In this document: positions 1-64,000 of the stretch, piece by piece | Numbering within the stretch: the stretch's first letter is position 1 | How the letters are laid out: each line of letters starts with the position of its first letter | Assembly (NCBI RefSeq): GCF_013307205.1 | Contig: NZ_CP028940.1 | Location: forward strand, 1,595,702-1,659,701 | DNA from: Polynucleobacter arcticus | Lineage (GTDB): Bacteria; Pseudomonadota; Gammaproteobacteria; Burkholderiales; Burkholderiaceae | Direction of reading: 5' to 3' | Length of the DNA: 64,000 nucleotides | Translations under genes and position numbers: made by a program | The notes under the pieces: model-generated | What the model saw: only the letters and a program-made list of their open reading frames with translations | Database searches by the model: none | Told to the model about the DNA's origin: nothing

Positions 1-1050
1 GCCATCAACTACCCGCTCACCTTGCGAGCTAAATTTCGTATCTGGGAAAAAGGGGGCTAGGACTGACTGTTGAGCCTCCTTTGTCTGCAGAAAAAGTGGG
101 TCATGCACATCAAGACCTTCAAAATACATCACCCAACAAGAAGTGCCTACGCTACCGACGCCTACTATCTTTCGAGCCCAGTCAATCCATTTGTATTTCA
201 GCAGCAAGTTTTTTCGATCTGGCAACAAAGATTTGATGTATGAATTTAAACCCGCATCATTAAGCTCCGATATGCTACTCCCATGGTAAGAGAACTCGAG
301 ATGCTCTATGAATGGTGGGTTGTTAACCAGTCGGATGCCGGCAGGCGTCATCTCTGTTAATTTGCCGATGACGCCTTGACTACTATTATTTCTCGCCTTA
401 TCAAGTAATCTTTTTAGGTACTTTTTACCAGCCGGGCTCCCGTAGTTGGCTGCGACGCTTAATAAAGCTTTCTCATCAATGTAGGTATGCTTCAAATCAA
501 TATAAGGGGTCGTAGCATATTGATGAAGATAATTTCGATACATAGTAGAAATATTTCGAACAATCATTTCGCCATAAGCTTGATCTTGACCGAGTTGTTG
601 AGCGGCAATCATTGCGCTGGCTGTCAGTCGCTTTAAATCCCAGTCAAAATTACCCGGAAGGGTTTCATCAAAGTCATTAATTCCAAAGACTAGCTGATGT
701 TCAGATGTCGAAAAGAAGCCAAAGTTACTTACGTGCATATCACCACATAACTGGACGGTGATAGGAGGACTTGCAGTGCCAGCCAAGTCCTTGGCCATAA
801 TTGCAGCACCACCTCTAAAAAAGGAGAATGGATTCACAGCCATACGAGCATGACGAATTGGGACGTATTCGGGAATACGTGATTTTGCTTGGGTCAGTAA
901 TATATTAATAGGGGATTGACGCTTGCCCTTGACAACGAAATCACCAATCGAAGCACGGCCGACTTGTTTGCGTATAGATCTCCCAAGATCATGTTGATCC
1001 TTAATGCTTGGATTCTTAGTCAGGAATGATTTGTATAGTTCGCTACTCAT
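1..1050 (-). CDS. DUF2252 family protein (3' end cut by window)
   Basis: The frame is open from an ATG at 1050 to the window edge (350 codons, no stop), so the C-terminus is missing. Residues 103-109 read GDMHVSN and residues 125-129 NDFDE. These resemble the catalytic-loop and metal-binding motifs of aminoglycoside-phosphotransferase-like kinases, which is the known character of DUF2252. The visible end, SSQGERVVDG, matches the conserved GxRVVxG segment of the family. The reading frame stays open for another 18 codons upstream of the ATG but offers no better start. The substrate is unknown; a small-molecule kinase is an inference. It is transcribed towards the window edge, separate from the binding-protein gene to its right. 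Confidence 0.8.
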   Translation of the reverse strand, partial: MSSELYKSFLTKNPSIKDQHDLGRSIRKQVGRASIGDFVVKGKRQSPINILLTQAKSRIPEYVPIRHARMAVNPFSFFRGGAAIMAKDLAGTASPPITVQLCGDMHVSNFGFFSTSEHQLVFGINDFDETLPGNFDWDLKRLTASAMIAAQQLGQDQAYGEMIVRNISTMYRNYLHQYATTPYIDLKHTYIDEKALLSVAANYGSPAGKKYLKRLLDKARNNSSQGVIGKLTEMTPAGIRLVNNPPFIEHLEFSYHGSSISELNDAGLNSYIKSLLPDRKNLLLKYKWIDWARKIVGVGSVGTSCWVMYFEGLDVHDPLFLQTKEAQQSVLAPFFPDTKFSSQGERVVDG

Positions 1051-1128
1051 ACTTTGATAATGCCATAAGGTACTAACCCAGCCCTCTTCAAAGACGATTG
1101 AGAGTTAGACAAAAGGATTCATTCGAGA

Positions 1129-2211
1129 TCAGAGTTTCTTAGCAAAACTGTACTGCGCGAATGCTTGCTCAGCCACATTGAACCACTGTGCCTCCATGTT
1201 TCTGAATACACGATAGTCTTCAAAGATTTTCTTGAACTGTGGGCTCTTGGCAGACTCTTCGGCGTAGGTTTCTTGCGCTGCCTTAAAGCAGGCATCCAGC
1301 ACAGAGGTATTGAACTTGCGCAATACTGCGCCATTCTGAACAAGGCGCTGCAATGCCGGTGGATTTAAAGCATCATATTTAGCGCACATATCAACATGCG
1401 CTTCAAAACAAGCCGCTTCCCATGCCGCTTGATAAGAGGGTGGCAAAGAATCCCACTGCTTCTTATTGACTAAAAATGAGAGGCCAGCGGCACCCTCCCA
1501 AAAGGCAGGGTAATAGTAATTTTTTGCTACTTTAGCTAAGCCCAGCTTTTCATCGTCATAAGGACCCACGAATTCAGCAGCATCAATCGTACCTTTTTCT
1601 AGAGCGGAGTAGATTTCACCGGCAGGCAGCTGCTGAGGAATAACGCCTAATTTAGCAAGCACTTGCCCAGCAAAACCAGCGATGCGGAATTTAAGCCCCT
1701 TCAGATCTTCTGGGGACTTAATCTCTTTGCGAAACCAGCCACCCATCTGCGTACCCGTTTGTCCACCCAAGAAATTCACAATGTTGTAGCTAGCGTAGAG
1801 CTCACGCATCAGCTTCATGCCATTGCCATGCAACATCCATGCAACCTGCTGACGTGCAGTCATGCCAAATGGCGCAGCCGTGTCAAAAATAAATGCGCTG
1901 TTCTTGCCTAAGTAGTAATAACTTGCAGTGTGTCCACACTCCACTGTACCGTTCTGGACTGCATCCAACACCTGTAATGCAGGAACCACTTCGCCAGCAG
2001 CAAATACTTTAACGTTGAACTTGCCATCAGTCGCTTTACGTAAAGCACTAGCAAAGACTTCTGGGGTACCAAATAGGGTATCTAAGGATTTAGGAAAGCT
2101 AGAGACGAGTCGCCAGTTCAGCGTTGGCAGGTTCTGTGCAATCGCTGGAGCAGTCAATGCTGCCGCGCCCGCGCCAATAGCTGCTTTCTTTAAAAAGGAA
2201 CGTCTTTGCAT
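1129..2211 (-). CDS. TRAP transporter substrate-binding protein (DctP family)
   Basis: Periplasmic binding protein of a tripartite ATP-independent transporter. The ATG at 2211 is preferred over the upstream TTG at 2226, because GGAGGAG lies just before it, inside the longer reading. The N-terminus has a twin-arginine signal (QRRSFLKK, then an Ala-rich stretch ending APAIAQ), so export by Tat is likely. The mature part carries the DctP pattern: FRIAGFAGQVLAKLG, PAGEIYSALEKG and FVGPYDDEKLGL. That pattern fits the TakP-like branch that binds 2-oxo or other carboxylic acids. No DctQ or DctM membrane subunit is adjacent, so the partner must lie elsewhere; the ligand cannot be told from sequence. 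Confidence 0.88.
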   Translation of the reverse strand: MQRRSFLKKAAIGAGAAALTAPAIAQNLPTLNWRLVSSFPKSLDTLFGTPEVFASALRKATDGKFNVKVFAAGEVVPALQVLDAVQNGTVECGHTASYYYLGKNSAFIFDTAAPFGMTARQQVAWMLHGNGMKLMRELYASYNIVNFLGGQTGTQMGGWFRKEIKSPEDLKGLKFRIAGFAGQVLAKLGVIPQQLPAGEIYSALEKGTIDAAEFVGPYDDEKLGLAKVAKNYYYPAFWEGAAGLSFLVNKKQWDSLPPSYQAAWEAACFEAHVDMCAKYDALNPPALQRLVQNGAVLRKFNTSVLDACFKAAQETYAEESAKSPQFKKIFEDYRVFRNMEAQWFNVAEQAFAQYSFAKKL

Positions 2212-2279
2212 TTTGTTCTCCTCCAAAATAATTTGTATCTGTTTTTTATTGATGTTTTTTATTTTTTGGCATTACTTGT

Positions 2280-3626
2280 TTACTTACCACCCACGGTCAT
2301 TGATCCAATCAGAATAGATCCCGTTTCCTTAGTACCCCGAATCAGCGTATCACTACCAATCATTTGAATATCCATCAGCATATCGCGCAAGTTACTCGCA
2401 ATCGTAATGCCCTCTACTGGGTACTGGATCTCACCATTCTCTACCCAGTATCCAAAGGCACCACGAGAGTAATCTCCAGTGACGTAGTTCACGCCCTGAC
2501 CCATCAGTTCAGTCACAAGCAAGCCCGTACCCATTGCCTTTAAGAGCGCTGGTAACCCACCTTTAGGCGTTTTGCGACTTTGCAATGTCAGATGATGTGA
2601 GCCACCGGCATTGCCAGTAGTTTTCATGCCCAGTTTTCTAGCGGAATAAGTAGATAAGAAATAGCCTTGCAAAATACCTTTTTCGACCACGGTCCTAGCA
2701 GAAGTCTTCACACCCTCCTCATCAAAAGGTGCACTACCTGTCATGGATTTCAGGTGCGGGTTTTCAAAAAGGCTGATGTGCTTTGGCAATACTTGTTTGC
2801 CCAAGCTATCCAATAGAAAACTCGAACGGCGATACAGGGCGCCACCAGATACAGCTTGTACCAATCCACCCAATAGACCGGCGGCCAATGGCGCTTCAAA
2901 AATCACAGGGCAACGGCGAGTAGTGAGCGATCGCGCCTTCAGGCGTGAAAGCGCTCGCTCTGCAGCGTACTTACCAATCGCTGCTGGATCAGCCAACTCC
3001 CCAGGAATACGCGAACTCGAATACCAATCATCTCTTTGCATGAGCGACTTTTTACCGCCCTCATTTGCAATGGGTGCACAGGAAATATAGTGTCGTGAGA
3101 ATGGGTAGCCGCCCATAAAACCATGGCTTGTTCCCATCATGAAATGTGCATGATGTGCCGATACCGAAGCACCATCACTATTTCGAATTTGCTTGCTCAC
3201 CGCAAAGGCAGCGCTTTCTGCTGTTCGAGCAATATCGATTGCTGTCGCCGAATCCAAATCCCATGGATGAAATAAATCGAGATCAAGTGGATGCTTTTCA
3301 AGCAACGCTTTTTCAGCGGGGCCCGCACAAAGATCCTCTGCAGTATGTTGGGCAATATGAAATGCCGCCTCGACCGTTGCCTTTAAGGATGCTTTGGAGA
3401 AATCACTCGTACTCGCATTACCGCGACGATGACCCAAAAAGAGCGTAACACCGACCTGCTTATCAAGGCTTTGTTCAATAGTCTCAACCTCACCTTTGCG
3501 AACGGTGACTGAAAGACCTTGACCCTCTGAAATCTCCGCCACAGCATCGGAGGCACCCCGTCTTTTGGCTTCATTGAGCATGAAATCGATGATTTCTTGA
3601 AACTGATTTGATGAGTATGTAAACAT
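2280..3626 (-). CDS. pmbA: metalloprotease-like protein PmbA/TldE
   Basis: 448 residues, the usual length for PmbA (TldE). This is the partner of TldD in a heterodimeric protease that clears unfolded or modified peptides, including microcin B17 and CcdA in E. coli. The TldD/PmbA fold is recognisable in ISEGQGLSVTVRKGEVE near residue 32, SARTVVEKGILQGYFLSTYS in the middle, and VTGDYSRGAFGYWVENGE towards the C-terminus. TldE subunits lack the HExxxH zinc site of TldD, and none is seen here. tldD is not in the window. The gene diverges from mog with only 26 bp between their starts, so the two promoters must overlap. Confidence 0.93.
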   Translation of the reverse strand: MFTYSSNQFQEIIDFMLNEAKRRGASDAVAEISEGQGLSVTVRKGEVETIEQSLDKQVGVTLFLGHRRGNASTSDFSKASLKATVEAAFHIAQHTAEDLCAGPAEKALLEKHPLDLDLFHPWDLDSATAIDIARTAESAAFAVSKQIRNSDGASVSAHHAHFMMGTSHGFMGGYPFSRHYISCAPIANEGGKKSLMQRDDWYSSSRIPGELADPAAIGKYAAERALSRLKARSLTTRRCPVIFEAPLAAGLLGGLVQAVSGGALYRRSSFLLDSLGKQVLPKHISLFENPHLKSMTGSAPFDEEGVKTSARTVVEKGILQGYFLSTYSARKLGMKTTGNAGGSHHLTLQSRKTPKGGLPALLKAMGTGLLVTELMGQGVNYVTGDYSRGAFGYWVENGEIQYPVEGITIASNLRDMLMDIQMIGSDTLIRGTKETGSILIGSMTVGGK

Positions 3627-3652
3627 GCCCTAATAATAGCTAGAATAGAAAC

Positions 3653-4276
3653 ATGATGCATACAGAAGCCTGGAAAAGATCCTCTCCCAACGAAATCAAA
3701 ATTGGCCTGATTTCAATCTCCGATAGAGCGAGCAAGGGTGTTTACATCGATGAAGGTGTTCCCGCCCTGAAATTGTGGCTAGAGACGGCAATTACAGGCC
3801 CCTGCGTCTTTCATGAGCGCCTCATTGCTGACGAGCGTGAAATCATTACTGAAACCATCGTGGAACTATCTGATGAGCTAGGCTGCGATTTAATCCTCAC
3901 TACGGGCGGTACAGGCCCCTCTCTGAGAGATGTGACCCCTGAGGCCACAATGGACGCTGGAACCCGGGAAATGCCCGGATTTGGCGAGCAAATGCGTCAA
4001 ATCAGCCTACGATTTGTGCCTACTGCGATTTTGTCGCGGCAGACTGCCGTTTTACGAGAGATTGAGGGGCATGCTGCCCTGGTGATCAATTTGCCAGGCC
4101 AGCCGAAATCCATTAAGGAGACGCTTGAGGGCTTGAAGGATGGTGAAGGTAAATCGATTGTGCCCGGCATCTTTGCTGCTGTTCCCTACTGCATTGACCT
4201 GATTGGCGGCCCTTACATTGAGACCGATGAAGCTATCATCAAAACCTTTAGACCCAAGAGCGCCCTGAAGAAATAA
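3653..4276 (+). CDS. mog: molybdopterin adenylyltransferase
   Basis: Adenylylates molybdopterin before molybdenum insertion (Moco biosynthesis, cytoplasmic). The MoCF-domain signature is clear: IGLISISDRASKG near the N-terminus, then DLILTTGGTGPSLRDVTPEA, and later ALVINLPGQPKSIKE, which closes the active site. The length of 207 residues is normal for Mog; MoaB proteins are shorter. Two adjacent Met codons open the frame (MMHTEAW), and the first is used here. It stands alone between divergent pmbA and convergent orn, with 8 bp between its stop and the orn stop. Confidence 0.93.
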   Translation: MMHTEAWKRSSPNEIKIGLISISDRASKGVYIDEGVPALKLWLETAITGPCVFHERLIADEREIITETIVELSDELGCDLILTTGGTGPSLRDVTPEATMDAGTREMPGFGEQMRQISLRFVPTAILSRQTAVLREIEGHAALVINLPGQPKSIKETLEGLKDGEGKSIVPGIFAAVPYCIDLIGGPYIETDEAIIKTFRPKSALKK

Positions 4277-4284
4277 CAGCCGAG

Positions 4285-4872
4285 TCACTCTGGCAGTGGG
4301 ACGATAAACTTATCACGGTAGTACTTGAGCTCCTCAATGGACTCTTCAATGTCTGCCAAAGCGGTATGGGCCTGCTTTTTAGTAAAACCCTTAACCAGCT
4401 CAGGATGCCAGCGTTTACAAAGCTCTTTTAGGGTAGAAACGTCGATATTTCGGTAATGAAAGAAGGCCTCTAGTTTCGGCATGTACTTGGCCATGAAGCG
4501 TCGATCTTGACCAATCGTATTGCCGCACATTGGGGCTATTCCTGGCTTGATATATTGCTTAAGAAAAGCAATACATTCAGCTTCAGCAGTGGCTTCATCA
4601 GTTATTGAGGTTTTAACCTTATCAATCAGGCCTGAGCGTCCGTGGGTACCTTTATTCCAGGCATCCATGGCATCCAATAAGGCATCGTCTTGATGGACCA
4701 CCCAAACAGGGGCGGTTGCGATGGTATTGAGGTGCGCATCCGTCACAATCACAGCAATTTCCAAAATACGCTCTTTTTCGGGGTCTAAGCCTGACATCTC
4801 CATATCCACCCAAATCAAGTGTTCGTTGGCTGGCGCCGTCTTTGCTGCCGGGGTAACAATTTTTTCACTCAT
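4285..4872 (-). CDS. orn: oligoribonuclease
   Basis: 3'-5' exoribonuclease that finishes degradation of two- to five-nucleotide RNAs and pGpG. It is a DEDDh exonuclease: [20 protein letters not shown] supplies the first Asp and Glu, [17 protein letters not shown] the second Asp, and the C-terminal [14 protein letters not shown] the catalytic His and last Asp. The start at 4872 (MSEKIVTP) fits the family length; an in-frame ATG at 4884 would add four residues (MIID). The gene diverges from the M48 protease, whose start is only 16 bp away, so the regulatory regions overlap each other's coding starts. Confidence 0.95.
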
Positions 4873-4887
4873 ATCTATAATCATCTC

Positions 4888-6147
4888 ATGACATTCACAA
4901 TTGTTTTTCTAATCGCCTTCATCGCCAGCTTTGGTCTACGCCACTGGTTATCCCAACGCCAAATTCGTCACGTTGCTATTAACCGTGATCGTGTCCCAGC
5001 AGAGTTTGCCTCTCAGATCTCTTTGGCAGAGCATCAAAAGGCTGCCGACTACACCATCGCTAAACTCCGTTTAGGCGTTCTAGAGAATGGTGTCAGCGCC
5101 ATTATTTTGATCGCCTTCACGCTGATGGGTGGGCTACAGATTCTGAATATGGGTCTCTTGCAATTACTCGGTGAAGGTATTGCGCAACAAATTGCCCTAC
5201 TCTTCTCGATTGTGCTGATCTCTGGAATTATTGACCTACCTTTTTCTTGGTACAAACAGTTTCATCTTGAAGAGCGTTTTGGCTTTAATCGTATGAACAC
5301 CAAGCTCTTCTTTAGTGATATGTTTAAAGGTCTGGGAGTGGGTGGTGCGATTGGCTTTCCCCTCCTCTGGGTCATCCTCAGTCTCATGGCTCAGGCTGGT
5401 GATTTTTGGTGGTTGTGGGCTTGGGGTGTTCTGACCGCATTTAGTCTATTAATGCAGTGGATATTCCCAACCTTTATCGCGCCCATCTTTAATAAGTTCG
5501 AAGCGCTAGAAGAAGGTCCCTTGAAGACGCAGATTGAAGCCTTATTAAATCGCTGCGATTTTGCGAGCCAAGGTCTTTTTGTCATGGATGGAAGCAAGCG
5601 TAGTGCGCACGGCAATGCATTTTTTGCCGGCATGGGTAAGGCCAAACGTATTGTCTTTTTTGACACCTTAATTGAGAAGCTGAATCCTGGTGAAGTAGAG
5701 GCGGTACTTGCTCATGAACTGGGTCATTACAAGTGCAACCATATCCGTAAGCGCTTAATCGTTTCTTTTGGCTTGAGCTTTGTGACACTTGCCCTCTTGG
5801 GTTGGGTCAGCACACAGCCCTGGTTCTATAGTGATCTTGGCGTCATGCCGAATCCCAATGGCTATAACGGTGGCTTAGCTCTAGCACTCTTCTTGTTGGT
5901 ATCACCAGTATTTAGCTTCTTTCTCACGCCGCTGTCTAGCTTGGCATCGCGTAAACATGAATATGAGGCTGATGGTTTTGCAGCAGATAAATCTTCTGCG
6001 ACTGACTTGATTACCGCTTTAGTAAAGCTTTACCAGGACAATGCATCCACTTTGACGCCGGATCCAATCTACACCGCTTTTTACAGCTCACATCCGCCAG
6101 CTCCATTACGCATCGCTAATCTCAAGCGCTTTAACCAAAGGCACTAG
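4888..6147 (+). CDS. M48 family membrane metalloprotease (Ste24/CAAX-protease-like)
   Basis: Integral membrane zinc protease of 419 residues. The ATG at 4888 is preferred because the protein then starts in a hydrophobic segment ([16 protein letters not shown]); the open frame further upstream overlaps orn and is unlikely to be translated. Several hydrophobic segments follow. The zinc motif HELGH lies in [16 protein letters not shown], and the third ligand region is [14 protein letters not shown]. This layout is that of the Ste24/CAAX prenyl protease 1 type; bacteria lack prenylated CAAX proteins, so quality control of membrane proteins is the likelier role (inference). rsgA follows after 15 bp and is probably co-transcribed. 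Confidence 0.92.
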
Positions 6148-6162
6148 GAGCCAATTAAGTTA

Positions 6163-7128
6163 ATGGAACAATTTCATGCGCTACTGACTGCTTCTTATGG
6201 ACGACACTATTTAGCGCAGCGCTTAGTTCAAGATGGGCGCGGAAATGAGTCTCCTGCTGGTGAGTTAATTCAGGTGAGCACTCCAGCTAAGCAGCATATT
6301 GGTGCCGTGGGTGATCGCATGTTAGTGGAGATGACTTCAAGCGATCAAGCGCGCATTGTTCGTATCGAGCCAAGGGAGAATTTACTTTACCGATCCGATG
6401 CTTTCAAAAGCAAATTAATCGCCTCAAATGTCGATCAAATATTAGTCGTACTAGCTACGCAACCCGCTTTCTCGCCAGACCTTTTGGGAAGAGCTGTTGT
6501 TGCTGCAGAGACGAATCAAATTGGTTTGCATATCCTATTAAACAAGTGTGACCTCAAAGATAACTTAGAGCACGCTCGTAAAATCATTGCGCCTTATGCT
6601 CGTATGGGCTATCCCGTCACTGAGGTCTCCGCGAAGTTTGATGAGGCCTCTATTGCGGCATTACGCCCCGCTATCTGCGGCAAGGTATCTGTTTTTGTTG
6701 GGCAATCGGGGATGGGCAAATCGAGTCTGCTGAATGCTTGGGTTCCTAACGCAGCCGCAATTACCCAAGAATATTCAGTTCGCCTAGATACCGGAAAACA
6801 TACGACGACTGCTTGTCGTTACTTTGAACTACCCGAGGCTTGGGGCAGAGATGCTCATGGTAAATTAGGCGCCTTAATTGACTCTCCGGGCTTTCAGGAG
6901 TTTGGTCTAGCGCACATGTCGGTTAGCGAACTAGAGCATGCCTTTAGAGAATTTCATGACTTGTTGGGCAAGTGTCGCTTTCACAATTGTGCACACCAGT
7001 CCGAGCCAGATTGTGCAATACGAGCAGCGGTAGATAAAAATGAAATAGCGCCAGAAAGACTGGCGCTATTTAGACAATTGCGCTCTGACTCAAAGACTGC
7101 CGATACTCAGATTCAAGGAATCAGCTAA
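6163..7128 (+). CDS. rsgA: small-subunit-dependent GTPase A
   Basis: GTPase acting in late 30S ribosomal subunit maturation. Its G motifs are circularly permuted: the G4 motif LNKCDL comes before the P-loop GQSGMGKSS, which is diagnostic of RsgA/YjeQ. An N-terminal OB-fold region and a C-terminal Cys/His zinc cluster (CRFHNCAH, then CAI) complete the family architecture in 321 residues. The last 8 bp overlap the 3' end of the convergent membrane protein gene. It probably shares a transcript with the M48 protease upstream. Confidence 0.96.
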   Translation: MEQFHALLTASYGRHYLAQRLVQDGRGNESPAGELIQVSTPAKQHIGAVGDRMLVEMTSSDQARIVRIEPRENLLYRSDAFKSKLIASNVDQILVVLATQPAFSPDLLGRAVVAAETNQIGLHILLNKCDLKDNLEHARKIIAPYARMGYPVTEVSAKFDEASIAALRPAICGKVSVFVGQSGMGKSSLLNAWVPNAAAITQEYSVRLDTGKHTTTACRYFELPEAWGRDAHGKLGALIDSPGFQEFGLAHMSVSELEHAFREFHDLLGKCRFHNCAHQSEPDCAIRAAVDKNEIAPERLALFRQLRSDSKTADTQIQGIS

Positions 7129-8080
7129 GCCAAAGAGCGATGGTCAGCATTAGCAATAAAGCCATCCAAGCGATAACTAAGCGCCATACCAAGCCGATAG
7201 CTGAACGCATCGTGCGTTCAGTTGGCTCAAGACCTACCTCATAAATTACTGGCTCGCCAGCTTCAGCCATCCGCAGAGCTTCATCACTATCAGGCTCGCT
7301 CATGGGTTCGCCCAAGCGAACACCCAAGGCACCACTACCCGATGCCAATATGACTGCCGACAAAGAGTCAGACCATTTGCCAGTGAGATGACGCCATGCA
7401 TAAACTGCGCTTTCAAAGTTGCCCACAATGGCAAAGCCCATCGCAGTGATGCGAGCAGGAATCCAATCTAAGACGTAGAAGAAATGGCGTGCTGCCTCAC
7501 TTAAATTGACATCACCTTTTTCTGACCAGCGCTGAGCAGCAGTATCAGCCAAGCGATATAACACCACGCCTGCTGGACCGATGGGCATTAAAAACCAAAA
7601 CAAGACACCAAAAACATGATGGTGGGAGCCGATGATAGCGCGCTCTAGAGCCAAGGAAATTACTTCAGTCTCACTGAGATTAGAGGCGTCTAGCTCTGGG
7701 CCATACCACTCCGCCAGGGCTAGTCGAGCCGCAGGCAGATCATGATTTGCGATGGCTTCATGTACGACTGTAAATGAGTGGCTAAATTGGCGAAAGCCAA
7801 AGAATAAATAGGCAATGGCAACGTTCCACAAGAAACCAAGGATCGGGTAAGTCACCATACAGGCAACATATAGCGCAAATACTAAGAATGTCGGCAGAAT
7901 GAAGGCTACCAAACACGCCATACGGGCACCCACAGGACTGGCACCTTGCTCAGTCTTGCCGCCGAATTCACCGGCAACCCAATCTAACCATCGCGCACTC
8001 ATGCGCGCTATCCAATGAGTAGAAGTTACCGGGCGATATTGCTCGGCAATAAGGGCGAAGAGAATAGAAAAGAAAGTCAT
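7121..8080 (-). CDS. CobD/CbiB family membrane protein
   Basis: 319-residue polytopic membrane protein with about four to five hydrophobic segments, including ACLVAFILPTFLVFALYVAC and a C-terminal LVIAWMALLLMLTIALWL. Segments such as GVVLYRLADTAAQRW and HFFYVLDWIPARITAMGFAI follow the pattern of adenosylcobinamide-phosphate synthase (CobD/CbiB), but no other cobalamin gene is nearby. In Burkholderiales this family is widespread and is also compared with AmpE, so a true role in vitamin B12 synthesis is unproven. Its start overlaps the end of the Nudix gene by 4 bp, suggesting translational coupling. Confidence 0.75.
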   Translation of the reverse strand: MTFFSILFALIAEQYRPVTSTHWIARMSARWLDWVAGEFGGKTEQGASPVGARMACLVAFILPTFLVFALYVACMVTYPILGFLWNVAIAYLFFGFRQFSHSFTVVHEAIANHDLPAARLALAEWYGPELDASNLSETEVISLALERAIIGSHHHVFGVLFWFLMPIGPAGVVLYRLADTAAQRWSEKGDVNLSEAARHFFYVLDWIPARITAMGFAIVGNFESAVYAWRHLTGKWSDSLSAVILASGSGALGVRLGEPMSEPDSDEALRMAEAGEPVIYEVGLEPTERTMRSAIGLVWRLVIAWMALLLMLTIALWLS

Positions 8081-8814
8081 ACTTTTAATAAATGATAAAG
8101 GTTACGCAACATTCCAGCAGTGGCACCCCAGATAAAACGATTTTCATAGGGCATTGAATAAAACTGGCGACTACCTTGATCACTTTGCCAGACTCGCACT
8201 TGGTGATTTGCGGGATCCATTAAAAAATGTAAAGGCACCTCAAAAACATCCGCCACTTCAAAAGCGTCTAAGGCATATTCTGCCTGAGGTTTCACCAATC
8301 CTACAACTGGCGTCACACTATAGCCCGAAACGGTTAAATACTGGGGCAAGTGGCCAATAATCTCAACACCTTGTTGATTCAAACCAATCTCCTCCTCACT
8401 TTCCCGTAAGGCAGTGTGATTGGGATCTGAGTCGCCTGGATCCATCCGCCCTCCCGGAAAGCTAATCTGACCCGCATGATCATGCAAATGATCAGTTCTT
8501 TGGGTTAGCAAAACAGAGAGGCCATCATCCTTCAGTAGCAAAGGAATGAGGACAGCAGCGTGAGTCACTTTACCGGCAGCTTGGCGTTTCGAAATGATAT
8601 CTGTAGCGATGACATGTCGATTCTCATCCGTGATCTCTGGCTGCCAAACCGGGGGGCTCTGAAAACGATCACGTAACTTCAGCGGATCCAATATATAGGC
8701 AGCGACTTTTGGCTGGTCAGCACACACCTTATGAATTGGTATTGACTGCGCATCAAAAGCCAAATGTGCGGCAACGCTCAATACCCGGTCTTGAGAATGT
8801 GGTTTCTGACTCAT
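8077..8814 (-). CDS. CoA pyrophosphatase (Nudix hydrolase)
   Basis: Nudix hydrolase of 245 residues. The segment LLTQRTDHLHDHAGQISFPG is the UPF0035 signature that marks the coenzyme A pyrophosphatase branch (NudL/PCD1-like). It runs directly into a full Nudix box, in which GGRMDPGD begins and RESEEEIGL supplies the metal-binding glutamates. The likely reaction is hydrolysis of CoA or oxidised CoA to 3',5'-ADP and phosphopantetheine. It is the first gene of a two-gene unit with the CobD-like gene. Confidence 0.88.
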   Translation of the reverse strand: MSQKPHSQDRVLSVAAHLAFDAQSIPIHKVCADQPKVAAYILDPLKLRDRFQSPPVWQPEITDENRHVIATDIISKRQAAGKVTHAAVLIPLLLKDDGLSVLLTQRTDHLHDHAGQISFPGGRMDPGDSDPNHTALRESEEEIGLNQQGVEIIGHLPQYLTVSGYSVTPVVGLVKPQAEYALDAFEVADVFEVPLHFLMDPANHQVRVWQSDQGSRQFYSMPYENRFIWGATAGMLRNLYHLLKV

Positions 8815-8830
8815 ATCATTATTTTAGGGC

Positions 8831-8858
8831 AATAAAAAAGGTGACCTAGGCCACCTTT
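8831..8858 (-). terminator. Rho-independent terminator after rplS
   Basis: On the minus strand AAGGTG...CACCTT forms a hairpin directly followed by a run of six T, about 23 bp after the rplS stop. It closes the rpsP-rimM-trmD-rplS operon. Confidence 0.85.
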
Positions 8859-8880
8859 CTCTTTTGCATTAAAGCAAAGC

Positions 8881-9279
8881 TTATTCCGCTACTGTCTCAG
8901 CAACTACTTTAACTTTACGAGCAGGAAGCTTCTCTTTAATACGTGCAGACTTACCTGAACGATCACGCAAGTAGTACAGCTTTGCACGACGCACGTCACC
9001 GCGACGCTTCACTTCAATACTAGCGATCAATGGTGAGTAAGTTTGGAATGTACGCTCTACACCTTCGCCAGAGGAAATCTTGCGAACGATAAAGCTGGAG
9101 TTCAATCCGCGATTGCGCTTAGCAATCACAACGCCTTCAAAGGCCTGGATACGCTTACGTGTACCCTCAACTACGCTAACACCAACAACTACTGTGTCGC
9201 CAGGAGCAAAACTTGGCAGCACTTTATTGGCCATTAAGCGAGCAATTTCTTCTTGCTCAATTTTTTCGATCAAATTCAT
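8881..9279 (-). CDS. rplS: 50S ribosomal protein L19
   Basis: Ribosomal protein at the subunit interface of the 50S particle. Diagnostic segments are [38 protein letters not shown] and [17 protein letters not shown]. It has 132 residues, slightly longer than the E. coli protein because of a C-terminal Lys/Val-rich tail. AAGGATG lies upstream of the ATG as ribosome binding site. Last gene of the rpsP-rimM-trmD-rplS operon, with 126 bp separating it from trmD. Confidence 0.98.
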
Positions 9280-9405
9280 TATTCATCCTTAAACATCTTG
9301 TCAGCGTTTAATCCCGAGACTTTCATCAACGGACCAGACAGAGGATGTAGTTAAAACCATTTCACTAAATCAAAACACAAACCGTTCAATCAAAACTGTA
9401 ATCGC

Positions 9406-10155
9406 TTACAGCGTTCGAAGAAATTGTTCATCTTCTTTACTTAGCAACCCATTAGCTCTTGCTGATTCAATTAAATCAGGTCGAAGCCTTAACGTCAGCT
9501 CTAAAGACTTCTGCCGACGCCAATCCGCTATTTTAGCGTGATGTCCGCCTAAAAGCACGTCAGGAACAGATAAATTTTCATATATTTCTGGACGGGTGTA
9601 GTGTGGGTAGTCTAAAAGGCCATTTATAAAGCTATCCTGGACAGCCGATTCACCATCTCCAAGAGCTCCCGGAATAAGGCGAATGACCGCATCCATCATG
9701 GTCATGGCAGGCAATTCACCGCCAGAAACCACAAAATCACCCATAGAAAGCTGCAAATCCACATTTCTATCGATAAACCGTTGGTCTACCGCCTCATATC
9801 GACCGCAAATGAAGGTGATGTTCCCATCATTGAGGATGTCTTTTGCCATCTTTTGGGAAAACACCTCTCCCTGAGGAGCTAAGAGGCAAATTGGGCCGGA
9901 AGTGAGGTTTTGAGCACGATGTGCGACCTTAAGCGCAGATATCGTGTCCTCCAATGGTTTTGCCATCATGACCATACCCGGACCGCCGCCATAAGCGCGA
10001 TCATCTACCGTCTTACGGGGATCGGGGCAGAAATCTCGAGGATTCCAGAGGTTGACAGTAGCAAGACCTTGCTCGCAAGCGCGTCCAGTAACGCCCCATT
10101 GCGTTAGTGCAGAGAACATTTCGGGAAAAAGGCTAACTACATCAAATCGCATCAT
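9406..10155 (-). CDS. trmD: tRNA (guanine(37)-N1)-methyltransferase
   Basis: Makes m1G37 in tRNAs that read CNN codons, preventing frameshifts. It is a SPOUT trefoil-knot enzyme: GGGPGMVMMAKPLEDTI near residue 57, the AdoMet-binding knot around FVVSGGELPAMTMMDAVIRL, and DYPHYTRPEIY in the substrate region. The length of 249 residues is standard. It lies between rimM (43 bp upstream) and rplS. Confidence 0.97.
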   Translation of the reverse strand: MMRFDVVSLFPEMFSALTQWGVTGRACEQGLATVNLWNPRDFCPDPRKTVDDRAYGGGPGMVMMAKPLEDTISALKVAHRAQNLTSGPICLLAPQGEVFSQKMAKDILNDGNITFICGRYEAVDQRFIDRNVDLQLSMGDFVVSGGELPAMTMMDAVIRLIPGALGDGESAVQDSFINGLLDYPHYTRPEIYENLSVPDVLLGGHHAKIADWRRQKSLELTLRLRPDLIESARANGLLSKEDEQFLRTL

Positions 10156-10198
10156 GGGAATAGCACTTCAAAGACTGTTTATTAGGCCAATCATTCGA

Positions 10199-10762
10199 CT
10201 ACCAATCAGCTTGCCAATCAAGTGTAATTAGCTTGTTAGGTAAGTCAACGCTCTTTACTGCCTCTTTTACAAAAGGCACTAACTGTTTTACTGTTTTTGT
10301 TTCAAGGTCGCCAAGAGCAATGACTCCATGAGCACCGTTATCGTTGATATCAATCACCTCTCCTAAACTTTCGCCTTGGAGATTGACTGCTTTGCAGCCA
10401 ATGAGATCAACCCAGTAATAACTATCGCTCTCTACCTTGGGAAAAACATCGCGACTCACTAGAATGCGAGCACCTTTTAAGGCCTCAGCTTGATCGCGAT
10501 CGATAATGCCATCTAAGGCAATGAGAACCGTACCGCTATGCATCTTGGCTTGCTTCACTTTATACAGCTTCAGTGAAGCCTGCTCATGAGATACAGCAAT
10601 AGCCGCACTCCGACGAGGAATGAGAGATAACCACAGTTCTTTGCTAGATAAGAGCGCTACGGGATCGGCAGAATGAGGGCGAACCTTAATCTGACCCTGT
10701 AAGCCTTGAGCATCTTGGACGGCGCCAAGCTCAATCAAATCATCCAGGGAAGGTGTAATCAT
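10199..10762 (-). CDS. rimM: ribosome maturation factor
   Basis: Binds ribosomal protein S19 and assists maturation of the 30S head. The N-terminal RimM barrel begins LIELGAVQDAQGLQGQIKV. The C-terminal PRC-barrel follows from SYYWVDLIGCKAVNLQGESL. 187 residues. Placed between rpsP and trmD as in most proteobacteria. Confidence 0.95.
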   Translation of the reverse strand: MITPSLDDLIELGAVQDAQGLQGQIKVRPHSADPVALLSSKELWLSLIPRRSAAIAVSHEQASLKLYKVKQAKMHSGTVLIALDGIIDRDQAEALKGARILVSRDVFPKVESDSYYWVDLIGCKAVNLQGESLGEVIDINDNGAHGVIALGDLETKTVKQLVPFVKEAVKSVDLPNKLITLDWQADW

Positions 10763-10855
10763 ATTGAGGCCACCTCAACTCCCAGGGTGATACTGCAAGA
10801 CAACTCTGCTACCAAAGACTTCATCGCAAAGAAAAAGTCTTTGGATTTGAAATCT

Positions 10856-11101
10856 TTAGACAGCAGGATTGTTTTTGATCAAACGAACTACTGTTGGAGA
10901 AATCTGTGCGCCAACACCAGTCCAATAAGTCAAACGATCTTGAGCAATACGCATTGCCTGCTCTGTCGCTGCTGCTTGTGGATTGAAGTAACCAATACGC
11001 TCGATAAAATTCGAGTCGCGACGGTTGCGCTTGTCAGTAGCCACGATGCTATAAAAAGGGCGCTTCTTAGAACCGCCGCGTGCCAGTCGAATGACGACCA
11101 T
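10856..11101 (-). CDS. rpsP: 30S ribosomal protein S16
   Basis: 81 residues; [20 protein letters not shown] and [17 protein letters not shown] are diagnostic of S16. First gene of the rpsP-rimM-trmD-rplS operon, so the operon promoter should lie in the 249-bp divergent region up to 11350. An AAGGA-type ribosome binding site precedes the ATG. Confidence 0.98.
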
Positions 11102-11350
11102 ACTTATTCCTTAAAATCTAAAAATGAAAACAGGTTGATTACAACCCAATGAAATTACTGCCAAATCCTGGGCTCCAACTCACCGAGCAAATCAATCAAA
11201 CAAATGCACGGTATAGCGGAAAACCTCATATTCTAGACGAAAACCCCTACTTGTTCCACCTATTTAACTGCCCCATGTAACTGACTTCAACAGTAGAATG
11301 ATATACGTTAAATTAAAAAATATTCATTAAAAACAGTCACTTAAAGAAAT
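11102..11350. promoter_or_regulatory. divergent intergenic region, rpsP and META-lipoprotein genes
   Basis: A 249-bp A+T-rich stretch between two divergent genes. It must carry the promoter of the ribosomal operon on the minus strand and that of the lipoprotein gene on the plus strand. No hairpin, repeat or further open frame stands out. Confidence 0.5.
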
Positions 11351-11881
11351 ATGTCGCCTAAAATTCAGATTTTAAGATCGCCCAAAAGTACTTTAAATAG
11401 GCTATTTCTGCTTTTTTCTGGTCTGAGTTTGGCTTTTTTGACAGCCTGCGCCAATATTATTCCGCCCTGCACCGCCAAAACTAGCCCGCCCAGCAGTGAA
11501 TTCCGAAACACCAAGTGGGAGCTAGTGCGCTGGAATCTAGCGCCCAACGCTAGGGGCGAGATACGCGCAAGGCAAGTTCCTCAGGGCGATAACAGCAACC
11601 CCATCCAAATTACTTTCGATGCCAACGGTGAACGCGTGAGTGGATCTTCAGGCTGCAATCGCTTTACTGCACGCATTACTGAGGATGCTCGAGGTTTTAC
11701 CTTAGATCAACTCACTAGCACCAAGATGGCTTGTACTGCGCAGCGTATGGAGCTAGAAAATGACTTCCTGTATGAATTAGCCGATTACCGTACGATTGTG
11801 CGTAATGGCGATCAACTATTAATCATTGGCGCTGATCGTGAAGTATTAAGCTTTATGCAAAAAAGTTATTCGCCCAAATAA
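11351..11881 (+). CDS. META-domain lipoprotein (HslJ-like)
   Basis: 176 residues with a signal peptide ending in the lipobox LTAC (near residue 33), so it is probably a lipid-anchored envelope protein. The mature part is a META domain: NTKWELVRWN opens it, ITFDANGERVSGSSGCNRFT is the typical core, and the MACTAQRMELENDFLYEL helix and the closing LLIIGADREVLSF complete it. META proteins such as HslJ are linked to heat or novobiocin resistance in E. coli; the biochemical role is unknown. Confidence 0.85.
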   Translation: MSPKIQILRSPKSTLNRLFLLFSGLSLAFLTACANIIPPCTAKTSPPSSEFRNTKWELVRWNLAPNARGEIRARQVPQGDNSNPIQITFDANGERVSGSSGCNRFTARITEDARGFTLDQLTSTKMACTAQRMELENDFLYELADYRTIVRNGDQLLIIGADREVLSFMQKSYSPK

Positions 11882-11924
11882 AATACTCCCACACTTATAT
11901 ACAAATTGATTACCGAAAGTCTGA

Positions 11925-12371
11925 ATGAAAAAATACAAGCTCCTGTTTTGCTCACTCGGATTACTTTTTCCAGGTACAGGCTTCAATTGTTTTTATCTAC
12001 AAGGATTGAAATCCTTTTGGGGATGGGCGCAACTATTCGCCTTTATTGGCGGCATCGCTGGTTGGGTGATCCTGAAAGACACCCATTTTAATTCTGCGCC
12101 AGGTTGGGTTTTAATTACCTTCGGCTTCATCACGCTCGAAGCGAGCTGGTTAACCACGATTGCTTATGGCCTGCGCGCTGATGAAAAATGGGATGCACAA
12201 TTTAACCCAGGACTTGATCCACAAAGAGCGACTCAATCGAGATGGCCGGTCGTACTCACGGTGATTTTTTCACTCGTATTTGGTGCGGGCTTCATGATGA
12301 CTTTCCTAGCCATTGCTTTTGAACAGTTCTTCATTTCACAACTGCTAGAGGCAAAAAAGCTATCTCAGTAA
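11925..12371 (+). CDS. small inner-membrane protein, function unknown
   Basis: 148 residues with four hydrophobic segments: LLFCSLGLLFPGTGFNCFYL, then LFAFIGGIAGWVIL, VLITFGFITLEASWLTTIAY and a C-terminal VLTVIFSLVFGAGFMMTFLA. The first segment, with its G-hydrophobic-FYLQGLKSFWGW pattern, recalls TM2-domain proteins, but the match is weak. It follows the META lipoprotein by 43 bp on the same strand and ends inside a strong terminator. The start MKKYKLL fits a membrane leader better than an overlapping frame beginning at 11906. Confidence 0.65.
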   Translation: MKKYKLLFCSLGLLFPGTGFNCFYLQGLKSFWGWAQLFAFIGGIAGWVILKDTHFNSAPGWVLITFGFITLEASWLTTIAYGLRADEKWDAQFNPGLDPQRATQSRWPVVLTVIFSLVFGAGFMMTFLAIAFEQFFISQLLEAKKLSQ

Positions 12372-12387
12372 TGTAGATAGCTTTTTT
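12353..12387. terminator. bidirectional Rho-independent terminator
   Basis: A 13-bp perfect inverted repeat: AAAAAAGCTATCT at 12353-12365 and its complement at 12375-12387. A-runs on one side and T-runs on the other allow it to act on both strands. It overlaps the stop of the membrane protein gene and also serves the convergent etfBA operon. Confidence 0.9.
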
Positions 12388-12428
12388 GCCCTAAATCTAC
12401 TCCAACTACCCCCCTCAAAAGGGGTAAT

Positions 12429-13370
12429 TTATGACAGCGCTTGAGTCAGCTCAGGCAGGGCCGTATTCAGATCAGCAACTAGTCCATAGTCGGCAACGCC
12501 AAAGATCGGGGCCTCAGGATCCTTATTGATCGCCACAATCACTTTTGAATCTTTCATTCCGGCTAAATGCTGAATAGCGCCAGAAATACCCACTGCAATG
12601 TAAAGCTGTGGAGCAACGATCTTGCCTGTCTGACCGACTTGATAATCATTCGGCACATACCCAGCATCCACTGCTGCGCGCGAAGCTCCTAGGGCTGCGC
12701 CCAATTGATCCGCCAGAGGAGCAATGAGTTCTTGATACTTTTCACCAGAACCTAGTCCGCGCCCTCCAGACACAATAATTTTGGCGGCCGTCAGTTCTGG
12801 ACGATCCGACTTCGTGAGTTCACGGCCAATAAAAGTAGAGGCGGTTGGGCTAGCCGTCATGACAGCAGGCTGCTTCTCAATGACAGCAGAGCCACCTGTT
12901 GCGGCAACAGGATCAAAACCGGTAGTACGCACGGTAATCACTTTTACAGGATCGCTAGATTCGACTGTTGCAATGGCATTGCCCGCATAAATCGGACGCT
13001 CAAAAGTCTGTGCATTGAGCACCTTGGTAACGTCAGATAATTGAGCCACATCTAACTTCGCCGCAACACGCGGCAAGGTATTTTTACCGTTTGCTGTCGC
13101 GGGCGCAAGAATATGACTGTAGTTATTTGCAAGTGCCAAAATTTGTGCAGCTAAAGGCTCCGCGAGTTGATCAGCCAAGCTCAGATCATCAACAAGAATG
13201 ACTTTTCTGACGCCCATTACTTGACTTGCTGCTGATGCAACAGCATCTACAGTACTTCCAGCAATCAGCACATCAACCTCTGGAGCGCACTGTAGAGCTG
13301 CAGCGATAGCATTCAGCGTAGCTGCTTTAAGAGAAACATTGTCATGTTCGGCAATAACGAGTGCGGCCAT
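12429..13370 (-). CDS. etfA: electron transfer flavoprotein alpha subunit
   Basis: FAD-binding subunit of ETF, which passes electrons from acyl-CoA and other dehydrogenases to the quinone pool. The C-terminal FAD domain is plain: [56 protein letters not shown] and [20 protein letters not shown]. 313 residues. Its ATG follows the etfB stop with no spacing, consistent with translational coupling and equal subunit synthesis. Confidence 0.97.
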
Positions 13371-14120
13371 TTAAATCACCTTCGCTTCATTTTTTAATTT
13401 ATCCACTAAGGCGGCTACATCTGCAACGATGATGCCAGCGCTTCGCTTAGGAGGCTCTTCCACTTTAATCGTCTTTAATCTTGGTGAAATATCCACACCA
13501 AGATCTTCAGGCTTAATGATCTCAAGCGTCTTTTTCTTCGCCTTCATAATGTTGGGAAGCGTCACGTAGCGAGGTTCATTTAAACGCAGGTCTGTTGTCA
13601 CAACCGCTGGTAGGCTAAGAGAGATGGTTTCAAGACCACCGTCTACTTCACGAGTAACATTGAGCTTACAATCAGCAACGACAACTTTAGATGCAAAAGT
13701 AGCCTGCGGAATATCCATTAGACTCGCTAACATTTGGCCAGTTTGGTTGCTATCGTCATCAATTGCTTGCTTCCCCAAAATGACGATTTGGGCCTGCTCT
13801 TTTTGGCAAATTGCTTGCAGAATTTTTGCTACAGCTAAAGGCTGTAAATCACTATCTGCCTCTACCAAGATAGCGCGATCAGCCCCAATTGCTAAAGCAG
13901 TGCGCAACGTTTCTTGGCACTGGGTAGGACCAGCGGAAACTACCACTATCTCGCTAGCTACACCAGCCTCTTTTAGTCGCACAGCTTCTTCAACAGCGAT
14001 TTCATCAAAAGGATTCATGCTCATTTTGACATTCGCTAAATCTACACCAGACTGGTCTGATTTCACTCGAATTTTGACGTTGTAATCAACAACACGTTTT
14101 ACTGCCACCAAGATTTTCAT
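13371..14120 (-). CDS. etfB: electron transfer flavoprotein beta subunit
   Basis: AMP-binding partner of EtfA. Recognised from [20 protein letters not shown], then [17 protein letters not shown], the segment [19 protein letters not shown], and the signature region [20 protein letters not shown]. 249 residues, normal length. First gene of the etfBA pair. Confidence 0.97.
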
Positions 14121-14210
14121 TCTTAATTCTCAATTATTTGAAGTAAACACCGTATTTTATCTTCCTATTGCCATGCAATATGAAAGATCAATCACCCCTT
14201 GATTCTGAGC

Positions 14211-15131
14211 CTACAGATCAGCGAGCGCCTTGACGTGCGCCACCACGCTGCGGCCCAAAGCAGAAAGGTTATAGCCGCCCTCAAGACAGCTGACGATACG
14301 ACCTTGGGCATATTGGTTTGCAACACCCTTAAGCTGCTTGGTAATCCAAGCATAGTCATCTTCAACTAAACCCATTTGCCCCAAATCATCTTCACGATGA
14401 GCATCAAATCCTGCAGAGATAATGATGAGCTCCGGCTCAAAATCTCGTAAGCGTGGTAACCATTGCTCCTCAACGATGGAGCGCACTACATCTCCACGTG
14501 TCGACGCAGGAAGCGGTACGTTCACCATATTATTTGCTCTATCTAAGCCGCTGTATGGATAAAACGGATGCTGAAAGAAGCTACACATGAGCACATTCGG
14601 ATCGTTCAAGAATGCAGCTTCAGTCCCATTGCCATGATGAACATCAAAGTCAACGATAGCCACACGCTCAATCCCATAAGCATCCATTGCATACCGTGCT
14701 GCTATCGCGACGCTATCAAAGACACAAAATCCCATTGAGCGAGTTGGTTCCGCATGATGTCCGGGGGGGCGAACAGCACAAAATACATTCTCAACCTCGC
14801 CCTTCATGACTGCATCAACGCCAGCTATGGCAGCGCCTGCTGCGCGTAGAGCAGCGCTCCAGGTGTGGGGGTTCATGATGGTGTCACCATCCAGCATGAA
14901 GTAGCCGCTTGCTGGTGAGCACTCTTTGACAAAGGCAATATGATCAGGGCTATGCACCAACTCCAGTTGCTCCTCGGTTGCCAGGGGCGCATCTAGATGC
15001 TGCAAAAAGCGGTCAACGCCACTCCGAATTAACTGATCATTGATAGCCTGAATGCGCTCTGGGCACTCGGGATGGTGGCTACCCATCTCATGTTTTAGAA
15101 AATCCGGATGAGTTATGTATCCTGTTGTCAT
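14211..15131 (-). CDS. histone-deacetylase-family enzyme
   Basis: Zinc-dependent arginase/deacetylase-fold protein of 306 residues. The core motifs are present: RPPGHHAEPTRSMGFCVFD, with the catalytic His pair, IVDFDVHHGNGTEAAF for zinc Asp and His, SAGFDAHREDDLGQMGL for the second zinc Asp, and CLEGGYNLSALGRSV with the catalytic Tyr. Bacterial members remove acetyl groups from small molecules such as acetylpolyamines or from protein lysines; the substrate here is unknown. It stands alone between etfBA and mltB. Confidence 0.9.
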   Translation of the reverse strand: MTTGYITHPDFLKHEMGSHHPECPERIQAINDQLIRSGVDRFLQHLDAPLATEEQLELVHSPDHIAFVKECSPASGYFMLDGDTIMNPHTWSAALRAAGAAIAGVDAVMKGEVENVFCAVRPPGHHAEPTRSMGFCVFDSVAIAARYAMDAYGIERVAIVDFDVHHGNGTEAAFLNDPNVLMCSFFQHPFYPYSGLDRANNMVNVPLPASTRGDVVRSIVEEQWLPRLRDFEPELIIISAGFDAHREDDLGQMGLVEDDYAWITKQLKGVANQYAQGRIVSCLEGGYNLSALGRSVVAHVKALADL

Positions 15132-15214
15132 TACTAGAAATCCTTAATAGCAAAACGATCATTTTTATAATTCATAAAAACCTATTTACATCCTAAAAAT
15201 CCATTTTTCAATCT

Positions 15215-16486
15215 ATGAATTTTCGCGTCTCCCACCTCACCTCTACAGTACTCTTGGCCCTGCTCTTGAGTGCCTGCTCGAGCACCACCACCCAACAAGT
15301 GAGCCCTAAGGAGACTATCGTAAACCAGTCTGAGGATGTCGCCACAGAAGTCCGTTTTAGCCAAAATCTCAACCAATTGATTAGCCAAATCGCTCAAACC
15401 CAAGGCATCCCTCAGGCAAGCCTTGAATCAGGCTTTTCCGATGCTAAAACAATTCCATCTATTCGGAAATTGGTTTTACCCCCCTCGGGTAGCTTTAAGA
15501 AGAATTGGGTCGCCTATCGCAAGCGCTTTATTGAGCCGATTCGACTCAAGGCTGGCAAGGCTTTTTGGGAGCAAAACCAGGCCTTCCTTAGCAAAGTTGA
15601 GCAAGAGTCCGGGGTTCCGGCCGAAGTGATCGTTGCGATCATTGGGATTGAAACCATCTATGGGCGCCAGACTGGGACTTTTCGGGTCAAGGATGTGCTC
15701 TCAACGCTTGCCTTTAGCTACCCAGACACGCCCAATAAAGCGAGTCGCGAACAGCTCTTTAAAGATCAATTACAGGAGTTAATCCTCTTGTGCTGGACTG
15801 AGGGTGGCGGGAACTTGCCAGCCAACAATACAAGCCAAGGCTTGAACCCAGCACGCTTTAATGCCTGCCTCAATCAAACTAGCTCTTACGCTGGTGCTAT
15901 TGGACTGCCGCAGTTTATGCCTGGCAGTATTCGTAACTTCGGAGTGGATGGGGATGGAGATGGTCGCATCGACCTGAGGCTAAGCCCTAAAGATGCCATC
16001 GCTAGCGTTGCAAACTTTATGAGAAAGCATGGTTGGCAACCGGGAATGCCGATTTACTTCCCTGTACAGGAATCAGGTGTAAGTGAGGCAAGGCTACTTG
16101 CTGATGGCGAACCTCAACTGAAATACACCATTGCGGAGCTGATCGGAAAAGGTATTTTGACGAAAGAACAAGGTGACCTTCAAGCGGGCGGGGTTGAGCT
16201 ACAAAGTAAAGCGCTGATCATTGATCTTCCTTATCCAGATAAAGATGGTAACGATCAGGTGCGCTATGCAGTAGGTCTAAACAACTTCCTTGCGATTGTG
16301 CAATACAACCGTAGCTATTTTTATGCGCAAAGCGTTGCAGAATTTGCTGAAGCTCTGGGATATAAGAATCAAAGCGTAGTGCCGGCCACCCCAATGAAAG
16401 CAAATGTCAAAGAACCGAAATCAGTTCAACCCACTAAAGCAAAACCCAAGAAGGCTGCTAGCAAGAAAAAGGTAAAGCAGACTTAA
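15215..16486 (+). CDS. mltB: membrane-bound lytic murein transglycosylase B
   Basis: Cleaves peptidoglycan glycan strands with formation of 1,6-anhydro-MurNAc ends. A lipoprotein signal (LLALLLSACSS) places it at the outer membrane. The SLT35 domain carries IIGIETIYGRQTGTF with the catalytic Glu, then SYAGAIGLPQFMPGSIRNF and GDGDGRIDLRLSPKDAIASV, an EF-hand-like Ca site typical of Slt35. 423 residues, ending in an unusual Lys/Pro/Ala-rich tail after about residue 390 that is probably disordered. It converges on cysM. Confidence 0.93.
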   Translation: MNFRVSHLTSTVLLALLLSACSSTTTQQVSPKETIVNQSEDVATEVRFSQNLNQLISQIAQTQGIPQASLESGFSDAKTIPSIRKLVLPPSGSFKKNWVAYRKRFIEPIRLKAGKAFWEQNQAFLSKVEQESGVPAEVIVAIIGIETIYGRQTGTFRVKDVLSTLAFSYPDTPNKASREQLFKDQLQELILLCWTEGGGNLPANNTSQGLNPARFNACLNQTSSYAGAIGLPQFMPGSIRNFGVDGDGDGRIDLRLSPKDAIASVANFMRKHGWQPGMPIYFPVQESGVSEARLLADGEPQLKYTIAELIGKGILTKEQGDLQAGGVELQSKALIIDLPYPDKDGNDQVRYAVGLNNFLAIVQYNRSYFYAQSVAEFAEALGYKNQSVVPATPMKANVKEPKSVQPTKAKPKKAASKKKVKQT

Positions 16487-16505
16487 TTACGCCAGCCTGC
16501 ATGTC

Positions 16506-17420
16506 TCACGCCGGGAAAACTCCAGTAGAGAGATAGCGGTCACCACGGTCACATACGATAAAGACAATAGTGGCATTTTCTACCTGACGAGCAATTCGCA
16601 AGGCAACCACCAAAGCACCGCCTGCTGAAATACCACAGAAGATGCCCTCTTCAGCCGCAAGGCGACGAGCCATCTCTTCGGCATCTGCTTGGCTTACATA
16701 CTCAATATGGTCAACCCTATCGCCCTGATAGATCTTTGGTAAATACTGAGGGGCCCATTTACGAATACCCGGAATCTGCGAACCTTCTTCGGGTTGTGCA
16801 CCGATGATCTGAATATGGGGATTCATGGACTTTAAAAAAGTAGAGACTCCCGTAATCGTCCCGGTGGTACCCATCGATGAAACGAAATGTGTCACCTGTC
16901 CATCAGTATCACGCCAGATTTCTGGTCCAGTAGTTTCAATATGAGCGCGTGGATTATCAGGATTGGCAAATTGATCAAGCAGTCTTCCACGACCCTCTTT
17001 TTGTAACTGCAGCGCATAGTCACGCGCAAACTCCATACCGCCTGAAGCTGCTGTCAGAATCAGTTCTGCGCCATAAGCAGCCATACTTTGCCTACGTTCA
17101 ATACTTTGATTTTCCGGCATCACTAAAACCATCTTGTAACCCAACATGGCAGCAGCCATCGCCAATGCAATGCCCGTATTGCCACTAGTCGCCTCAATAA
17201 GTGTATCGCCAGGTTGAATCTCACCGCGCTCTTGGGCGCGCACAATCATCGACAGCGCAGGTCGGTCTTTGACCGACCCCGCTGGGTTATTACCTTCTAA
17301 CTTTCCTAAGATCAGATTATTTTTAGAGTCGTTTTCAGCGCCAGGAATGCGTTGCAATCGAACCAGGGGTGTATTACCCACAGTCTGTGAAATAGTTAAG
17401 TAGGAAGGTGTGCTCATCAA
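16506..17420 (-). CDS. cysM: cysteine synthase B
   Basis: PLP enzyme making cysteine from O-acetylserine and sulfide or thiosulfate. The PLP Lys lies in NPAGSVKDRPALSMI, the phosphate and substrate loop is EATSGNTGIALAMAA, and SMGTTGTITGVSTFLK binds the cofactor phosphate. The 304-residue length and the sequence EEGIFCGISAGGALV near the C-terminus point to CysM rather than CysK. Translation may start at the second Met (MSTPSYLT). Confidence 0.94.
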   Translation of the reverse strand: MMSTPSYLTISQTVGNTPLVRLQRIPGAENDSKNNLILGKLEGNNPAGSVKDRPALSMIVRAQERGEIQPGDTLIEATSGNTGIALAMAAAMLGYKMVLVMPENQSIERRQSMAAYGAELILTAASGGMEFARDYALQLQKEGRGRLLDQFANPDNPRAHIETTGPEIWRDTDGQVTHFVSSMGTTGTITGVSTFLKSMNPHIQIIGAQPEEGSQIPGIRKWAPQYLPKIYQGDRVDHIEYVSQADAEEMARRLAAEEGIFCGISAGGALVVALRIARQVENATIVFIVCDRGDRYLSTGVFPA

Positions 17421-17458
17421 ACTATTTTAGCCATAAGCCACGCTAGATGTAAAAGGGC

Positions 17459-17854
17459 TTAATTTCGGCGATTGGGCGTCGAACGCTCCGGATTAGAGCG
17501 AGAGTTACCTTGACTACGTGAACCGCGTCTACTGCCAGCGGAACTCTCCTTATTGGTACGGCCATGCGGCTCGCGAAAGGAACTGGGTGCCTCAATCGTT
17601 AAACCGTTATCCACCATTTTTTCCACGGATTTCATGCCAATACCGCGAACGCGCTTTTGTAAGTCATTCGCATCCTGAAAATGCCCTCCATCCAAGCGCT
17701 CGGCAATAATCGTCTTTGCCTTAGATGGCCCAATGCCTTTAATACTCTCTAGCTCAGATTGAGTAGCAGTATTGACATTAATTGGGGAGGCAGCCGCTAA
17801 GCCCGAGACAGCTATAAATGCAGAAAATACTAAAGCCTTTAATAATTGATTCAT
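17459..17854 (-). CDS. ComEA-type helix-hairpin-helix DNA-binding protein
   Basis: 131 residues. A signal peptide (ALVFSAFIAVSGLAAASP) is followed by a double helix-hairpin-helix: INVNTATQSELESIKGIGPS and later VRGIGMKSVEKMVDNGL. ComEA-like periplasmic proteins bind incoming DNA during transformation. The last 40 residues are rich in Arg, Ser and Asn (GSRRGSRSQGNSRSNPE), which is unusual and may add nonspecific DNA binding. No other competence gene is nearby. Confidence 0.85.
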   Translation of the reverse strand: MNQLLKALVFSAFIAVSGLAAASPINVNTATQSELESIKGIGPSKAKTIIAERLDGGHFQDANDLQKRVRGIGMKSVEKMVDNGLTIEAPSSFREPHGRTNKESSAGSRRGSRSQGNSRSNPERSTPNRRN

Positions 17855-17871
17855 TCGATCTCCATCAGTTA

Positions 17872-17908
17872 ATAAAAAAATCCACTGACAACAAATGCCA
17901 GTGGATTA
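17872..17908 (-). terminator. Rho-independent terminator after hldD
   Basis: On the minus strand AATCCACTGG pairs with CAGTGGATT and is followed by a run of seven T. It lies between the hldD stop and the comEA start, ending the LPS transcript and separating comEA. Confidence 0.85.
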
Positions 17909-17952
17909 GTTACAACGAATAGAAATCCAGTCTGTTGACTGTTTTTAACTTC

Positions 17953-18972
17953 TTACAGCGGACTTGCCAAGAAATCTGCATTAGCTGATAGCCAAGCGAT
18001 ATAACGACTGACACCCTGCTCTACATTAAGGAAGGGCTCTTTATAACCAGCAGCGCGCAGTTTTGTTAAATCGGCCTGAGTAAAGCACTGGTACTTTCCT
18101 TTAAGCGCATCTGGGAATGGGATGTACTCAATTGCCTTTTCCTTAACCAATTCTTCTAAGCTTGCAGGGTTAGCCTGATCACTCTTACGCATGGCATTGG
18201 CTACTGCATGGGCTACATCATTAAATGGTTGTGCAAGACCACTGCCCAAATTGAAGATGCCGCTAATTTCTGGGTGATCCAAAAAATAGAGATTTACTTT
18301 CACTACGTCTTCAACTGAGACGAAGTCACGGCTTTGTTCGCCAGCACCATAACCACCATACTCACCAAAGAGCTTTACTTTGCCATTGGCCTTGTATTGA
18401 TGGTATTGGTGAAAGGCCACTGAGGCCATACGACCTTTGTGTGATTCACGCGGACCATACACATTGAAATATCGAAAACCCACTACTTGGGCTGCATTTG
18501 CTTTTTCAGCAAATCGCTTACGCATCACTTGATCAAATAAGAACTTCGAATAGCCATAAATATTTAACGGCTTCTCGTGCTCGCGACTTTCTATAAATAC
18601 CTCAGAGCCGCCATAGGTTGCTGCAGAGGATGCATACAGTAACTGCACTTTTTGCTCAGTGCAGATATCCAATAAATCCATGGTGTAGCGAAAATTATTC
18701 GCCATCATGAAAATGCCATCCGTTTCCATTGTGTCGGAACAGGCCCCCTCATGAAACACCGCCTTAACCTTGCCAAAACGACCACTTCTGAATGCCTCTA
18801 GAAACTCATCTTTATCCAGATAATCAATGATGTCTAAGTCGGCTAGGTTGCGATACTTATCTGCAGGACGCAAATCATCCACAGCAATGATATTTTTCTC
18901 ACCACGCGCATTGAGCGCTTGCACAATGTTGGCGCCAATAAATCCTGCCGCGCCCGTCACGATAATTGTCAT
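17953..18972 (-). CDS. hldD: ADP-L-glycero-D-manno-heptose 6-epimerase
   Basis: Last step of ADP-heptose synthesis for the LPS inner core. Short-chain dehydrogenase fold: [14 protein letters not shown] is the NAD(P)-binding loop, [14 protein letters not shown] an HldD signature, and [15 protein letters not shown] supplies the catalytic Tyr and Lys. 339 residues. It overlaps the heptose kinase gene by 4 bp. Confidence 0.96.
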
Positions 18973-19898
18973 TGCAACTCCTCAGAAGTAACGGTGGCTG
19001 TTCCCAATTTACCCACCACGATGCCGCCGGCACGGTTAGCTAAAGCCATTGCTTTTTCTAGCGGCCACCCGGCTGCCAATGCGACAGCGAGAGTACCAAT
19101 CACCGTATCACCTGCGCCTGATACATCAAACACTTCTCGTGCCTGGGCTTTTACATGACTCACACCCGAGTCAGTAAACAAACTCATGCCTTCTTCAGAG
19201 CGAGTAAGTAGCAGCGCCTCGAGGTTTAAGGATTTTCTAAGATCTTGCGCCCTCTTTGTGAGATCTTCTTCACTTGTCCACTGTCCCACAACCTGGCGTA
19301 GTTCACTTCGATTCGGGGTCAGTACAGTAGCACCACGATATTTGAGGTAGTCGTCGCCCTTTGGATCGACTAAGATCATTTTCTTTTGAGCTCTAGCCTG
19401 CTCAATCATTAGAGCCACTTGACCTAAGGCACCTTTGCCATAGTCAGACAAAATAACTACGTCAGCATCACTTATGAGCTTTTCATAACGCTCTAACTTA
19501 TGCGCTAAAGCTGACTCACTAGGTGCCTCTTCAAAGTCTAAACGAATCAATTGCTGCTGCCTTGCAATCACTCGTAATTTCACAATAGTAGGTACTTTCG
19601 CATCTACCTCCAGCTGACTATCGACGTCACTGGACTTCAGTAGATCAGAAACTCGATGGCCTGCTTCATCATCACCAATCACACCCAAGATCGTCGTTTT
19701 TGCACCTAGGGCGGCTACGTTACGAGCCACGTTAGCAGCACCACCTAAACGCTCATCAATCTTACTTACCTGAACCACTGGAACGGGAGCCTCAGGAGAA
19801 ATACGATTTGTATCACCAAACCAATAGCGATCGAGCATGACATCACCCACCACTAATAGACGGGCTTTAGAAAATTGTTCTCGGTTCGCTTTTTCCAC
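18969..19898 (-). CDS. rfaE1: heptose-7-phosphate kinase (HldE kinase domain only)
   Basis: PfkB-family kinase phosphorylating D-glycero-D-manno-heptose 7-phosphate at O-1. [20 protein letters not shown] and [15 protein letters not shown] form the N-terminal signature, and [17 protein letters not shown] contains the GAGD catalytic loop. At 309 residues it has only the kinase half of E. coli HldE; the adenylyltransferase must be a separate gene elsewhere, as is usual in betaproteobacteria. Confidence 0.94.
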
Positions 19899-19948
19899 GA
19901 TATTACTAATCTCTCTAATTTCTCTAATGGTTCTTTTGTACTAATGAA

Positions 19949-21313
19949 TTAATTATGACGGCCAATACCTTGGTACTCAATACCTAATTCTTGCATAGCT
20001 TGAGGCTCATATAGGTTGCGGCCATCAAAAATAATCGGGGTTTTGAGCTTAGCCTTCAGAAGATCAAAATCTGGACTACGGAAGGCTTTCCACTCGGTCA
20101 CGATTACGAGAGCATCGCAGCCATCGACTGCCGCCATGGGATCATCCACCAAGCTCACTTTTTTTAGACCTTCGGGATTGCCTTTAAAGTCTGCATCAAA
20201 GCAATGCTGAGCCTCAGGCATTGCCACAGGATCATGGGCCACAATTTGGGCGCCACGCTTAATCAGCTCCTGAATAATCACACGACTAGGTGCTTCACGC
20301 ATATCGTCTGTATTGGGCTTAAATGCTAAACCCCATAATGCGAACTTCTTCCCTGATAGGTCCTTGCCAAAGCGTTTTTCAATTTTCTCAACCAAGATAT
20401 ATTTTTGGGCTTCATTGACAGCCTCTACAGCATCCAAAATCTTGAGATCACGACCATGCTCAATTGCAGTCTTGGATAAAGCTGAAACATCTTTCGGAAA
20501 GCAAGATCCACCGTAACCCGTACCAGAGTACAAAAAGCCATAACCAATGCGGGAATCTGACCCAATGCCTTGCCGCACCGCTTCAATATCAGCACCCACT
20601 AAGTCGGCTAGATTGGCCAACTCGTTCATAAACGAGATACGAGTTGCTAACATAGCATTGGCTGCGTATTTGGTGAGCTCTGCACTCCTCACATCCATGT
20701 AATAGGTACGCTCATGGTGGCGATTAAACGGGGCATAGAGTTTGCGCATTTGCTCTTTAGCGCGCATACCAGCTGGTGTAGTTTGCGTGCCGATCACAAT
20801 GCGATCTGGACGCATAAAGTCTTCAACTGCAGCACCCTCTTTAAGGAACTCTGGATTAGATACTACAGAGCACAACTCCGGTGAGAGTCCTCTTTTATTC
20901 AGCTCTTCAGTAATCGCTGCAGAAACCTTGTCGGCGGTACCTACTGGCACAGTAGATTTATCAACGATCACTTTAGGGGTAATCATATGAAGGCCGATAT
21001 TACGAGCTGCTGCCACAACATACTGTAGATCAGCTGAGCCATCTTCATCTGGAGGGGTACCAACAGCAATAAATTGAATATCGCCATGTGCAACAGAGGC
21101 AGCAATATCCGTTGAGAATTGAAGTCTGCCAGCAGCGCGATTGCGCTCAATCATCTCTTTGAGCCCTGGCTCATAAATCGGTACGCCACCAGAGTTCAAA
21201 ATCGCAATCTTTTTAGGGTCCACGTCAACGCAAAAGACATTGTTACCTTGTTCCGCTAAGCAAGCGCCAGTAACGAGACCTACGTACCCACTGCCAATGA
21301 TCGTAACTTTCAA
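19949..21313 (-). CDS. ugd: UDP-glucose 6-dehydrogenase
   Basis: Oxidises UDP-glucose to UDP-glucuronate for capsule, exopolysaccharide or LPS modification. The NAD domain begins ITIGS-like with [18 protein letters not shown]. The catalytic Cys lies in [17 protein letters not shown], and the C-terminal UDP-binding domain includes [20 protein letters not shown]. 454 residues, normal for the family. It sits between lapB and the heptose genes, consistent with a common surface-polysaccharide role. Confidence 0.96.
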
Positions 21314-21381
21314 GGTATCTCCAAATATCTATTTGTTTCAATTCCATCATTAAAAAACTATTTGATGACGGTTTAGTTAAT

Positions 21382-22593
21382 CTACATCGATGGGCCGCTA
21401 GACACAGAACCTTCACTACGCCTTGGGGAATAAGCCTCCCAATGATTACAACCAGGACACTGCCAATAAAAGCGTCTTGCACGGAAACCACAATTGCCGC
21501 AGGTATACCGAGCCAAACTCGTAGTTCGCTGCTTTAACAAACTAAGAGTCGCTTGAAGATCAGAAACTCTCTCTGGCGTCCCATTACTCTCCGCTAAAGC
21601 CAAACGGGTCTCTGCCAGTTTCGAGAGTGCGCTCAAGCTTGGCGAATGCTGCATCACTTCCACCAACATCACTTCAGCAGCTTGAGCACCCCGAATTTGG
21701 GTCATGTGCTTTTGCACGATATCTAACAACTCACCAGAAGCCTGGGTTTTTAATAACTCACAAAGTGCACTTAGACCTTCATCCGCTTTATTTAGTACAG
21801 TGTGTGCCGCCATCCAACGATCTGCAAGTAGGTGCATATAAGCGGGATGCGTCTTGGCAATCATCGCCCATACCTCAATTGCCTGGGCCGGGCGATCCAT
21901 AGCAATCAAATAATCGCCCTGCAAAATGAGTGCACGTGCATGATGGGGGACCGCTTGTAATGCTAATTGAACTGATTGCTCGACCTCTGGCAAGTCCTTA
22001 CGACGCAATGCTTCTTGGCCAATCTCACAATGAAACTGTGCAATCTCCGTATGATGAGACTTGCCTTGCAGGCCCTCGAGCTCGCTAGCGGCAATGATGG
22101 CTTTTTTCCAGTCTCGCTCAATCTGGTACATCTCCAGTAGACTCTCTTTCGCTGGAGCGGCGAACTTTCCTACACCCACTCGATTTAATGATGCTTCAGC
22201 CCGATCCAATAAGCCAGCGCGTAGAAAATCACGACCCAATTCATAGGCGGCATGGTCGCGATCACGTGGTTTTAGATCATCACGATTCGCTAAATGTTGG
22301 TGAACTCGAATCGCGCGCTCAGTTTCACCACGGCGACGGAATAAACTACCCAAAGCAAAGTGCAGCTCAATAGTCTCAGGATCAAGCTGAGCAATTTTGA
22401 CTAAAGTTTCAATTGCCTGATCTGGCTGTTCATTTAACAAAAGGCTTAAGCCTTTAAAGGTGGAGCGCTGCTGACGCATGCGCTCGCGCTCATCCATGCG
22501 ATTCTCAAGACGTAAATCCCAACGCGAGGCCAACCAGCCGATACCAAACATCACCGGCAATAACAGTAACCAGGAGGTTGCAATCTGAATCAT
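21382..22593 (-). CDS. lapB: lipopolysaccharide assembly protein B
   Basis: Tetratricopeptide adaptor that, in E. coli, controls LpxC turnover through FtsH and couples LPS synthesis to export. An N-terminal membrane anchor (WLLLLPVMFGIGWLASRWD) is followed by TPR units, for example IELHFALGSLFRRRGETERA, and a C-terminal rubredoxin-type zinc ribbon YTCGNCGFRARRFYWQCPGC. 403 residues. The usual upstream partner lapA is absent here; only 60 bp separate it from ihfB. Confidence 0.92.
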   Translation of the reverse strand: MIQIATSWLLLLPVMFGIGWLASRWDLRLENRMDERERMRQQRSTFKGLSLLLNEQPDQAIETLVKIAQLDPETIELHFALGSLFRRRGETERAIRVHQHLANRDDLKPRDRDHAAYELGRDFLRAGLLDRAEASLNRVGVGKFAAPAKESLLEMYQIERDWKKAIIAASELEGLQGKSHHTEIAQFHCEIGQEALRRKDLPEVEQSVQLALQAVPHHARALILQGDYLIAMDRPAQAIEVWAMIAKTHPAYMHLLADRWMAAHTVLNKADEGLSALCELLKTQASGELLDIVQKHMTQIRGAQAAEVMLVEVMQHSPSLSALSKLAETRLALAESNGTPERVSDLQATLSLLKQRTTSLARYTCGNCGFRARRFYWQCPGCNHWEAYSPRRSEGSVSSGPSM

Positions 22594-22612
22594 GATCTGC
22601 AGAACTTAAATA

Positions 22613-22640
22613 AAAAAATGGTCCGAATGGACCACTGGAT
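22613..22640 (-). terminator. Rho-independent terminator after ihfB
   Basis: On the minus strand AGTGGTCCATTCGGACCA is followed by seven T. It lies between ihfB and lapB, so lapB may depend on read-through or its own promoter. Confidence 0.8.
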
Positions 22641-22653
22641 ATGCGCTAGATAA

Positions 22654-22998
22654 CTAGGCACCAGAACCCTCTTTAGGGCTCACCTGCTTTAACGGCTTGT
22701 AATCAACCCGCTCACGTAATTCTTTACCAGGCTTGAAATGGGGCACCCGTTTTTCTGGGATCAATACTTTCTCACCAGATTTTGGGTTACGACCAGCACG
22801 CGCAGGACGATGATGCAAAACAAAGCTTCCAACACCACGCAACTCAATCCGCTTGCCTTCGGCTAAAGCATGAGTCATGGTGTCTAGCAATGTCTTTACC
22901 GCTAACTCTACATCTCGAGGCAGCAGCTGCGGAAACTGTTCCGCCAAGCTCTCCACGAGTTCGGAGCGAGTAATTGCTTGTTGCTCTTGATCTGACAT
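22654..22998 (-). CDS. ihfB: integration host factor beta subunit
   Basis: DNA-bending protein of the HU/IHF family. Signature segments are [35 protein letters not shown] and [20 protein letters not shown]. At 114 residues it is longer than the E. coli protein because of a C-terminal tail ([14 protein letters not shown]). It lies directly after rpsA, the classical position. Confidence 0.96.
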
Positions 22999-23016
22999 GA
23001 TCTATCAATTAATAAG

Positions 23017-23042
23017 CGCCGCCCTCCTGGTGGAGAGCGGCG
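23017..23042 (-). other. strong hairpin between rpsA and ihfB
   Basis: CGCCGCTCTCC and GGAGGGCGGCG (minus strand) pair over 11 bp, including one T-G pair, around an ACCA loop. No T-run follows, so it is not a classical terminator. It may stabilise the rpsA mRNA 3' end or attenuate read-through into ihfB. Confidence 0.6.
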
Positions 23043-23050
23043 ATATTCAT

Positions 23051-24724
23051 TTAGCCTTGATTGTCCATCTTCGCTTTTAACAAAGCACCCAAGTTGGTTG
23101 TGCCAGACTGCGCATCACCTTGGAGCTTGCTCATAGCATCTTGTTGATCAGAGCTGTCTTTAGCTTTGATTGAGAGATTAATGACGCGTGACTTACGATC
23201 AATATTAATGATCATTGCAGTAACGCTGTCGCCTTCTTTCAATACATTGCGTGCATCTTCAACGCGATCAGTTGAGATCTCAGAAGCACGTAAATAAGCT
23301 TCAACTTCATCTGCCAAGTGAATGGTTGCACCTTTTGCATCAACCGCTTTCACAGTTCCAGTTACAAGGCTACCCTTGTCGCTAACAGATGTGTAGTTAT
23401 TGAACGGATCACCAGACAATTGCTTAATACCGAGAGAGATACGCTCTTTCTCAACATCAATGGCCAATACAGTGGCTTCAACTTCGTCGCCCTTTTTGAA
23501 TCTCTTAACCGCTTCTTCGCCTGGCTCATTCCATGAAAGGTCTGAGAGGTGAACTAAACCGTCGATGCCGCCAGGCAAACCAATGAACACGCCAAAGTCA
23601 GTAATAGACTTAATTGCGCCAGTCAGCTTGTCGCCTTTTTGTTGGCCACGTGAGAACTCTTCCCATGGATTTGCTTTGCACTGCTTGATGCCCAAGCTGA
23701 TACGACGCTTGTCTTCATCAATATCCAGAACCATCACTTCAACTTCGGTTCCTAATGCAGTGGCTTTACTTGGAGCAACGTTCTTATTAGTCCAATCCAT
23801 TTCAGAAACGTGTACCAAACCTTCGATACCGGATTCGATTTCTACGAATGCACCGTAGTCAGTCAAGTTGGTTACTTTGCCGAATAAACGGGTGTTTGGT
23901 GGGTAACGACGAGCGATACCGACCCATGGATCATCACCAAGCTGTTTCACACCGAGTGAAACACGATTCTTCTCTTGATCGAACTTCAAAATCTTCGCAG
24001 TCACTTCTTGACCAACAGTCAACATCTCGCTTGGGTGACGCACGCGACGCCATGCCAAATCGGTAATGTGCAAGAGACCATCGATACCACCGAGATCCAC
24101 GAACGCGCCGTAGTCAGTGATGTTCTTAACGATACCTTGAACAACGCTACCTTCTTTGAGGTTAGACATCAACTTCGCGCGCTCTTCACCTTGGCTAGCT
24201 TCAACCACTGCACGACGTGATAACACGACGTTGTTACGCTTGCGGTCAAGCTTGATAACCTTAAACTCCATCGTCTTACCTTCGTAAGGGCTGGTGTCTT
24301 TGATTGGGCGTGTATCAACGAGTGATCCAGGCAAGAATGCGCGGATACCGTTCACCATCACTGTCAAGCCGCCTTTAACCTTACCGGTAACAGTACCAGT
24401 AACGATTTCAGCTTGCTCAAGCGCTTTTTCCAAATTCATCCATGATGCCAAGCGTTTTGCTTTGTCACGGGAAAGGATTGTGTCGCCATAGCCGTTCTCA
24501 AGAGCGTCAATAGCAACAGAAACGAAATCACCGGGAGCTACTTCAATCTCGCCAGCGTCGTTATGGAATTCTTCAACAGGAATAAACGCTTCGGATTTCA
24601 ATCCAGCGTTAACAACGACGAAGTTATGGTCGATGCGAAGGACTTCAGCCGAAATAACTTGGCCGGTCTTCATATTCGATCGGGTTAATGATTCTTCAAA
24701 TAGTTCTGCAAATGATTCAGACAT
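23051..24724 (-). CDS. rpsA: 30S ribosomal protein S1
   Basis: 557 residues with six S1 OB-fold repeats, the full bacterial form. The repeats are visible as successive [24 protein letters not shown] segments, such as [20 protein letters not shown] and [21 protein letters not shown]1 binds mRNA leaders on the 30S subunit. The 144 bp upstream (to cmk) probably carry its own promoter and autoregulatory leader. Confidence 0.98.
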
Positions 24725-24868
24725 TTATATATTCACTTTGTGCCGCCAGAAGGCCTGACGGGTTAGGTTAAAAAAGCCCAAAGAAACACGCTAAATTAGA
24801 TGATCGCGTTGTAGAGTTTCTTAAGACGCCAAAACAACTTCTACTACTTAATACTTACTACTTTTTTA

Positions 24869-25549
24869 CTACCCACCTAAAAACGAAGCCACTTTTGATT
24901 GATACCAATCTAAAACCGTCTTAACTGCTTGATCTACCGATAATTCCGATGTATCTAGCAATTTGGCGCCGTCTGCAAGTAACAAGGGCGCAGTGCCTCG
25001 ACTACTATCCCTGGCATCACGCTCCTGCAAATCTTGTAGCAAGTACTCAAGTTTAGCAGGAATTCCCTTAGCTATCAATTGCTTATACCGACGTTCTGCT
25101 CTCGCCTTGGCTGTTGCCGTCAAAAAAACCTTGAGCGCCGCATCCGGAAATATCACGCTAGCCATGTCTCTTCCATCAGCAACAAGGCCTGGAAAAACCC
25201 TAAAACCATGTTGAACTCCCACCAAAGCCTGCCGAACCTCCGGATGAACCGCTATTGCAGAGGCGCGCAGGCCAATACTTTCGGCTCGGATCGCTTCAGT
25301 GACGTTTTCAGAATTGAGCAGAATTTGGCCATTTTTGAAGGAAATCACCAGGTTTTTGGCCAAAATACCCAGTTCTAAGCCATTTTTGGGATCAATGGCT
25401 GCTTTTTGACTTCCCAAGGCAACTAAGCGGTAGAGAGCCCCACTATCCAAGTAATGAAAACCCAGCTTTTCGGCCACCAAAGAAGCAACTGTTCCTTTGC
25501 CGGAGGCGGTAGGTCCATCAATGGCAATGACTGGGGGCAAATTCATCAA
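24869..25549 (-). CDS. cmk: cytidylate kinase
   Basis: Phosphorylates CMP and dCMP. The P-loop is [20 protein letters not shown], and [15 protein letters not shown] and [15 protein letters not shown] are family signatures. 226 residues. Lies 9 bp after aroA, in the classical aroA-cmk-rpsA order. Confidence 0.97.
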
Positions 25550-25558
25550 AACGGACTT

Positions 25559-26887
25559 TTAGGAAACGATCTTTGCAAATTCCGCAAAGTAGCTTGGGAA
25601 AGTTTTGGCTACACAGTCAGGATCATTGATCTGTAGGGCATGAGGACCAAAAGCGGCTAATGAGAAACACATCGCCATGCGGTGGTCATCGTAAGTGTCA
25701 ATGCCATCGGCAGGAGACTGCCAGTCGGAAAGAGATGGGGGCGCTTGCACTACGATGTAATCAGTACCCTCTTCAACAATAGCGCCTACTTTTTTTAACT
25801 CTTTAGCCATTGCAGCAATACGGTCCGTCTCTTTAACGCGCCAACTGGCAATATTGTTCAAGCGGGTTGGCCCCTCAGCAAACAAGGCAGCAACAGCCAG
25901 CGTCATGGCTGCATCTGGAATCTCTGTGCAATCGATCGTAATACCATTGAGCTTGCCATTGGCGCTCTTCACGCCAGCAACTTCAATCCAATCCTCACCA
26001 GAAGCAATCTTTGCACCCATGAGCGCCAATGCGTCCGCAAAAGCTACATCACCCTGAATGCTCTCGCTGCCAACACCAAGAACACGGACCGGACCACCAC
26101 CAATTGCGCCAAGTGCTAAAAAATAGGATGCAGAGGATGCGTCACCCTCAACTGATAACACGCCAGGACTTTGATACACCGCATCAGTAGTTTTAGCAGG
26201 AATAACAAATGACTGCACATCAGGGCAAGCAACTTTCACACCAAAGCGTGCCATTAACTTCAGTGTAATGTCGATATAGGGGCGAGAAATCAACTCGCCA
26301 ATCACCTCAATCTTGACCGGATCTTTTGCCACTAAAGGCAAAGCCATCAACAAGGCTGTCAAGAATTGACTAGAGACATCGCCACGTACCTTCACTACAT
26401 CGTTGATCTCAATATTCGCTGCAACAATCTTGATCGGAGGATAGCCTTCCTGTAATTCGTAATCAATCTCTGCGCCCACTTGACGCAACCCATCCACCAG
26501 ATCACGAATGGGCCGCTCATGCATACGCGGTACACCAGATAGACGGTAGTTACCACCCTGCATTGCAAGCGCTGCTGTCAATGGACGAATCGCCGTACCG
26601 GCATTACCCATAAAGAGATCAGCATCCAGCACAGGAAATTTACCGCCACAACCCTCTACCACGCAGACATTGCCAGTTTGATCGGTTACCCGCAAGCCAA
26701 GCTGGCGCAAAGCATTACGCATGACCTGCGTATCGTCTGCATCAAGCAAATTTTTAAGAGTAGTCGTACCGGATGAAAGTGCCGCTAATAACAGTACGCG
26801 ATTAGAAATACTTTTTGATCCCGGCAACACAATCGAGCCTTGCGCTTGCTTGAACGGGCCCACTTTGATATCAGGCAATCCAGCCAT
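25559..26887 (-). CDS. aroA: 3-phosphoshikimate 1-carboxyvinyltransferase (EPSP synthase)
   Basis: Sixth step of the shikimate pathway. [20 protein letters not shown] opens the protein; [18 protein letters not shown] is the PEP and glyphosate region of class I enzymes, and [20 protein letters not shown] the C-terminal active-site segment. 442 residues. Its start overlaps the tyrA stop by one base. Confidence 0.97.
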
Positions 26888-27768
26888 CAGATTACGTCCA
26901 AGTCTTGACGTGCTTTACTCGCCTTATTGAATAACTTCTCCAGACCAGTGCCATCATTTTCAGCAATGAGTTTGCGCATATGGTTCACGATCAGCAAATA
27001 TTGATCGAGTTCTTTTAAAACTGCAGTGCGATTGCCCAGACAAATATCGCGCCACATCTCTGGACTGGAAGCAGCGATACGCGTGAAATCTTTAAATCCT
27101 GCGCCCACATGACTCAATTTCTGATCTGCATCTTCCGAGTTGACTACGCTAGCCATTAAGGCATAAGACAGAATATGCGGCAAATGAGAGACTGCTGCGT
27201 AGATTGCATCGTGTTGCACATTGGAGATCTTTTTTACAACGGCACCAGTAGATTGCCAAAATCCCTCGATTAAATCAGTATCTTGTGGAGAGTTTTCCTG
27301 CAAAGGGCAAAGAATCGTTTGCTTACCCTGGAAGAGATCCGCTTTAGCAGCGCTAGCGCCGTGTTGTGCGCCGCCAGCAATCGGATGGGCAGGTACAAAC
27401 TGACAAGCTTTCTTACCCAAGACTTCCTTGGCTGCCAAAATAACATCGCCTTTAGTGCTACCAGCATCAGTCAAAATAGTGCGGGGCTCGAGATTGGGCT
27501 CAATTAGCTCAAAGGCAGCTCGCATCTGGGCAACCGGAATACAAAGAACTATCACATCGGACTGCTTAGTCGCCTCAACCAAATCGACTACAGCATCGAT
27601 CGCACCCATTCTCAGTGCTTGATCTAGATTTTCAGGGCTACGGCCAACGCCCAATACTGTATTCACTACGCCTGCTTTTTTTAGTGCCAGACCTAAGGAA
27701 GCGCCAATCAGACCGACACCAACAATAGTGACGGTGCCGTAATTACTAGATGGATTCATGATGGCCAT
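26887..27768 (-). CDS. tyrA: prephenate dehydrogenase
   Basis: Converts prephenate to 4-hydroxyphenylpyruvate for tyrosine. The NAD-binding segment [20 protein letters not shown] lies near the N-terminus; [19 protein letters not shown] and [15 protein letters not shown] are TyrA signatures. The open frame runs back to 27882 inside hisC, but that extension has no family similarity. The ATG at 27768 (MAIMNPSS) or 27759 (MNPSSNYG), just after the hisC stop, is the likely start. Confidence 0.92.
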
Positions 27769-27800
27769 TGGTATATTGAATTTTTCTATCGACCAATGAA

Positions 27801-28931
27801 TTACTGCTGCGCCAAAATATCTTTGAGGGCGCTGATGAAGGCGGCATTCTCTTCGGGCAAGCCAATCGAGATACGCAACCATTGTGGCAAACCGTAATTA
27901 CCAACTGGGCGAACGATAATGCCGCGCTTGAGAAGCTCCAGGTTGATACGAGCACCAGCACCATCATCTTCACCCACTTTCACCAGCACAAAGTTGCCAG
28001 CAGAAGGAAGATAAGTCAGTCCGAGCTCATCAAAAGCCTGAGTTAGCTGAGTAAGTCCAGTACGGTTTAATTCAAAACCTTGCTGCAAAAAAGCAGAATC
28101 TTGAAAGGCGGCAATGGCTGCAGCTTGTGCAAGACTATTGACGTTAAATGGTTGGCGAATGCGATTGAGCAAATCCGTCAAGGCGGGTTGAGCCACACCA
28201 TACCCGATCCGCAGACCCGCCAAACCATATGCTTTAGAAAAGCTGCGGGACAAAATCATATTGGGAAAACGCTTCACCCAAGCAATCGCGTCATAACGTT
28301 GATCTGGGGCGAGATATTCGTTATAGGCCTCGTCCAATACCACCACCACATGCGATGGCACTGCAATCAAAAATTCCTCTATCTCTTTTGCTGTCAAGTA
28401 ACTACCAGTAGGATTATTCGGGTTAGCAACAAAGACAAGCTTTGCCTTATCGCCAGAAGCCCTAACAGCCTGCAGCATGGATGGCAAATCATGACCATAC
28501 ATTTTGGTGGCGGCCACTTCAACCGCCTTAGCACCAACAGCCTGAGTAGCTAACGGATAAACAGCAAACGCATGTTTAGAAAAGATGACTTCGTCGCCAG
28601 CTTGGGCTACTGCACGGGCAGCCAACTCTAAAATATCGTTACTGCCATTACCCAAGGTGATCCAATCTGCTGGAACCCCTAAACGTGACGCTAAAACGTG
28701 CTTCAACTCAAAACCATTGGAGTCGGGATAGCGGCCTAAATCCGAAGCTGCTTTGAGCATCGCATCTTGAGCTGACTTTGGCATACCTAATGGATTTTCA
28801 TTAGAAGCTAGCTTCACAATCTTGCTTTCATCTAGGCCATATTCCCGGGCCACCTCACTAATAGGTCGACCACCGACATAGGGTGCTATGGCATGAATAT
28901 GCTTTAAACCGATATTGGATTTAGATGTCAT
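27801..28931 (-). CDS. hisC: histidinol-phosphate aminotransferase
   Basis: Class I/II PLP aminotransferase of 376 residues. The PLP Lys lies in LSRSFSKAYGLAGLRIGYG, and VFVANPNNPTGSYLTAKEIE and VLDEAYNEYLAPD complete the active site. Placed between pheA and tyrA, it may also transaminate aromatic keto acids; HisC paralogs in this position often do (inference). Overlaps the pheA stop by 4 bp. Confidence 0.93.
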   Translation of the reverse strand: MTSKSNIGLKHIHAIAPYVGGRPISEVAREYGLDESKIVKLASNENPLGMPKSAQDAMLKAASDLGRYPDSNGFELKHVLASRLGVPADWITLGNGSNDILELAARAVAQAGDEVIFSKHAFAVYPLATQAVGAKAVEVAATKMYGHDLPSMLQAVRASGDKAKLVFVANPNNPTGSYLTAKEIEEFLIAVPSHVVVVLDEAYNEYLAPDQRYDAIAWVKRFPNMILSRSFSKAYGLAGLRIGYGVAQPALTDLLNRIRQPFNVNSLAQAAAIAAFQDSAFLQQGFELNRTGLTQLTQAFDELGLTYLPSAGNFVLVKVGEDDGAGARINLELLKRGIIVRPVGNYGLPQWLRISIGLPEENAAFISALKDILAQQ

Positions 28932-30022
28932 GCTGAATGAGGGTATGAACCAAGATTTTTATAAAAGGCAGCTGCAGCTTTTAACTCTGTCAATGCCTTA
29001 GCTACTTTTGCATCTTCGGCATGGCCGGCAACATCGATAAAGAAGTGGTATTCCCAAGCACCCTTACGTGCAGGGCGAGACTCAAAGCGATTCATTGAAA
29101 CGCCATGCTTAGCCAAGGGCTCCAGTAGTCGATGTACTGCGCCTGGTTGGTTATCTACCGACAACACTAGGGAAGTTTGATCTGCGCCAGTGGGCTGACA
29201 CTCATAAGCGCCAACCACTACAAAACGTGTACGGTTATGAGGATCGTCTTGTACCTGTGCCGCAACTGCTTGAAGGCTATAAGCCTCCTGAGCAGGGTCG
29301 CCTGCAATCGCTGCCAGCGTTGGATCCAGGGATGCCATACGAGCGGCTTCAGCATTACTGCTCACTGCTTGACGCTTCAATTGCGGAGCATGTACGCTCA
29401 ACCATTGCTGGCATTGCGCCAAAGCCTGGGCATGAGCACAAACTGTAGTCACACCATCAAGCTTGCCACTCTTGGTTAAAAGATGGTGACGAATCGGTAG
29501 TACTACTTCGCCACTAATACGCATTGGAGAATCTAGAAGCAGGTCTAGGGTACGGGAGATGGCACCCTCACTTGAATTTTCTACGGGCACGACACCAAAT
29601 TGCGCCGCACCTTTCTCTACTGCCTTAAATACTTCATCAAGACTATTACAAGGCAGGCCTGCTATCGAGTGACCAAAATAAATTTGCGCAGCTTGCTCTG
29701 AAAATGTTCCTACTGGTCCAAGATAAGCAATCGTCTGGCGAGCTTCAAGCGCCCTACAAGCTGACATGACTTCGCGCCAAATTGCCGCAATGCCATCTGA
29801 CAACAACGGACCTTTGCTAAGTCCTTGCAGACGTGCAATCACTTGACGCTCACGCTCCGGCCTAAAGACTGGTGATGAAAAATCACCTTTAATATGACCA
29901 ACCTCTTGTGCAGCTTTTGCCCGCTGAGTCAGCAAATCTAAAATTTTGGCATCTAGAGCGTCAATCTTGTCGCGTATTGGCGCTAGACGTTGCTCTTCAT
30001 TACCTTGATCTTTGGAGCTCAT
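28928..30022 (-). CDS. pheA: bifunctional chorismate mutase / prephenate dehydratase
   Basis: Phenylalanine pathway enzyme with three domains in 364 residues. The chorismate mutase helix bundle comes first (IRDKIDALDAKILDLLTQRA). The dehydratase domain follows from about residue 100 (YLGPVGTFSEQAAQIYFG, then VPVENSSEGAISRTLDLL). A C-terminal ACT domain has NQPGAVHRLLEPLAKHGVSM and the Phe-binding ESRP motif (RFESRPARKG), so feedback inhibition by phenylalanine is expected. Confidence 0.96.
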   Translation of the reverse strand: MSSKDQGNEEQRLAPIRDKIDALDAKILDLLTQRAKAAQEVGHIKGDFSSPVFRPERERQVIARLQGLSKGPLLSDGIAAIWREVMSACRALEARQTIAYLGPVGTFSEQAAQIYFGHSIAGLPCNSLDEVFKAVEKGAAQFGVVPVENSSEGAISRTLDLLLDSPMRISGEVVLPIRHHLLTKSGKLDGVTTVCAHAQALAQCQQWLSVHAPQLKRQAVSSNAEAARMASLDPTLAAIAGDPAQEAYSLQAVAAQVQDDPHNRTRFVVVGAYECQPTGADQTSLVLSVDNQPGAVHRLLEPLAKHGVSMNRFESRPARKGAWEYHFFIDVAGHAEDAKVAKALTELKAAAAFYKNLGSYPHSA

Positions 30023-31119
30023 TAGGCACGCCTTTCAAAATCACGCATAAATTCCACCAAAGCTTGAACGCCCTCAAGCGGCATGGCGTTGTACATGCTC
30101 GCACGCATACCGCCCGCAGCTTTATGGCCACGCAATGCCGCTAAGCCAGCAGCATTCGATTGCGCCAAAAACGCTGCATTCAGATTCTCGTCTTTTAGGA
30201 AAAAGGTTGCATTCATACGCGAACGATATTCTTTAGTGACGCGATTTTCATACAGACTGCTTTGATCTAGGAAATCGTAGAGCAAATCGGCTTTTTCTTG
30301 ATTGCGTTTCTCTATCGCCTTAACTCCGCCCTGCTTTAACAACCATTTAAATCCAAGTCCCGCCATGTAGATCGAAAAGGTTGGTGGTGTATTAATCATT
30401 GATTGGGTGCTCCCCTGCACAGACCAATCCCAAATCGTTGGGGTAATGCCCATGCTATGCCCAATTAAATCTTTACGAACGATCACAATCGTGACACCAG
30501 AAGGTCCAATGTTTTTTTGCGCACCGCCAAACCAAACGGCACATTGATTTACATTCATCTCTTTAGAGAGAATGTTGCTGGAGATATCTGCAACCAAGGG
30601 GATATTGCCAACATCTGGCACATCTGGAAACTCAACTCCACCAATCGTCTCATTGGCACAGTAGAGAACATAGGCAGCGTCATTCGATAGCTTCCAAGTA
30701 TTTCTTGCAGGAATCGTATTGAATTTTTCTGCAGCAGATGAAGCAACTAAATTTGCTGTGCCGTACTTCTGCGCCTCTTTAAATGATTTTTCTGACCAAA
30801 CACCGGTGACGATGTAGTCTGCCTTTGGCCCATTTTTGGCCAAAGGCATCAGATTCATTGGAATGGCCGCATTCTGTCCAAGGCCGCCGCCTTGCAACAG
30901 CAAGATCTCGTAGGTATCTGGAACATTCATCAAGGCGCGAAGGTCTTGAATGACTTCTTCATACACCTCCATGAACTCTTTGCTGCGGTGACTAATTTCC
31001 ATCACACTAGCACCAAGTCCGCGCCAATTGAGCATTTCTTCGGCAGCCTGCTTCAGCACCTCTTCAGGCAAAGTAGCGGGCCCCGCAGCGAAATTAAAAA
31101 TGCGGCGGTCAAACGTCAT
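30022..31119 (-). CDS. serC: phosphoserine aminotransferase
   Basis: PLP enzyme of serine and pyridoxine synthesis. IFNFAAGPATLPEEVLKQAA opens the protein and AVWFGGAQKNIGPSGVTIVI contains the PLP-binding Lys. 365 residues. One base overlap with pheA and 31 bp after gyrA, so it belongs to the long gyrA-rpsA transcription unit. Confidence 0.97.
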   Translation of the reverse strand: MTFDRRIFNFAAGPATLPEEVLKQAAEEMLNWRGLGASVMEISHRSKEFMEVYEEVIQDLRALMNVPDTYEILLLQGGGLGQNAAIPMNLMPLAKNGPKADYIVTGVWSEKSFKEAQKYGTANLVASSAAEKFNTIPARNTWKLSNDAAYVLYCANETIGGVEFPDVPDVGNIPLVADISSNILSKEMNVNQCAVWFGGAQKNIGPSGVTIVIVRKDLIGHSMGITPTIWDWSVQGSTQSMINTPPTFSIYMAGLGFKWLLKQGGVKAIEKRNQEKADLLYDFLDQSSLYENRVTKEYRSRMNATFFLKDENLNAAFLAQSNAAGLAALRGHKAAGGMRASMYNAMPLEGVQALVEFMRDFERRA

Positions 31120-31150
31120 GATGAGTTAATTAACCTTGTATGAATGCCAA

Positions 31151-33865
31151 TTAGGCATCACCAGCTTCATCAGAATTGGAGTCAACTACTGGGTCTGCAA
31201 CAACATCACCCTCTTCGCCATCATCCAAATCACTCTCGTCATCAGAATCACCTTCAGCGATACGCTGTAAGCCAGACAATCGAGTGCCTTCATCAATACT
31301 GATCAAAGTGACACCTTGGGTAGCCCGCCCCATCTCACGAATTTCTGAAACACGTGTCCGAACTAAGATACCGCCAGTAGTGATCAACATAATTTGATCT
31401 TCCGGAGACACTAGTGAAGCGGCAACAACTTTGCCGTTTCTCTCGGTTGTCTGAATCGCAATCATGCCTTTTGTACCGCGACCATGACGGGTGTATTCAC
31501 TAATTGGAGTGCGCTTACCAAAACCATTTTCAGTTGCAGTCAGTACGCTACTTGGAATAGCAAGGCCATTCGCATCCACCACTACTGCCTCAGCACCTTC
31601 AGCTGCTTCAGCTGGAGCAACCAACATCGCAATGACTTGATGGCCTTCACCTAAGTTCATGCCACGTACACCGCGTGCTGTACGACCCATTGGTCGAACA
31701 TCATTCTCATCAAAGCGCACTGCTTTACCAGCATCAGAGAACAACATCACATCATGTTGACCATCAGTAATCGCAGCGCCAACTAAGAAGTCATTCTCAT
31801 TCAAGTCAACCGCAATAATTCCGGCCTTACGTGGATTAGAGAAGTCAGACAAACGTGTCTTCTTCACTGTACCCAGGCTTGTAGCCATAAAGACATACTG
31901 ATCATCTTGATATCCCTTGATCGGGAGAATCACCGTGATCTTTTCGCCCTCAATCAATGGGAACATATTGACGATAGGCTTACCGCGTGAATTCCGACTT
32001 CCTTGCGGCACTTCCCATACTTTGAGCCAGTACATACGCCCACGATCGGAGAAGCACAAGATGATGTCATGCGTATTCGCAACGAAGAGTGTTTCAATCC
32101 AGTCTTCATTCTTGGTAGCTGCAGCTTGCTTGCCACGACCGCCACGTTTTTGCGCACGGTATTCACTCAGAGGCTGGCTCTTCATGTAACCCGTATTCGA
32201 TAGTGTGACCACCATATCTTGCGGTGTAATTAAATCTTCTGTGAATAGTTCAGTTGCATTCATTTCAATAAATGAACGACGCCCACTATCACCACCAGCA
32301 ATACCAAACTCTGCTTGAACTTCCTTCAACTCAGATTCAATCACTTGCGTGACGCGCTCTGGCTTAGCAAGTAAATCGAGCAGGTCAGAAATCTCTGCCA
32401 TCACAACCTTGTACTCATTCACAATCTTGTCTTGCTCAAGGCCAGTCAAGCGTTGTAAACGCATCTGCAAAATTTCTTGTGCTTGGCTATCAGACAAGCG
32501 ATACAGGCCGGTAGTTTGCATACCGTACTCAGGCAGTAAACCTTCAGGGCGATAAGCATTGCGACCGCCTGGAGTATCCGTCTCAGCACGCGCGAGCATC
32601 TCGCGAACCATAGAGGAGTCCCATGGCTTGCTCATTAATTCTTGCTTTGCAATGACTGGGTTTGCAGCCGCTTTAATGATGGCAATGAATTCATCAATGT
32701 TGGCCAATGCAACAGCCAGGCCTTCCAACACATGGCCACGCTCACGGGCTTTGCGCAATTCAAAAATCGTGCGACGGGTAACTACCTCACGACGATGCTG
32801 TAAGAAGTACTCCAACATCTGCTTCAAGTTCAGCAGACGTGGTTGGTTATCCACCAAAGCCACCATGTTCATGCCGAAGTTATCTTGCAGCTGAGTGCTC
32901 TTGTAGAGGTTGTTTAATACAACCTCAGGCACTTCGCCTCGCTTTAACTCAATCACAACGCGCATGCCCGATTTATCAGACTCATCGCGCAGATCGGAGA
33001 TGCCTTCGACTTTTTTCTCATTCACCAACTCAGCAATACGCTCAAGCAAATTCTTTTTATTTACTTGGTATGGCAACTCATCAACGATGATGGCCTGGCG
33101 AGAACCCTTATCTAAGTCCTCAAAATGAGTTTTAGCACGCATCACAACTCGGCCACGGCCAGTGCGATAGCCTTCACGCACACCCTGAACACCATAAATA
33201 ATGCCGGCGGTCGGGAAATCTGGCGCAGGAATAATCTCGATGAGCTCATCGATCGTGCATTCTGGGTTGTGCAGGACATGCAAACAAGCTGTAATCACCT
33301 CATCTAAATTATGAGGAGGAATATTGGTCGCCATACCCACAGCGATGCCTGAGCTGCCGTTAATCAGCAAATTAGGCACTTTTGCAGGAAGAATCAGGGG
33401 TTCTTTCTCACTACCGTCGTAGTTCGGCCCGAAATCCACGGTTTCCTTGTCCAAATCGGCCAATAATTCATGGGCGATTTTGCGAAGACGGATCTCGGTG
33501 TACCGCATTGCAGCAGCGTTATCGCCGTCTACGGAGCCAAAGTTACCCTGGCCGTCAACCAACATATAGCGCAAGGAGAAATCCTGGGCCATACGAACAA
33601 TGGTGTCATACACCGCAGAATCGCCATGTGGATGGTATTTACCGATTACATCGCCAACTATACGGGCAGATTTTTTGTAAGCGCGGTTCCAATCGTTGTT
33701 TAATTCATACATCGCAAATAAGACCCGGCGATGAACCGGTTTGAGGCCGTCACGTACGTCTGGCAGGGCTCTGCCGACAATGACGCTCATTGCGTAGTCC
33801 AAATAGGACCGTCGCATTTCGTCTTCTAGGGATATTGGTAGTGTTTCTTTAGCGGCTTGTTCCAT
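31151..33865 (-). CDS. gyrA: DNA gyrase subunit A
   Basis: 904 residues. The catalytic Tyr lies in [11 protein letters not shown]. The quinolone-resistance region reads [17 protein letters not shown], with Ser and Asp at the positions equivalent to E. coli 83 and 87, so the allele is of the susceptible type. The GyrA box is QKRGGRGKQ. The C-terminal tail is strongly acidic (Asp/Glu-rich), as in many betaproteobacteria. The gene diverges from the OmpA-family gene. Confidence 0.98.
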
Positions 33866-34023
33866 TTAGAAATAATATCATTTTGATGACTGATAGCCCC
33901 TATGCTAAGATTCTGACAGTTTGTACGAAATTGAGATGTGTCGCTTTGCAGTTTTTTGCTTCAAAGTAGGGCGAATTACATTTAAGTTTGACTTTAATTA
34001 AAAAAGATTTTTGAGGACTAAAA

Positions 34024-34611
34024 ATGAACAAAACCCTGAAACTGGTACTTGCTGGCGTAATTACTGTTGCTGCTACTGCTACTTCTGCCCAAAACGTTGA
34101 CAACTGGGTCAACTCAACTGGCATTACTTGGAAAAACGGCGACGGCACATTGTGCTGGCGTGACAGCAGCTGGACACCTGCAACAGCCGCTAAGGACTGC
34201 GATGGCTGGTTAGCACCAAAAGCTGCTGCTGCTAAAAAACCTGCTGTAACCCAGAGCAAGATTACTTTGCAAGCTGACACACTTTATGACTTCGACAAAG
34301 CAACATTGAAGCCAGAAGGTCAAGCTACTTTGGACAAAATTGCTAAAGATTTAAGCAAGATCAAATTAGAAGTAATTATTGCTGTTGGTAACACTGATAG
34401 CGTTGGTACTGATGCTTACAACATGGCTCTTGGCCAGCGTCGTGCTCAGTCCGTTAAAGCTTACTTGGTAAGCAAAGGTGTTGACGGTAGCCGCATTTAC
34501 ACAGAATCTAAAGGTAAGAGCAATCCAGTTGCATCTAATGCAACTGCAGAAGGTCGCTCCAAAAACCGCCGTACCGATATCGAAGTTGTTGGTACAGCTG
34601 CAGTTAAGTAA
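34024..34611 (+). CDS. OmpA-family envelope protein
   Basis: 195 residues. A signal peptide (LVLAGVITVAATATSAQ) precedes a short region with two Cys (TLCWRDSSW, KDCDGWL), and then an OmpA peptidoglycan-binding domain: LYDFDKATLKPEGQATLDKI, IAVGNTDSVGTDAYNMALGQ, RRAQSVKAYLVSKG and GRSKNRRTDIEV. There is no N-terminal beta-barrel, so it is a soluble or peripherally attached cell-wall-binding protein. TGAGGA lies upstream of the ATG. A terminator follows at once, so it is monocistronic and probably abundant. Confidence 0.9.
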   Translation: MNKTLKLVLAGVITVAATATSAQNVDNWVNSTGITWKNGDGTLCWRDSSWTPATAAKDCDGWLAPKAAAAKKPAVTQSKITLQADTLYDFDKATLKPEGQATLDKIAKDLSKIKLEVIIAVGNTDSVGTDAYNMALGQRRAQSVKAYLVSKGVDGSRIYTESKGKSNPVASNATAEGRSKNRRTDIEVVGTAAVK

Positions 34612-34625
34612 TTCTTTTTACTTGT

Positions 34626-34654
34626 AAAAAAGCCCGGTTCTGCCGGGCTTTTTT
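34626..34654 (+). terminator. Rho-independent terminator after the OmpA-family gene
   Basis: AAAAAAGCCCGG and CCGGGCTTTTTT form a long perfect stem with a short loop (TTCTG), ending in a T-run, 14 bp after the stop codon. Confidence 0.95.
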
Positions 34655-34711
34655 ATTTCCGCTATATTCGTGTCTTACCTATCTCAGAGCGCTTCTTGCG
34701 CCTAAACATCC

Positions 34712-35401
34712 ATGAACGTCGACCAGTCTGAAATTGCTAAATTTAGCGCCCTAGCCCATCGCTGGTGGGATCCCAATAGTGAATTCAAGCCCTTACACGC
34801 GATTAACCCCCTGCGCCTAGACTGGATTAAGTCCTATGTTGATTTAAAGGGCAAGAAGGTCTTGGATGTGGGTTGTGGTGGCGGTATTTTGGCTGAATCT
34901 ATTGCCCAATCAGGAGCTCATACCTGCGGCATCGATTTATCCGAAAAGGCCCTTAAAGTTGCCGAATTGCACGCGTTAGAAGTGGGGGCTAAGCTCACAT
35001 ACCGCCCTATTTCAGCTGAAGCACTAGCTGAGGAAGAGCCAGAGCAATATGATGTTGTGACGTGCATGGAGATGCTAGAGCATGTACCAGATCCCTCATC
35101 CGTAGTCCGTGCCTGTGCAAAGCTATGTAAACCTGGTGGCACCCTCTTTTTTAGCACCTTAAATCGCAATCCCAAGTCCTACTTATTTGCGATTATTGGC
35201 GCGGAATACATCTTGCGACTCCTTCCCAAAGGTACTCACGAATACGCAAAATTTATCAAGCCATCCGAATTGGTTGCATTTACCCGTCACGCTGGGCTAG
35301 AAATGATCGGCATGAAGGGGATGACATACAACCCAATAACGCAAGTCTACAAATTGGGTGAAGATGTGGATGTAAATTACATGATTGTTGTGCGCAAATG
35401 A
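34712..35401 (+). CDS. ubiG: ubiquinone biosynthesis O-methyltransferase
   Basis: Performs both O-methylations of ubiquinone synthesis. [20 protein letters not shown] is the UbiG N-terminal signature and [17 protein letters not shown] the AdoMet site. [13 protein letters not shown] is the post-motif. 229 residues. The 3' end overlaps gph by 4 bp. Confidence 0.96.
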
Positions 35402-36081
35402 ATAACGGGTTAGCAAGCCCTTACAAAGGCGTCTTTTTTGACCTGGACGGCACGCTTGCAGATACCGCTCCAGACCTTGTGGCAGCAGCAAACCAGCTCT
35501 TAATTACCCGCAATCTCAAACCCAAGCAATATGAACTCTTGCGGCCTCATGCCTCTGCTGGAGCTAGAGGTCTCATTGGTGGGGCATTTGGAATTGGCAC
35601 CGATCATCCAGACTTCATTGCATTGCGCGATGAGTTTTTTTTGAATTATGAAAAAGCATTACTAGTCAACAGTGTGCTTTTCGAGGGTGTTGATCACCTC
35701 TTAACCCAGTTGGAAAATGCGCAGTTACCGTGGGGCATTGTGACCAATAAGAGCGAGCGCTTTACCAATCCCCTGACAGAGCTCATGGGGTTACGCCAAA
35801 GAGCGGCCTCTACCGTCTCTGGCGATACTACGCCCCATTCAAAACCCCATCCAGAACCGATTCTGCACGCTGCCAGACTAGCCAACATCGATCCGAGCCA
35901 ATCGGTATATGTTGGCGATGACATTCGGGATATCTTGGCCGGCAAAGCAGCAGGCATGCAAACCATCGCAGCTGCGTATGGCTACTGTGGCTGCGAAGAG
36001 CCTCCAGAGGCCTGGGGTGCCGATTACCTAGTGCATCACCCGCTAGAGCTCCTCGAAATCATCTTTCCCGGTAGGGCTTAA
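35398..36081 (+). CDS. gph: phosphoglycolate phosphatase (HAD family)
   Basis: HAD phosphatase of 227 residues. Motif I is [15 protein letters not shown] with the nucleophilic Asp, motif II GIVTNKS, motif III a Lys in [12 protein letters not shown], and motif [20 protein letters not shown]. The ubiG-gph pair is a standard betaproteobacterial arrangement. Phosphoglycolate is the presumed substrate; related sugar phosphates cannot be excluded. Confidence 0.9.
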
Positions 36082-36153
36082 TCTATCTTTCCTTAGATAT
36101 TCAACAAATTAAATCTAAGAGCCTTAAAATAAGATTTCCAATGCATGAACTCC

Positions 36154-36512
36154 GGGGTCGACATGGTTTCGACGTGGATTACAAAGCATCAAGGGCATAC
36201 CGAGGACCCGTTATCTCGTAAATCAATGGGAATGTAATAACTGCAAACGACGAACGTTTCGCACTAGCCGCTTAATTGCGGTTGCCCCTGAACTGATTCT
36301 CTCTTGGGTCAGCTAGCGCAAGCTAGATCAGGGTCATATACAAGAGATAAGATCATTTCATGTCACGGGGAATGGTTCGAAAACCTAGTGAATCGCCAGC
36401 GTGGAACATGTCAGTCTGTGACTAGCTAGCTAAATTAAATGATATGACTAAGTATGTAGAACTTGTTGTAGAGGATTTGCGGACGCGGGTTCGATTCCCG
36501 CCGACTCCACCA
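36154..36512 (+). ncRNA. ssrA: transfer-messenger RNA
   Basis: One-piece tmRNA. The 5' GGGGTCG pairs with the 3' CGACTCC before ACCA, giving the tRNA-like acceptor stem, and GGGTTCGATTCCCGCC is the T-arm. The resume codon GCA at 36243 opens the tag frame encoding ANDERFALAA and ending at TAA 36273-36275. This is the betaproteobacterial tag. The RNA rescues stalled ribosomes with SmpB. Its 3' end is also the insertion site of the element to the right and is intact. Confidence 0.97.
36486..36512 (+). other. presumed attachment site (attL) in the ssrA 3' end
   Basis: The T-arm and acceptor end of tmRNA directly precede an integrase gene, the usual target of tyrosine integrases. The other copy (attR) was looked for by eye up to 64000 and not found, so the exact core cannot be fixed and the element probably ends beyond the window. 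Confidence 0.6.
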
Positions 36513-36533
36513 TTTTGTAGTACGTAACAGTCC

Positions 36534-36561
36534 AACGCCACCCACCAGGGTGGCGTTTTTC
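36534..36561 (+). terminator. Rho-independent terminator after ssrA
   Basis: AACGCCACCC and GGGTGGCGTT form a perfect 10-bp stem around ACCA, followed by a T-run, 21 bp after the CCA end of tmRNA. Confidence 0.9.
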
Positions 36562-36624
36562 TTTGTAGATAAAGGGCTGTACGCCCATTGTGGTCTTTCT
36601 AGATTCTGCTGTATCCAAATACGC

Positions 36625-36688
36625 TGGGGGTATTATTGGGGGTATCGGAGCAAAATCGAACAGGGTCAAAAACATGGTTGGGGGTATT
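36625..36688 (+). repeat. three copies of TGGGGGTATY before the integrase start
   Basis: Copies lie at 36625-36634, 36637-36646 and 36679-36688, all in the same orientation. The third overlaps the first codons of the integrase. Position between the att site and int suggests arm-type integrase or excisionase binding sites; this is an inference. Confidence 0.55.
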
Positions 36689-37927
36689 TCTGGAAAGCTT
36701 ACAGATAAAGGGATCAAGAGCTTCGTCAACCGCTCAGCCCCAGGCAGCAAGCTTGCAGATGGTCGAGGCCTTTATTTACTTATCACCCAGACCCAAACTG
36801 CTATTTGGCGCATCAAATATCGCATCGAAGGCAAAGAAAAAAGTTATTCCATAGGCGGGTATCCGCAAAACAGTTTGGCCCAAGCAAGACTAGAGCTAAA
36901 CGAGGTCAAAGCCTGCCTTACCAAAGGTCAGGATCCAGTAATCTCCAGACGCCTTAATAGGGCCAATGCCGCCTCTCAGAGTGACAGCACCTTCAAGGCT
37001 GTAGCCGAAGAATGGTTCTCCATGAAAGAGAAAGAATGGAGTGCAACCCACTTCACGAAATCTAAAAGGGCTTTTGAGCGAGATGTTTATAAATCGCTTG
37101 GGGCACTGCCTATTGAAAGCATCACCCCATCCGTTATTGCCAAGGCAATTGAGACCATCAACAAACGAGATGTTCTAGAGACTGCCACAAGAATTTTGCA
37201 GCACCTCAATGGTGTCTTTCGTTATGCCCAGGCTAAAGGTTTGTGTGAGGGTAATTCTGCTGCACCAGTGAAGGAAATTCTTCCTCGAAAGAAAACCAAC
37301 GGACGTATGCCAGCATTACTGGATTGGAATTCTTTAGGCGCCCTCTTACGCGCTGCAGATGCAGCACGCCTTTCTCCATCAGTAAGAGCTGCTCATCGTC
37401 TTCTTGCCTTTACTGCAACACGCATCAGCAATGTTGTACAAGCCGAGTGGAAAGAATTTGATCTTGATGCAGATATCCCGATCTGGGTAATACCTCGAGC
37501 CAAGATGAAAGATCACACACGTATTGGTGATCACCGCATTCCTTTAGGACCAGAGATAACTACAGAGTTAAAGCAATGGGGGAAACTCTTTGGAAGAAGG
37601 GGTTACGTATTTCCATCACCCACTGGCAATCAATTTATTAGTCGTGAAAGTCTAGAGAAAGCTTATCGAGTAACGCTTAATATGGCTGGAAAGCATGCGC
37701 CGCACGGTTGGCGTAGTGCCTTCTCTACTCTTGCTAGAGATAATGGCTTTGAACAAGATGTTGTTGAGTTAGCGCTAGATCATGCGCACGGGAATGAAGT
37801 GGTGCGCGCCTATGATCGTGGCGAACGATTTACAAAAAGGGTTGGTCTATATAAGTGGTGGGGAGAGAAGCTAACCCATGCGCAGAATGGTGCTGAGATT
37901 ATTGAGTTGACTAAAAAAGCGGCCTGA
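36674..37927 (+). CDS. tyrosine-recombinase integrase (P4/DUF4102 type)
   Basis: Integrase of the element, 417 residues from the ATG at 36674, chosen because AGGG lies 8 bp upstream and the preceding residues resemble no integrase. The N-terminal DUF4102 arm-binding domain includes LADGRGLYLLI and IGGYPQNSLAQARLEL. The catalytic domain shows the Arg in TATRISNVVQAEW, the HxxR box in APHGWRSAFSTLA, and the final His and Tyr in LDHAHGNEVVRAYDR, so it looks active. It lies directly beside ssrA and converges on the reverse transcriptase gene with 7 bp between stops. Confidence 0.94.
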   Translation: MVGGISGKLTDKGIKSFVNRSAPGSKLADGRGLYLLITQTQTAIWRIKYRIEGKEKSYSIGGYPQNSLAQARLELNEVKACLTKGQDPVISRRLNRANAASQSDSTFKAVAEEWFSMKEKEWSATHFTKSKRAFERDVYKSLGALPIESITPSVIAKAIETINKRDVLETATRILQHLNGVFRYAQAKGLCEGNSAAPVKEILPRKKTNGRMPALLDWNSLGALLRAADAARLSPSVRAAHRLLAFTATRISNVVQAEWKEFDLDADIPIWVIPRAKMKDHTRIGDHRIPLGPEITTELKQWGKLFGRRGYVFPSPTGNQFISRESLEKAYRVTLNMAGKHAPHGWRSAFSTLARDNGFEQDVVELALDHAHGNEVVRAYDRGERFTKRVGLYKWWGEKLTHAQNGAEIIELTKKAA

Positions 37928-37934
37928 TTCACAA

Positions 37935-39995
37935 CTAGTAACCAGATCTATGAAGTTCAGCCGTGGCGTTTCGTAGAAGGCGAGATCCTGTTTTTAACCA
38001 CTCAAACTTAATAGCCCGAGTAGGCTTTTGGTTCGCCCTAACAACAGCATGTGATAAGTGACTCAAGTATCTGCGATCATGAATTTCATTTAGATATCGA
38101 TAAAGTGCAGGATACTTTATTCTCATTTTTTTACTATTCATAACACTACCAACTTCCCCCATCTTATATGAGCCCAAAAATGGATCTGCCCTATACAAAG
38201 AATCGAGTAGCCAATCATTAAAACCATCCATTGAATTTACCCATGCCGTAGCACTTGTCTGAAAATAGCCCTTTGAGCTAACGATCTGAGCCTCAGCTTT
38301 TTTGTAATTAGATCCAAATATAGATCTCCAATCAATTGGGATATCAGCAGAAGTCATTTCAAAAATAGATTTTCGGATTCCGCAGACAAAAGAGCCGGCA
38401 CGTTTCACAACACCCAATTCCTTCAATAAAATTACCGCCTGAGGGTTCAACCCTATAGAGGAACCCTTAACTGAAATCTCCAAAAATGCCGCAATCCAAG
38501 CCGCTGCTAATGCCACATCGGCACTCTTGGACCTGAGTGAAGTATTGATAAGGCTTGTACGACTAACCTCATCAATATCAAGCCATCTTGTTCTGTAATG
38601 CATTGATGCTGCAAGCCAGTCTGGCTGCACCTTAGTTAGACCATATTTTTGCTGGGCTAATGTAAATCCAGATTGATCCTGAAGCCAGCTCCATAATGCA
38701 TTTGATAGGTCAGGCTGATGAAATTTTGGCTGCCATAACTTTTTAAAAATCGTCTTAAATCTAGCTAGATGAGAAGATGGAATCCTTCCTATAGCCGAGT
38801 TAATCAGTGCAGCTCTTACGGCGGGATAGAGCTCCTGAGCCTCAATTTCCAGTAATAGTCTATCTGCCTGTTTATTGGATAGAACTTTAAATTTACTAAG
38901 ATGACTAGCAATCTGTGGATAGTAATGTGGGGCATGCTCAAACACTCTCCATAATCTATCCATTAATTGATTTGAGGCTGTAGCTGATGCAACTAGAAAT
39001 TTAAAGCGCGTTGGATTTAAAACTGTATAACCCCTTTTGCCTGGCGTAATCTCGGAGATTGCCTTCCTCAGGGCAGATTGATTTATGGAGGGCATTAAAA
39101 ATAATGCTTCATAGGGATTGCTAATGCTCTTTAACTCATCTTGAATATTGACAACTTGATGGATATCGATTTTGCTTGACTGTGGAAATAACCCCACATC
39201 CTTACTCAATCTATCAAGCTTAACCAAGGCATAGCGTAAATGTTTTTCTTGTTTTGCAAATAGCCTAATGTCATCAACATATCTAAGGTATGTAACCTTG
39301 TAATTAATATGATGATTCTCATCAAAGTGTTTGAGAACAACCTCCGCGATCAACCCAGAACTTAAGGGCCCCTGAGGTATTCCATGATTGTGATAGATTT
39401 GCGTAGCTGTAGCAGTCCACTTAGTGAGACATTGCGTTAAAAAATCTATCAAATCATTGGTTACGCCAATCCTCGAAAGCATTTGGCGCAATACATGATG
39501 ATCAATACTGTCATAGAAGGCAGTTAAATCAAAACTTGCAGTCCAAACATAACCTGCATTGAATGTTGATTCAGATGCGCTGTTAAAAGCACGATAACCT
39601 TCCGACCATTTCTTATAAAACCAAGGACTTTTTAATCCAGCATATAAGTGACCAAAAACCTCTTTTTCGTATTTTGACTTAACGTGAGGTGCCAATTTTT
39701 CTGCAATTACATTTGCTATAGCTTGGTAAACAATTTGATCCTCTACACATAACAATGAGTATGGTCTCAGAATGCCAGATGGCTTTGGAAAATAAATCTT
39801 GCAGGCATCAGTTGGCCCATATATGCCTCGGCGTAATCTATCTTGAAGGTGGTTGAGCTGCGCATCACCAGCAATTGCATAGGCTGTATATGCATCCCTA
39901 AAATATCCCTTATAAGCCCTATCTGGATTTGATCTAATCCGCTGCCAAGCGAGATGCAAATTTTCAATTGCCCACACTTGCTTCAAGTCACTCAT
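37935..39995 (-). CDS. reverse transcriptase, probable antiviral (DRT-like)
   Basis: 686 residues. The RT palm is clear: ASFDLTAFYDSIDHHVL (residues 153-169) with the first catalytic Asp, GIPQGPLSSGL (205-215), and the YVDD box in LRYVDDIRLFAKQ (237-249). About 400 residues follow with no recognised domain and a helical look. No group II intron maturase, integrase or retron msr/msd feature is evident. The size, the long C-terminal extension and the mobile-element location fit the unknown-group or defence-associated RTs; the exact group cannot be assigned here. Only 90 bp lie upstream to the endolysin gene, so any template RNA would have to be short or overlap a neighbour. Confidence 0.85.
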   Translation of the reverse strand: MSDLKQVWAIENLHLAWQRIRSNPDRAYKGYFRDAYTAYAIAGDAQLNHLQDRLRRGIYGPTDACKIYFPKPSGILRPYSLLCVEDQIVYQAIANVIAEKLAPHVKSKYEKEVFGHLYAGLKSPWFYKKWSEGYRAFNSASESTFNAGYVWTASFDLTAFYDSIDHHVLRQMLSRIGVTNDLIDFLTQCLTKWTATATQIYHNHGIPQGPLSSGLIAEVVLKHFDENHHINYKVTYLRYVDDIRLFAKQEKHLRYALVKLDRLSKDVGLFPQSSKIDIHQVVNIQDELKSISNPYEALFLMPSINQSALRKAISEITPGKRGYTVLNPTRFKFLVASATASNQLMDRLWRVFEHAPHYYPQIASHLSKFKVLSNKQADRLLLEIEAQELYPAVRAALINSAIGRIPSSHLARFKTIFKKLWQPKFHQPDLSNALWSWLQDQSGFTLAQQKYGLTKVQPDWLAASMHYRTRWLDIDEVSRTSLINTSLRSKSADVALAAAWIAAFLEISVKGSSIGLNPQAVILLKELGVVKRAGSFVCGIRKSIFEMTSADIPIDWRSIFGSNYKKAEAQIVSSKGYFQTSATAWVNSMDGFNDWLLDSLYRADPFLGSYKMGEVGSVMNSKKMRIKYPALYRYLNEIHDRRYLSHLSHAVVRANQKPTRAIKFEWLKTGSRLLRNATAELHRSGY

Positions 39996-40085
39996 ATAAA
40001 ACCTTATTTTGGATACTAGACAACTATATATCCAGATGCTATCTACTGCTCCATTTCACTAAATTCGCTAACTCTCAAGCTAAAT

Positions 40086-40427
40086 TTATGCAACCCTCTC
40101 AAAATGCGGCACATCCACAAACCCCTTGAAATTCCCGCCCCATCTATTCTTAGGCCCTAGGCTTTCCCAGTATTCACCTACCGTGCGGATGAGTTCTTTA
40201 TCCCATACGAGCTTCCCATTCCAAAAGAAATTGAGATCGATAGCGCAGCGCCTCAAATGATTACTATTCATAGTCTTGGATCTACCGGTCTTGAAATAGA
40301 TCTCCTGCTGCTCTGGTGAACGCCAGAGCTCACCCCCCGTAATGACCCATCCTTCTGCAGTCGCAAATTGAATAAGTCTGCTGACGTCAATTAGGAAGGA
40401 TGCTTGCTCCGTTACTAGACTGCTCAT
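40086..40427 (-). CDS. phage endolysin, M15 peptidase (L-alanyl-D-glutamate type)
   Basis: 113 residues, a single VanY/M15 domain. Zinc ligands are supplied by SNHLRRCAIDLNFFW (His and Asp) and by DVPHFE (His). The sequence NRWGGNFKGFVDVPHFE is typical of T5-like and prophage endolysins. It would cleave the peptide stems of peptidoglycan at lysis. Its start overlaps the holin stop by 4 bp, forming a lysis pair. No spanin gene was recognised. Confidence 0.88.
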   Translation of the reverse strand: MSSLVTEQASFLIDVSRLIQFATAEGWVITGGELWRSPEQQEIYFKTGRSKTMNSNHLRRCAIDLNFFWNGKLVWDKELIRTVGEYWESLGPKNRWGGNFKGFVDVPHFERVA

Positions 40428-40957
40428 TTTTCTTCTTTTTTATTTTGTCCATGCATACGCATTTCAAAGATCTTCTCGACTGATCTACCGCCAAAGTAAG
40501 CCAGCATGACTAGCTGACCCCATTCGCCTAGGAGCTTTACATAGGCCTCATTGATATCAATACCCATAGCTGATAGAAGTGCGAATAGTAGATAGGCCGT
40601 GAGGATGTAGACCAGTGTTCCTGGTCTGATGTTCTTCGAGAGTTTTGAATCACTACCCATATCGGATTGCCAACGATTGGTGGCATTGTCTTGTGAGGCT
40701 CGATGCATCTCCGCTAGAAGTTTGGATTCTTCAATCTCGAGTTCTTTTTGCTTGAGGGTGTATTGCAGTAGTAACTGCTCTTGCTCGATCTCTAACTGCT
40801 TGAGCTTAATGAGATCTTCCTGACTGGGGTTATCCGGAATACGCGCCCCAATCTTGCTCTCAATAAATTCCTTGCCCTTGGCTTGGACCGCGCCCGCAAG
40901 TAAGCCAAGACCATTGACGGCCAAGGTTTGCACTAGAGAGGTAATGATTGGAAGCAT
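40424..40957 (-). CDS. holin-like protein
   Basis: 177 residues. A short hydrophobic N-terminus (ITSLVQTLAVNGLGLLAGAV) is followed by a charged, probably coiled-coil stretch (about residues 45-95, rich in Leu, Glu, Lys and Gln), then two C-terminal membrane segments (LVYILTAYLLFALLSAMGI and LVMLAYFGGRSVEKIF). This resembles the three-TM holins of gene transfer agents and some prophages. Pairing with the endolysin supports the call. Confidence 0.7.
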   Translation of the reverse strand: MLPIITSLVQTLAVNGLGLLAGAVQAKGKEFIESKIGARIPDNPSQEDLIKLKQLEIEQEQLLLQYTLKQKELEIEESKLLAEMHRASQDNATNRWQSDMGSDSKLSKNIRPGTLVYILTAYLLFALLSAMGIDINEAYVKLLGEWGQLVMLAYFGGRSVEKIFEMRMHGQNKKEEK

Positions 40958-41010
40958 GTTATTGGCTCTTTTCTTGATGCTCGAAGGTATAAATAAGTAT
41001 GGAAGTCCAC

Positions 41011-41056
41011 CGCCCCACTACCGCCTTGGCTTTTCTTTGGTGTTGGCAGTGGGGCG
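41011..41056. repeat. 9-bp inverted repeat in the gap before the holin gene
   Basis: CGCCCCACT at 41011-41019 and its perfect complement at 41048-41056, with a 28-base loop and no T-run. It lies in a G+C-rich 185-bp gap (40958-41142) between a phage gene and the lysis genes. Its role is unknown; no other gene is seen in the gap. Confidence 0.45.
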
Positions 41057-41142
41057 CAGTTACGCGCGCCCACACACCATGGTTACTTCAACACCCGCAG
41101 CCGCACCCAAACACCTGCCGCTAGCGGTGGTCTTCCGTTCTG

Positions 41143-41538
41143 CTAGCGTTTCTTAGCCCCCTTGATTTCCGATAGCTCTTGTTCAAGAGCCACCTCTAAT
41201 GCCTTCTCTTGTGCTGGGAGCTGACCTTCTCTCATCAAACCTTCGACAATCTCCATTAGGCGATCTCCATCATCTTCACCAAAGACTTTAGCTACGACCT
41301 CATGACCATACTTGGCGCATAGACGGTCATACTCCTGCTCTGGAGTAATAGTGGTCTTTGATGGGCGCTCGAACACCGTGACGTTCTCGCGCCCAAAGAG
41401 GTTTCGAAGGATATTGGTCTCATATGGCGGTACATGTACATGAATTGTTGTGAAGGCATCCCTACGCACTACCGCTTCCACCTCCTTAATTTGGAAGTCG
41501 CTATGAATAAGCTCTTTGTGATTCATGCTGTTATTCAT
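41143..41538 (-). CDS. phage hypothetical protein downstream of the capsid gene
   Basis: 131 residues, not recognised. The N-terminal half has beta-like segments (FTTIHVHVPPYETNILRNLF) and the C-terminal half is helical and charged (GDRLMEIVEGLMREG, ending KGAKKR). It starts 10 bp after the capsid stop on the same strand, so it is probably co-expressed with the head genes. A head-associated role is possible but not shown. Confidence 0.6.
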   Translation of the reverse strand: MNNSMNHKELIHSDFQIKEVEAVVRRDAFTTIHVHVPPYETNILRNLFGRENVTVFERPSKTTITPEQEYDRLCAKYGHEVVAKVFGEDDGDRLMEIVEGLMREGQLPAQEKALEVALEQELSEIKGAKKR

Positions 41539-41548
41539 TCACCTCTCC

Positions 41549-42595
41549 TTATTGAATGGCTAATACCGCATGGGCATTAGCTCGTGAGATGGATAAAGCA
41601 CAGCGTAAGTTCACCATGGCGTACATAGCGAGCGTATCGTGCGGACGGATTGGGGCAACAATGTCTAGATCATCATCCCGAAGCTTCATAAAGCGGGTAT
41701 TGAGGAAATAGCAGCGCTTACTCCACTCCACTGTTCTATTGGCCATGGCATCGAGCTCATCAAACTGCGGATCCCAGATAATTTCCACCCCTTTGAAGGC
41801 AAGACCAGTATTTACGCCTGCACCTACGCCAGCATCGATGTACTTGGTCTCACCCGATCCAGCGATATGAGTCACTGTGACTTGCTTGCGATAGGTATCA
41901 ATGAACTTACCCCCAGCGATGATGAAATCTGGGCTACCGCCATTTTTAATACATTGACGCCATGCAGTCTCCATCTCACCCACTAAGCTACCTGGCGCTG
42001 TTGAGGCGATATCTTTAACGGCGTAGTTACGCCAGTAGCTTGCTTTAGCTCGATCGATGCCGCCAACTGTACCGGCATCTGGGGCAAGGCTTACTAAGCT
42101 ATCTAAGCCTACTAAGGCATCTGCGCCGTGGGAGCCGTCGCGGTGAAGTTCCAGGTCTAACTTATTGAGAAAGCCTTCTCTAAGCACTTCTAGCTGCTCA
42201 TCCAAGAGATTGATCAGTTGTATGCGCTCGTTGTATTCCAACTGGAAACCTCGCGCCCCGCCCTCACGTACTATGATGCCATTACTAAAGAGTCGGTCAT
42301 AGTCAATATAGAGACCATCAACTGCTCTGCGCCATGGGAATGAAGCTTGCTCAGTCGTATTGCGTTTATTGAACTTGACTGTCTCTTCGCCAAAGGCCCA
42401 GCTAAAGTTACTGCCGTGCTCTTTACGGATGTTCTCGACTACGTTCTGTTTTGCACCTAATAGGCTTTTACGACCTTCCATGAGTTTTTTAAGGAAAGGT
42501 CTCTCTACAGCGATTTGATCGACTGGTAGATTGCGCAAGTACTCGTCTAAGGAAACCTTAGCTAACTCTTGCAAGTCTGTATTTGAAATTGGCAT
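41549..42595 (-). CDS. phage major capsid protein (probable)
   Basis: 348 residues. The call rests on position (after portal and a scaffold-like gene, before lysis genes), on length, and on composition: an N-terminal helical arm, a middle region with RAVDGLYIDYDRLFSNG, and a well-ordered C-terminal beta region with GVEIIWDPQFDELDAM and NTRFMKLRDDDLDIVAPIRP. The family name could not be fixed; the context suggests a podovirus-like coat made without a separate maturation protease, since none is present. GGGGTGG lies before the ATG. Confidence 0.65.
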   Translation of the reverse strand: MPISNTDLQELAKVSLDEYLRNLPVDQIAVERPFLKKLMEGRKSLLGAKQNVVENIRKEHGSNFSWAFGEETVKFNKRNTTEQASFPWRRAVDGLYIDYDRLFSNGIIVREGGARGFQLEYNERIQLINLLDEQLEVLREGFLNKLDLELHRDGSHGADALVGLDSLVSLAPDAGTVGGIDRAKASYWRNYAVKDIASTAPGSLVGEMETAWRQCIKNGGSPDFIIAGGKFIDTYRKQVTVTHIAGSGETKYIDAGVGAGVNTGLAFKGVEIIWDPQFDELDAMANRTVEWSKRCYFLNTRFMKLRDDDLDIVAPIRPHDTLAMYAMVNLRCALSISRANAHAVLAIQ

Positions 42596-42795
42596 ATGCC
42601 ACCCCTATCAATGTGTTTATCTATTCGTGAATTGGTTGCACTCATTCCAATTGATAGAGCGTGAACCTATCCATTGCTACGCTGCTAGTCGCGACTCTAG
42701 CTTTAACGCCGTGGTGTGAAGCACTAAGAGCAATTATTGGGGCGGTAGATGTAGATTTGGGATATTTATGGGGTTTTTGTTGGTATTTCTCAATC
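42596..42795. other. intergenic region between capsid and marR genes
   Basis: About 200 bp separating two divergent genes. It contains a loose inverted repeat (AATTGG ... CCAATT at about 42640-42656). No open frame is supported. It probably marks one edge of the inserted marR/abiE block. Confidence 0.4.
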
Positions 42796-42827
42796 TAGTT
42801 GCATAGCTAATTAATATCGGTTACACT
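42796..42827 (+). promoter_or_regulatory. marR promoter with operator-like box, copy 1
   Basis: The box AGTTGCATAGCTAATT starts at 42797. It contains a -35-like TTGCAT at 42799-42804, and TACACT at 42822-42827 follows after exactly 17 bp as the -10. The same box precedes the next two genes, so binding by the adjacent MarR protein and autoregulation are likely. Confidence 0.7.
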
Positions 42828-42833
42828 AAACCC

Positions 42834-43250
42834 ATGTTTGAACAATGCCTCTATTTCAATACCACCAGCCTAGCTCGCCAGCTAGAGCGGGAGTGGACGA
42901 GTGCATTTAAACCCTTTGGGCTCACCCCTTCTCAGGCTTTCATGCTCAGAGTGGTTTTAGATAAAGCCCCACTACTCCAAAGCGAGTTGGCCAAGGAGAT
43001 GAATATCAGCCGGCCTACCGCTACTAGAGGCCTGGACGGCTTAGAGAGATTGGGGTTAATTAAGCGTGCTTCGTCCGCTAGAGATGGCCGCGAACAAGAG
43101 ATTCATGCGACGCCTAGCTCATTAAAGATTAAGGCAGATCTAAATGCCGCTAGTGCAGCAGTAGGTAAACGCCTCAAAAAATTACTTGGTACACCCCACT
43201 TTGAAGAAGCTGTTGATCAAATCCGAGGTATTAGCTCTGCCTTAAAGTGA
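42834..43250 (+). CDS. MarR family transcriptional regulator
   Basis: 138 residues with a winged helix: LLQSELAKEMNISRPTATRG is the recognition region and SSARDGREQEIHATP the wing. MarR proteins act as dimers and usually release DNA on binding a small ligand. It heads a three-gene plus-strand unit, opposite to all phage genes around it. The repeated box AGTTGYATAGCTAAYT before each of the three genes is the probable operator. Confidence 0.9.
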   Translation: MFEQCLYFNTTSLARQLEREWTSAFKPFGLTPSQAFMLRVVLDKAPLLQSELAKEMNISRPTATRGLDGLERLGLIKRASSARDGREQEIHATPSSLKIKADLNAASAAVGKRLKKLLGTPHFEEAVDQIRGISSALK

Positions 43251-43267
43251 GCTTTTTTATTTCTAAA

Positions 43268-43299
43268 TTAGTTGTATAGCTAACTTATTTTCATATTAC
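43268..43299 (+). promoter_or_regulatory. operator-like box, copy 2, before the DUF2917 gene
   Basis: AGTTGTATAGCTAACT starts at 43270, with arms AGTT and AACT forming a dyad. TTGTAT at 43272-43277 can serve as -35 and TATTAC at 43294-43299 as -10 (16-bp spacing). Confidence 0.65.
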
Positions 43300-43314
43300 G
43301 CTAAAGGAAAAAAG

Positions 43315-43620
43315 ATGAGAATCGAACCAAGCAATACCGTCATCCAAATGAACGAGTCCAATAGGCTCAGTTTTTCAAATGCTAGAAACGTACGCCTTGA
43401 ATGCCTGGATGGAGTTATTTGGCTCACCTTCTCCGACATTGAAGGCGACTTGTTGATTGCAAAGGGCGAGCAAATCATAATCCCCAGCAATGGCCTTACC
43501 GTCATTCAAGGGCTGCCCTTTGCTAGCATCAAGCTTACAAGTCCAACATCAAAAGTTGGCGCCCTATGCAAGTTTTTTAGTTCAATCCAGAACTATTTTT
43601 TAACATTAGTAGTTGTATAG
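43315..43620 (+). CDS. DUF2917-like small protein
   Basis: 101 residues. The pattern LSFSNARNVRLECLDGVIWL, then a Gly-Asp turn (SDIEGDLLIAKGEQIIIPSN) and LTVIQGLPFASIKL, is the compact beta-fold of DUF2917, common in betaproteobacteria and of unknown function. GGAAA lies before the ATG. The last codons and the stop TAG fall inside the third operator box, so the downstream regulatory site overlaps this coding end. Confidence 0.7.
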   Translation: MRIEPSNTVIQMNESNRLSFSNARNVRLECLDGVIWLTFSDIEGDLLIAKGEQIIIPSNGLTVIQGLPFASIKLTSPTSKVGALCKFFSSIQNYFLTLVVV

Positions 43621-43628
43621 CTAATTAC
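43611..43628 (+). promoter_or_regulatory. operator-like box, copy 3, before the tautomerase gene
   Basis: AGTTGTATAGCTAATT at 43611-43626 overlaps the end of the DUF2917 gene, whose stop is 43618-43620. TTGTAT at 43613-43618 could be a -35; the -10 is weak. Confidence 0.6.
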
Positions 43629-43652
43629 TTTTAATTAACCAAGGAGATAGAT

Positions 43653-44042
43653 ATGCCCATCTTGAACGTAAAGGTCAGCGGCCAAAAGAATGCTGTCACC
43701 ACCAAAGCAATACATGAACTACTGTTAGATCTGACTCACCGGATTCTAGGTAAGAAGAAGGAAGTGACTGCCATTGCGATTGACTATGTAGATCCTGAAT
43801 GCTGGATGGTTGGCGGGAAGCTATTGAGCGATCAAAACATGAATAGCTTTTACTTTGATATCAAGATCACCGATGAAACCAATACCAAGAATGAGAAGGC
43901 TACATACATCAAAGAGGCTTTTGAGGGCTTTGCTCGCATCCTAGGCAACCTGCATGAAGAGAGTTATATCTACGTGCAAGATGTAAGAGCTGCCTCTTAT
44001 GGATATGGTGGAAAGACCCAGGAATATCGATACCACCATTAG
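43653..44042 (+). CDS. 4-oxalocrotonate tautomerase family protein
   Basis: 129 residues. After removal of Met the catalytic N-terminal Pro is exposed (MPILNVKVSG). The first half has the beta-alpha-beta tautomerase unit (TKAIHELLLDLTHRILGKKK and VTAIAIDYVDPECWMVGG). It is about twice as long as a single 4-OT subunit, with a second half that may be another such unit (IKEAFEGFARILGNLHEESY). AAGGAGA lies before the ATG. Small-molecule isomerisation or dehalogenation under MarR control is the likely theme; the substrate is unknown. Confidence 0.82.
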   Translation: MPILNVKVSGQKNAVTTKAIHELLLDLTHRILGKKKEVTAIAIDYVDPECWMVGGKLLSDQNMNSFYFDIKITDETNTKNEKATYIKEAFEGFARILGNLHEESYIYVQDVRAASYGYGGKTQEYRYHH

Positions 44043-44068
44043 GCAATCACTAAACCGCACTGGTTTTT

Positions 44069-44169
44069 ATGCCCAATGTGTCATTGCGCCACCTTGGGCA
44101 TAAATAAGCGTTTCTTTGCCTGCGGCCGTCAAGGGTTCGCAAGCCACCCCCTTGGGGTGCCCTTGACGG
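44069..44169. repeat. structured element: two successive hairpins
   Basis: The first has ATGCCCAA (44069-44076) against TTGGGCAT (44094-44101). The second has CCGTCAAGGG (44126-44135) against its perfect complement (44160-44169), and inside it CACCCC (44145-44150) pairs with GGGGTG (44154-44159), leaving a one-sided 9-base bulge. No T-run follows either. It fills the 297-bp gap between the tautomerase and abiE genes; its role is unknown. Confidence 0.55.
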
Positions 44170-44272
44170 AATACGGCCTCGTTTATTAACCATGCATACC
44201 TAGAGGTGTTTCCACCCATTAAAATGGCTTTTAAGTCATGTTTTATATGGATTTAAGTCAGAATCTACTTAC

Positions 44273-44311
44273 ACAAAAATAGGACATTAATGTCTTATTT
44301 TTGTATATAAT
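44273..44311 (+). promoter_or_regulatory. abiE promoter with near-perfect 32-bp palindrome
   Basis: From 44273 to 44304 the arm ACAAAAATAGGACATT is mirrored by AATGTCTTATTTTTGT; only one base pair breaks the symmetry. TATAAT follows at 44306-44311 as -10. Two direct copies of TTTAAGTCA (44230 and 44252) lie upstream. AbiEi antitoxins of the AbiE family are known to repress their own operon, so this is the likely operator. Confidence 0.75.
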
Positions 44312-44339
44312 TAAGGCTTAATCAGGAAAGGAGGCCAAG

Positions 44340-44750
44340 ATGGCTAAAGCAACAACCAAAGACCGCATTTTGGCTAGCCTACGTAATTCCAAAGGCAAGG
44401 TCTTCTTGCGTGATGACTTCAATCGATTTGGCACCTACCGCCAGGTATGCCGTGTCGTGAAAGAGTTATCGGATGAAGGCAAACTAATGCGCCTTGGGTA
44501 TGGCACGTATGTAAAGGCGCGCCCCTCCTCCATCTCTGGCAAACCAGTGGCAGATGAAAGCCTGATCAACATCGGCCTTGAGACCATGAAAAAACTAGGT
44601 ATCAAAGCTGATGTAGGCAAAGATATGCGCGCCCTGATTCAGGGTGATAGCACTCAGGTGCCCATGCTTCCCGTTCTCAATATTGGTAACGCCAGGGTAT
44701 GTCGCAAGCTCTCAGTAGGCAGTCGTAGCCTAGTCTATGAAAAGAATTAA
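44340..44750 (+). CDS. abiEi: AbiEi-type antitoxin (DUF6088 family)
   Basis: 136 residues. The N-terminal winged helix (ILASLRNSKGKVFLRDDFNR, then YRQVCRVVKELSDEGKL, and LGYGTYVKAR) is followed by a C-terminal antitoxin region. In type IV AbiE systems this protein opposes the toxin without binding it directly and represses transcription. AGGAGG lies 6 bp before the ATG, a very strong ribosome binding site. It overlaps the toxin gene by 14 bp. Confidence 0.88.
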   Translation: MAKATTKDRILASLRNSKGKVFLRDDFNRFGTYRQVCRVVKELSDEGKLMRLGYGTYVKARPSSISGKPVADESLINIGLETMKKLGIKADVGKDMRALIQGDSTQVPMLPVLNIGNARVCRKLSVGSRSLVYEKN

Positions 44751-45714
44751 CGACACCCAAAGACTCCAAGTTTTAGATGTCATCAATGAGTTAGAGCTTG
44801 GCATTTCTGAATTCGCCCTTGAAAAAGATTTCATGGTTACTGATGCCCTGGCCGCTATTGCCAACATCGATAACCCAGACTTTGATTTAGTCTTCTGCGG
44901 GGGTACTTGCCTATCCAAGGCTTATGGCCTATTGGAGCGAGTCTCTGAAGATGTGGATATCAAAGCATCACCAAAGACTTCAGGGGCGCTTACTAAGAGC
45001 AAAATTCGCTCTAGCATGAGTAAGCTCAAGGATGATCTTGAGCTAGCGCTCAATGGCGCCGGCTTTAAGTCGGAGTTCATCTCAAGGGATGCTCAAGATA
45101 ACAATAACTTTATTGAGTTTGATATCCAGTATTCCACCCACTTTGAAGTAAGCCCCGGGATGCGCGCGAACCTCAAGCTTGAAGTGAGCTATAGCCCATT
45201 GCGCGCGCCCAAACAAGATAAGGCAATTACCCTCTTGTTTGATTCATTGGCAGGCATGGATACTGGTCCTAGCTTTAGGGTGCCATGCGTAGATTTAAGC
45301 GAAGCATTAGCGGAAAAACTCATTACCTTCCCAAGACGCTTAGCTCTATCGATGGCAAAAGATAATGAGAGGCTTGATACCGCATTGGTACGTCACCTCT
45401 ACGACGTTTATCAGATCATCCAAAAGAATCCATCCATCTTGAACGATCAACAAGGCAATCTGTCAAACCTAGTAAATCAAGTCATTCAGAAGGATGCAGA
45501 AGACTTTGCAAGTCAACATAGCGCCTTTCTAACCGACCCGCTTAGTGAAATTCATAAAGCGATGGAGCACGCTAAGTCTGATGCGAAGACTAAAGATACC
45601 TATGATCAATTCATTAGGGTGATGGTCTATGACAAGAACGCACCCTCTTTTGAAGATGCGTTCTCTGCGTTCTATCGAACTCTTAAGCTAGCCCTACCAA
45701 ATCTCTCTCGCTAA
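44737..45714 (+). CDS. abiEii: AbiEii-type nucleotidyltransferase toxin
   Basis: 325 residues, DNA polymerase beta-like nucleotidyltransferase fold. The motif FCGGTCLSKAYGLLERVSED with VDIK after it provides the GGT...K and DxD-type metal residues. LSEALAEKLITFPRRLA and LVRHLYDVYQI are conserved in the family. Known relatives block growth by modifying tRNA acceptor ends or act in abortive phage infection. The overlapping antitoxin frame ensures coupled translation. The gene ends only 4 bp from the convergent phage scaffold-like gene, so the module fits tightly between phage genes. Confidence 0.9.
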   Translation: MKRINDTQRLQVLDVINELELGISEFALEKDFMVTDALAAIANIDNPDFDLVFCGGTCLSKAYGLLERVSEDVDIKASPKTSGALTKSKIRSSMSKLKDDLELALNGAGFKSEFISRDAQDNNNFIEFDIQYSTHFEVSPGMRANLKLEVSYSPLRAPKQDKAITLLFDSLAGMDTGPSFRVPCVDLSEALAEKLITFPRRLALSMAKDNERLDTALVRHLYDVYQIIQKNPSILNDQQGNLSNLVNQVIQKDAEDFASQHSAFLTDPLSEIHKAMEHAKSDAKTKDTYDQFIRVMVYDKNAPSFEDAFSAFYRTLKLALPNLSR

Positions 45715-45718
45715 AATG

Positions 45719-47116
45719 CTAAATACCCATATTGCCTAGGTGCTGGGCAATACGATCCATCGGTTGTTCAGAGCTAGCCACTGGTGCACCTAGAGTTGCT
45801 GTTCGCGCTCGTATAGGTTGAGGTCGATGTTCAGGCTTCTCTTTATATTGCGTAATCTTGACCTTAGACCAATCCGGTGGAGGCATCTCTATGGAGTTGT
45901 AAATGGAGTCAATAGTTGCCCACCACCGAGAGATCTCATTGTTCTGAACAAACATATTCATATAGAACGGATCTTGTATGTATTTCACAAACAATGCAGA
46001 TTTAAAGCTGTGATCAACTTCATCCTCCCTGGTAGATAGGTAATTAAGTATTTCTTGCTTAGCTTCATTCACAACATTAAACAGGTCGGGCTTGAGATGT
46101 CGTTCTAGCAAATTCTTCGCCGGAGCCTGTCGCTTAGCGCGCTCTTGTGTGTCGAGGATGCTACCCACCAGCTCACCTTCAACCTGATAGCCGTGCACTT
46201 CATCCAATAGCTTCTCGACTTTAGCTTTAAGAATTTGGTTTTCTTTTGCAAGATCTCGGTTGGTATTGATGATCTTCTGAAATCGATTCTCACTGCGAGC
46301 TGATTGTGGCACTTGCTCCTGTTCTTCAGGTGCTTGTTCAGCGCCCGTTAGGATGCGGTCAATAAGCTCTTTGCCACTTTCTACCTGCACCTCTGGCTGT
46401 GGAGCAGGTTCTACGTTTAGAACTACAGGGGCTGGCATTAGCTCGCTCATGTCATAGGCTGCTGGCAACCCTGTCTTAGCATCTACGCTTGCATCCATAG
46501 CAGGTATTGATGCTGGTACATGAACCGCCCCCTTCACTATTTGCAATACCGGCTCCTCGGTCTCTAACTCCCCCAACCCTTCTGAATCCTCAGGCTCTTT
46601 AGCCACCGCTACCGGCTTTGGAGCTTCTGCCTTAGGTGCATCCGGGACTTTGCTTAGATCATCCAATAGCGCTGCAGCTTGGGTCTGCTTTTGGTTTTGA
46701 CGATCAAGCTCTTGCTGCTTTGCCAATAGCGCAGTAACTTCAGTGGCAGCTTGTTTGGTAGCTTCCTTCTCTTTGTTTTCTGCAAGCCTTCTATCTAGGT
46801 CTTGTTGCCTCACTAAACGAGCGGCCTCCTTAGCTGCAACGACCTTTAGCCTTTCCTCTTCATCGCGGGCTGATTTTTCCGCGGCCTTGCGCTGCTTTTC
46901 TTCTTCGGCAGCTTGTCTTGCTTTTGATTGTTCAGCTAATTCAATAGCGCGATCTTCCCTGGCTTTATTGCGTCTTGCGGCTGATTCGGCAGCATGCTTT
47001 TCATATGCTTCCTTTTCTAGGCGCTCACGCTCTCGCTTGGCTTCACGGTCTTGTACTCGTTGAATCGCACCACCATTGCTCAATACTCCAGAACTAAAGT
47101 TTTTCACTTCTTGCAT
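45719..47116 (-). CDS. phage scaffold-like coiled-coil protein
   Basis: 465 residues from the ATG at 47116, which has AGAGGAGA just upstream; the open frame continues 16 codons further into the portal gene but lacks a ribosome binding site. The first 150 residues are almost pure charged coiled coil (Lys, Glu, Arg, Ala). A Pro- and Glu-rich middle follows, then a second coiled coil near residue 300 (RDLAKENQILKAKVEKLLDE) and a compact C-terminus. Position between portal and major capsid matches the portal-scaffold-coat order of podoviruses. Scaffold function is inferred from this, not from homology. Confidence 0.6.
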   Translation of the reverse strand: MQEVKNFSSGVLSNGGAIQRVQDREAKRERERLEKEAYEKHAAESAARRNKAREDRAIELAEQSKARQAAEEEKQRKAAEKSARDEEERLKVVAAKEAARLVRQQDLDRRLAENKEKEATKQAATEVTALLAKQQELDRQNQKQTQAAALLDDLSKVPDAPKAEAPKPVAVAKEPEDSEGLGELETEEPVLQIVKGAVHVPASIPAMDASVDAKTGLPAAYDMSELMPAPVVLNVEPAPQPEVQVESGKELIDRILTGAEQAPEEQEQVPQSARSENRFQKIINTNRDLAKENQILKAKVEKLLDEVHGYQVEGELVGSILDTQERAKRQAPAKNLLERHLKPDLFNVVNEAKQEILNYLSTREDEVDHSFKSALFVKYIQDPFYMNMFVQNNEISRWWATIDSIYNSIEMPPPDWSKVKITQYKEKPEHRPQPIRARTATLGAPVASSEQPMDRIAQHLGNMGI

Positions 47117-49040
47117 CTGCTGTCTCCTCTTTTGATTGTTGTTCTGTACTGCGCTTGTCTCCACCCATTTGCCACATCTGATTCATCGAAAGATCGCTAT
47201 TGATATCTACGTATCCATCAGCTTGTTTTTCTACATTCGGTATAAATAGATTTGAATCGATACGATCGTCATATCGCAAGAGAGTCTCCTGTAGGAGATT
47301 ACGGATATACTCGTAGTCCATTCCTCTTGCTTGCAGGTTTTGTATCTGAATTGATAGATTCGTAATCATGGGTAAAACCTTGAGCCAGCTCTCTTTATCT
47401 TCTATGCCATCTGGTGCGCCGGTAGTGCCTGCCCGAATGCACAAGTCCACCATGTCAAAGATTCGATCTTTGGTAAGTTCTGGCCAGTCGTAGGTTTTCT
47501 CGATGGTCATGACTAGTTCGCCATTGATCATGGTGGTCTTGGTGCTAGGTGGGCCCATATAGCGCTCTACTTGCTCTTTAGTAAGTTCTTGTAAGAGTAC
47601 CTGGGCGCTGTATTGCGCTATCTCTTGCAGCCAATCCTCTATCTGGTCTTTGAATTCGAATACGCGCCCTGATAAGGCTCTTTGCAAGATGTTGGCTTCG
47701 GTTGCTGTCTTGGGTCGCACTACTGTGGAACGCGCTGCATCTTGCAGTCCGGTAACTTGCTCCCAGTCATAACGTACTGCACTGGTGTCATAGACGATGG
47801 GATCGATCTTTGGGTGACCTCTGGGAATAATCACTTGATTCAGAGGCTTGCCTTCAGTATCGACTATCGTGATCTCACCAAAGCGTGAGTCTGAATGTTT
47901 CTTAATGGTCTTTTCGTTGATATCGGCTGATGCTACCCACCCCGGAATGCAGAGGTCGCGGTGTTGATTAAATCGATCACGCGCTTCGTTGTGTTCATCC
48001 TGCAATCGCTCAGTCAGATCAACTAGGCTTGGGCCTATGAATTGACCATCGACTACTTGATAAGGCAATAAGAAGAATGGGTACCAGCGCTCTCCGGCTC
48101 TTGGTGGGGAGTAAGGTTCGCGTAGCCATTCAGTCGCGCCTTCCACCATCGTATAAACACGCTGGGTAGCTCTATCCCAGATCTCTAGTACCGCTATCTG
48201 CTGATCATCTATGACTGAGCTTGAACCAGCATTCATCTGCATTGAGGCTAGGCGCTTGGCTTTCTTGTGGGATGGCTCGCCTTGGCCGGGTTGGTAGATC
48301 TTCGCATTTGCTAGATTCTTTTTGTAGAGTGCTTCAGCCTGGCCGCGCTTCATTGGGATGATTTGACAGATCCAGTCCGCATCGGTGTAGTCCCAGAACT
48401 CGCAGATGGATGGATCAATAAGGAGATTTTCTGTAAGAACCCTATCGATTACTAGACCTTCAGCCGATTGCACTTCTGATTGTTCTTGAAGTGACTTGAT
48501 GAGCTCTTCTAATTCCGCCCTCTTGGCATCATGATGATGCCGATCATCGCCCTGAAGATCTCGAACCAAGTCTTCTATGGCTAGAAGGTTTTCTTGTGCA
48601 TCGTTGATGCGACCCTGGATATAAGAATCCTTGCTTGGGTCTCTTTGGTACATCACTTTCAGAATTCCGAGGCTGCAGGTCAGTGCTGCCCTTACTGTCG
48701 ACTTAGCTCTATTCTTAAGCTGAGCGTGCTCTAGCGCTCTATTGGTGACTTTCTCCAGCGTTTTACAGAAAAGCTTAATGCCCGCGCCCGAGTGGGTGGG
48801 TGTTGTCGATATTTCTGGATTGCGTGCATACACGTTAGGTAGCACTGCGGAGATAGTCCCGTGTATGAGGTTGGCTCTTAGGCTATAGAAGTCTTTGCCA
48901 GTAGGATCAGCATTCCAATTAAAGCCAGCTACGGTATTGCGGTTATGTCTTACGCGTTTATGGAATGTTGCCCAGTGAGCACGCGCATGCGTGATGCGGG
49001 CGGTCCATTTTTGTTGAAGAGCTTTGGGGTCTTGGGGCAC
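47094..49040 (-). CDS. phage portal protein
   Basis: 648 residues. Portal character is seen in the N-terminal helical region (LQQKWTARITHARAHWATFH), the stem and wing segments around GIVKVMYQ-like LGILKVMYQRDPS and WDYTDADWICQIIPMKRGQA, and the conserved LPYQVVDGQFIGPSLVDL and ARDRFNQHRDL. A later GLQDAARSTVVRPKTATEAN is typical of portals of P22- and podovirus-like phages. It forms the dodecameric DNA entry ring of the head. In an uninterrupted phage it should follow terL directly; here two foreign genes lie between. Confidence 0.85.
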   Translation of the reverse strand: MPQDPKALQQKWTARITHARAHWATFHKRVRHNRNTVAGFNWNADPTGKDFYSLRANLIHGTISAVLPNVYARNPEISTTPTHSGAGIKLFCKTLEKVTNRALEHAQLKNRAKSTVRAALTCSLGILKVMYQRDPSKDSYIQGRINDAQENLLAIEDLVRDLQGDDRHHHDAKRAELEELIKSLQEQSEVQSAEGLVIDRVLTENLLIDPSICEFWDYTDADWICQIIPMKRGQAEALYKKNLANAKIYQPGQGEPSHKKAKRLASMQMNAGSSSVIDDQQIAVLEIWDRATQRVYTMVEGATEWLREPYSPPRAGERWYPFFLLPYQVVDGQFIGPSLVDLTERLQDEHNEARDRFNQHRDLCIPGWVASADINEKTIKKHSDSRFGEITIVDTEGKPLNQVIIPRGHPKIDPIVYDTSAVRYDWEQVTGLQDAARSTVVRPKTATEANILQRALSGRVFEFKDQIEDWLQEIAQYSAQVLLQELTKEQVERYMGPPSTKTTMINGELVMTIEKTYDWPELTKDRIFDMVDLCIRAGTTGAPDGIEDKESWLKVLPMITNLSIQIQNLQARGMDYEYIRNLLQETLLRYDDRIDSNLFIPNVEKQADGYVDINSDLSMNQMWQMGGDKRSTEQQSKEETADARSEKL

Positions 49041-49123
49041 TCCTCATTTATAAAATGCAGTCAAGCGTCTCGAGGATATTTTTTGAATAAATTCTTAAAT
49101 GGTGTGACATCGGGCGGAGACCC

Positions 49124-49135
49124 TTAATCCATTGG
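49124..49135 (+). repeat. 12-bp direct repeat TTAATCCATTGG, left copy
   Basis: Identical to 52364-52375. The stop codon of the GIY-YIG-type gene lies within it. It marks the left edge of the two-gene cassette inserted between portal and terL. Confidence 0.65.
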
Positions 49136-50011
49136 AAGCAAATTAACCCTGCCATCCTCGAAAGCAATCTCCTCAGCTAAAACGTAAATCAATGAGCGCA
49201 TAGCCTCTTCGGCATCAGCTAACTCGATTTTTATTGGCTCGCGATTATGGGGCAATGACTTGCCCAATAATTCCCAAATAAGGGATTCGGCTAAAGCCAA
49301 TTCCTCAACGTTTCTATACCGATGAATCTCCCACTCACCCCAAGGATAGTCTTTTGATATTTGATTTAAGTAGCCACGTTTAACGCCTATGCTGATATAA
49401 ACAGGCTTATCAGGATGGGTTAATAGGCAAATAGTGCCTGCATTAGCAATCTCCATCATCCCTTCTGGAGTTCTTGCGCCCATACCGCACTCGGGGCAGC
49501 CCTCCCCCTCCATAACCAACTTAGGTCGGGTACGCCACTGATGGCCATTGCTACATTGAAAATCATTTCTACCGCTGATGATACTTTTGACATACCCCAA
49601 AAGAGTAATGCCGCGCCCCACTAAACGTTTTTTTACCGAAACGTTATAAGCAGTTTCATAAGCTGGAATAGCTGATGACATCGGTCGAATTCCGGCGTCT
49701 TTAGCTGCAGTAAGTCCAACACAAACCTCTTCCCAAGACATTATTTCTACCTCAACGCCGCCTCTGAAGGGAATGGCCGATTGAGGAATTTGACTCCAGA
49801 ATGCTTTTTCAGCCCAATATGGATCTTCTACAGGGTAAAACTCTTTTAATTGCCAATCTTGTCCTGTTTCTTTAACAATACGTCCAGCAGCTTTTGTGAA
49901 ATCGCTATTGTGCTGAGCCATTCGAACTAAAGGTTGACGTATCGTCACCCCTATTTTGTAGAGACTTTGATCCGATGGATGCGTTAGTACGTAGATGTAG
50001 CCGGGCTTCAT
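49124..50011 (-). CDS. T5orf172/GIY-YIG-type nuclease-like protein with zinc ribbon
   Basis: 295 residues. The N-terminus GYIYVLTHPSDQSLYKIGVT has the two-strand pattern of T5orf172 (MUG113), a GIY-YIG nuclease relative, with a supporting region LKEFYPVEDPYWAEKAFW. Residues about 165-190 contain CSNGHQW and CPEC, a zinc ribbon. A second, weaker GIY-like unit follows (AGTICLLTHPDKPVYISIGV). It begins 12 bp after the ATPase gene and forms an operon with it. It would supply DNA or RNA cleavage to the pair; this is inferred. Confidence 0.72.
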   Translation of the reverse strand: MKPGYIYVLTHPSDQSLYKIGVTIRQPLVRMAQHNSDFTKAAGRIVKETGQDWQLKEFYPVEDPYWAEKAFWSQIPQSAIPFRGGVEVEIMSWEEVCVGLTAAKDAGIRPMSSAIPAYETAYNVSVKKRLVGRGITLLGYVKSIISGRNDFQCSNGHQWRTRPKLVMEGEGCPECGMGARTPEGMMEIANAGTICLLTHPDKPVYISIGVKRGYLNQISKDYPWGEWEIHRYRNVEELALAESLIWELLGKSLPHNREPIKIELADAEEAMRSLIYVLAEEIAFEDGRVNLLPMD

Positions 50012-50023
50012 GAAAAATTATTT

Positions 50024-52192
50024 CTACCGTAATTTAAGCACCGCTTTATATAAACCCTTCAAATGATCGGCGCCCATATCTAATATAGGCTCATACATAA
50101 ATGAATTTAAATGTATGTTTTCAGGGGTCATAAGGTTTACTTTTTCCAAGAGCTCTAGAGTATTGTGACTATCTTGAAATTTACCCTTATAAGCATTGAA
50201 AAGTTCGTAAGTCTGCATTCCGGTAATTTCATCTACAAATTTGTCATCCTTTATTGCCGAAATCATAAACTCTTCAGCCTTCAATCTAATTCCCATAGAT
50301 AAAATTATCTTGCCATCTAACTCAGCAGTCTCATTGGGGTCTGATAAAACAACATCGCAAGTTTCATAAATTAAATCAATCACCTTAATTTCGTGGTGTG
50401 GCAAAGAAATTGATGGATCATTTAATACCAGTTGATAAATTGACTCAAGTCTTTCTATGGTTATTCTTTTCGACTTAGGTCTTATGTGCAATAGCGCAGT
50501 TAGATCATCAGACTCTGAAGGCCTATTGCAATACTCAGCTAAATTTCTTACAAATGGTATCGCTGCAATTAAAAACTTGGCATTATCAAAGTGCTCCTTC
50601 CAGTAAGCAAAGGGATCTTTCTGATAGAGCTCCTCGCGTAAGGCAAGATTGCGATTGCTTTTAACTGCAAATAGCTTTTTGTGCCTAGGTATTCCAAGCC
50701 TACTGCTAATTGTTCTATGAAAGTCAAAGTTATGCGTAAGAAATATGCAATTGAAATCGCCTTGGCGACTTAATTCGCGAAGATATTCAATGATCGCGTA
50801 TTTATTTTTGTAATCAAACGAATCTGCAATATCATCAGCTACCACTAAAGTTTTGAGGCCTATATTTTTTCTCGCATTTAATTCGAAAAGAATATTAAGG
50901 ATATATAAGGCTCGCTTCTCTCCTTGACTAAGAACCTGTATAAGTAAGCTTTGATCAATTTCAGTTACATCTTCACTGTCTTTAAATTTGAAGGCAACTT
51001 GTGGGGATGTTCCTTTTAAAATTACATCCTCTTGGTTAACAACCGCCAATTCAAATGGGACGGTAAATCTACTATTGAATTGCTCCACCACAGCCTCCCA
51101 CAAAGTCCGCTCAGATTTGGCAGCCTCAATAGATTTTCGAATTACTTCTTTTGCCTGCTTGTACTGGTCAATAAATTCTTTAGCAATTACTTTATGCTCG
51201 CGCAAGTACTCGAGCCAAATCTTTCTCTGAAACTCGGAATAATCAGCCAACTCCGAAACAATATCCTTATTTTCCAATAGGTAATCTCGAAATTCGCGCA
51301 ATTCCTTTGTTGTGAGTTTTTTATCTATTTCATTGAATTTCTTATTTAGATCATCATTTGAGAAGATTTTCTTTTTTTCTTCATCAATCTTTTCCGCTAA
51401 TTCATCGGCAGTCTTAACCTCTTGCTTAACGCCTGCATTATTAAGATTAATTGAATGGCTGGCGCTAAAAAATCCGTTTTCCAGTAGATTTTTTTGCACA
51501 GTAGTTGCATGGTAGTAATTAAAAGTTTTTGAAAGAATCGGAGACTCTGCAACTAATTCATTATATTTTTCAATGTATTCGTTTAGCTGTCTTTTAATAG
51601 CGCCTGAATCTAAAAATCCCATTGTTTTATCATTAAAGAGATTGGCATACTTGAGTGCCGCAAATCTCTCATTCGCTACATCATCCAACCGCTCCTCAAG
51701 AGATTCGAGACAATCAAAAAGTGAATGGGCACCAAAGCATCTTACTAACTCACCTTCTGATGTTATATTTCGACCCGTTAAACCGGATGCCTCCTTCAAA
51801 ATCTTTAATAATTCAATCTTTTTAGACTCAATACTATCCAGCGCTTGGTCGTAACCTTTTTTTATTTCTGCATTCACCAGAAGAAGGGATGCCTTACTAG
51901 ACACAAAGTTTTGCTCGTAAGGTTGAATGACAAAGACAGATTCACCACTTAAATCAGCTCCATCTTGATCCTTAATATCCCTTACTGACACCCTATCTTT
52001 GTTGATTTGATCGCCTGAAGCAGATCCATTTATAAGGTCAATAAAAGACTTAGCCAAGGATGTCTTCATGAATCCGTTGGGTGCGTAAACTGAATACACC
52101 TTCGAGTCGTCAAATCTAAAGACATGATTAAGACTACCTATTCCGTAGCAGTTCTCAATTTTTACAGTTACTTTTTTCAATGAAATACCCAC
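50024..52192 (-). CDS. ABC-type ATPase with coiled coil (AAA_13/PrrC-RloC-like)
   Basis: 722 residues, GTG start. A variant Walker A, YAPNGFMKTS (36-45), keeps the Lys but has Met where the last Gly normally stands. A helical coiled-coil stretch (about 110-370) is followed by the ABC signature LSQGEKRALY (421-430), Walker B LVVADDIADSFD (449-460) and the H-loop LTHNFDF (485-491). The layout is that of the SMC-like defence ATPases in which the anticodon nucleases PrrC and RloC are found. The C-terminal 220 residues are not recognised and no nuclease triad is certain. Base composition is visibly more A+T-rich than in the flanking phage genes. Anti-phage function is inferred from family and context. 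Confidence 0.8.
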   Translation of the reverse strand: MGISLKKVTVKIENCYGIGSLNHVFRFDDSKVYSVYAPNGFMKTSLAKSFIDLINGSASGDQINKDRVSVRDIKDQDGADLSGESVFVIQPYEQNFVSSKASLLLVNAEIKKGYDQALDSIESKKIELLKILKEASGLTGRNITSEGELVRCFGAHSLFDCLESLEERLDDVANERFAALKYANLFNDKTMGFLDSGAIKRQLNEYIEKYNELVAESPILSKTFNYYHATTVQKNLLENGFFSASHSINLNNAGVKQEVKTADELAEKIDEEKKKIFSNDDLNKKFNEIDKKLTTKELREFRDYLLENKDIVSELADYSEFQRKIWLEYLREHKVIAKEFIDQYKQAKEVIRKSIEAAKSERTLWEAVVEQFNSRFTVPFELAVVNQEDVILKGTSPQVAFKFKDSEDVTEIDQSLLIQVLSQGEKRALYILNILFELNARKNIGLKTLVVADDIADSFDYKNKYAIIEYLRELSRQGDFNCIFLTHNFDFHRTISSRLGIPRHKKLFAVKSNRNLALREELYQKDPFAYWKEHFDNAKFLIAAIPFVRNLAEYCNRPSESDDLTALLHIRPKSKRITIERLESIYQLVLNDPSISLPHHEIKVIDLIYETCDVVLSDPNETAELDGKIILSMGIRLKAEEFMISAIKDDKFVDEITGMQTYELFNAYKGKFQDSHNTLELLEKVNLMTPENIHLNSFMYEPILDMGADHLKGLYKAVLKLR

Positions 52193-52353
52193 TTTAATTT
52201 TCTATCTTCCATCGTAACTATAGGAGGACGCTTACGCCAGCAATTCTTAGGCCTTAGTTAATGCTCTAAGTAAATGGCCATTAATATTCATTCAATCGCA
52301 CACTCATTTTTTTATCCTCTAGACCATTGATTTATATAGGCTTTTAAATTGCC

Positions 52354-52406
52354 GTGACTTTTTTTAATCCATTGGTCGCGCGTTCGAATCCCGCCCGATC
52401 GAACCA
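52354..52406 (+). pseudogene. tRNA-Lys-like 3' half
   Basis: From the anticodon loop onward the sequence follows tRNA-Lys: ACTTTTTTTAATCCATTGG, then TCGCGCGTTCGAATC of the variable loop and T-arm, ending ACCA at 52403-52406. The known E. coli tRNA-Lys reads ACTTTTAATCAATTGGTCGC at the same place. There are extra T bases in the anticodon loop, the T-stem is imperfect, and no 5' half lies upstream. It is a remnant, most likely an integration site left by recombination. Confidence 0.7.
52364..52375 (+). repeat. 12-bp direct repeat TTAATCCATTGG, right copy
   Basis: Part of the anticodon stem-loop of the tRNA-Lys-like remnant and identical to 49124-49135 at the other edge of the ATPase/GIY-YIG cassette. 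Position suggests the crossover core of the insertion. Confidence 0.65.
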
Positions 52407-52451
52407 ATATAAATATCGTCACCTTAGCCTTTCTGAGCCTTGGAAATCCTG

Positions 52452-53786
52452 TTAGCCCCTCGATGCATAGAGTGAATCATTTTCAGGCATTCGTCTGGCC
52501 CTCATTACCCCATACCTAGTTGCATCCCAAGCATGATCTTCTGCATCGGTATCTACATCTTCAGGGTTTAATGAATCTGGAGGTAGTTGAGGGATAGTTC
52601 TTAACCAATGTTTACATGTTGAGAAGACTTTGAGTCTGTTTTCAGCCAGAAGCCGGATGATTTCTTGAGCGCCATTCAATCTGCTTCTGGGAGCGTTATA
52701 GGCCTCCGTCCATTTCACGCCTTTATCCCTGAAGATTTGTCCGATGGATCGCTCCGCTCCAATCTTCGAAAAGATGGATGGATCAGCTAGGTTCATGCGG
52801 TATTCATAACCAAGGCGTTGGTCGTGTGTTTCGATTTTCTTGATCTTGTCTGCGACTACGGTTGCATCTTCTCTTGTGCCCGTGTTTTCTTTATCGCCAT
52901 ATCCATAGAGTTCTCTCCATAGGTAATAGACTCCATCATTTGATAAGGCAAACCAATACACGGCATAAGGTCTGGCATATCCCCAATCCATAGATCGCCA
53001 TACCTTCCATGTTGGCGGAATGGCAAAGGGTTCTACAACGTGTTTAGAGGGCTGCCATACGCCTTCCAAGAAACTTCCCACATGGATATCCCAATCACCC
53101 TCTAGCCATGCTCTACGCCTGTTTGGATCGCTTAGCGACTCTAGGCTCATGAGGTAGTTGGGATCGTTTCTGAGGAGATGGGTATTCTCATAGATAGTCG
53201 AGTGAATTCTCACTTTGGGTAACGCCCCCTCTTGCCTAATGATCTGTCCAGCTGGAATACTGCCAATCTGAAATCTTTCCTTTACGGACGCATGCCCTAC
53301 TCCAAATGGATTGCATGTTGCCCTCACCATCCTTGGCATTCCGGGATGCGATGACCTGCAGGTGGAATGCATGGCTTCATAGAAAGAGAGGTTGCGCCAG
53401 TTGGTGAGCTCTTCAAACCCTAACCAGGGATACTCGTGACCGTGATAGTTCCAGTAGTCATCCTCGTTTGCTCCATAACGGAAGTACAGCATCTCCCCGG
53501 TTGGCCACTTCCAGACATAGTCTGATTCATTAAACTTGGCGCCTGGGAAGATTTGATAGAACCAGCGCTTACTCTTGGCTACTACGTCAGCCAACTGGGG
53601 ATAAGTTAGGCGAAAGAGTGTTCCGCGCCAATGATCGCCAAACCCCCTACCTACATGTTGGGCATAGCTCATGAGCAAGGTATCTGTCTTACCCCCTCCC
53701 CTGGTTCCCTCCAGCAATACCTCATAAACAGGGCATGTCAGAAACAAAGTCTGACTGCCGGGCAATGGGGCCCAGATGGTTTTCAT
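52452..53786 (-). CDS. phage terminase large subunit
   Basis: 444 residues. The packaging ATPase domain has a P-loop in EGTRGGGKTDTLLMSY and Walker B with the catalytic Glu in YPWLGFEELTN. The RNase H-like nuclease domain begins at WRSMDWGYARPYAVYWF and ends with DAEDHAWDATRYGVMRAR, containing the metal-binding Asp residues. It cuts and pumps DNA into heads with TerS and the portal. TerS lies directly upstream with 3 bp between. Confidence 0.93.
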   Translation of the reverse strand: MKTIWAPLPGSQTLFLTCPVYEVLLEGTRGGGKTDTLLMSYAQHVGRGFGDHWRGTLFRLTYPQLADVVAKSKRWFYQIFPGAKFNESDYVWKWPTGEMLYFRYGANEDDYWNYHGHEYPWLGFEELTNWRNLSFYEAMHSTCRSSHPGMPRMVRATCNPFGVGHASVKERFQIGSIPAGQIIRQEGALPKVRIHSTIYENTHLLRNDPNYLMSLESLSDPNRRRAWLEGDWDIHVGSFLEGVWQPSKHVVEPFAIPPTWKVWRSMDWGYARPYAVYWFALSNDGVYYLWRELYGYGDKENTGTREDATVVADKIKKIETHDQRLGYEYRMNLADPSIFSKIGAERSIGQIFRDKGVKWTEAYNAPRSRLNGAQEIIRLLAENRLKVFSTCKHWLRTIPQLPPDSLNPEDVDTDAEDHAWDATRYGVMRARRMPENDSLYASRG

Positions 53787-53789
53787 GGA

Positions 53790-54194
53790 CTAGTGTTTTG
53801 CTTGGGCGGCTTGCTCCCAATCATCTATGCTCATAGCGCTTGGTACGACCAGAACTCCACTTTGTAGAGGTGCGCCATCTTTGCCCGTATGCTCAATGGC
53901 TGATAAGCGTGGATGTACGTAAGGTGCAGCGTGCCTTCCTACGGTAGCAGCCATGTTCAGAAGCTTAATACGAGCTTCATTTGCTAACGTCTTGTCACCA
54001 AGCTCCTCTTTTTTAACATTGCTAGCTTCTTCGTATAGCTGGTGCATCACCTTCATCATGACCTCTAGGGGTGTGATCCCCTGAGTAGCAAGAGCCTCAG
54101 CAATCTGGCGGGTGCGCTTAGTTAGGCTCCCAGTCTTGCGACCAGCCCCCAGTCTTTTTCCACCTTTTGATTTCTTTTGATTGTTTTCAATCAT
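53790..54194 (-). CDS. phage terminase small subunit-like protein
   Basis: 134 residues. A basic N-terminus (KKSKGGKRLGAGRKTGSLTK) resembles DNA-binding tails of TerS proteins, followed by a helical core (TRQIAEALATQGITPLEVMM, LGDKTLANEARIKLLNMAAT). Position immediately before terL supports the call. It would recognise the packaging site. It overlaps the next upstream gene by 4 bp. Confidence 0.75.
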   Translation of the reverse strand: MIENNQKKSKGGKRLGAGRKTGSLTKRTRQIAEALATQGITPLEVMMKVMHQLYEEASNVKKEELGDKTLANEARIKLLNMAATVGRHAAPYVHPRLSAIEHTGKDGAPLQSGVLVVPSAMSIDDWEQAAQAKH

Positions 54195-54433
54195 GAGGTG
54201 ACAGTTGTTACTTTGATGAGCTTTAAAAGATGGGGTTGCAATGCGACTGAATCACCAATGGGCTCATCAAACTCAATAATGATTCGTTGGAATAAGTCAT
54301 GACGGCTTTGGGCTCCACGATGTTTGACCACGGTACCTACGCGCCCACTCGGGGTCTTCACTTTTGATCCAATAGGAAAGTCTTCCATGTCTAGACGATC
54401 AATGACGCCTGCAATGGTTGGATTAGTTTGCAT
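54191..54433 (-). CDS. small KOW-like phage protein
   Basis: 80 residues from the ATG at 54433. Its core FPIGSKVKTPSGRVGTVVKH resembles a KOW or SH3-like beta barrel. Function unknown. The start overlaps the end of the DUF1376 gene by 11 bp and the end overlaps terS by 4 bp, so it is part of a translationally coupled series. An earlier ATG at 54484 exists, but the coupled start is more likely. Confidence 0.6.
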   Translation of the reverse strand: MQTNPTIAGVIDRLDMEDFPIGSKVKTPSGRVGTVVKHRGAQSRHDLFQRIIIEFDEPIGDSVALQPHLLKLIKVTTVTS

Positions 54434-55364
54434 TGGGTTTCTCCGTGGTTTCTGCGCGCTCTTTTCGCTTGTGTAGTTCTGCAAAGATCCTTGTTTTGAA
54501 GGTCTCGTAACTTTCTGCCCCCTCGGCTCTCATGCCTAGCTCCCTGCCTTTGGCGTCTATGCCTTCATTGGTTTTCCACCAGGTATCTTCGTCTGCGCTA
54601 GCGGCTTCTGCCTTCTTGCGCGCTCCTTTGAGTATTGCCAAGACATAGCCTGCATTGATCGGGGTTGGGTTTGAGACTTTCATGCGCGTTTCCTTTGCTG
54701 TGGCGATAGCCTCTGCCACCTCAGCATCCGTTACCCCGAGATTGACGATGTCCCGTATGCGGTAGTCATCTACGGCTGTAGCTCTGCCCTCCTTGCTGAT
54801 CATGGCTGCAAAGCTTTTATATTTTTCGATGCGCTCCTGAAAAATCTTTTCATCATCGGCAAGCGTGGGTGGTCCTTGGGAAATTTTTTCCTTTTCACCC
54901 CCATTGTTTTGTTTGTCTGGTGTATGGAGATTGGTTACTGGTGACTGGTGTTTGGTGTCTGGTGAGCATTGCGTTCGCAATGCGATCGCATTGCGAACGC
55001 ATCCATTATTGGGAGTGATTTGGGGTTGTGATTCGTTTGTCGGAAATGATTGCCACCTGCCTTCTGCACTCCGCCTGGCTTTGAGTTGCTTATCTTTAAA
55101 GCGGGCTATCTCATGATCACAGCGCTCTTGTCTCCAGCCATCCTCAGTCAGGGTAAAAAATTCATTGAGGATTGAGACCACTGCATTTTTTTCTTCTTTG
55201 CTTCTTGCATAGATCAATCTTTGCACGAGCTTTACATCGATCGGTAGCGGCTTTTCTGTAGCGTAGTACTTTCTGATGAGGCGACTGTAAGTTGCATCTT
55301 CTATGAATGTCAGATGCGCGGTTGCTTCTGCGTAATCTCCAATGTGGTGCTCGTAGTAATTCAT
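54423..55364 (-). CDS. DUF1376 replication-type phage protein
   Basis: 313 residues. The N-terminal DUF1376 domain (YdaU-like) is clear: NYYEHHIGDYAEATAHLTFI, then EDATYSRLIRKYYATEKPLP and FFTLTEDGWRQERCDHEI. A low-complexity linker (residues about 110-155) precedes a C-terminal helical part with ADEDTWWKTNEGIDAKGREL. Such proteins sit with replication genes of lambdoid phages and satellites and often carry winged-helix, primosome-like domains. The linker DNA contains seven 7-bp repeats and a 32-bp palindrome, a probable origin. No helicase loader or helicase gene is nearby. Confidence 0.8.
   Translation of the reverse strand: MNYYEHHIGDYAEATAHLTFIEDATYSRLIRKYYATEKPLPIDVKLVQRLIYARSKEEKNAVVSILNEFFTLTEDGWRQERCDHEIARFKDKQLKARRSAEGRWQSFPTNESQPQITPNNGCVRNAIALRTQCSPDTKHQSPVTNLHTPDKQNNGGEKEKISQGPPTLADDEKIFQERIEKYKSFAAMISKEGRATAVDDYRIRDIVNLGVTDAEVAEAIATAKETRMKVSNPTPINAGYVLAILKGARKKAEAASADEDTWWKTNEGIDAKGRELGMRAEGAESYETFKTRIFAELHKRKERAETTEKPNAN
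54914..54962. repeat. seven tandem 7-bp repeats (iteron-like) inside the DUF1376 gene
   Basis: The trinucleotide TGG recurs at exact 7-bp spacing at 54918, 54925, 54932, 54939, 54946, 54953 and 54960. Most units read TGWYTGG (TGTCTGG, TGTATGG, TTACTGG, TGACTGG, TGTTTGG, TGTCTGG; one AGATTGG). A 7-bp period is out of step with codons, so the repeat is kept as DNA and not for the protein. Confidence 0.8.
54970..55001. repeat. perfect 32-bp palindrome inside the DUF1376 gene
   Basis: The arm TGCGTTCGCAATGCGA is followed without gap by its exact complement; the centre is GCGATCGC. The octamer GCATTGCG also occurs at 54966 and 54989, in the same orientation. It begins 7 bp after the tandem repeats. 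Together they look like a replication origin; a regulatory site is the alternative. Confidence 0.85.
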
Positions 55365-55795
55365 CTAAATTTATCTCCGTGTAGTTCTTTTTTCTTGCGT
55401 GCAATATGTTTTGCAAGAGATGAATCTAACAATCGAAGAGCGTATCGTCAAACGCGTTTTTTCTGAATTTTTCTTTAATTTATTTATCTAACAAATGTCT
55501 GTAATCCTTCTTTGAAAAATTCGTAGGAATTTATTTTAGAGTTTAAAGTATTGATTGATCTATGCATGTCCACTACTCTCTTTACGCTATCAGAATTTAC
55601 TGACAGGTCTGTAGCCATTTATTTATATTGCTTGTGTCACTTCTATGAATAAATATTTTTTTGTAGTCAAAAATGAATATGCGTCTTCAAAGTGGGTATT
55701 GACATTTGATTGACCAACAAAATTTCATTGACTACATTGCACTTTAGCAGCACACAGATTGATTCATAACAAAACACAATAGGAGATTAAGTTAA
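55365..55795. other. A+T-rich control region between the replication and alpA genes
   Basis: 431 bp with no supported gene. It should hold the divergent early promoters of the element. Three copies of ATTGAC lie at its right end (55698, 55709, 55727). No CI-like repressor gene is present here. Confidence 0.5.
55698..55738 (+). promoter_or_regulatory. promoter candidates before the small ORF and alpA
   Basis: TTGACC at 55710-55715 and TACATT at 55733-55738 are separated by 17 bp. Two more TTGAC hexamers flank it (55699 and 55728), so the ATTGAC repeats may be a regulator binding site instead of, or as well as, -35 elements. Confidence 0.5.
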
Positions 55796-55906
55796 ATGGT
55801 GGCATTTCGTTTGTATAGCTTGTATCGATCTTATGGATACACAAAAATGAGTTCTGCAAAGATGGCGTTGCAGGTTTATCGTAAAAACTTAAAGCGCGCC
55901 CGCTAA
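55796..55906 (+). CDS. 36-residue basic peptide upstream of alpA
   Basis: ATG at 55796 with AGGAG 10 bp upstream; stop at 55904-55906. The product starts MVAFRLYSLYRSYGY and ends KNLKRAR, rich in Arg, Lys and Tyr. The alpA start lies 10 bp after its stop, so it could be a leader peptide coupled to alpA or a small DNA-binding protein. No homologue is recognised. Confidence 0.5.
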   Translation: MVAFRLYSLYRSYGYTKMSSAKMALQVYRKNLKRAR

Positions 55907-55916
55907 GGAAATGATC

Positions 55917-56123
55917 ATGAATGACATCACATCTAGAGATATGAACGTGACCTTAATGCGAATTCCTCAAATTCTGAAAATGATGCCGATTTCTAAATCC
56001 AAGTTTTGGCTCATGGTACAGAAAGGTGAATTTCCCAAGCCAATCAAGATTGGTCGATCATCTTTCTGGACAATTGAGCAGGTTCAGGCATTTATTCGGG
56101 AAAAGAGCACTCAATCCCCCTGA
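55917..56123 (+). CDS. AlpA-family regulator / excisionase-like protein
   Basis: 68 residues from the ATG at 55917, chosen over 55911 because AAGGA then sits 7 bp upstream. It is a MerR-like single winged helix: MRIPQILKMMPISKSKFWLM and GEFPKPIKIGRSSFWTIEQV are the AlpA pattern. AlpA proteins activate integrase or excision genes in P4-like islands and control Gram-negative satellite induction. It marks the far end of the phage-like backbone. Confidence 0.85.
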   Translation: MNDITSRDMNVTLMRIPQILKMMPISKSKFWLMVQKGEFPKPIKIGRSSFWTIEQVQAFIREKSTQSP

Positions 56124-56124
56124 T

Positions 56125-56178
56125 TAGTGATTGCCCCCGAAATTAAACCAAAGGCTCCACAGAGCTTCGGGGGTGATT
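56125..56178. repeat. long-loop hairpin between convergent alpA and hsdS
   Basis: CCCCCGAA (from 56132) and TTCGGGGG (ending near 56174) pair over 8 bp around a 25-base loop. There is no T-run, so termination is doubtful. Confidence 0.4.
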
Positions 56179-56244
56179 AGTGGAAATGATATATCTTGAC
56201 TATGCAATGGATCTAGCCAAAAAATTATGGATACAAAGATATCA

Positions 56245-57939
56245 TCACAATTTGGCTGCTATAGCAGCCAATAATTCAGACTTCTTTGAATTTCTAGATA
56301 CTATTAGGCCATCAAGCTGGTCGCATAGAGACATCAGTTCTCGTATTTTTTTAACAATTCGCTGTTGTTCCGCCAATGGAGGAATTGGAATTGGAAGACT
56401 TTTTAATGCACCTTGATTGATTTTCGGCATAGTGCCAGAGGTACCTGAAGCGCGCTTACGCAAAAAATTTCGACTCGGGGATGCGCTCATTGCAAAATAT
56501 ACATAATCGCTATCCAACTCACTCGAAACATGTAGTTTCATCATTAAATCTGGATAAATATATGTATGTAGTGGCCCCCTATATATTGCTGGAACCCCAA
56601 CATATTCAATGGTATTCCCACGTTGCACCAAAATATCACCATCCTGCAACCAAAGACTTGAGTCTGGTGGTATGTCCTCGGCAATGAATTTCGAATGCTC
56701 GCCTTTAAACACTCCAGAAGTTGTTGCGCTCAATGTCAACGACTTAACTTTTGTTTCGTGATTTACAGCCTTGGGCGAATAGCCATTTACTGGACCTAGA
56801 ATTAAAATTGCATCCAATCTTAAAAGAGCCCACGTATCTGGAACCGAATACTGCAAGGCGCTAGAGTCAGGGTCAATACTCGTTAGTCGAGGGAGAGATA
56901 ATCGAACCCTCTCTGACTCGATCTTACTTAAAAGATCTTGAATAGAACCGTCTTCTTTTCTTTGCTCGGTTATTTTTCCCGTGATTGCGAGCTGTAAAAT
57001 GGCTTCTCGCAGTCCGTCTATATTTCCCTTAGCTGAATATAAATCCCCAAAATTTTTGAATATAAAATCCCAGGCCTTTTCATTTGGCTGTCCTGAAGTG
57101 GATTCAAAGACTTGCGAAAGCGCTGCAATATGCATAGAGGAGCGTTTTTTCTCTTGCAAAGATTGAAGCGCCTCCATCTCATCACAACATGCCATTAATT
57201 GATCTAATTTAGAAACAATACGATGCTGCTCAGCAAGAGGTGGTAGCGGAATCGGTAAACTTACAAACTTAGCAATCGAAACGCCTCCAATAATTCCAGT
57301 CATTTCCGATGCAAACATCTCGCGAAATTGAGGCGATAGATAAACGTAGAGAATGTATTTACTCGGGATATTCCCATGTAATTCATTGGCAAATAATTTA
57401 TTACCGAAGCAAATATCGCGCGCAGTTATTCCACATTTTTTACCAGCACTACCACCTTCGGCGCAAATTAGAACTGCATTTTTATGTGCAATCTTAAATT
57501 GCGGCTCACTAGCTGGAATAGATATGCCATTATCGTAATTCAAGCCATCAAAACCATAACCAACGTCTTTAGTCGCAATATAAGGTAATCCGACCGCACC
57601 CGCATACTTTGCCTCTTTCTCTGAAGAGTTGATGCTATTACCATTAAAGATATTTCCAACAAAACCAAGTTGAACCCATTTCCATCCATGCGGCAACTGA
57701 TATGGTCCATCTACAAAAGGTTTCTCAAAGGTGGCCTTTAATTTCTTAATGGCGCCATCTTTTACTAATAAATTTTTATCAGCAACAATATCCCCAAGCA
57801 ATTCGGTGACCGGTAAATCATGCTTGTCTTGCGACACAAGCCTCCCTCGCATCGCAAGATTTAGTATGAGTTCTCGCAGTTTTTGTATGCCTTCAGGTTC
57901 CGAAAAGGCAACATCAAAATACTCCTCTAAAAGATCCAT
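56245..57939 (-). CDS. hsdS: type I restriction enzyme specificity subunit
   Basis: 564 residues with the two-fold HsdS plan. Target recognition domain 1 (about 80-235) is closed by LPIPLPPLAEQHRIVSKLDQ, and domain 2 (about 355-520) by LPIPIPPLAEQQRIVKKIRE; each is followed by a spacer helix (LMACCDEMEAL, LMSLCDQLDGL). The two halves differ, so a bipartite asymmetric target is expected. An N-terminal LRELILNLAMRGRLV and central LREAILQLAITGKIT repeat the conserved region. Shares one base with the hsdM stop; last gene of hsdR-hsdM-hsdS. Confidence 0.93.
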   Translation of the reverse strand: MDLLEEYFDVAFSEPEGIQKLRELILNLAMRGRLVSQDKHDLPVTELLGDIVADKNLLVKDGAIKKLKATFEKPFVDGPYQLPHGWKWVQLGFVGNIFNGNSINSSEKEAKYAGAVGLPYIATKDVGYGFDGLNYDNGISIPASEPQFKIAHKNAVLICAEGGSAGKKCGITARDICFGNKLFANELHGNIPSKYILYVYLSPQFREMFASEMTGIIGGVSIAKFVSLPIPLPPLAEQHRIVSKLDQLMACCDEMEALQSLQEKKRSSMHIAALSQVFESTSGQPNEKAWDFIFKNFGDLYSAKGNIDGLREAILQLAITGKITEQRKEDGSIQDLLSKIESERVRLSLPRLTSIDPDSSALQYSVPDTWALLRLDAILILGPVNGYSPKAVNHETKVKSLTLSATTSGVFKGEHSKFIAEDIPPDSSLWLQDGDILVQRGNTIEYVGVPAIYRGPLHTYIYPDLMMKLHVSSELDSDYVYFAMSASPSRNFLRKRASGTSGTMPKINQGALKSLPIPIPPLAEQQRIVKKIRELMSLCDQLDGLIVSRNSKKSELLAAIAAKL

Positions 57940-59399
57940 TACCGAGATCCAAGCGCAACTATTAATTCAGCCTTCAACTCTTCTTGAATAGAGGAAATTT
58001 GATGGGCAATCTCCTGATACTCCCCCAATAATTGAATTGGATCTTGATGGTCAATTTGTACAGTGTGGGGATTTTTGGAGTCTAAGTTATATCCACTTTT
58101 GACAATGTCATCTGCAGATATTTTCCAGGCATGATTTGTAGTAATTCGACTATTACGCTCAAGACCGCCCCACCAAGATCGTTCATGAGCAAATTCTTTA
58201 ACATCAAGGGGCTTTGACCGAGAGTAGCTCTTATAACCATCTGGATATGGATGCTCATAAAACCAAATATCTTTAGTGGGTCCGCCTTTTTCAAAGAAAA
58301 GTAGGTTAGTTGCAATACTTGTGTATGGTGCAAATACACCCTTTGGTAAACGCACTATGGTGTGCAAATTACACTCTTCCAGAAGTTTTTCTTTGACGCG
58401 ACTCTTAATGCCCTCTCCAAATAAGAACCCATCCGGAAGAACTACCGCAGCTCGCCCACCTGGTTTGAGTATTTGCATAATAAGCACCAGAAATAGATCG
58501 GCTGTTTCCCTTGTTCTAAATGCGGTTGGGAAATTAGTTTCGATCCCATCCTCTTCCATCCCGCCAAATGGTGGATTGGTAATCACTACATCCACTCTCT
58601 CTGATGGACCCCAGCTAATTAAGGGCCTTGCTAAGGTATTATCATGACGAATATTGCTTGGCACATCAATGCCATGAAGAATCATGTTTGTGGTGCACAG
58701 CAAGTGCGGCATTGGTTTTTTCTCAATGCCGAAGATGCTGCCCTGTAATTGGGCTTCATCTTCTAATGTTTTGACATCTTGTTTTCTAATATGCTCAATT
58801 GAGCATGATAAGAATCCACCTGTTCCGCAGGCTGGGTCCATTACCTTTTCACTCAGGCGTGGATTAACCATCTGGACCATGAATTCAGTCACCGCTCTTG
58901 GGGTGTAGAACTCACCTGCATTACCTGCTGCTTGTAGGTCTCTCAGAAGCTGCTCATACATATCGCCAAAGAGATGGCGCTCTTGGGCTTTGTTGAAATC
59001 TACGCCCTCTTGAATCTTATTAATCACCTGACGAATTAGCTGGCCAGACTTCATATAGTTATAGGCATCCTCGAATACGGAGCGAATAACATAGGCACGT
59101 TGATCGCCGCCTTTGGCCTCTAGGTTTTGAAGTGCTGGAAATAGATCGTTATCTAAGAACTGCTTTAGCTCATCGCCGGTCATGCCCTCAGCATTAGCCG
59201 CCCAATTTCTCCAGCGGTATTTTTCCGGTAGTGGAGATTTGTATTTATCTTGCAGTAATTCCCACTCGCTCTCACGATCATCAAAGATCTTGAGGAATAG
59301 CATCCACACCAATTGACTTAAACGCTGGGCATCACCATCAACACCCACGTCTTTGCGCATGATGTCTTGGATTGATTTAATAGTTGAACTAATACTCAT
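57939..59399 (-). CDS. hsdM: type I restriction enzyme N6-adenine methyltransferase subunit
   Basis: 486 residues. The AdoMet motif is VMDPACGTGGFLSCSIEH, and the catalytic motif NPPF is in VVITNPPFGGMEEDG. An N-terminal HsdM domain (SISSTIKSIQDIMRKDVGVD, VWMLFLKIFDDRESEWELLQ) precedes it. Forms M2S with HsdS, and R2M2S2 with HsdR. Starts 39 bp after hsdR. Confidence 0.96.
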   Translation of the reverse strand: MSISSTIKSIQDIMRKDVGVDGDAQRLSQLVWMLFLKIFDDRESEWELLQDKYKSPLPEKYRWRNWAANAEGMTGDELKQFLDNDLFPALQNLEAKGGDQRAYVIRSVFEDAYNYMKSGQLIRQVINKIQEGVDFNKAQERHLFGDMYEQLLRDLQAAGNAGEFYTPRAVTEFMVQMVNPRLSEKVMDPACGTGGFLSCSIEHIRKQDVKTLEDEAQLQGSIFGIEKKPMPHLLCTTNMILHGIDVPSNIRHDNTLARPLISWGPSERVDVVITNPPFGGMEEDGIETNFPTAFRTRETADLFLVLIMQILKPGGRAAVVLPDGFLFGEGIKSRVKEKLLEECNLHTIVRLPKGVFAPYTSIATNLLFFEKGGPTKDIWFYEHPYPDGYKSYSRSKPLDVKEFAHERSWWGGLERNSRITTNHAWKISADDIVKSGYNLDSKNPHTVQIDHQDPIQLLGEYQEIAHQISSIQEELKAELIVALGSR

Positions 59400-59438
59400 A
59401 AGTGGTAATGCCTATCTATTGGGGTGTTGCTATGAATT

Positions 59439-61781
59439 TTAGGCGTAGAGCTGGTTTTCTAGCTCATGCAATGCAGCTATATAGCCTGGCTTACCGCCAA
59501 AGGCTGATACAAGTTCGCTGGCTGTGCCCATTTTACTAAATGGGTCTAGGGTCAGAATCTTGATATCGTCAATATTCTCGATGCCAGTGTCTGCGTATTT
59601 TTCTAGTAAGGCCTCAAGAACCTTGCGAGCCTGTTCGCCATACTTGGTGAAGTAGTTACGCTTTTTGACTTGATCTGCACGCTCCCTACGAGTGAGTGCG
59701 GGCTGATCAAATGCTACATGGCAAATTAAATCAAAAGCATCGCAATCTTTATTAACTTCGATCGCCAATGCCTCCAGTAAAAGACCATGCTCTTCTAGCT
59801 CCTTAATTACAGCAGCCTTACGCTCAGCGGAAGTCCATCTCTTCAGAAATTGATCCAGCGTTGAATAGTCTTTTCGCACTGCTTTACGGGTGTAGTCCTT
59901 TAAGGACTCTGTAATCAACTTACCTTCGGGTCCGTAATACTGAACCCGCTCGGCAACAACCTGAACCTCTACGTCACCCACAAAGTATTTAGCTCTCACA
60001 CCCTCTGGTCCAGGAGGGAAGCCAGGGGGCTCTGGAGGAACGGGCGGCTCAACTCCGGGAGGCGTTGGCGGCTCCACCGGAGGAACCGGGGGGTCATCAA
60101 CCCCAGGCTCATAGATAACAATTGGCGGGCCATCAAATGCCTCATCAGCAAAAAGCTCAGTAGCCTTTTTAAAGTCCATGATGGTGAACCAGTACTTGTC
60201 GTAATCTTCGTTAATGCGGGTACCACGCCCAATCATCTGCTTGAATTCGGTCATAGACTTGATATGTTGATCAAGCACTACTAATTTACAGGTCTGAGCA
60301 TCTACGCCAGTAGTCATTAGCTTAGAGGTTGTAGCAATTACTGGGTAACGTTCTTCTGGGTTAATGAAGTTATCAAGCTCAGCTTTACCTTCTTGCTCAT
60401 CACCGGTAATACGCATGACGTACTTGCGATTTTCTTTGACTCGCTCTGGATTTAGATTAACCAAGGCTTGACGCATACGCTCTGCGTGATCAATGTCATC
60501 GCAAAACACGATGGTCTTAGCAAATGGATCGGTAGCAGTTAAGAAATCAGTGATTTTCTTTGCCACCAGCTCTGTACGCTTTTCCAAGACCAGGGTTCGA
60601 TCCATATCGTTCTGGTTGTAGATGCGATCCTCGATTAATTGGCCACGTTTATCTACCTGTCCAGCGCTAGGTCTCCAGCCCTGGAGATCTCTATCGATAT
60701 CAATACGAATGACTTTATACGGGGCAAGGAAACCATCTTCAATTCCTTGCTTTAGTGAGTAGCTGTAAACAGGATCGCCAAAGTAAGTAATGCTTGATAT
60801 TTCTTTGGTTTCTTTTGGTGTAGCTGTTAAGCCAATGTGTGTGGCAGAGGAAAAGTAATCCAAGATCTCACGCCAAGCTGAATCTTCAGAGGCGCTGCCG
60901 CGATGACACTCATCAATCACGATCAAATCAAAGAAGTCTGGAGAGAACTGCTTGTAAATATTCTTTTCTTCATCGTTACCAGTAACGGCTTGGTAAAGGG
61001 ACAAGTAAATTTCGTAGCTCTTATCAATCTGACGCTTGCTGATCTTAGTCATTGCAGCGCCAAACGGCTTGAAGTCATTATTCTTGGTTTGATCGACTAG
61101 GATGTTGCGGTCAGCTAAAAATAAAATACGCTTCTTTGTGCCAGACTTCCATAAGCGCCAGATGATCTGAAAAGCTGTATACGTCTTCCCTGTACCGGTA
61201 GCCATTACCAGCAGAATACGATTGGCACCATTGGCCACAGCTTCGATTGTTCTGTTTACTGCATTGACCTGGTAATACCTTGGAGCGCGCCCAGTACCAT
61301 CGTCGTAATAAGGCATTTCTACGGTATTTTTTGCCTCAGGGGTATCAACACCTTTCCATTTGCAATAACGCGCCCATAGCTCTTCTGGTGACGGGAATGA
61401 GTCCAATGAAAGCTCTTGCTCCACTTTGTCCGCCAGGCCGGTTCGGTCATGCATTAAGAATGCGTCGCCGTTTGAACTAAATACAAAAGGCACATCCAGC
61501 GTTTCCGCGTAATCAAGTGCTTGCTGCATTCCTGCGCCAACACTGAGGTTGTTTTCTTTGGCCTCGATTACGGCGATGGGAATATTAGATTTGTAATACA
61601 GAATGTAATCTGCGCGCTTTTGCTGTCCGCGGGTATGTAATTTGCCGCGAACAATAATGCGGCCTTTAGTAAAACTTAATTCCTCGCGAATTTGAGTGTG
61701 CAAATCCCAACCTGCGCCAAGAATGGCTGGCGTAATGAATTTCGTACAAATATCTCGTTCGCTAAGGGATTTCTTGCTCAT
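59439..61781 (-). CDS. hsdR: type I restriction enzyme endonuclease/translocase subunit
   Basis: 780 residues. The N-terminal PD-ExK nuclease shows [20 protein letters not shown]. The SF2 motor has [30 protein letters not shown] and [11 protein letters not shown] proline-rich linker of about 35 residues (around residues 550-585, repeats of PPVPP and EPP) separates the motor from the C-terminal helical domain ([20 protein letters not shown]). This layout is EcoEI-like. First gene of the operon; the whole set appears intact. Confidence 0.95.
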
Positions 61782-61923
61782 TCAATAATGCCAAAAGTTA
61801 TATATATCCCTTAATAATATAAGGAAATCAGTCATTTAATGGCATTTTTAGGGTTTGCATACCAGGCTCACTATCTGAGCCTTTATAGGCATACACTTAA
61901 GCTGACGCAACAGGGGAAAGTTA

Positions 61924-62226
61924 ATGAAATATCAATTTTGTTTGGTCGCACTGCTCATTTCGGGGTTTGCACATAGTCAGGCCATTTATGGCCCTAACGG
62001 TGAATACAAAGGTTATATACAAACCTCTCCCAATGGAGTGTCTAACTCTTACAGTGCTACTGGGGCATTCCAGGGATCAGCTCAAGTACAAGGTAACCAA
62101 ACAAATTTCTATGGGCCTCAGGGTCAATATCAAGGAAATATCCAAGCGCCGATTACCACCCCACCAAATACAACAATTGGAACACCCCCACAGGTGAATC
62201 AAGCACCTAGCATCAAGGGTTGGTGA
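61924..62226 (+). CDS. small secreted protein with YGPxGxYxG repeats
   Basis: 100 residues. A signal peptide (LVALLISGFAHSQ) is followed by two similar units, IYGPNGEYKGYIQ and FYGPQGQYQGNIQ, separated by a partial third (SYSATGAFQGSAQVQ), and then a Pro/Thr/Asn-rich tail. Not recognised as a known family with function. AGGGGAAAG precedes the ATG. It stands alone between restriction and SIR2-like genes. Confidence 0.65.
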   Translation: MKYQFCLVALLISGFAHSQAIYGPNGEYKGYIQTSPNGVSNSYSATGAFQGSAQVQGNQTNFYGPQGQYQGNIQAPITTPPNTTIGTPPQVNQAPSIKGW

Positions 62227-62376
62227 TTAGCTAGTGGAGTATTAAGACGCTATTTTGGTGGTGGATAGAGAACCCAAAAAAGGGTCTCGTGAATATGGGC
62301 TCTGCGGTTGTATATGGCTGTGAGTCGAATCACTACAAATATTATCTGAACACCGAACCCTACTAACTGCGAATTT

Positions 62377-63381
62377 TTAAATGAAGAAATTCATTACTTT
62401 CTTGTACTCTATTGGGCTTCCATCAAAAATCTCTTTGAGGCTACGACGCGATCCGCCGATCAACGATTTTTTGAATACGCTCTCCAACGAAGTTCCGCAG
62501 GTAATTTGACCCGAAGACCTGGTCTTATTTAGCCTTAAAGCAAGTTCCGCCCCCATGGGATCAATTAAAAAGATCTTTAATCCCAATTCCACGGCTTGGG
62601 TTAACGCCTCGTTAATATGCTCATCGCCAAATCCATACCCTATAACCATCAACCTAGCATTGGGCTCACTTAAGTATTCGGCAAATTTGTTTTGATACAT
62701 CTGCAATATAGGGGTAGTAGAAATTTCTTGAGTTTTATTACCGCCCATAATCAAAAGAGGTGATCCATCTTCTTTCTGCCAATTAGAGGACCCATGTAAT
62801 TTATATATAGGCTGCATTCTTGCTGATAAATCTACATTTAAATTAGATTGCGGAATCCATCTTCCCCGCGCCTTAGATAAATGATGAAATGGCTCCAATG
62901 ATGGCCGAAAATCTAACCCAGGAAGTGATGCTCCATCCCATCTTCTAGGGGAAATTAAAGATAAATCGACCCTAGATAAGTAATGCTCTTCAAGCAAAAG
63001 ATCTTGATTGAGTGTAAAAATTGCGTCGAATTTGTTTAAAAAGGAAGCAATAGTTTTCGAAGACTCCTTAGGAGAGGTTTGCAAATCCCAATCATTAAGA
63101 TCAAGAAAACCAGAGTTCATATCGCCAAACATGACTAAAACCGCAGATTCAAATTCGGCCAAATCAAATTGCCACTCAGCTGGGTTGTTTTTAGCCAGCA
63201 TCTGCAACTCTGCCAAGGCAGCCTCAAAACCACCTGACAACTGGTGCTTCCATAGTAATTGTCGTAATTTGTCACTTCCAATAACTGCTTTGGTACCCAG
63301 TAAATATTCAAAAACTTCTGTAGCCAACCATCCACCCCAATTGCGGCTAAAACCAGCGCCCAGTAAAAGTAATTTTGGCAT
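62377..63381 (-). CDS. SIR2-like NAD-binding protein, probable defence effector
   Basis: 334 residues. SIR2-fold motifs are in order: LLLGAGFSRNWGG at the N-terminus for NAD, FTLNQDLLLEEHY in the middle, YKLHGSSNW with the catalytic His, and LMVIGYGFGDEHINEALTQA with the C-terminal Rossmann Gly and Asp. Defence SIR2 proteins deplete NAD+ on phage infection. No zinc-ribbon Cys cluster of classical sirtuins is seen. Its ATG follows the DUF2971 stop with no spacing (TAGATG), so the two form one coupled unit. Confidence 0.85.
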   Translation of the reverse strand: MPKLLLLGAGFSRNWGGWLATEVFEYLLGTKAVIGSDKLRQLLWKHQLSGGFEAALAELQMLAKNNPAEWQFDLAEFESAVLVMFGDMNSGFLDLNDWDLQTSPKESSKTIASFLNKFDAIFTLNQDLLLEEHYLSRVDLSLISPRRWDGASLPGLDFRPSLEPFHHLSKARGRWIPQSNLNVDLSARMQPIYKLHGSSNWQKEDGSPLLIMGGNKTQEISTTPILQMYQNKFAEYLSEPNARLMVIGYGFGDEHINEALTQAVELGLKIFLIDPMGAELALRLNKTRSSGQITCGTSLESVFKKSLIGGSRRSLKEIFDGSPIEYKKVMNFFI

Positions 63382-64000
63382 CTAATTCACTCTCTTGAAA
63401 ATTTTCAACCCATATGAGGACCTATCCTGCCTTGCAGAATAAATAATGGGCATAGAGAAGCCTTTTAATTCCCTGTCTTTTAAAATCTTTTCTATCAGAG
63501 GCATTTGCTCTTCTGGAAATCTACAACCCAAAATAATCCCAGTTAAGGCGCTAGGCTTAAATGGCAAAAAGCTATTGGCAAGCCCAGGCCTAATAATTCT
63601 TCGCTCTTGCTCATACCCCCAACTTTTAAATTTTCTTAACAAGCCGACTTTTAATGCATTCTCCTGCGGGTCAGTCCACTCGACAACAGGATAATCAGCC
63701 GAATATTCAACTGAAATAGCTTGTAAAAAAACTTCTGGGTTTATGCTGACATCAAATTGCAAAACCAAACCCTTATGCTGATCAGCGTAATGACTCCACA
63801 TTAAAATTTCCCTGGGATCTTGGGATAAGCAACATACACCAGCCGTGCCGGCGTGTTTTACACTGGACTCCATGACCCTTGCTTCTAAACCCTCAGGATC
63901 GAGCATTAATTGGTCAATTTGACGCTGTCTTAGTTTCCATGTTTTTTGAGCTATATCAGGGTTATTTTGAAGAATACCTTTTAGTCTTTCCCGTCGCTTT
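63382..64000 (-). CDS. DUF2971 domain protein (5' end cut by window)
   Basis: The frame is open from the window edge through to the stop at 63382. An internal ATG at 63906 exists, but the preceding 31 codons (reading RERLKGILQNNPDIAQKTWK before it) are continuous and plausible, so the gene starts beyond the window. The DUF2971 core CLSQDPREILMWSHYADQHK then GLVLQFDV is clear, followed by KFKSWGYEQERRIIRPG and GIILGCRFPEEQMPLI. DUF2971 has no established activity. The zero-gap junction with the SIR2-like gene suggests it is the sensor or partner of that effector. Confidence 0.82.
   Translation of the reverse strand, partial: KRRERLKGILQNNPDIAQKTWKLRQRQIDQLMLDPEGLEARVMESSVKHAGTAGVCCLSQDPREILMWSHYADQHKGLVLQFDVSINPEVFLQAISVEYSADYPVVEWTDPQENALKVGLLRKFKSWGYEQERRIIRPGLANSFLPFKPSALTGIILGCRFPEEQMPLIEKILKDRELKGFSMPIIYSARQDRSSYGLKIFKRVN

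What the first reader, a model, noticed from the sequence alone, without database searches (positions are those of the whole stretch)
54914..55001. Origin-like element (seven 7-bp iterons plus a perfect 32-bp palindrome) hidden inside a coding gene
Seven TGG-ended heptamers at exact 7-bp spacing are followed after 7 bp by a perfect 32-bp palindrome centred on GCGATCGC. A 7-bp period cannot be caused by amino-acid repeats, so selection on the DNA is likely. It sits in the low-complexity linker of the DUF1376 replication-type gene, which recalls lambda, whose origin lies within gene O. Iteron plus palindrome is the usual layout of initiator-bound origins.
Basis: partly seen in the sequence, partly recalled or inferred. 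Interest (0 to 1): 0.75.

Follow-up and report, generated by a model that had tools for sequence, protein, structure and literature searches.

The report
Likely replication origin inside phage gene
A short DNA signal, probably the start point for copying a phage or phage-satellite genome, is written inside the gene for its putative replication-start protein, and similar signals sit in the same gene of many other phages.

Summary
They belong to a ~105-bp DNA element (54899-55003) in the linker of a DUF1376 gene of a Polynucleobacter prophage or satellite. In 64 distinct close homologues the element shows 4.7% synonymous differences against 39.8% in the rest of the gene, while its amino acids still change: selection is on DNA. 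The perfect 32-bp palindrome is incidental (4 of 64). What persists is three TGCG-NN-CGCA boxes, 11 bp apart, then NNCACCA heptamers, then an A-rich tract. A motif scan of viral contigs gave 98 readable places; 95 lie in DUF1376 genes, in different codon phases. Of 65 DUF1376 genes collected without the motif, 31 carry ACCA/CCCA arrays, against 4 of 207 control frames. Among 47 genes downstream of such arrays, at least 14 encode helicases, helicase loaders or primases. Best reading: an intragenic origin of a lambda-O-like initiator. Binding and replication are untested, and 34 of 65 DUF1376 genes, and E. coli Rac ydaU, lack the array. My searches of open-access papers found no description of it.

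The parts
54423..55364 (-). DUF1376 gene, 313 aa; putative replication initiator that carries the element
   Evidence: PF07120 98.4 bits; PHROG families called primosomal protein
55071..55364 (-). codons 1-98, N-terminal DUF1376 domain, the part shared by element carriers
   Evidence: pLDDT block means mostly about 90 for residues 21-100; local matches of 54-66% identity that end near residue 114-166 in eight distant loci
54992..55001 (.). box 1, TGCG-NN-CGCA
   Evidence: arms near-invariant in 64 genes, centre varies
54981..54990 (.). box 2, TGCG-NN-CGCA
   Evidence: arms near-invariant, centre AC/AA/AT/CC
54970..54979 (.). box 3, TGCG-NN-CGCA (TGCC-NN-CGCA in 21 of 64)
54914..54962 (-). seven heptamers, CCANNNN on the gene strand, core CACCA in most
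   Evidence: exact 7-bp chain of seven CCA in 60 of 64 genes
54885..54913 (-). A-rich tract behind the heptamers, candidate unwinding region; conserved to about 54899
   Evidence: column conservation; A-rich after arrays in 27 of 30 genes
54426..54860 (-). codons 169-313, helical C-terminal domain, candidate helicase-recruiting part
   Evidence: model; function inferred
53790..54194 (-). downstream gene in small-terminase position (considered for the pac rival)
   Evidence: phrog_15261, unknown function, E 6e-15; small-terminase family only at E 0.0095
52452..53786 (-). large terminase gene
   Evidence: phrog_2 E 8e-35

Best explanation
The element is the replication origin of the prophage or satellite, placed in the linker codons of its own initiator gene, as the lambda origin lies in gene O. 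Proposed mechanism: the DUF1376 N-terminal domain binds the array, most likely the 7-bp ACCA/CACCA heptamers because these are what most carriers share; the 11-bp-spaced palindromic boxes act as a second, faster-changing site; the adjacent A-rich tract opens; the C-terminal domain, or a P-like or DnaC-like partner in other phages, brings in the replicative helicase. Shown: DNA-level selection, linkage to DUF1376, the order boxes-heptamers-A-rich tract, one array per sequence in the four phage records and the window checked, and replication-gene neighbours in relatives. Inferred: binding, melting, helicase loading, and that this is the origin.
For: Synonymous differences 0.047 in codons 122-154 against 0.398 in the rest, with amino-acid differences 0.211 against 0.262; in codons 121-132 synonymous 0.008 with amino-acid 0.342 (64 distinct genes). 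Box arms near-invariant while centres and 1-bp linkers vary, giving V/D/E/N, T/N/I and R/P replacements; Ala126 is GCG in 62 of 64 and Ala128 GCA in 64 of 64, as the boxes require. A motif scan of IMG/VR found 99 stretches; of 98 places read, 95 lie in an ORF with the DUF1376 domain, in codon phases 51, 43 and 1. In 65 DUF1376 genes collected without the motif 31 have a chain of 3 or more [AC]CCA, against 4 of 207 control frames. A-rich stretch after the arrays in 27 of 30, mean A excess 0.118 against 0.007 +/- 0.017 at random positions. Of 47 proteins encoded just downstream of array-bearing genes, 6 match P-like loaders, 3 DnaC-like loaders, 3 DnaB-like helicases and 2 others primases, sets that do not overlap; lambda P itself (PF06992) E 1e-10 and 2e-10 in L107 and L166. 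One array in each of four phage records and in the window, always inside DUF1376. The lambdoid origin is described as iterons plus an AT-rich tract in the middle of gene O (passages of PMC7466680).
Against: No binding, melting or replication data. 34 of 65 DUF1376 genes have no chain of 3, and only 14 of the 31 positives beat synonymous shuffles at p<=0.01. E. coli Rac ydaU has no ACCA array. No helicase loader was recognised next to the gene in the window; a terminase follows. Box type switches between sister N-terminal domains (L249/L257). The winged-helix fold is suggested, not established. Cumulative GC skew gave no support. Part of the A-richness may come from further, imperfect ACCA units beyond the counted chain (seen rows).
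Confidence: 0.75

Rival explanations
1. It is a packaging start (pac) site read by the small terminase, whose gene would lie just downstream.
For: In Polynucleobacter the DUF1376 gene is followed by a gene in small-terminase position and a large terminase; phage pac sites with short repeats near terminase genes are known (recalled).
Against: In carriers outside that group helicase, loader or primase genes are frequent neighbours; among 47 downstream proteins only 1 matches a small-terminase family and 4 the Polynucleobacter-type phrog_15261. In phiAC-1 the terminase lies about 7 kb away and in Vibrio phage 1.052.A about 22 kb away on the record. The small-terminase label of the window gene itself is weak (E 0.0095).
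Confidence: 0.07
2. It is an operator or timing site: DUF1376 protein or another phage regulator binds inside the gene to control transcription, not replication.
For: Palindromic boxes with a 2-bp centre are typical of dimeric regulators (recalled); box sequence changes faster than the heptamers.
Against: The position inside the initiator gene, the heptamer array, the A-rich tract and the helicase/loader neighbours fit an origin better; no other TGCGWWCGCA copy exists in the 64-kb window.
Confidence: 0.1
3. There is no DNA function: tandem repeats expanded by slippage in an unconstrained linker, or codons exchanged by recombination.
For: The linker is predicted disordered and unit number varies (L078 has 42 bp more; L262 has 34 units).
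Against: Synonymous sites are frozen while amino acids change, arms are kept while centres vary; the same motif recurs in the same gene in different codon phases.
Confidence: 0.05

Closest known systems
Origin of bacteriophage lambda and of lambdoid Stx phages (in gene O)
   Same: Lies in the middle of the initiator gene; tandem repeats, each an inverted repeat, beside an AT-rich tract; a change in repeat number lengthens the protein (13 residues in Stx O proteins; passages of PMC7466680; 14 residues in L078 here); P-like loaders follow in some carriers.
   Different: The window protein matches DUF1376 only; two kinds of site (11-bp-spaced palindromic boxes, 7-bp heptamers) instead of four 19-bp iterons (passage of PMC3985674); in Polynucleobacter terminase genes follow instead of P.
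Replisome-organizer genes with an internal origin in Gram-positive phages (SPP1 gene 38, TP901-1 rep); recalled, only a search listing seen
   Same: Origin repeats inside the gene of a DNA-binding initiator that helps load the helicase.
   Different: Other protein families and other repeats; not compared here.
ydaU (DUF1376) of the E. coli Rac prophage
   Same: Same domain family, followed by ydaV, a putative ATP-binding protein; its linker also has spaced repeats (14-bp family, spacing 33, 33, 12) and an A-rich stretch.
   Different: No ACCA/CCCA array in the gene.

Membership tests
Lambdoid origin / gene O system | origin repeats inside the initiator's coding sequence | tested here: inconclusive
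   Repeats under DNA-level selection in codons 122-154 of the gene: the location is met; that they are an origin is not shown
Lambdoid origin / gene O system | adjacent AT-rich (A-rich) tract | tested here: met
   27 of 30 genes richer in A, 26 of 30 richer in A+T than the gene, after the array
Lambdoid origin / gene O system | 18-19-bp inverted-repeat iterons | tested here: not met
   Units are 11-bp-spaced boxes and 7-bp heptamers
Lambdoid origin / gene O system | initiator belongs to the lambda O protein family | tested here: not met
   Only PF07120 DUF1376 hit at E<=0.001 in Pfam
Lambdoid origin / gene O system | next gene is P or another helicase loader | tested here: inconclusive
   Met in some relatives, not seen in the window
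Lambdoid origin / gene O system | protein binds the repeats and replication starts there | not testable with these tools
   Needs footprinting and marker-frequency data
pac site | conserved association with the small-terminase gene | tested here: not met
   1 small-terminase match and 4 phrog_15261 among 47 downstream proteins; far from terminase in two named phages
DUF1376 (PF07120) | match above the curated cut-off | tested here: met
   98.4 bits against 30.1
Capsid-forming phage satellite (the element that carries the gene) | integrase, AlpA, own capsid and packaging genes, no tail genes, helper-dependent | tested here: inconclusive
   Integrase, AlpA, head, portal and large terminase found, no tail match among the proteins scanned; some ORFs not scanned, ends not mapped, helper dependence untested

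The most novel reading that the evidence does not exclude
DUF1376 genes of many phages and satellites of Pseudomonadota carry an undescribed class of intragenic origin: interchangeable palindromic boxes at 11-bp spacing, a 7-bp-phased ACCA array bound by a filament of DUF1376 protomers (three units per two helical turns), and an A-rich unwinding tract. The DNA module is read through in any codon phase and stays with the N-terminal domain while C-terminal domains and helicase loaders are exchanged.
Probability: 0.45. Interest if true: 0.85.

Novelty: new variant of a known kind. Interest (0 to 1): 0.7.

Why it matters
DUF1376 (YdaU) is still a domain of unknown function in Pfam. If right, this gives it a role as initiator and gives many phages, prophages and satellites an origin that can be recognised from sequence alone. 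It also shows how a DNA signal can be kept inside protein code in different reading frames, with a disordered linker absorbing the cost, and it makes 7-bp-phased initiator assembly directly testable.

Tried and rejected
Perfect 32-bp palindrome as the functional unit: rejected, present in 4 of 64 distinct homologues. The window's strand folds into a strong hairpin (z -5.3); I did not fold the homologues.

Cyanobacterial-type dispersed repeat (a recalled resemblance to HIP1 and heptanucleotide repeats): rejected, palindrome and heptamers are not dispersed in the genome, and the exact 30-mer was found in two other genome records only, both Polynucleobacter, and in two viral contigs.

N-terminal domain dictates box type: only partly. 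Labels cluster (4 changes against a shuffled mean of 6.6; 5 of 500 shuffles as low for TGCG, 1 of 500 for AACG) but switch between sisters L249 and L257 (few columns, 21 of 87 inner branches open). Rac ydaU as a ready laboratory copy of the array: not so.

Rows dropped or special: 72 used 65 of 73 loci (6 without a profile hit, 2 too short or masked). The 65 include the window's own gene (L244), two other Polynucleobacter genes (L218, L219) and nine named-phage loci found by protein similarity; without these twelve the count is 20 of 53. The genome draws overlap. The 207 controls are open frames of 200-450 codons on the same loci, not proven genes. A second test on the same 65 (best 7-bp lag, synonymous shuffles) gave 24 at p<=0.01; a few genes have a 6-bp period instead (L248, L220). 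One search used 30 of the 31 array genes (L262 with 34 units left out); of 89 representatives 18 had no usable DUF1376 or downstream ORF, 24 had no array; the longest ORF near the stop codon was taken for the other 47, so some may not be genes. One search read 98 places from the 99 stretches. Searches rescanned 20 of the 47 one by one to see whether the families overlap; one of the six P-like proteins was not identified by name.

Full report
Observation. On the + strand the window has seven TGG-ended heptamers at 54914-54962, seven further bases, and a perfect 32-bp palindrome at 54970-55001. The gene is on the - strand: a 313-aa ORF at 54423-55364 with a DUF1376 domain (PF07120, E 3e-28) and matches to PHROG families, four of which are called primosomal protein. 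The palindrome is unique in the 2.09-Mb genome, and 1.6e-5 such palindromes are expected by chance in 64 kb. The two other genome records that hold the exact 30-bp core are Polynucleobacter, so the host is taken to be of that genus.

Selection is on DNA. I collected homologues from 186 genomes of the genus (29 with a match) and from viral contigs (130 relatives found, the best 80 kept). In 64 distinct genes (tblastn identity at least 62%, 285-320 aa), codons 122-154 differ synonymously in 4.7% of same-residue comparisons against 39.8% in the rest of the gene, while amino-acid differences are 21% against 26%. In codons 121-132 the figures are 0.8% synonymous and 34% amino acid. Column by column, the arms TGCG and CGCA of three boxes are near-invariant although the boxes, 11 bp apart, fall in three different codon phases; the exception is one arm base of box 3, G in 42 and C in 21 of 64. 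The two central bases of boxes 1 and 2 and the single bases between boxes vary, which replaces Val by Asp, Glu or Asn and Thr by Asn or Ile. 42 of 64 genes keep three exact boxes, 16 two and 6 one. The perfect 32-bp palindrome exists in only 4 of 64: it arises when the box centres happen to match. The CCA cores of the heptamers form an exact 7-bp chain of seven in 60 of 64. Gene conversion could also lower synonymous change, but it would not explain arms kept and centres varying.

The element goes with DUF1376, in different codon phases. A scan of the viral contigs for GCNNNGCNCACCA followed by three NNCACCA found 99 stretches. Of 98 places read, 95 lie in an ORF that matches a profile of the DUF1376 domain (E<1e-5), with the motif in codon phases 51, 43 and 1. 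Of the three others, L125 reads as the remainder of a truncated DUF1376 gene, L201 was picked up as a DUF1376 relative by a wider profile, and L205 is an unrelated tandem repeat. In eight distant loci (L112-L114, L116-L119, L123) the local match to the window's protein is 54-66% identical and ends near residue 114-166, so the C-terminal halves are different, while the DNA element is there.

A wider family with changed letters. I then took DUF1376 genes found by the Pfam profile in 398, 399 and 370 genomes drawn from phylum, order and class (29, 29 and 11 genomes with a match, draws overlapping), plus nine named-phage loci found by protein similarity. Of 65 usable genes, 31 contain three or more ACCA or CCCA cores at 6-8-bp spacing after the domain, against 4 of 207 control frames of the same loci; 14 of the 31 beat synonymous shuffles at p<=0.01. 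Leaving out the twelve named-phage and Polynucleobacter rows, it is 20 of 53. Examples are AGAACCA repeats in Thalassomonas phage BA3 and ATACCCA repeats in Vibrio phage 1.052.A. Boxes before the array are TGCG-NN-CGCA in some genes and AACG-NN-CGTT in others. Box type is clustered on the tree of N-terminal domains but switches between close relatives. After the array the gene strand is A-rich in 27 of 30 genes (mean excess 0.118; 0.007 +/- 0.017 at random positions). Against generality: 34 of 65 genes have no such chain, and E. coli Rac ydaU has none, though it has other spaced repeats.

Setting. Of 47 proteins encoded just downstream of array-bearing representatives, 6 match P-like helicase loaders (L107, L166, L164, L230, L280 and one not singled out), 3 DnaC-like loaders (L253 of Vibrio phage 1.052.A, L259, L263), 3 DnaB-like helicases (L245 of Xanthomonas phage Rb1, L252 of Pseudomonas phage phPA-G, L278) and 2 more DNA primases (L234, L257); 1 matches a small terminase and 4 match phrog_15261, the family of the gene in small-terminase position in the window; many of the rest belong to families of unknown function or match nothing. 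L107 and L166 also match Pfam's lambda P (E 1e-10 and 2e-10). In phPA-G the order is CI, CII, DUF1376, DNA primase/helicase as annotated. In the three complete phage records (P19250A, phiAC-1, BA3) and the one marked partial (Vibrio 1.052.A), the only exact 7-bp-phased array of three or more cores is inside DUF1376, and the same holds for the 64-kb window. This argues for an origin and against a pac site.

Mechanism. Lambdoid origins lie in the middle of gene O and consist of iterons plus an AT-rich tract; Stx phages carry two more iterons and hence 13 more residues (passages of PMC7466680; also passages of PMC3985674). The present element shares location, order and tolerance of copy-number change (L078: 42 bp, 14 codons). 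I propose that DUF1376 protein assembles on the heptamers, helped by or competing with a factor on the boxes, opens the A-rich tract and recruits the helicase through its C-terminal domain or a loader. Only the sequence constraints, anatomy and gene neighbours are shown.

Novelty. Five papers of the open-access library contain DUF1376; I saw passages of one (PMC5795418), which lists the domain without a role, and only listings of the others. None contains it together with 'origin of replication'. Searches for YdaU with prophage and replication (4 papers, listings only), for heptamer repeats with phage and replication origin (none) and for iterons with primosomal protein, prophage and origin of replication (none) gave nothing on this. 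Subscription journals and preprints were not searchable. The kind, an origin inside an initiator gene, is known; the family, the two-part repeat design and its spread appear new.

Noticed in passing
window 36154-56123: The carrier looks like a capsid-forming satellite: next to tmRNA (36154-36512), with integrase, holin, endolysin, major head protein, portal, large terminase and AlpA, but no tail match among the proteins scanned. Ends not mapped.
   Followed up: partly
window 37935-39995: Reverse transcriptase matching the candidate defence group RT_UG19 (E 5.5e-184), next to the integrase.
   Followed up: no
window 44340-45714, 50024-52192, 56245-63906: Defence-type genes packed around the phage genes: AbiEi/AbiEii, PDC-S46, a Type I restriction-modification set, a SIR2-like gene and PDC-S31.
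   Followed up: no
L012 4193-9589 compared with window 49124-52192: Different cargo between portal and large terminase: by my reading of the translations hydrolase, transporter and adenylation-type genes in L012 (not searched), an endonuclease-like and a PDC-S46 gene in the window.
   Followed up: no
L220, L248, L252, L261, L278 and E. coli Rac ydaU (L292 about 3633-3657): Behind the array several DUF1376 genes have a run of C, a TAA-like spacer and a second run of C, in some followed by a run of G that could form a hairpin; a possible further part of the origin.
   Followed up: no
G000:C1:1293881-1294795 (L043): A second DUF1376 gene (60% identical) with its own heptamers in the same genome, so two elements may compete or recombine.
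   Followed up: no
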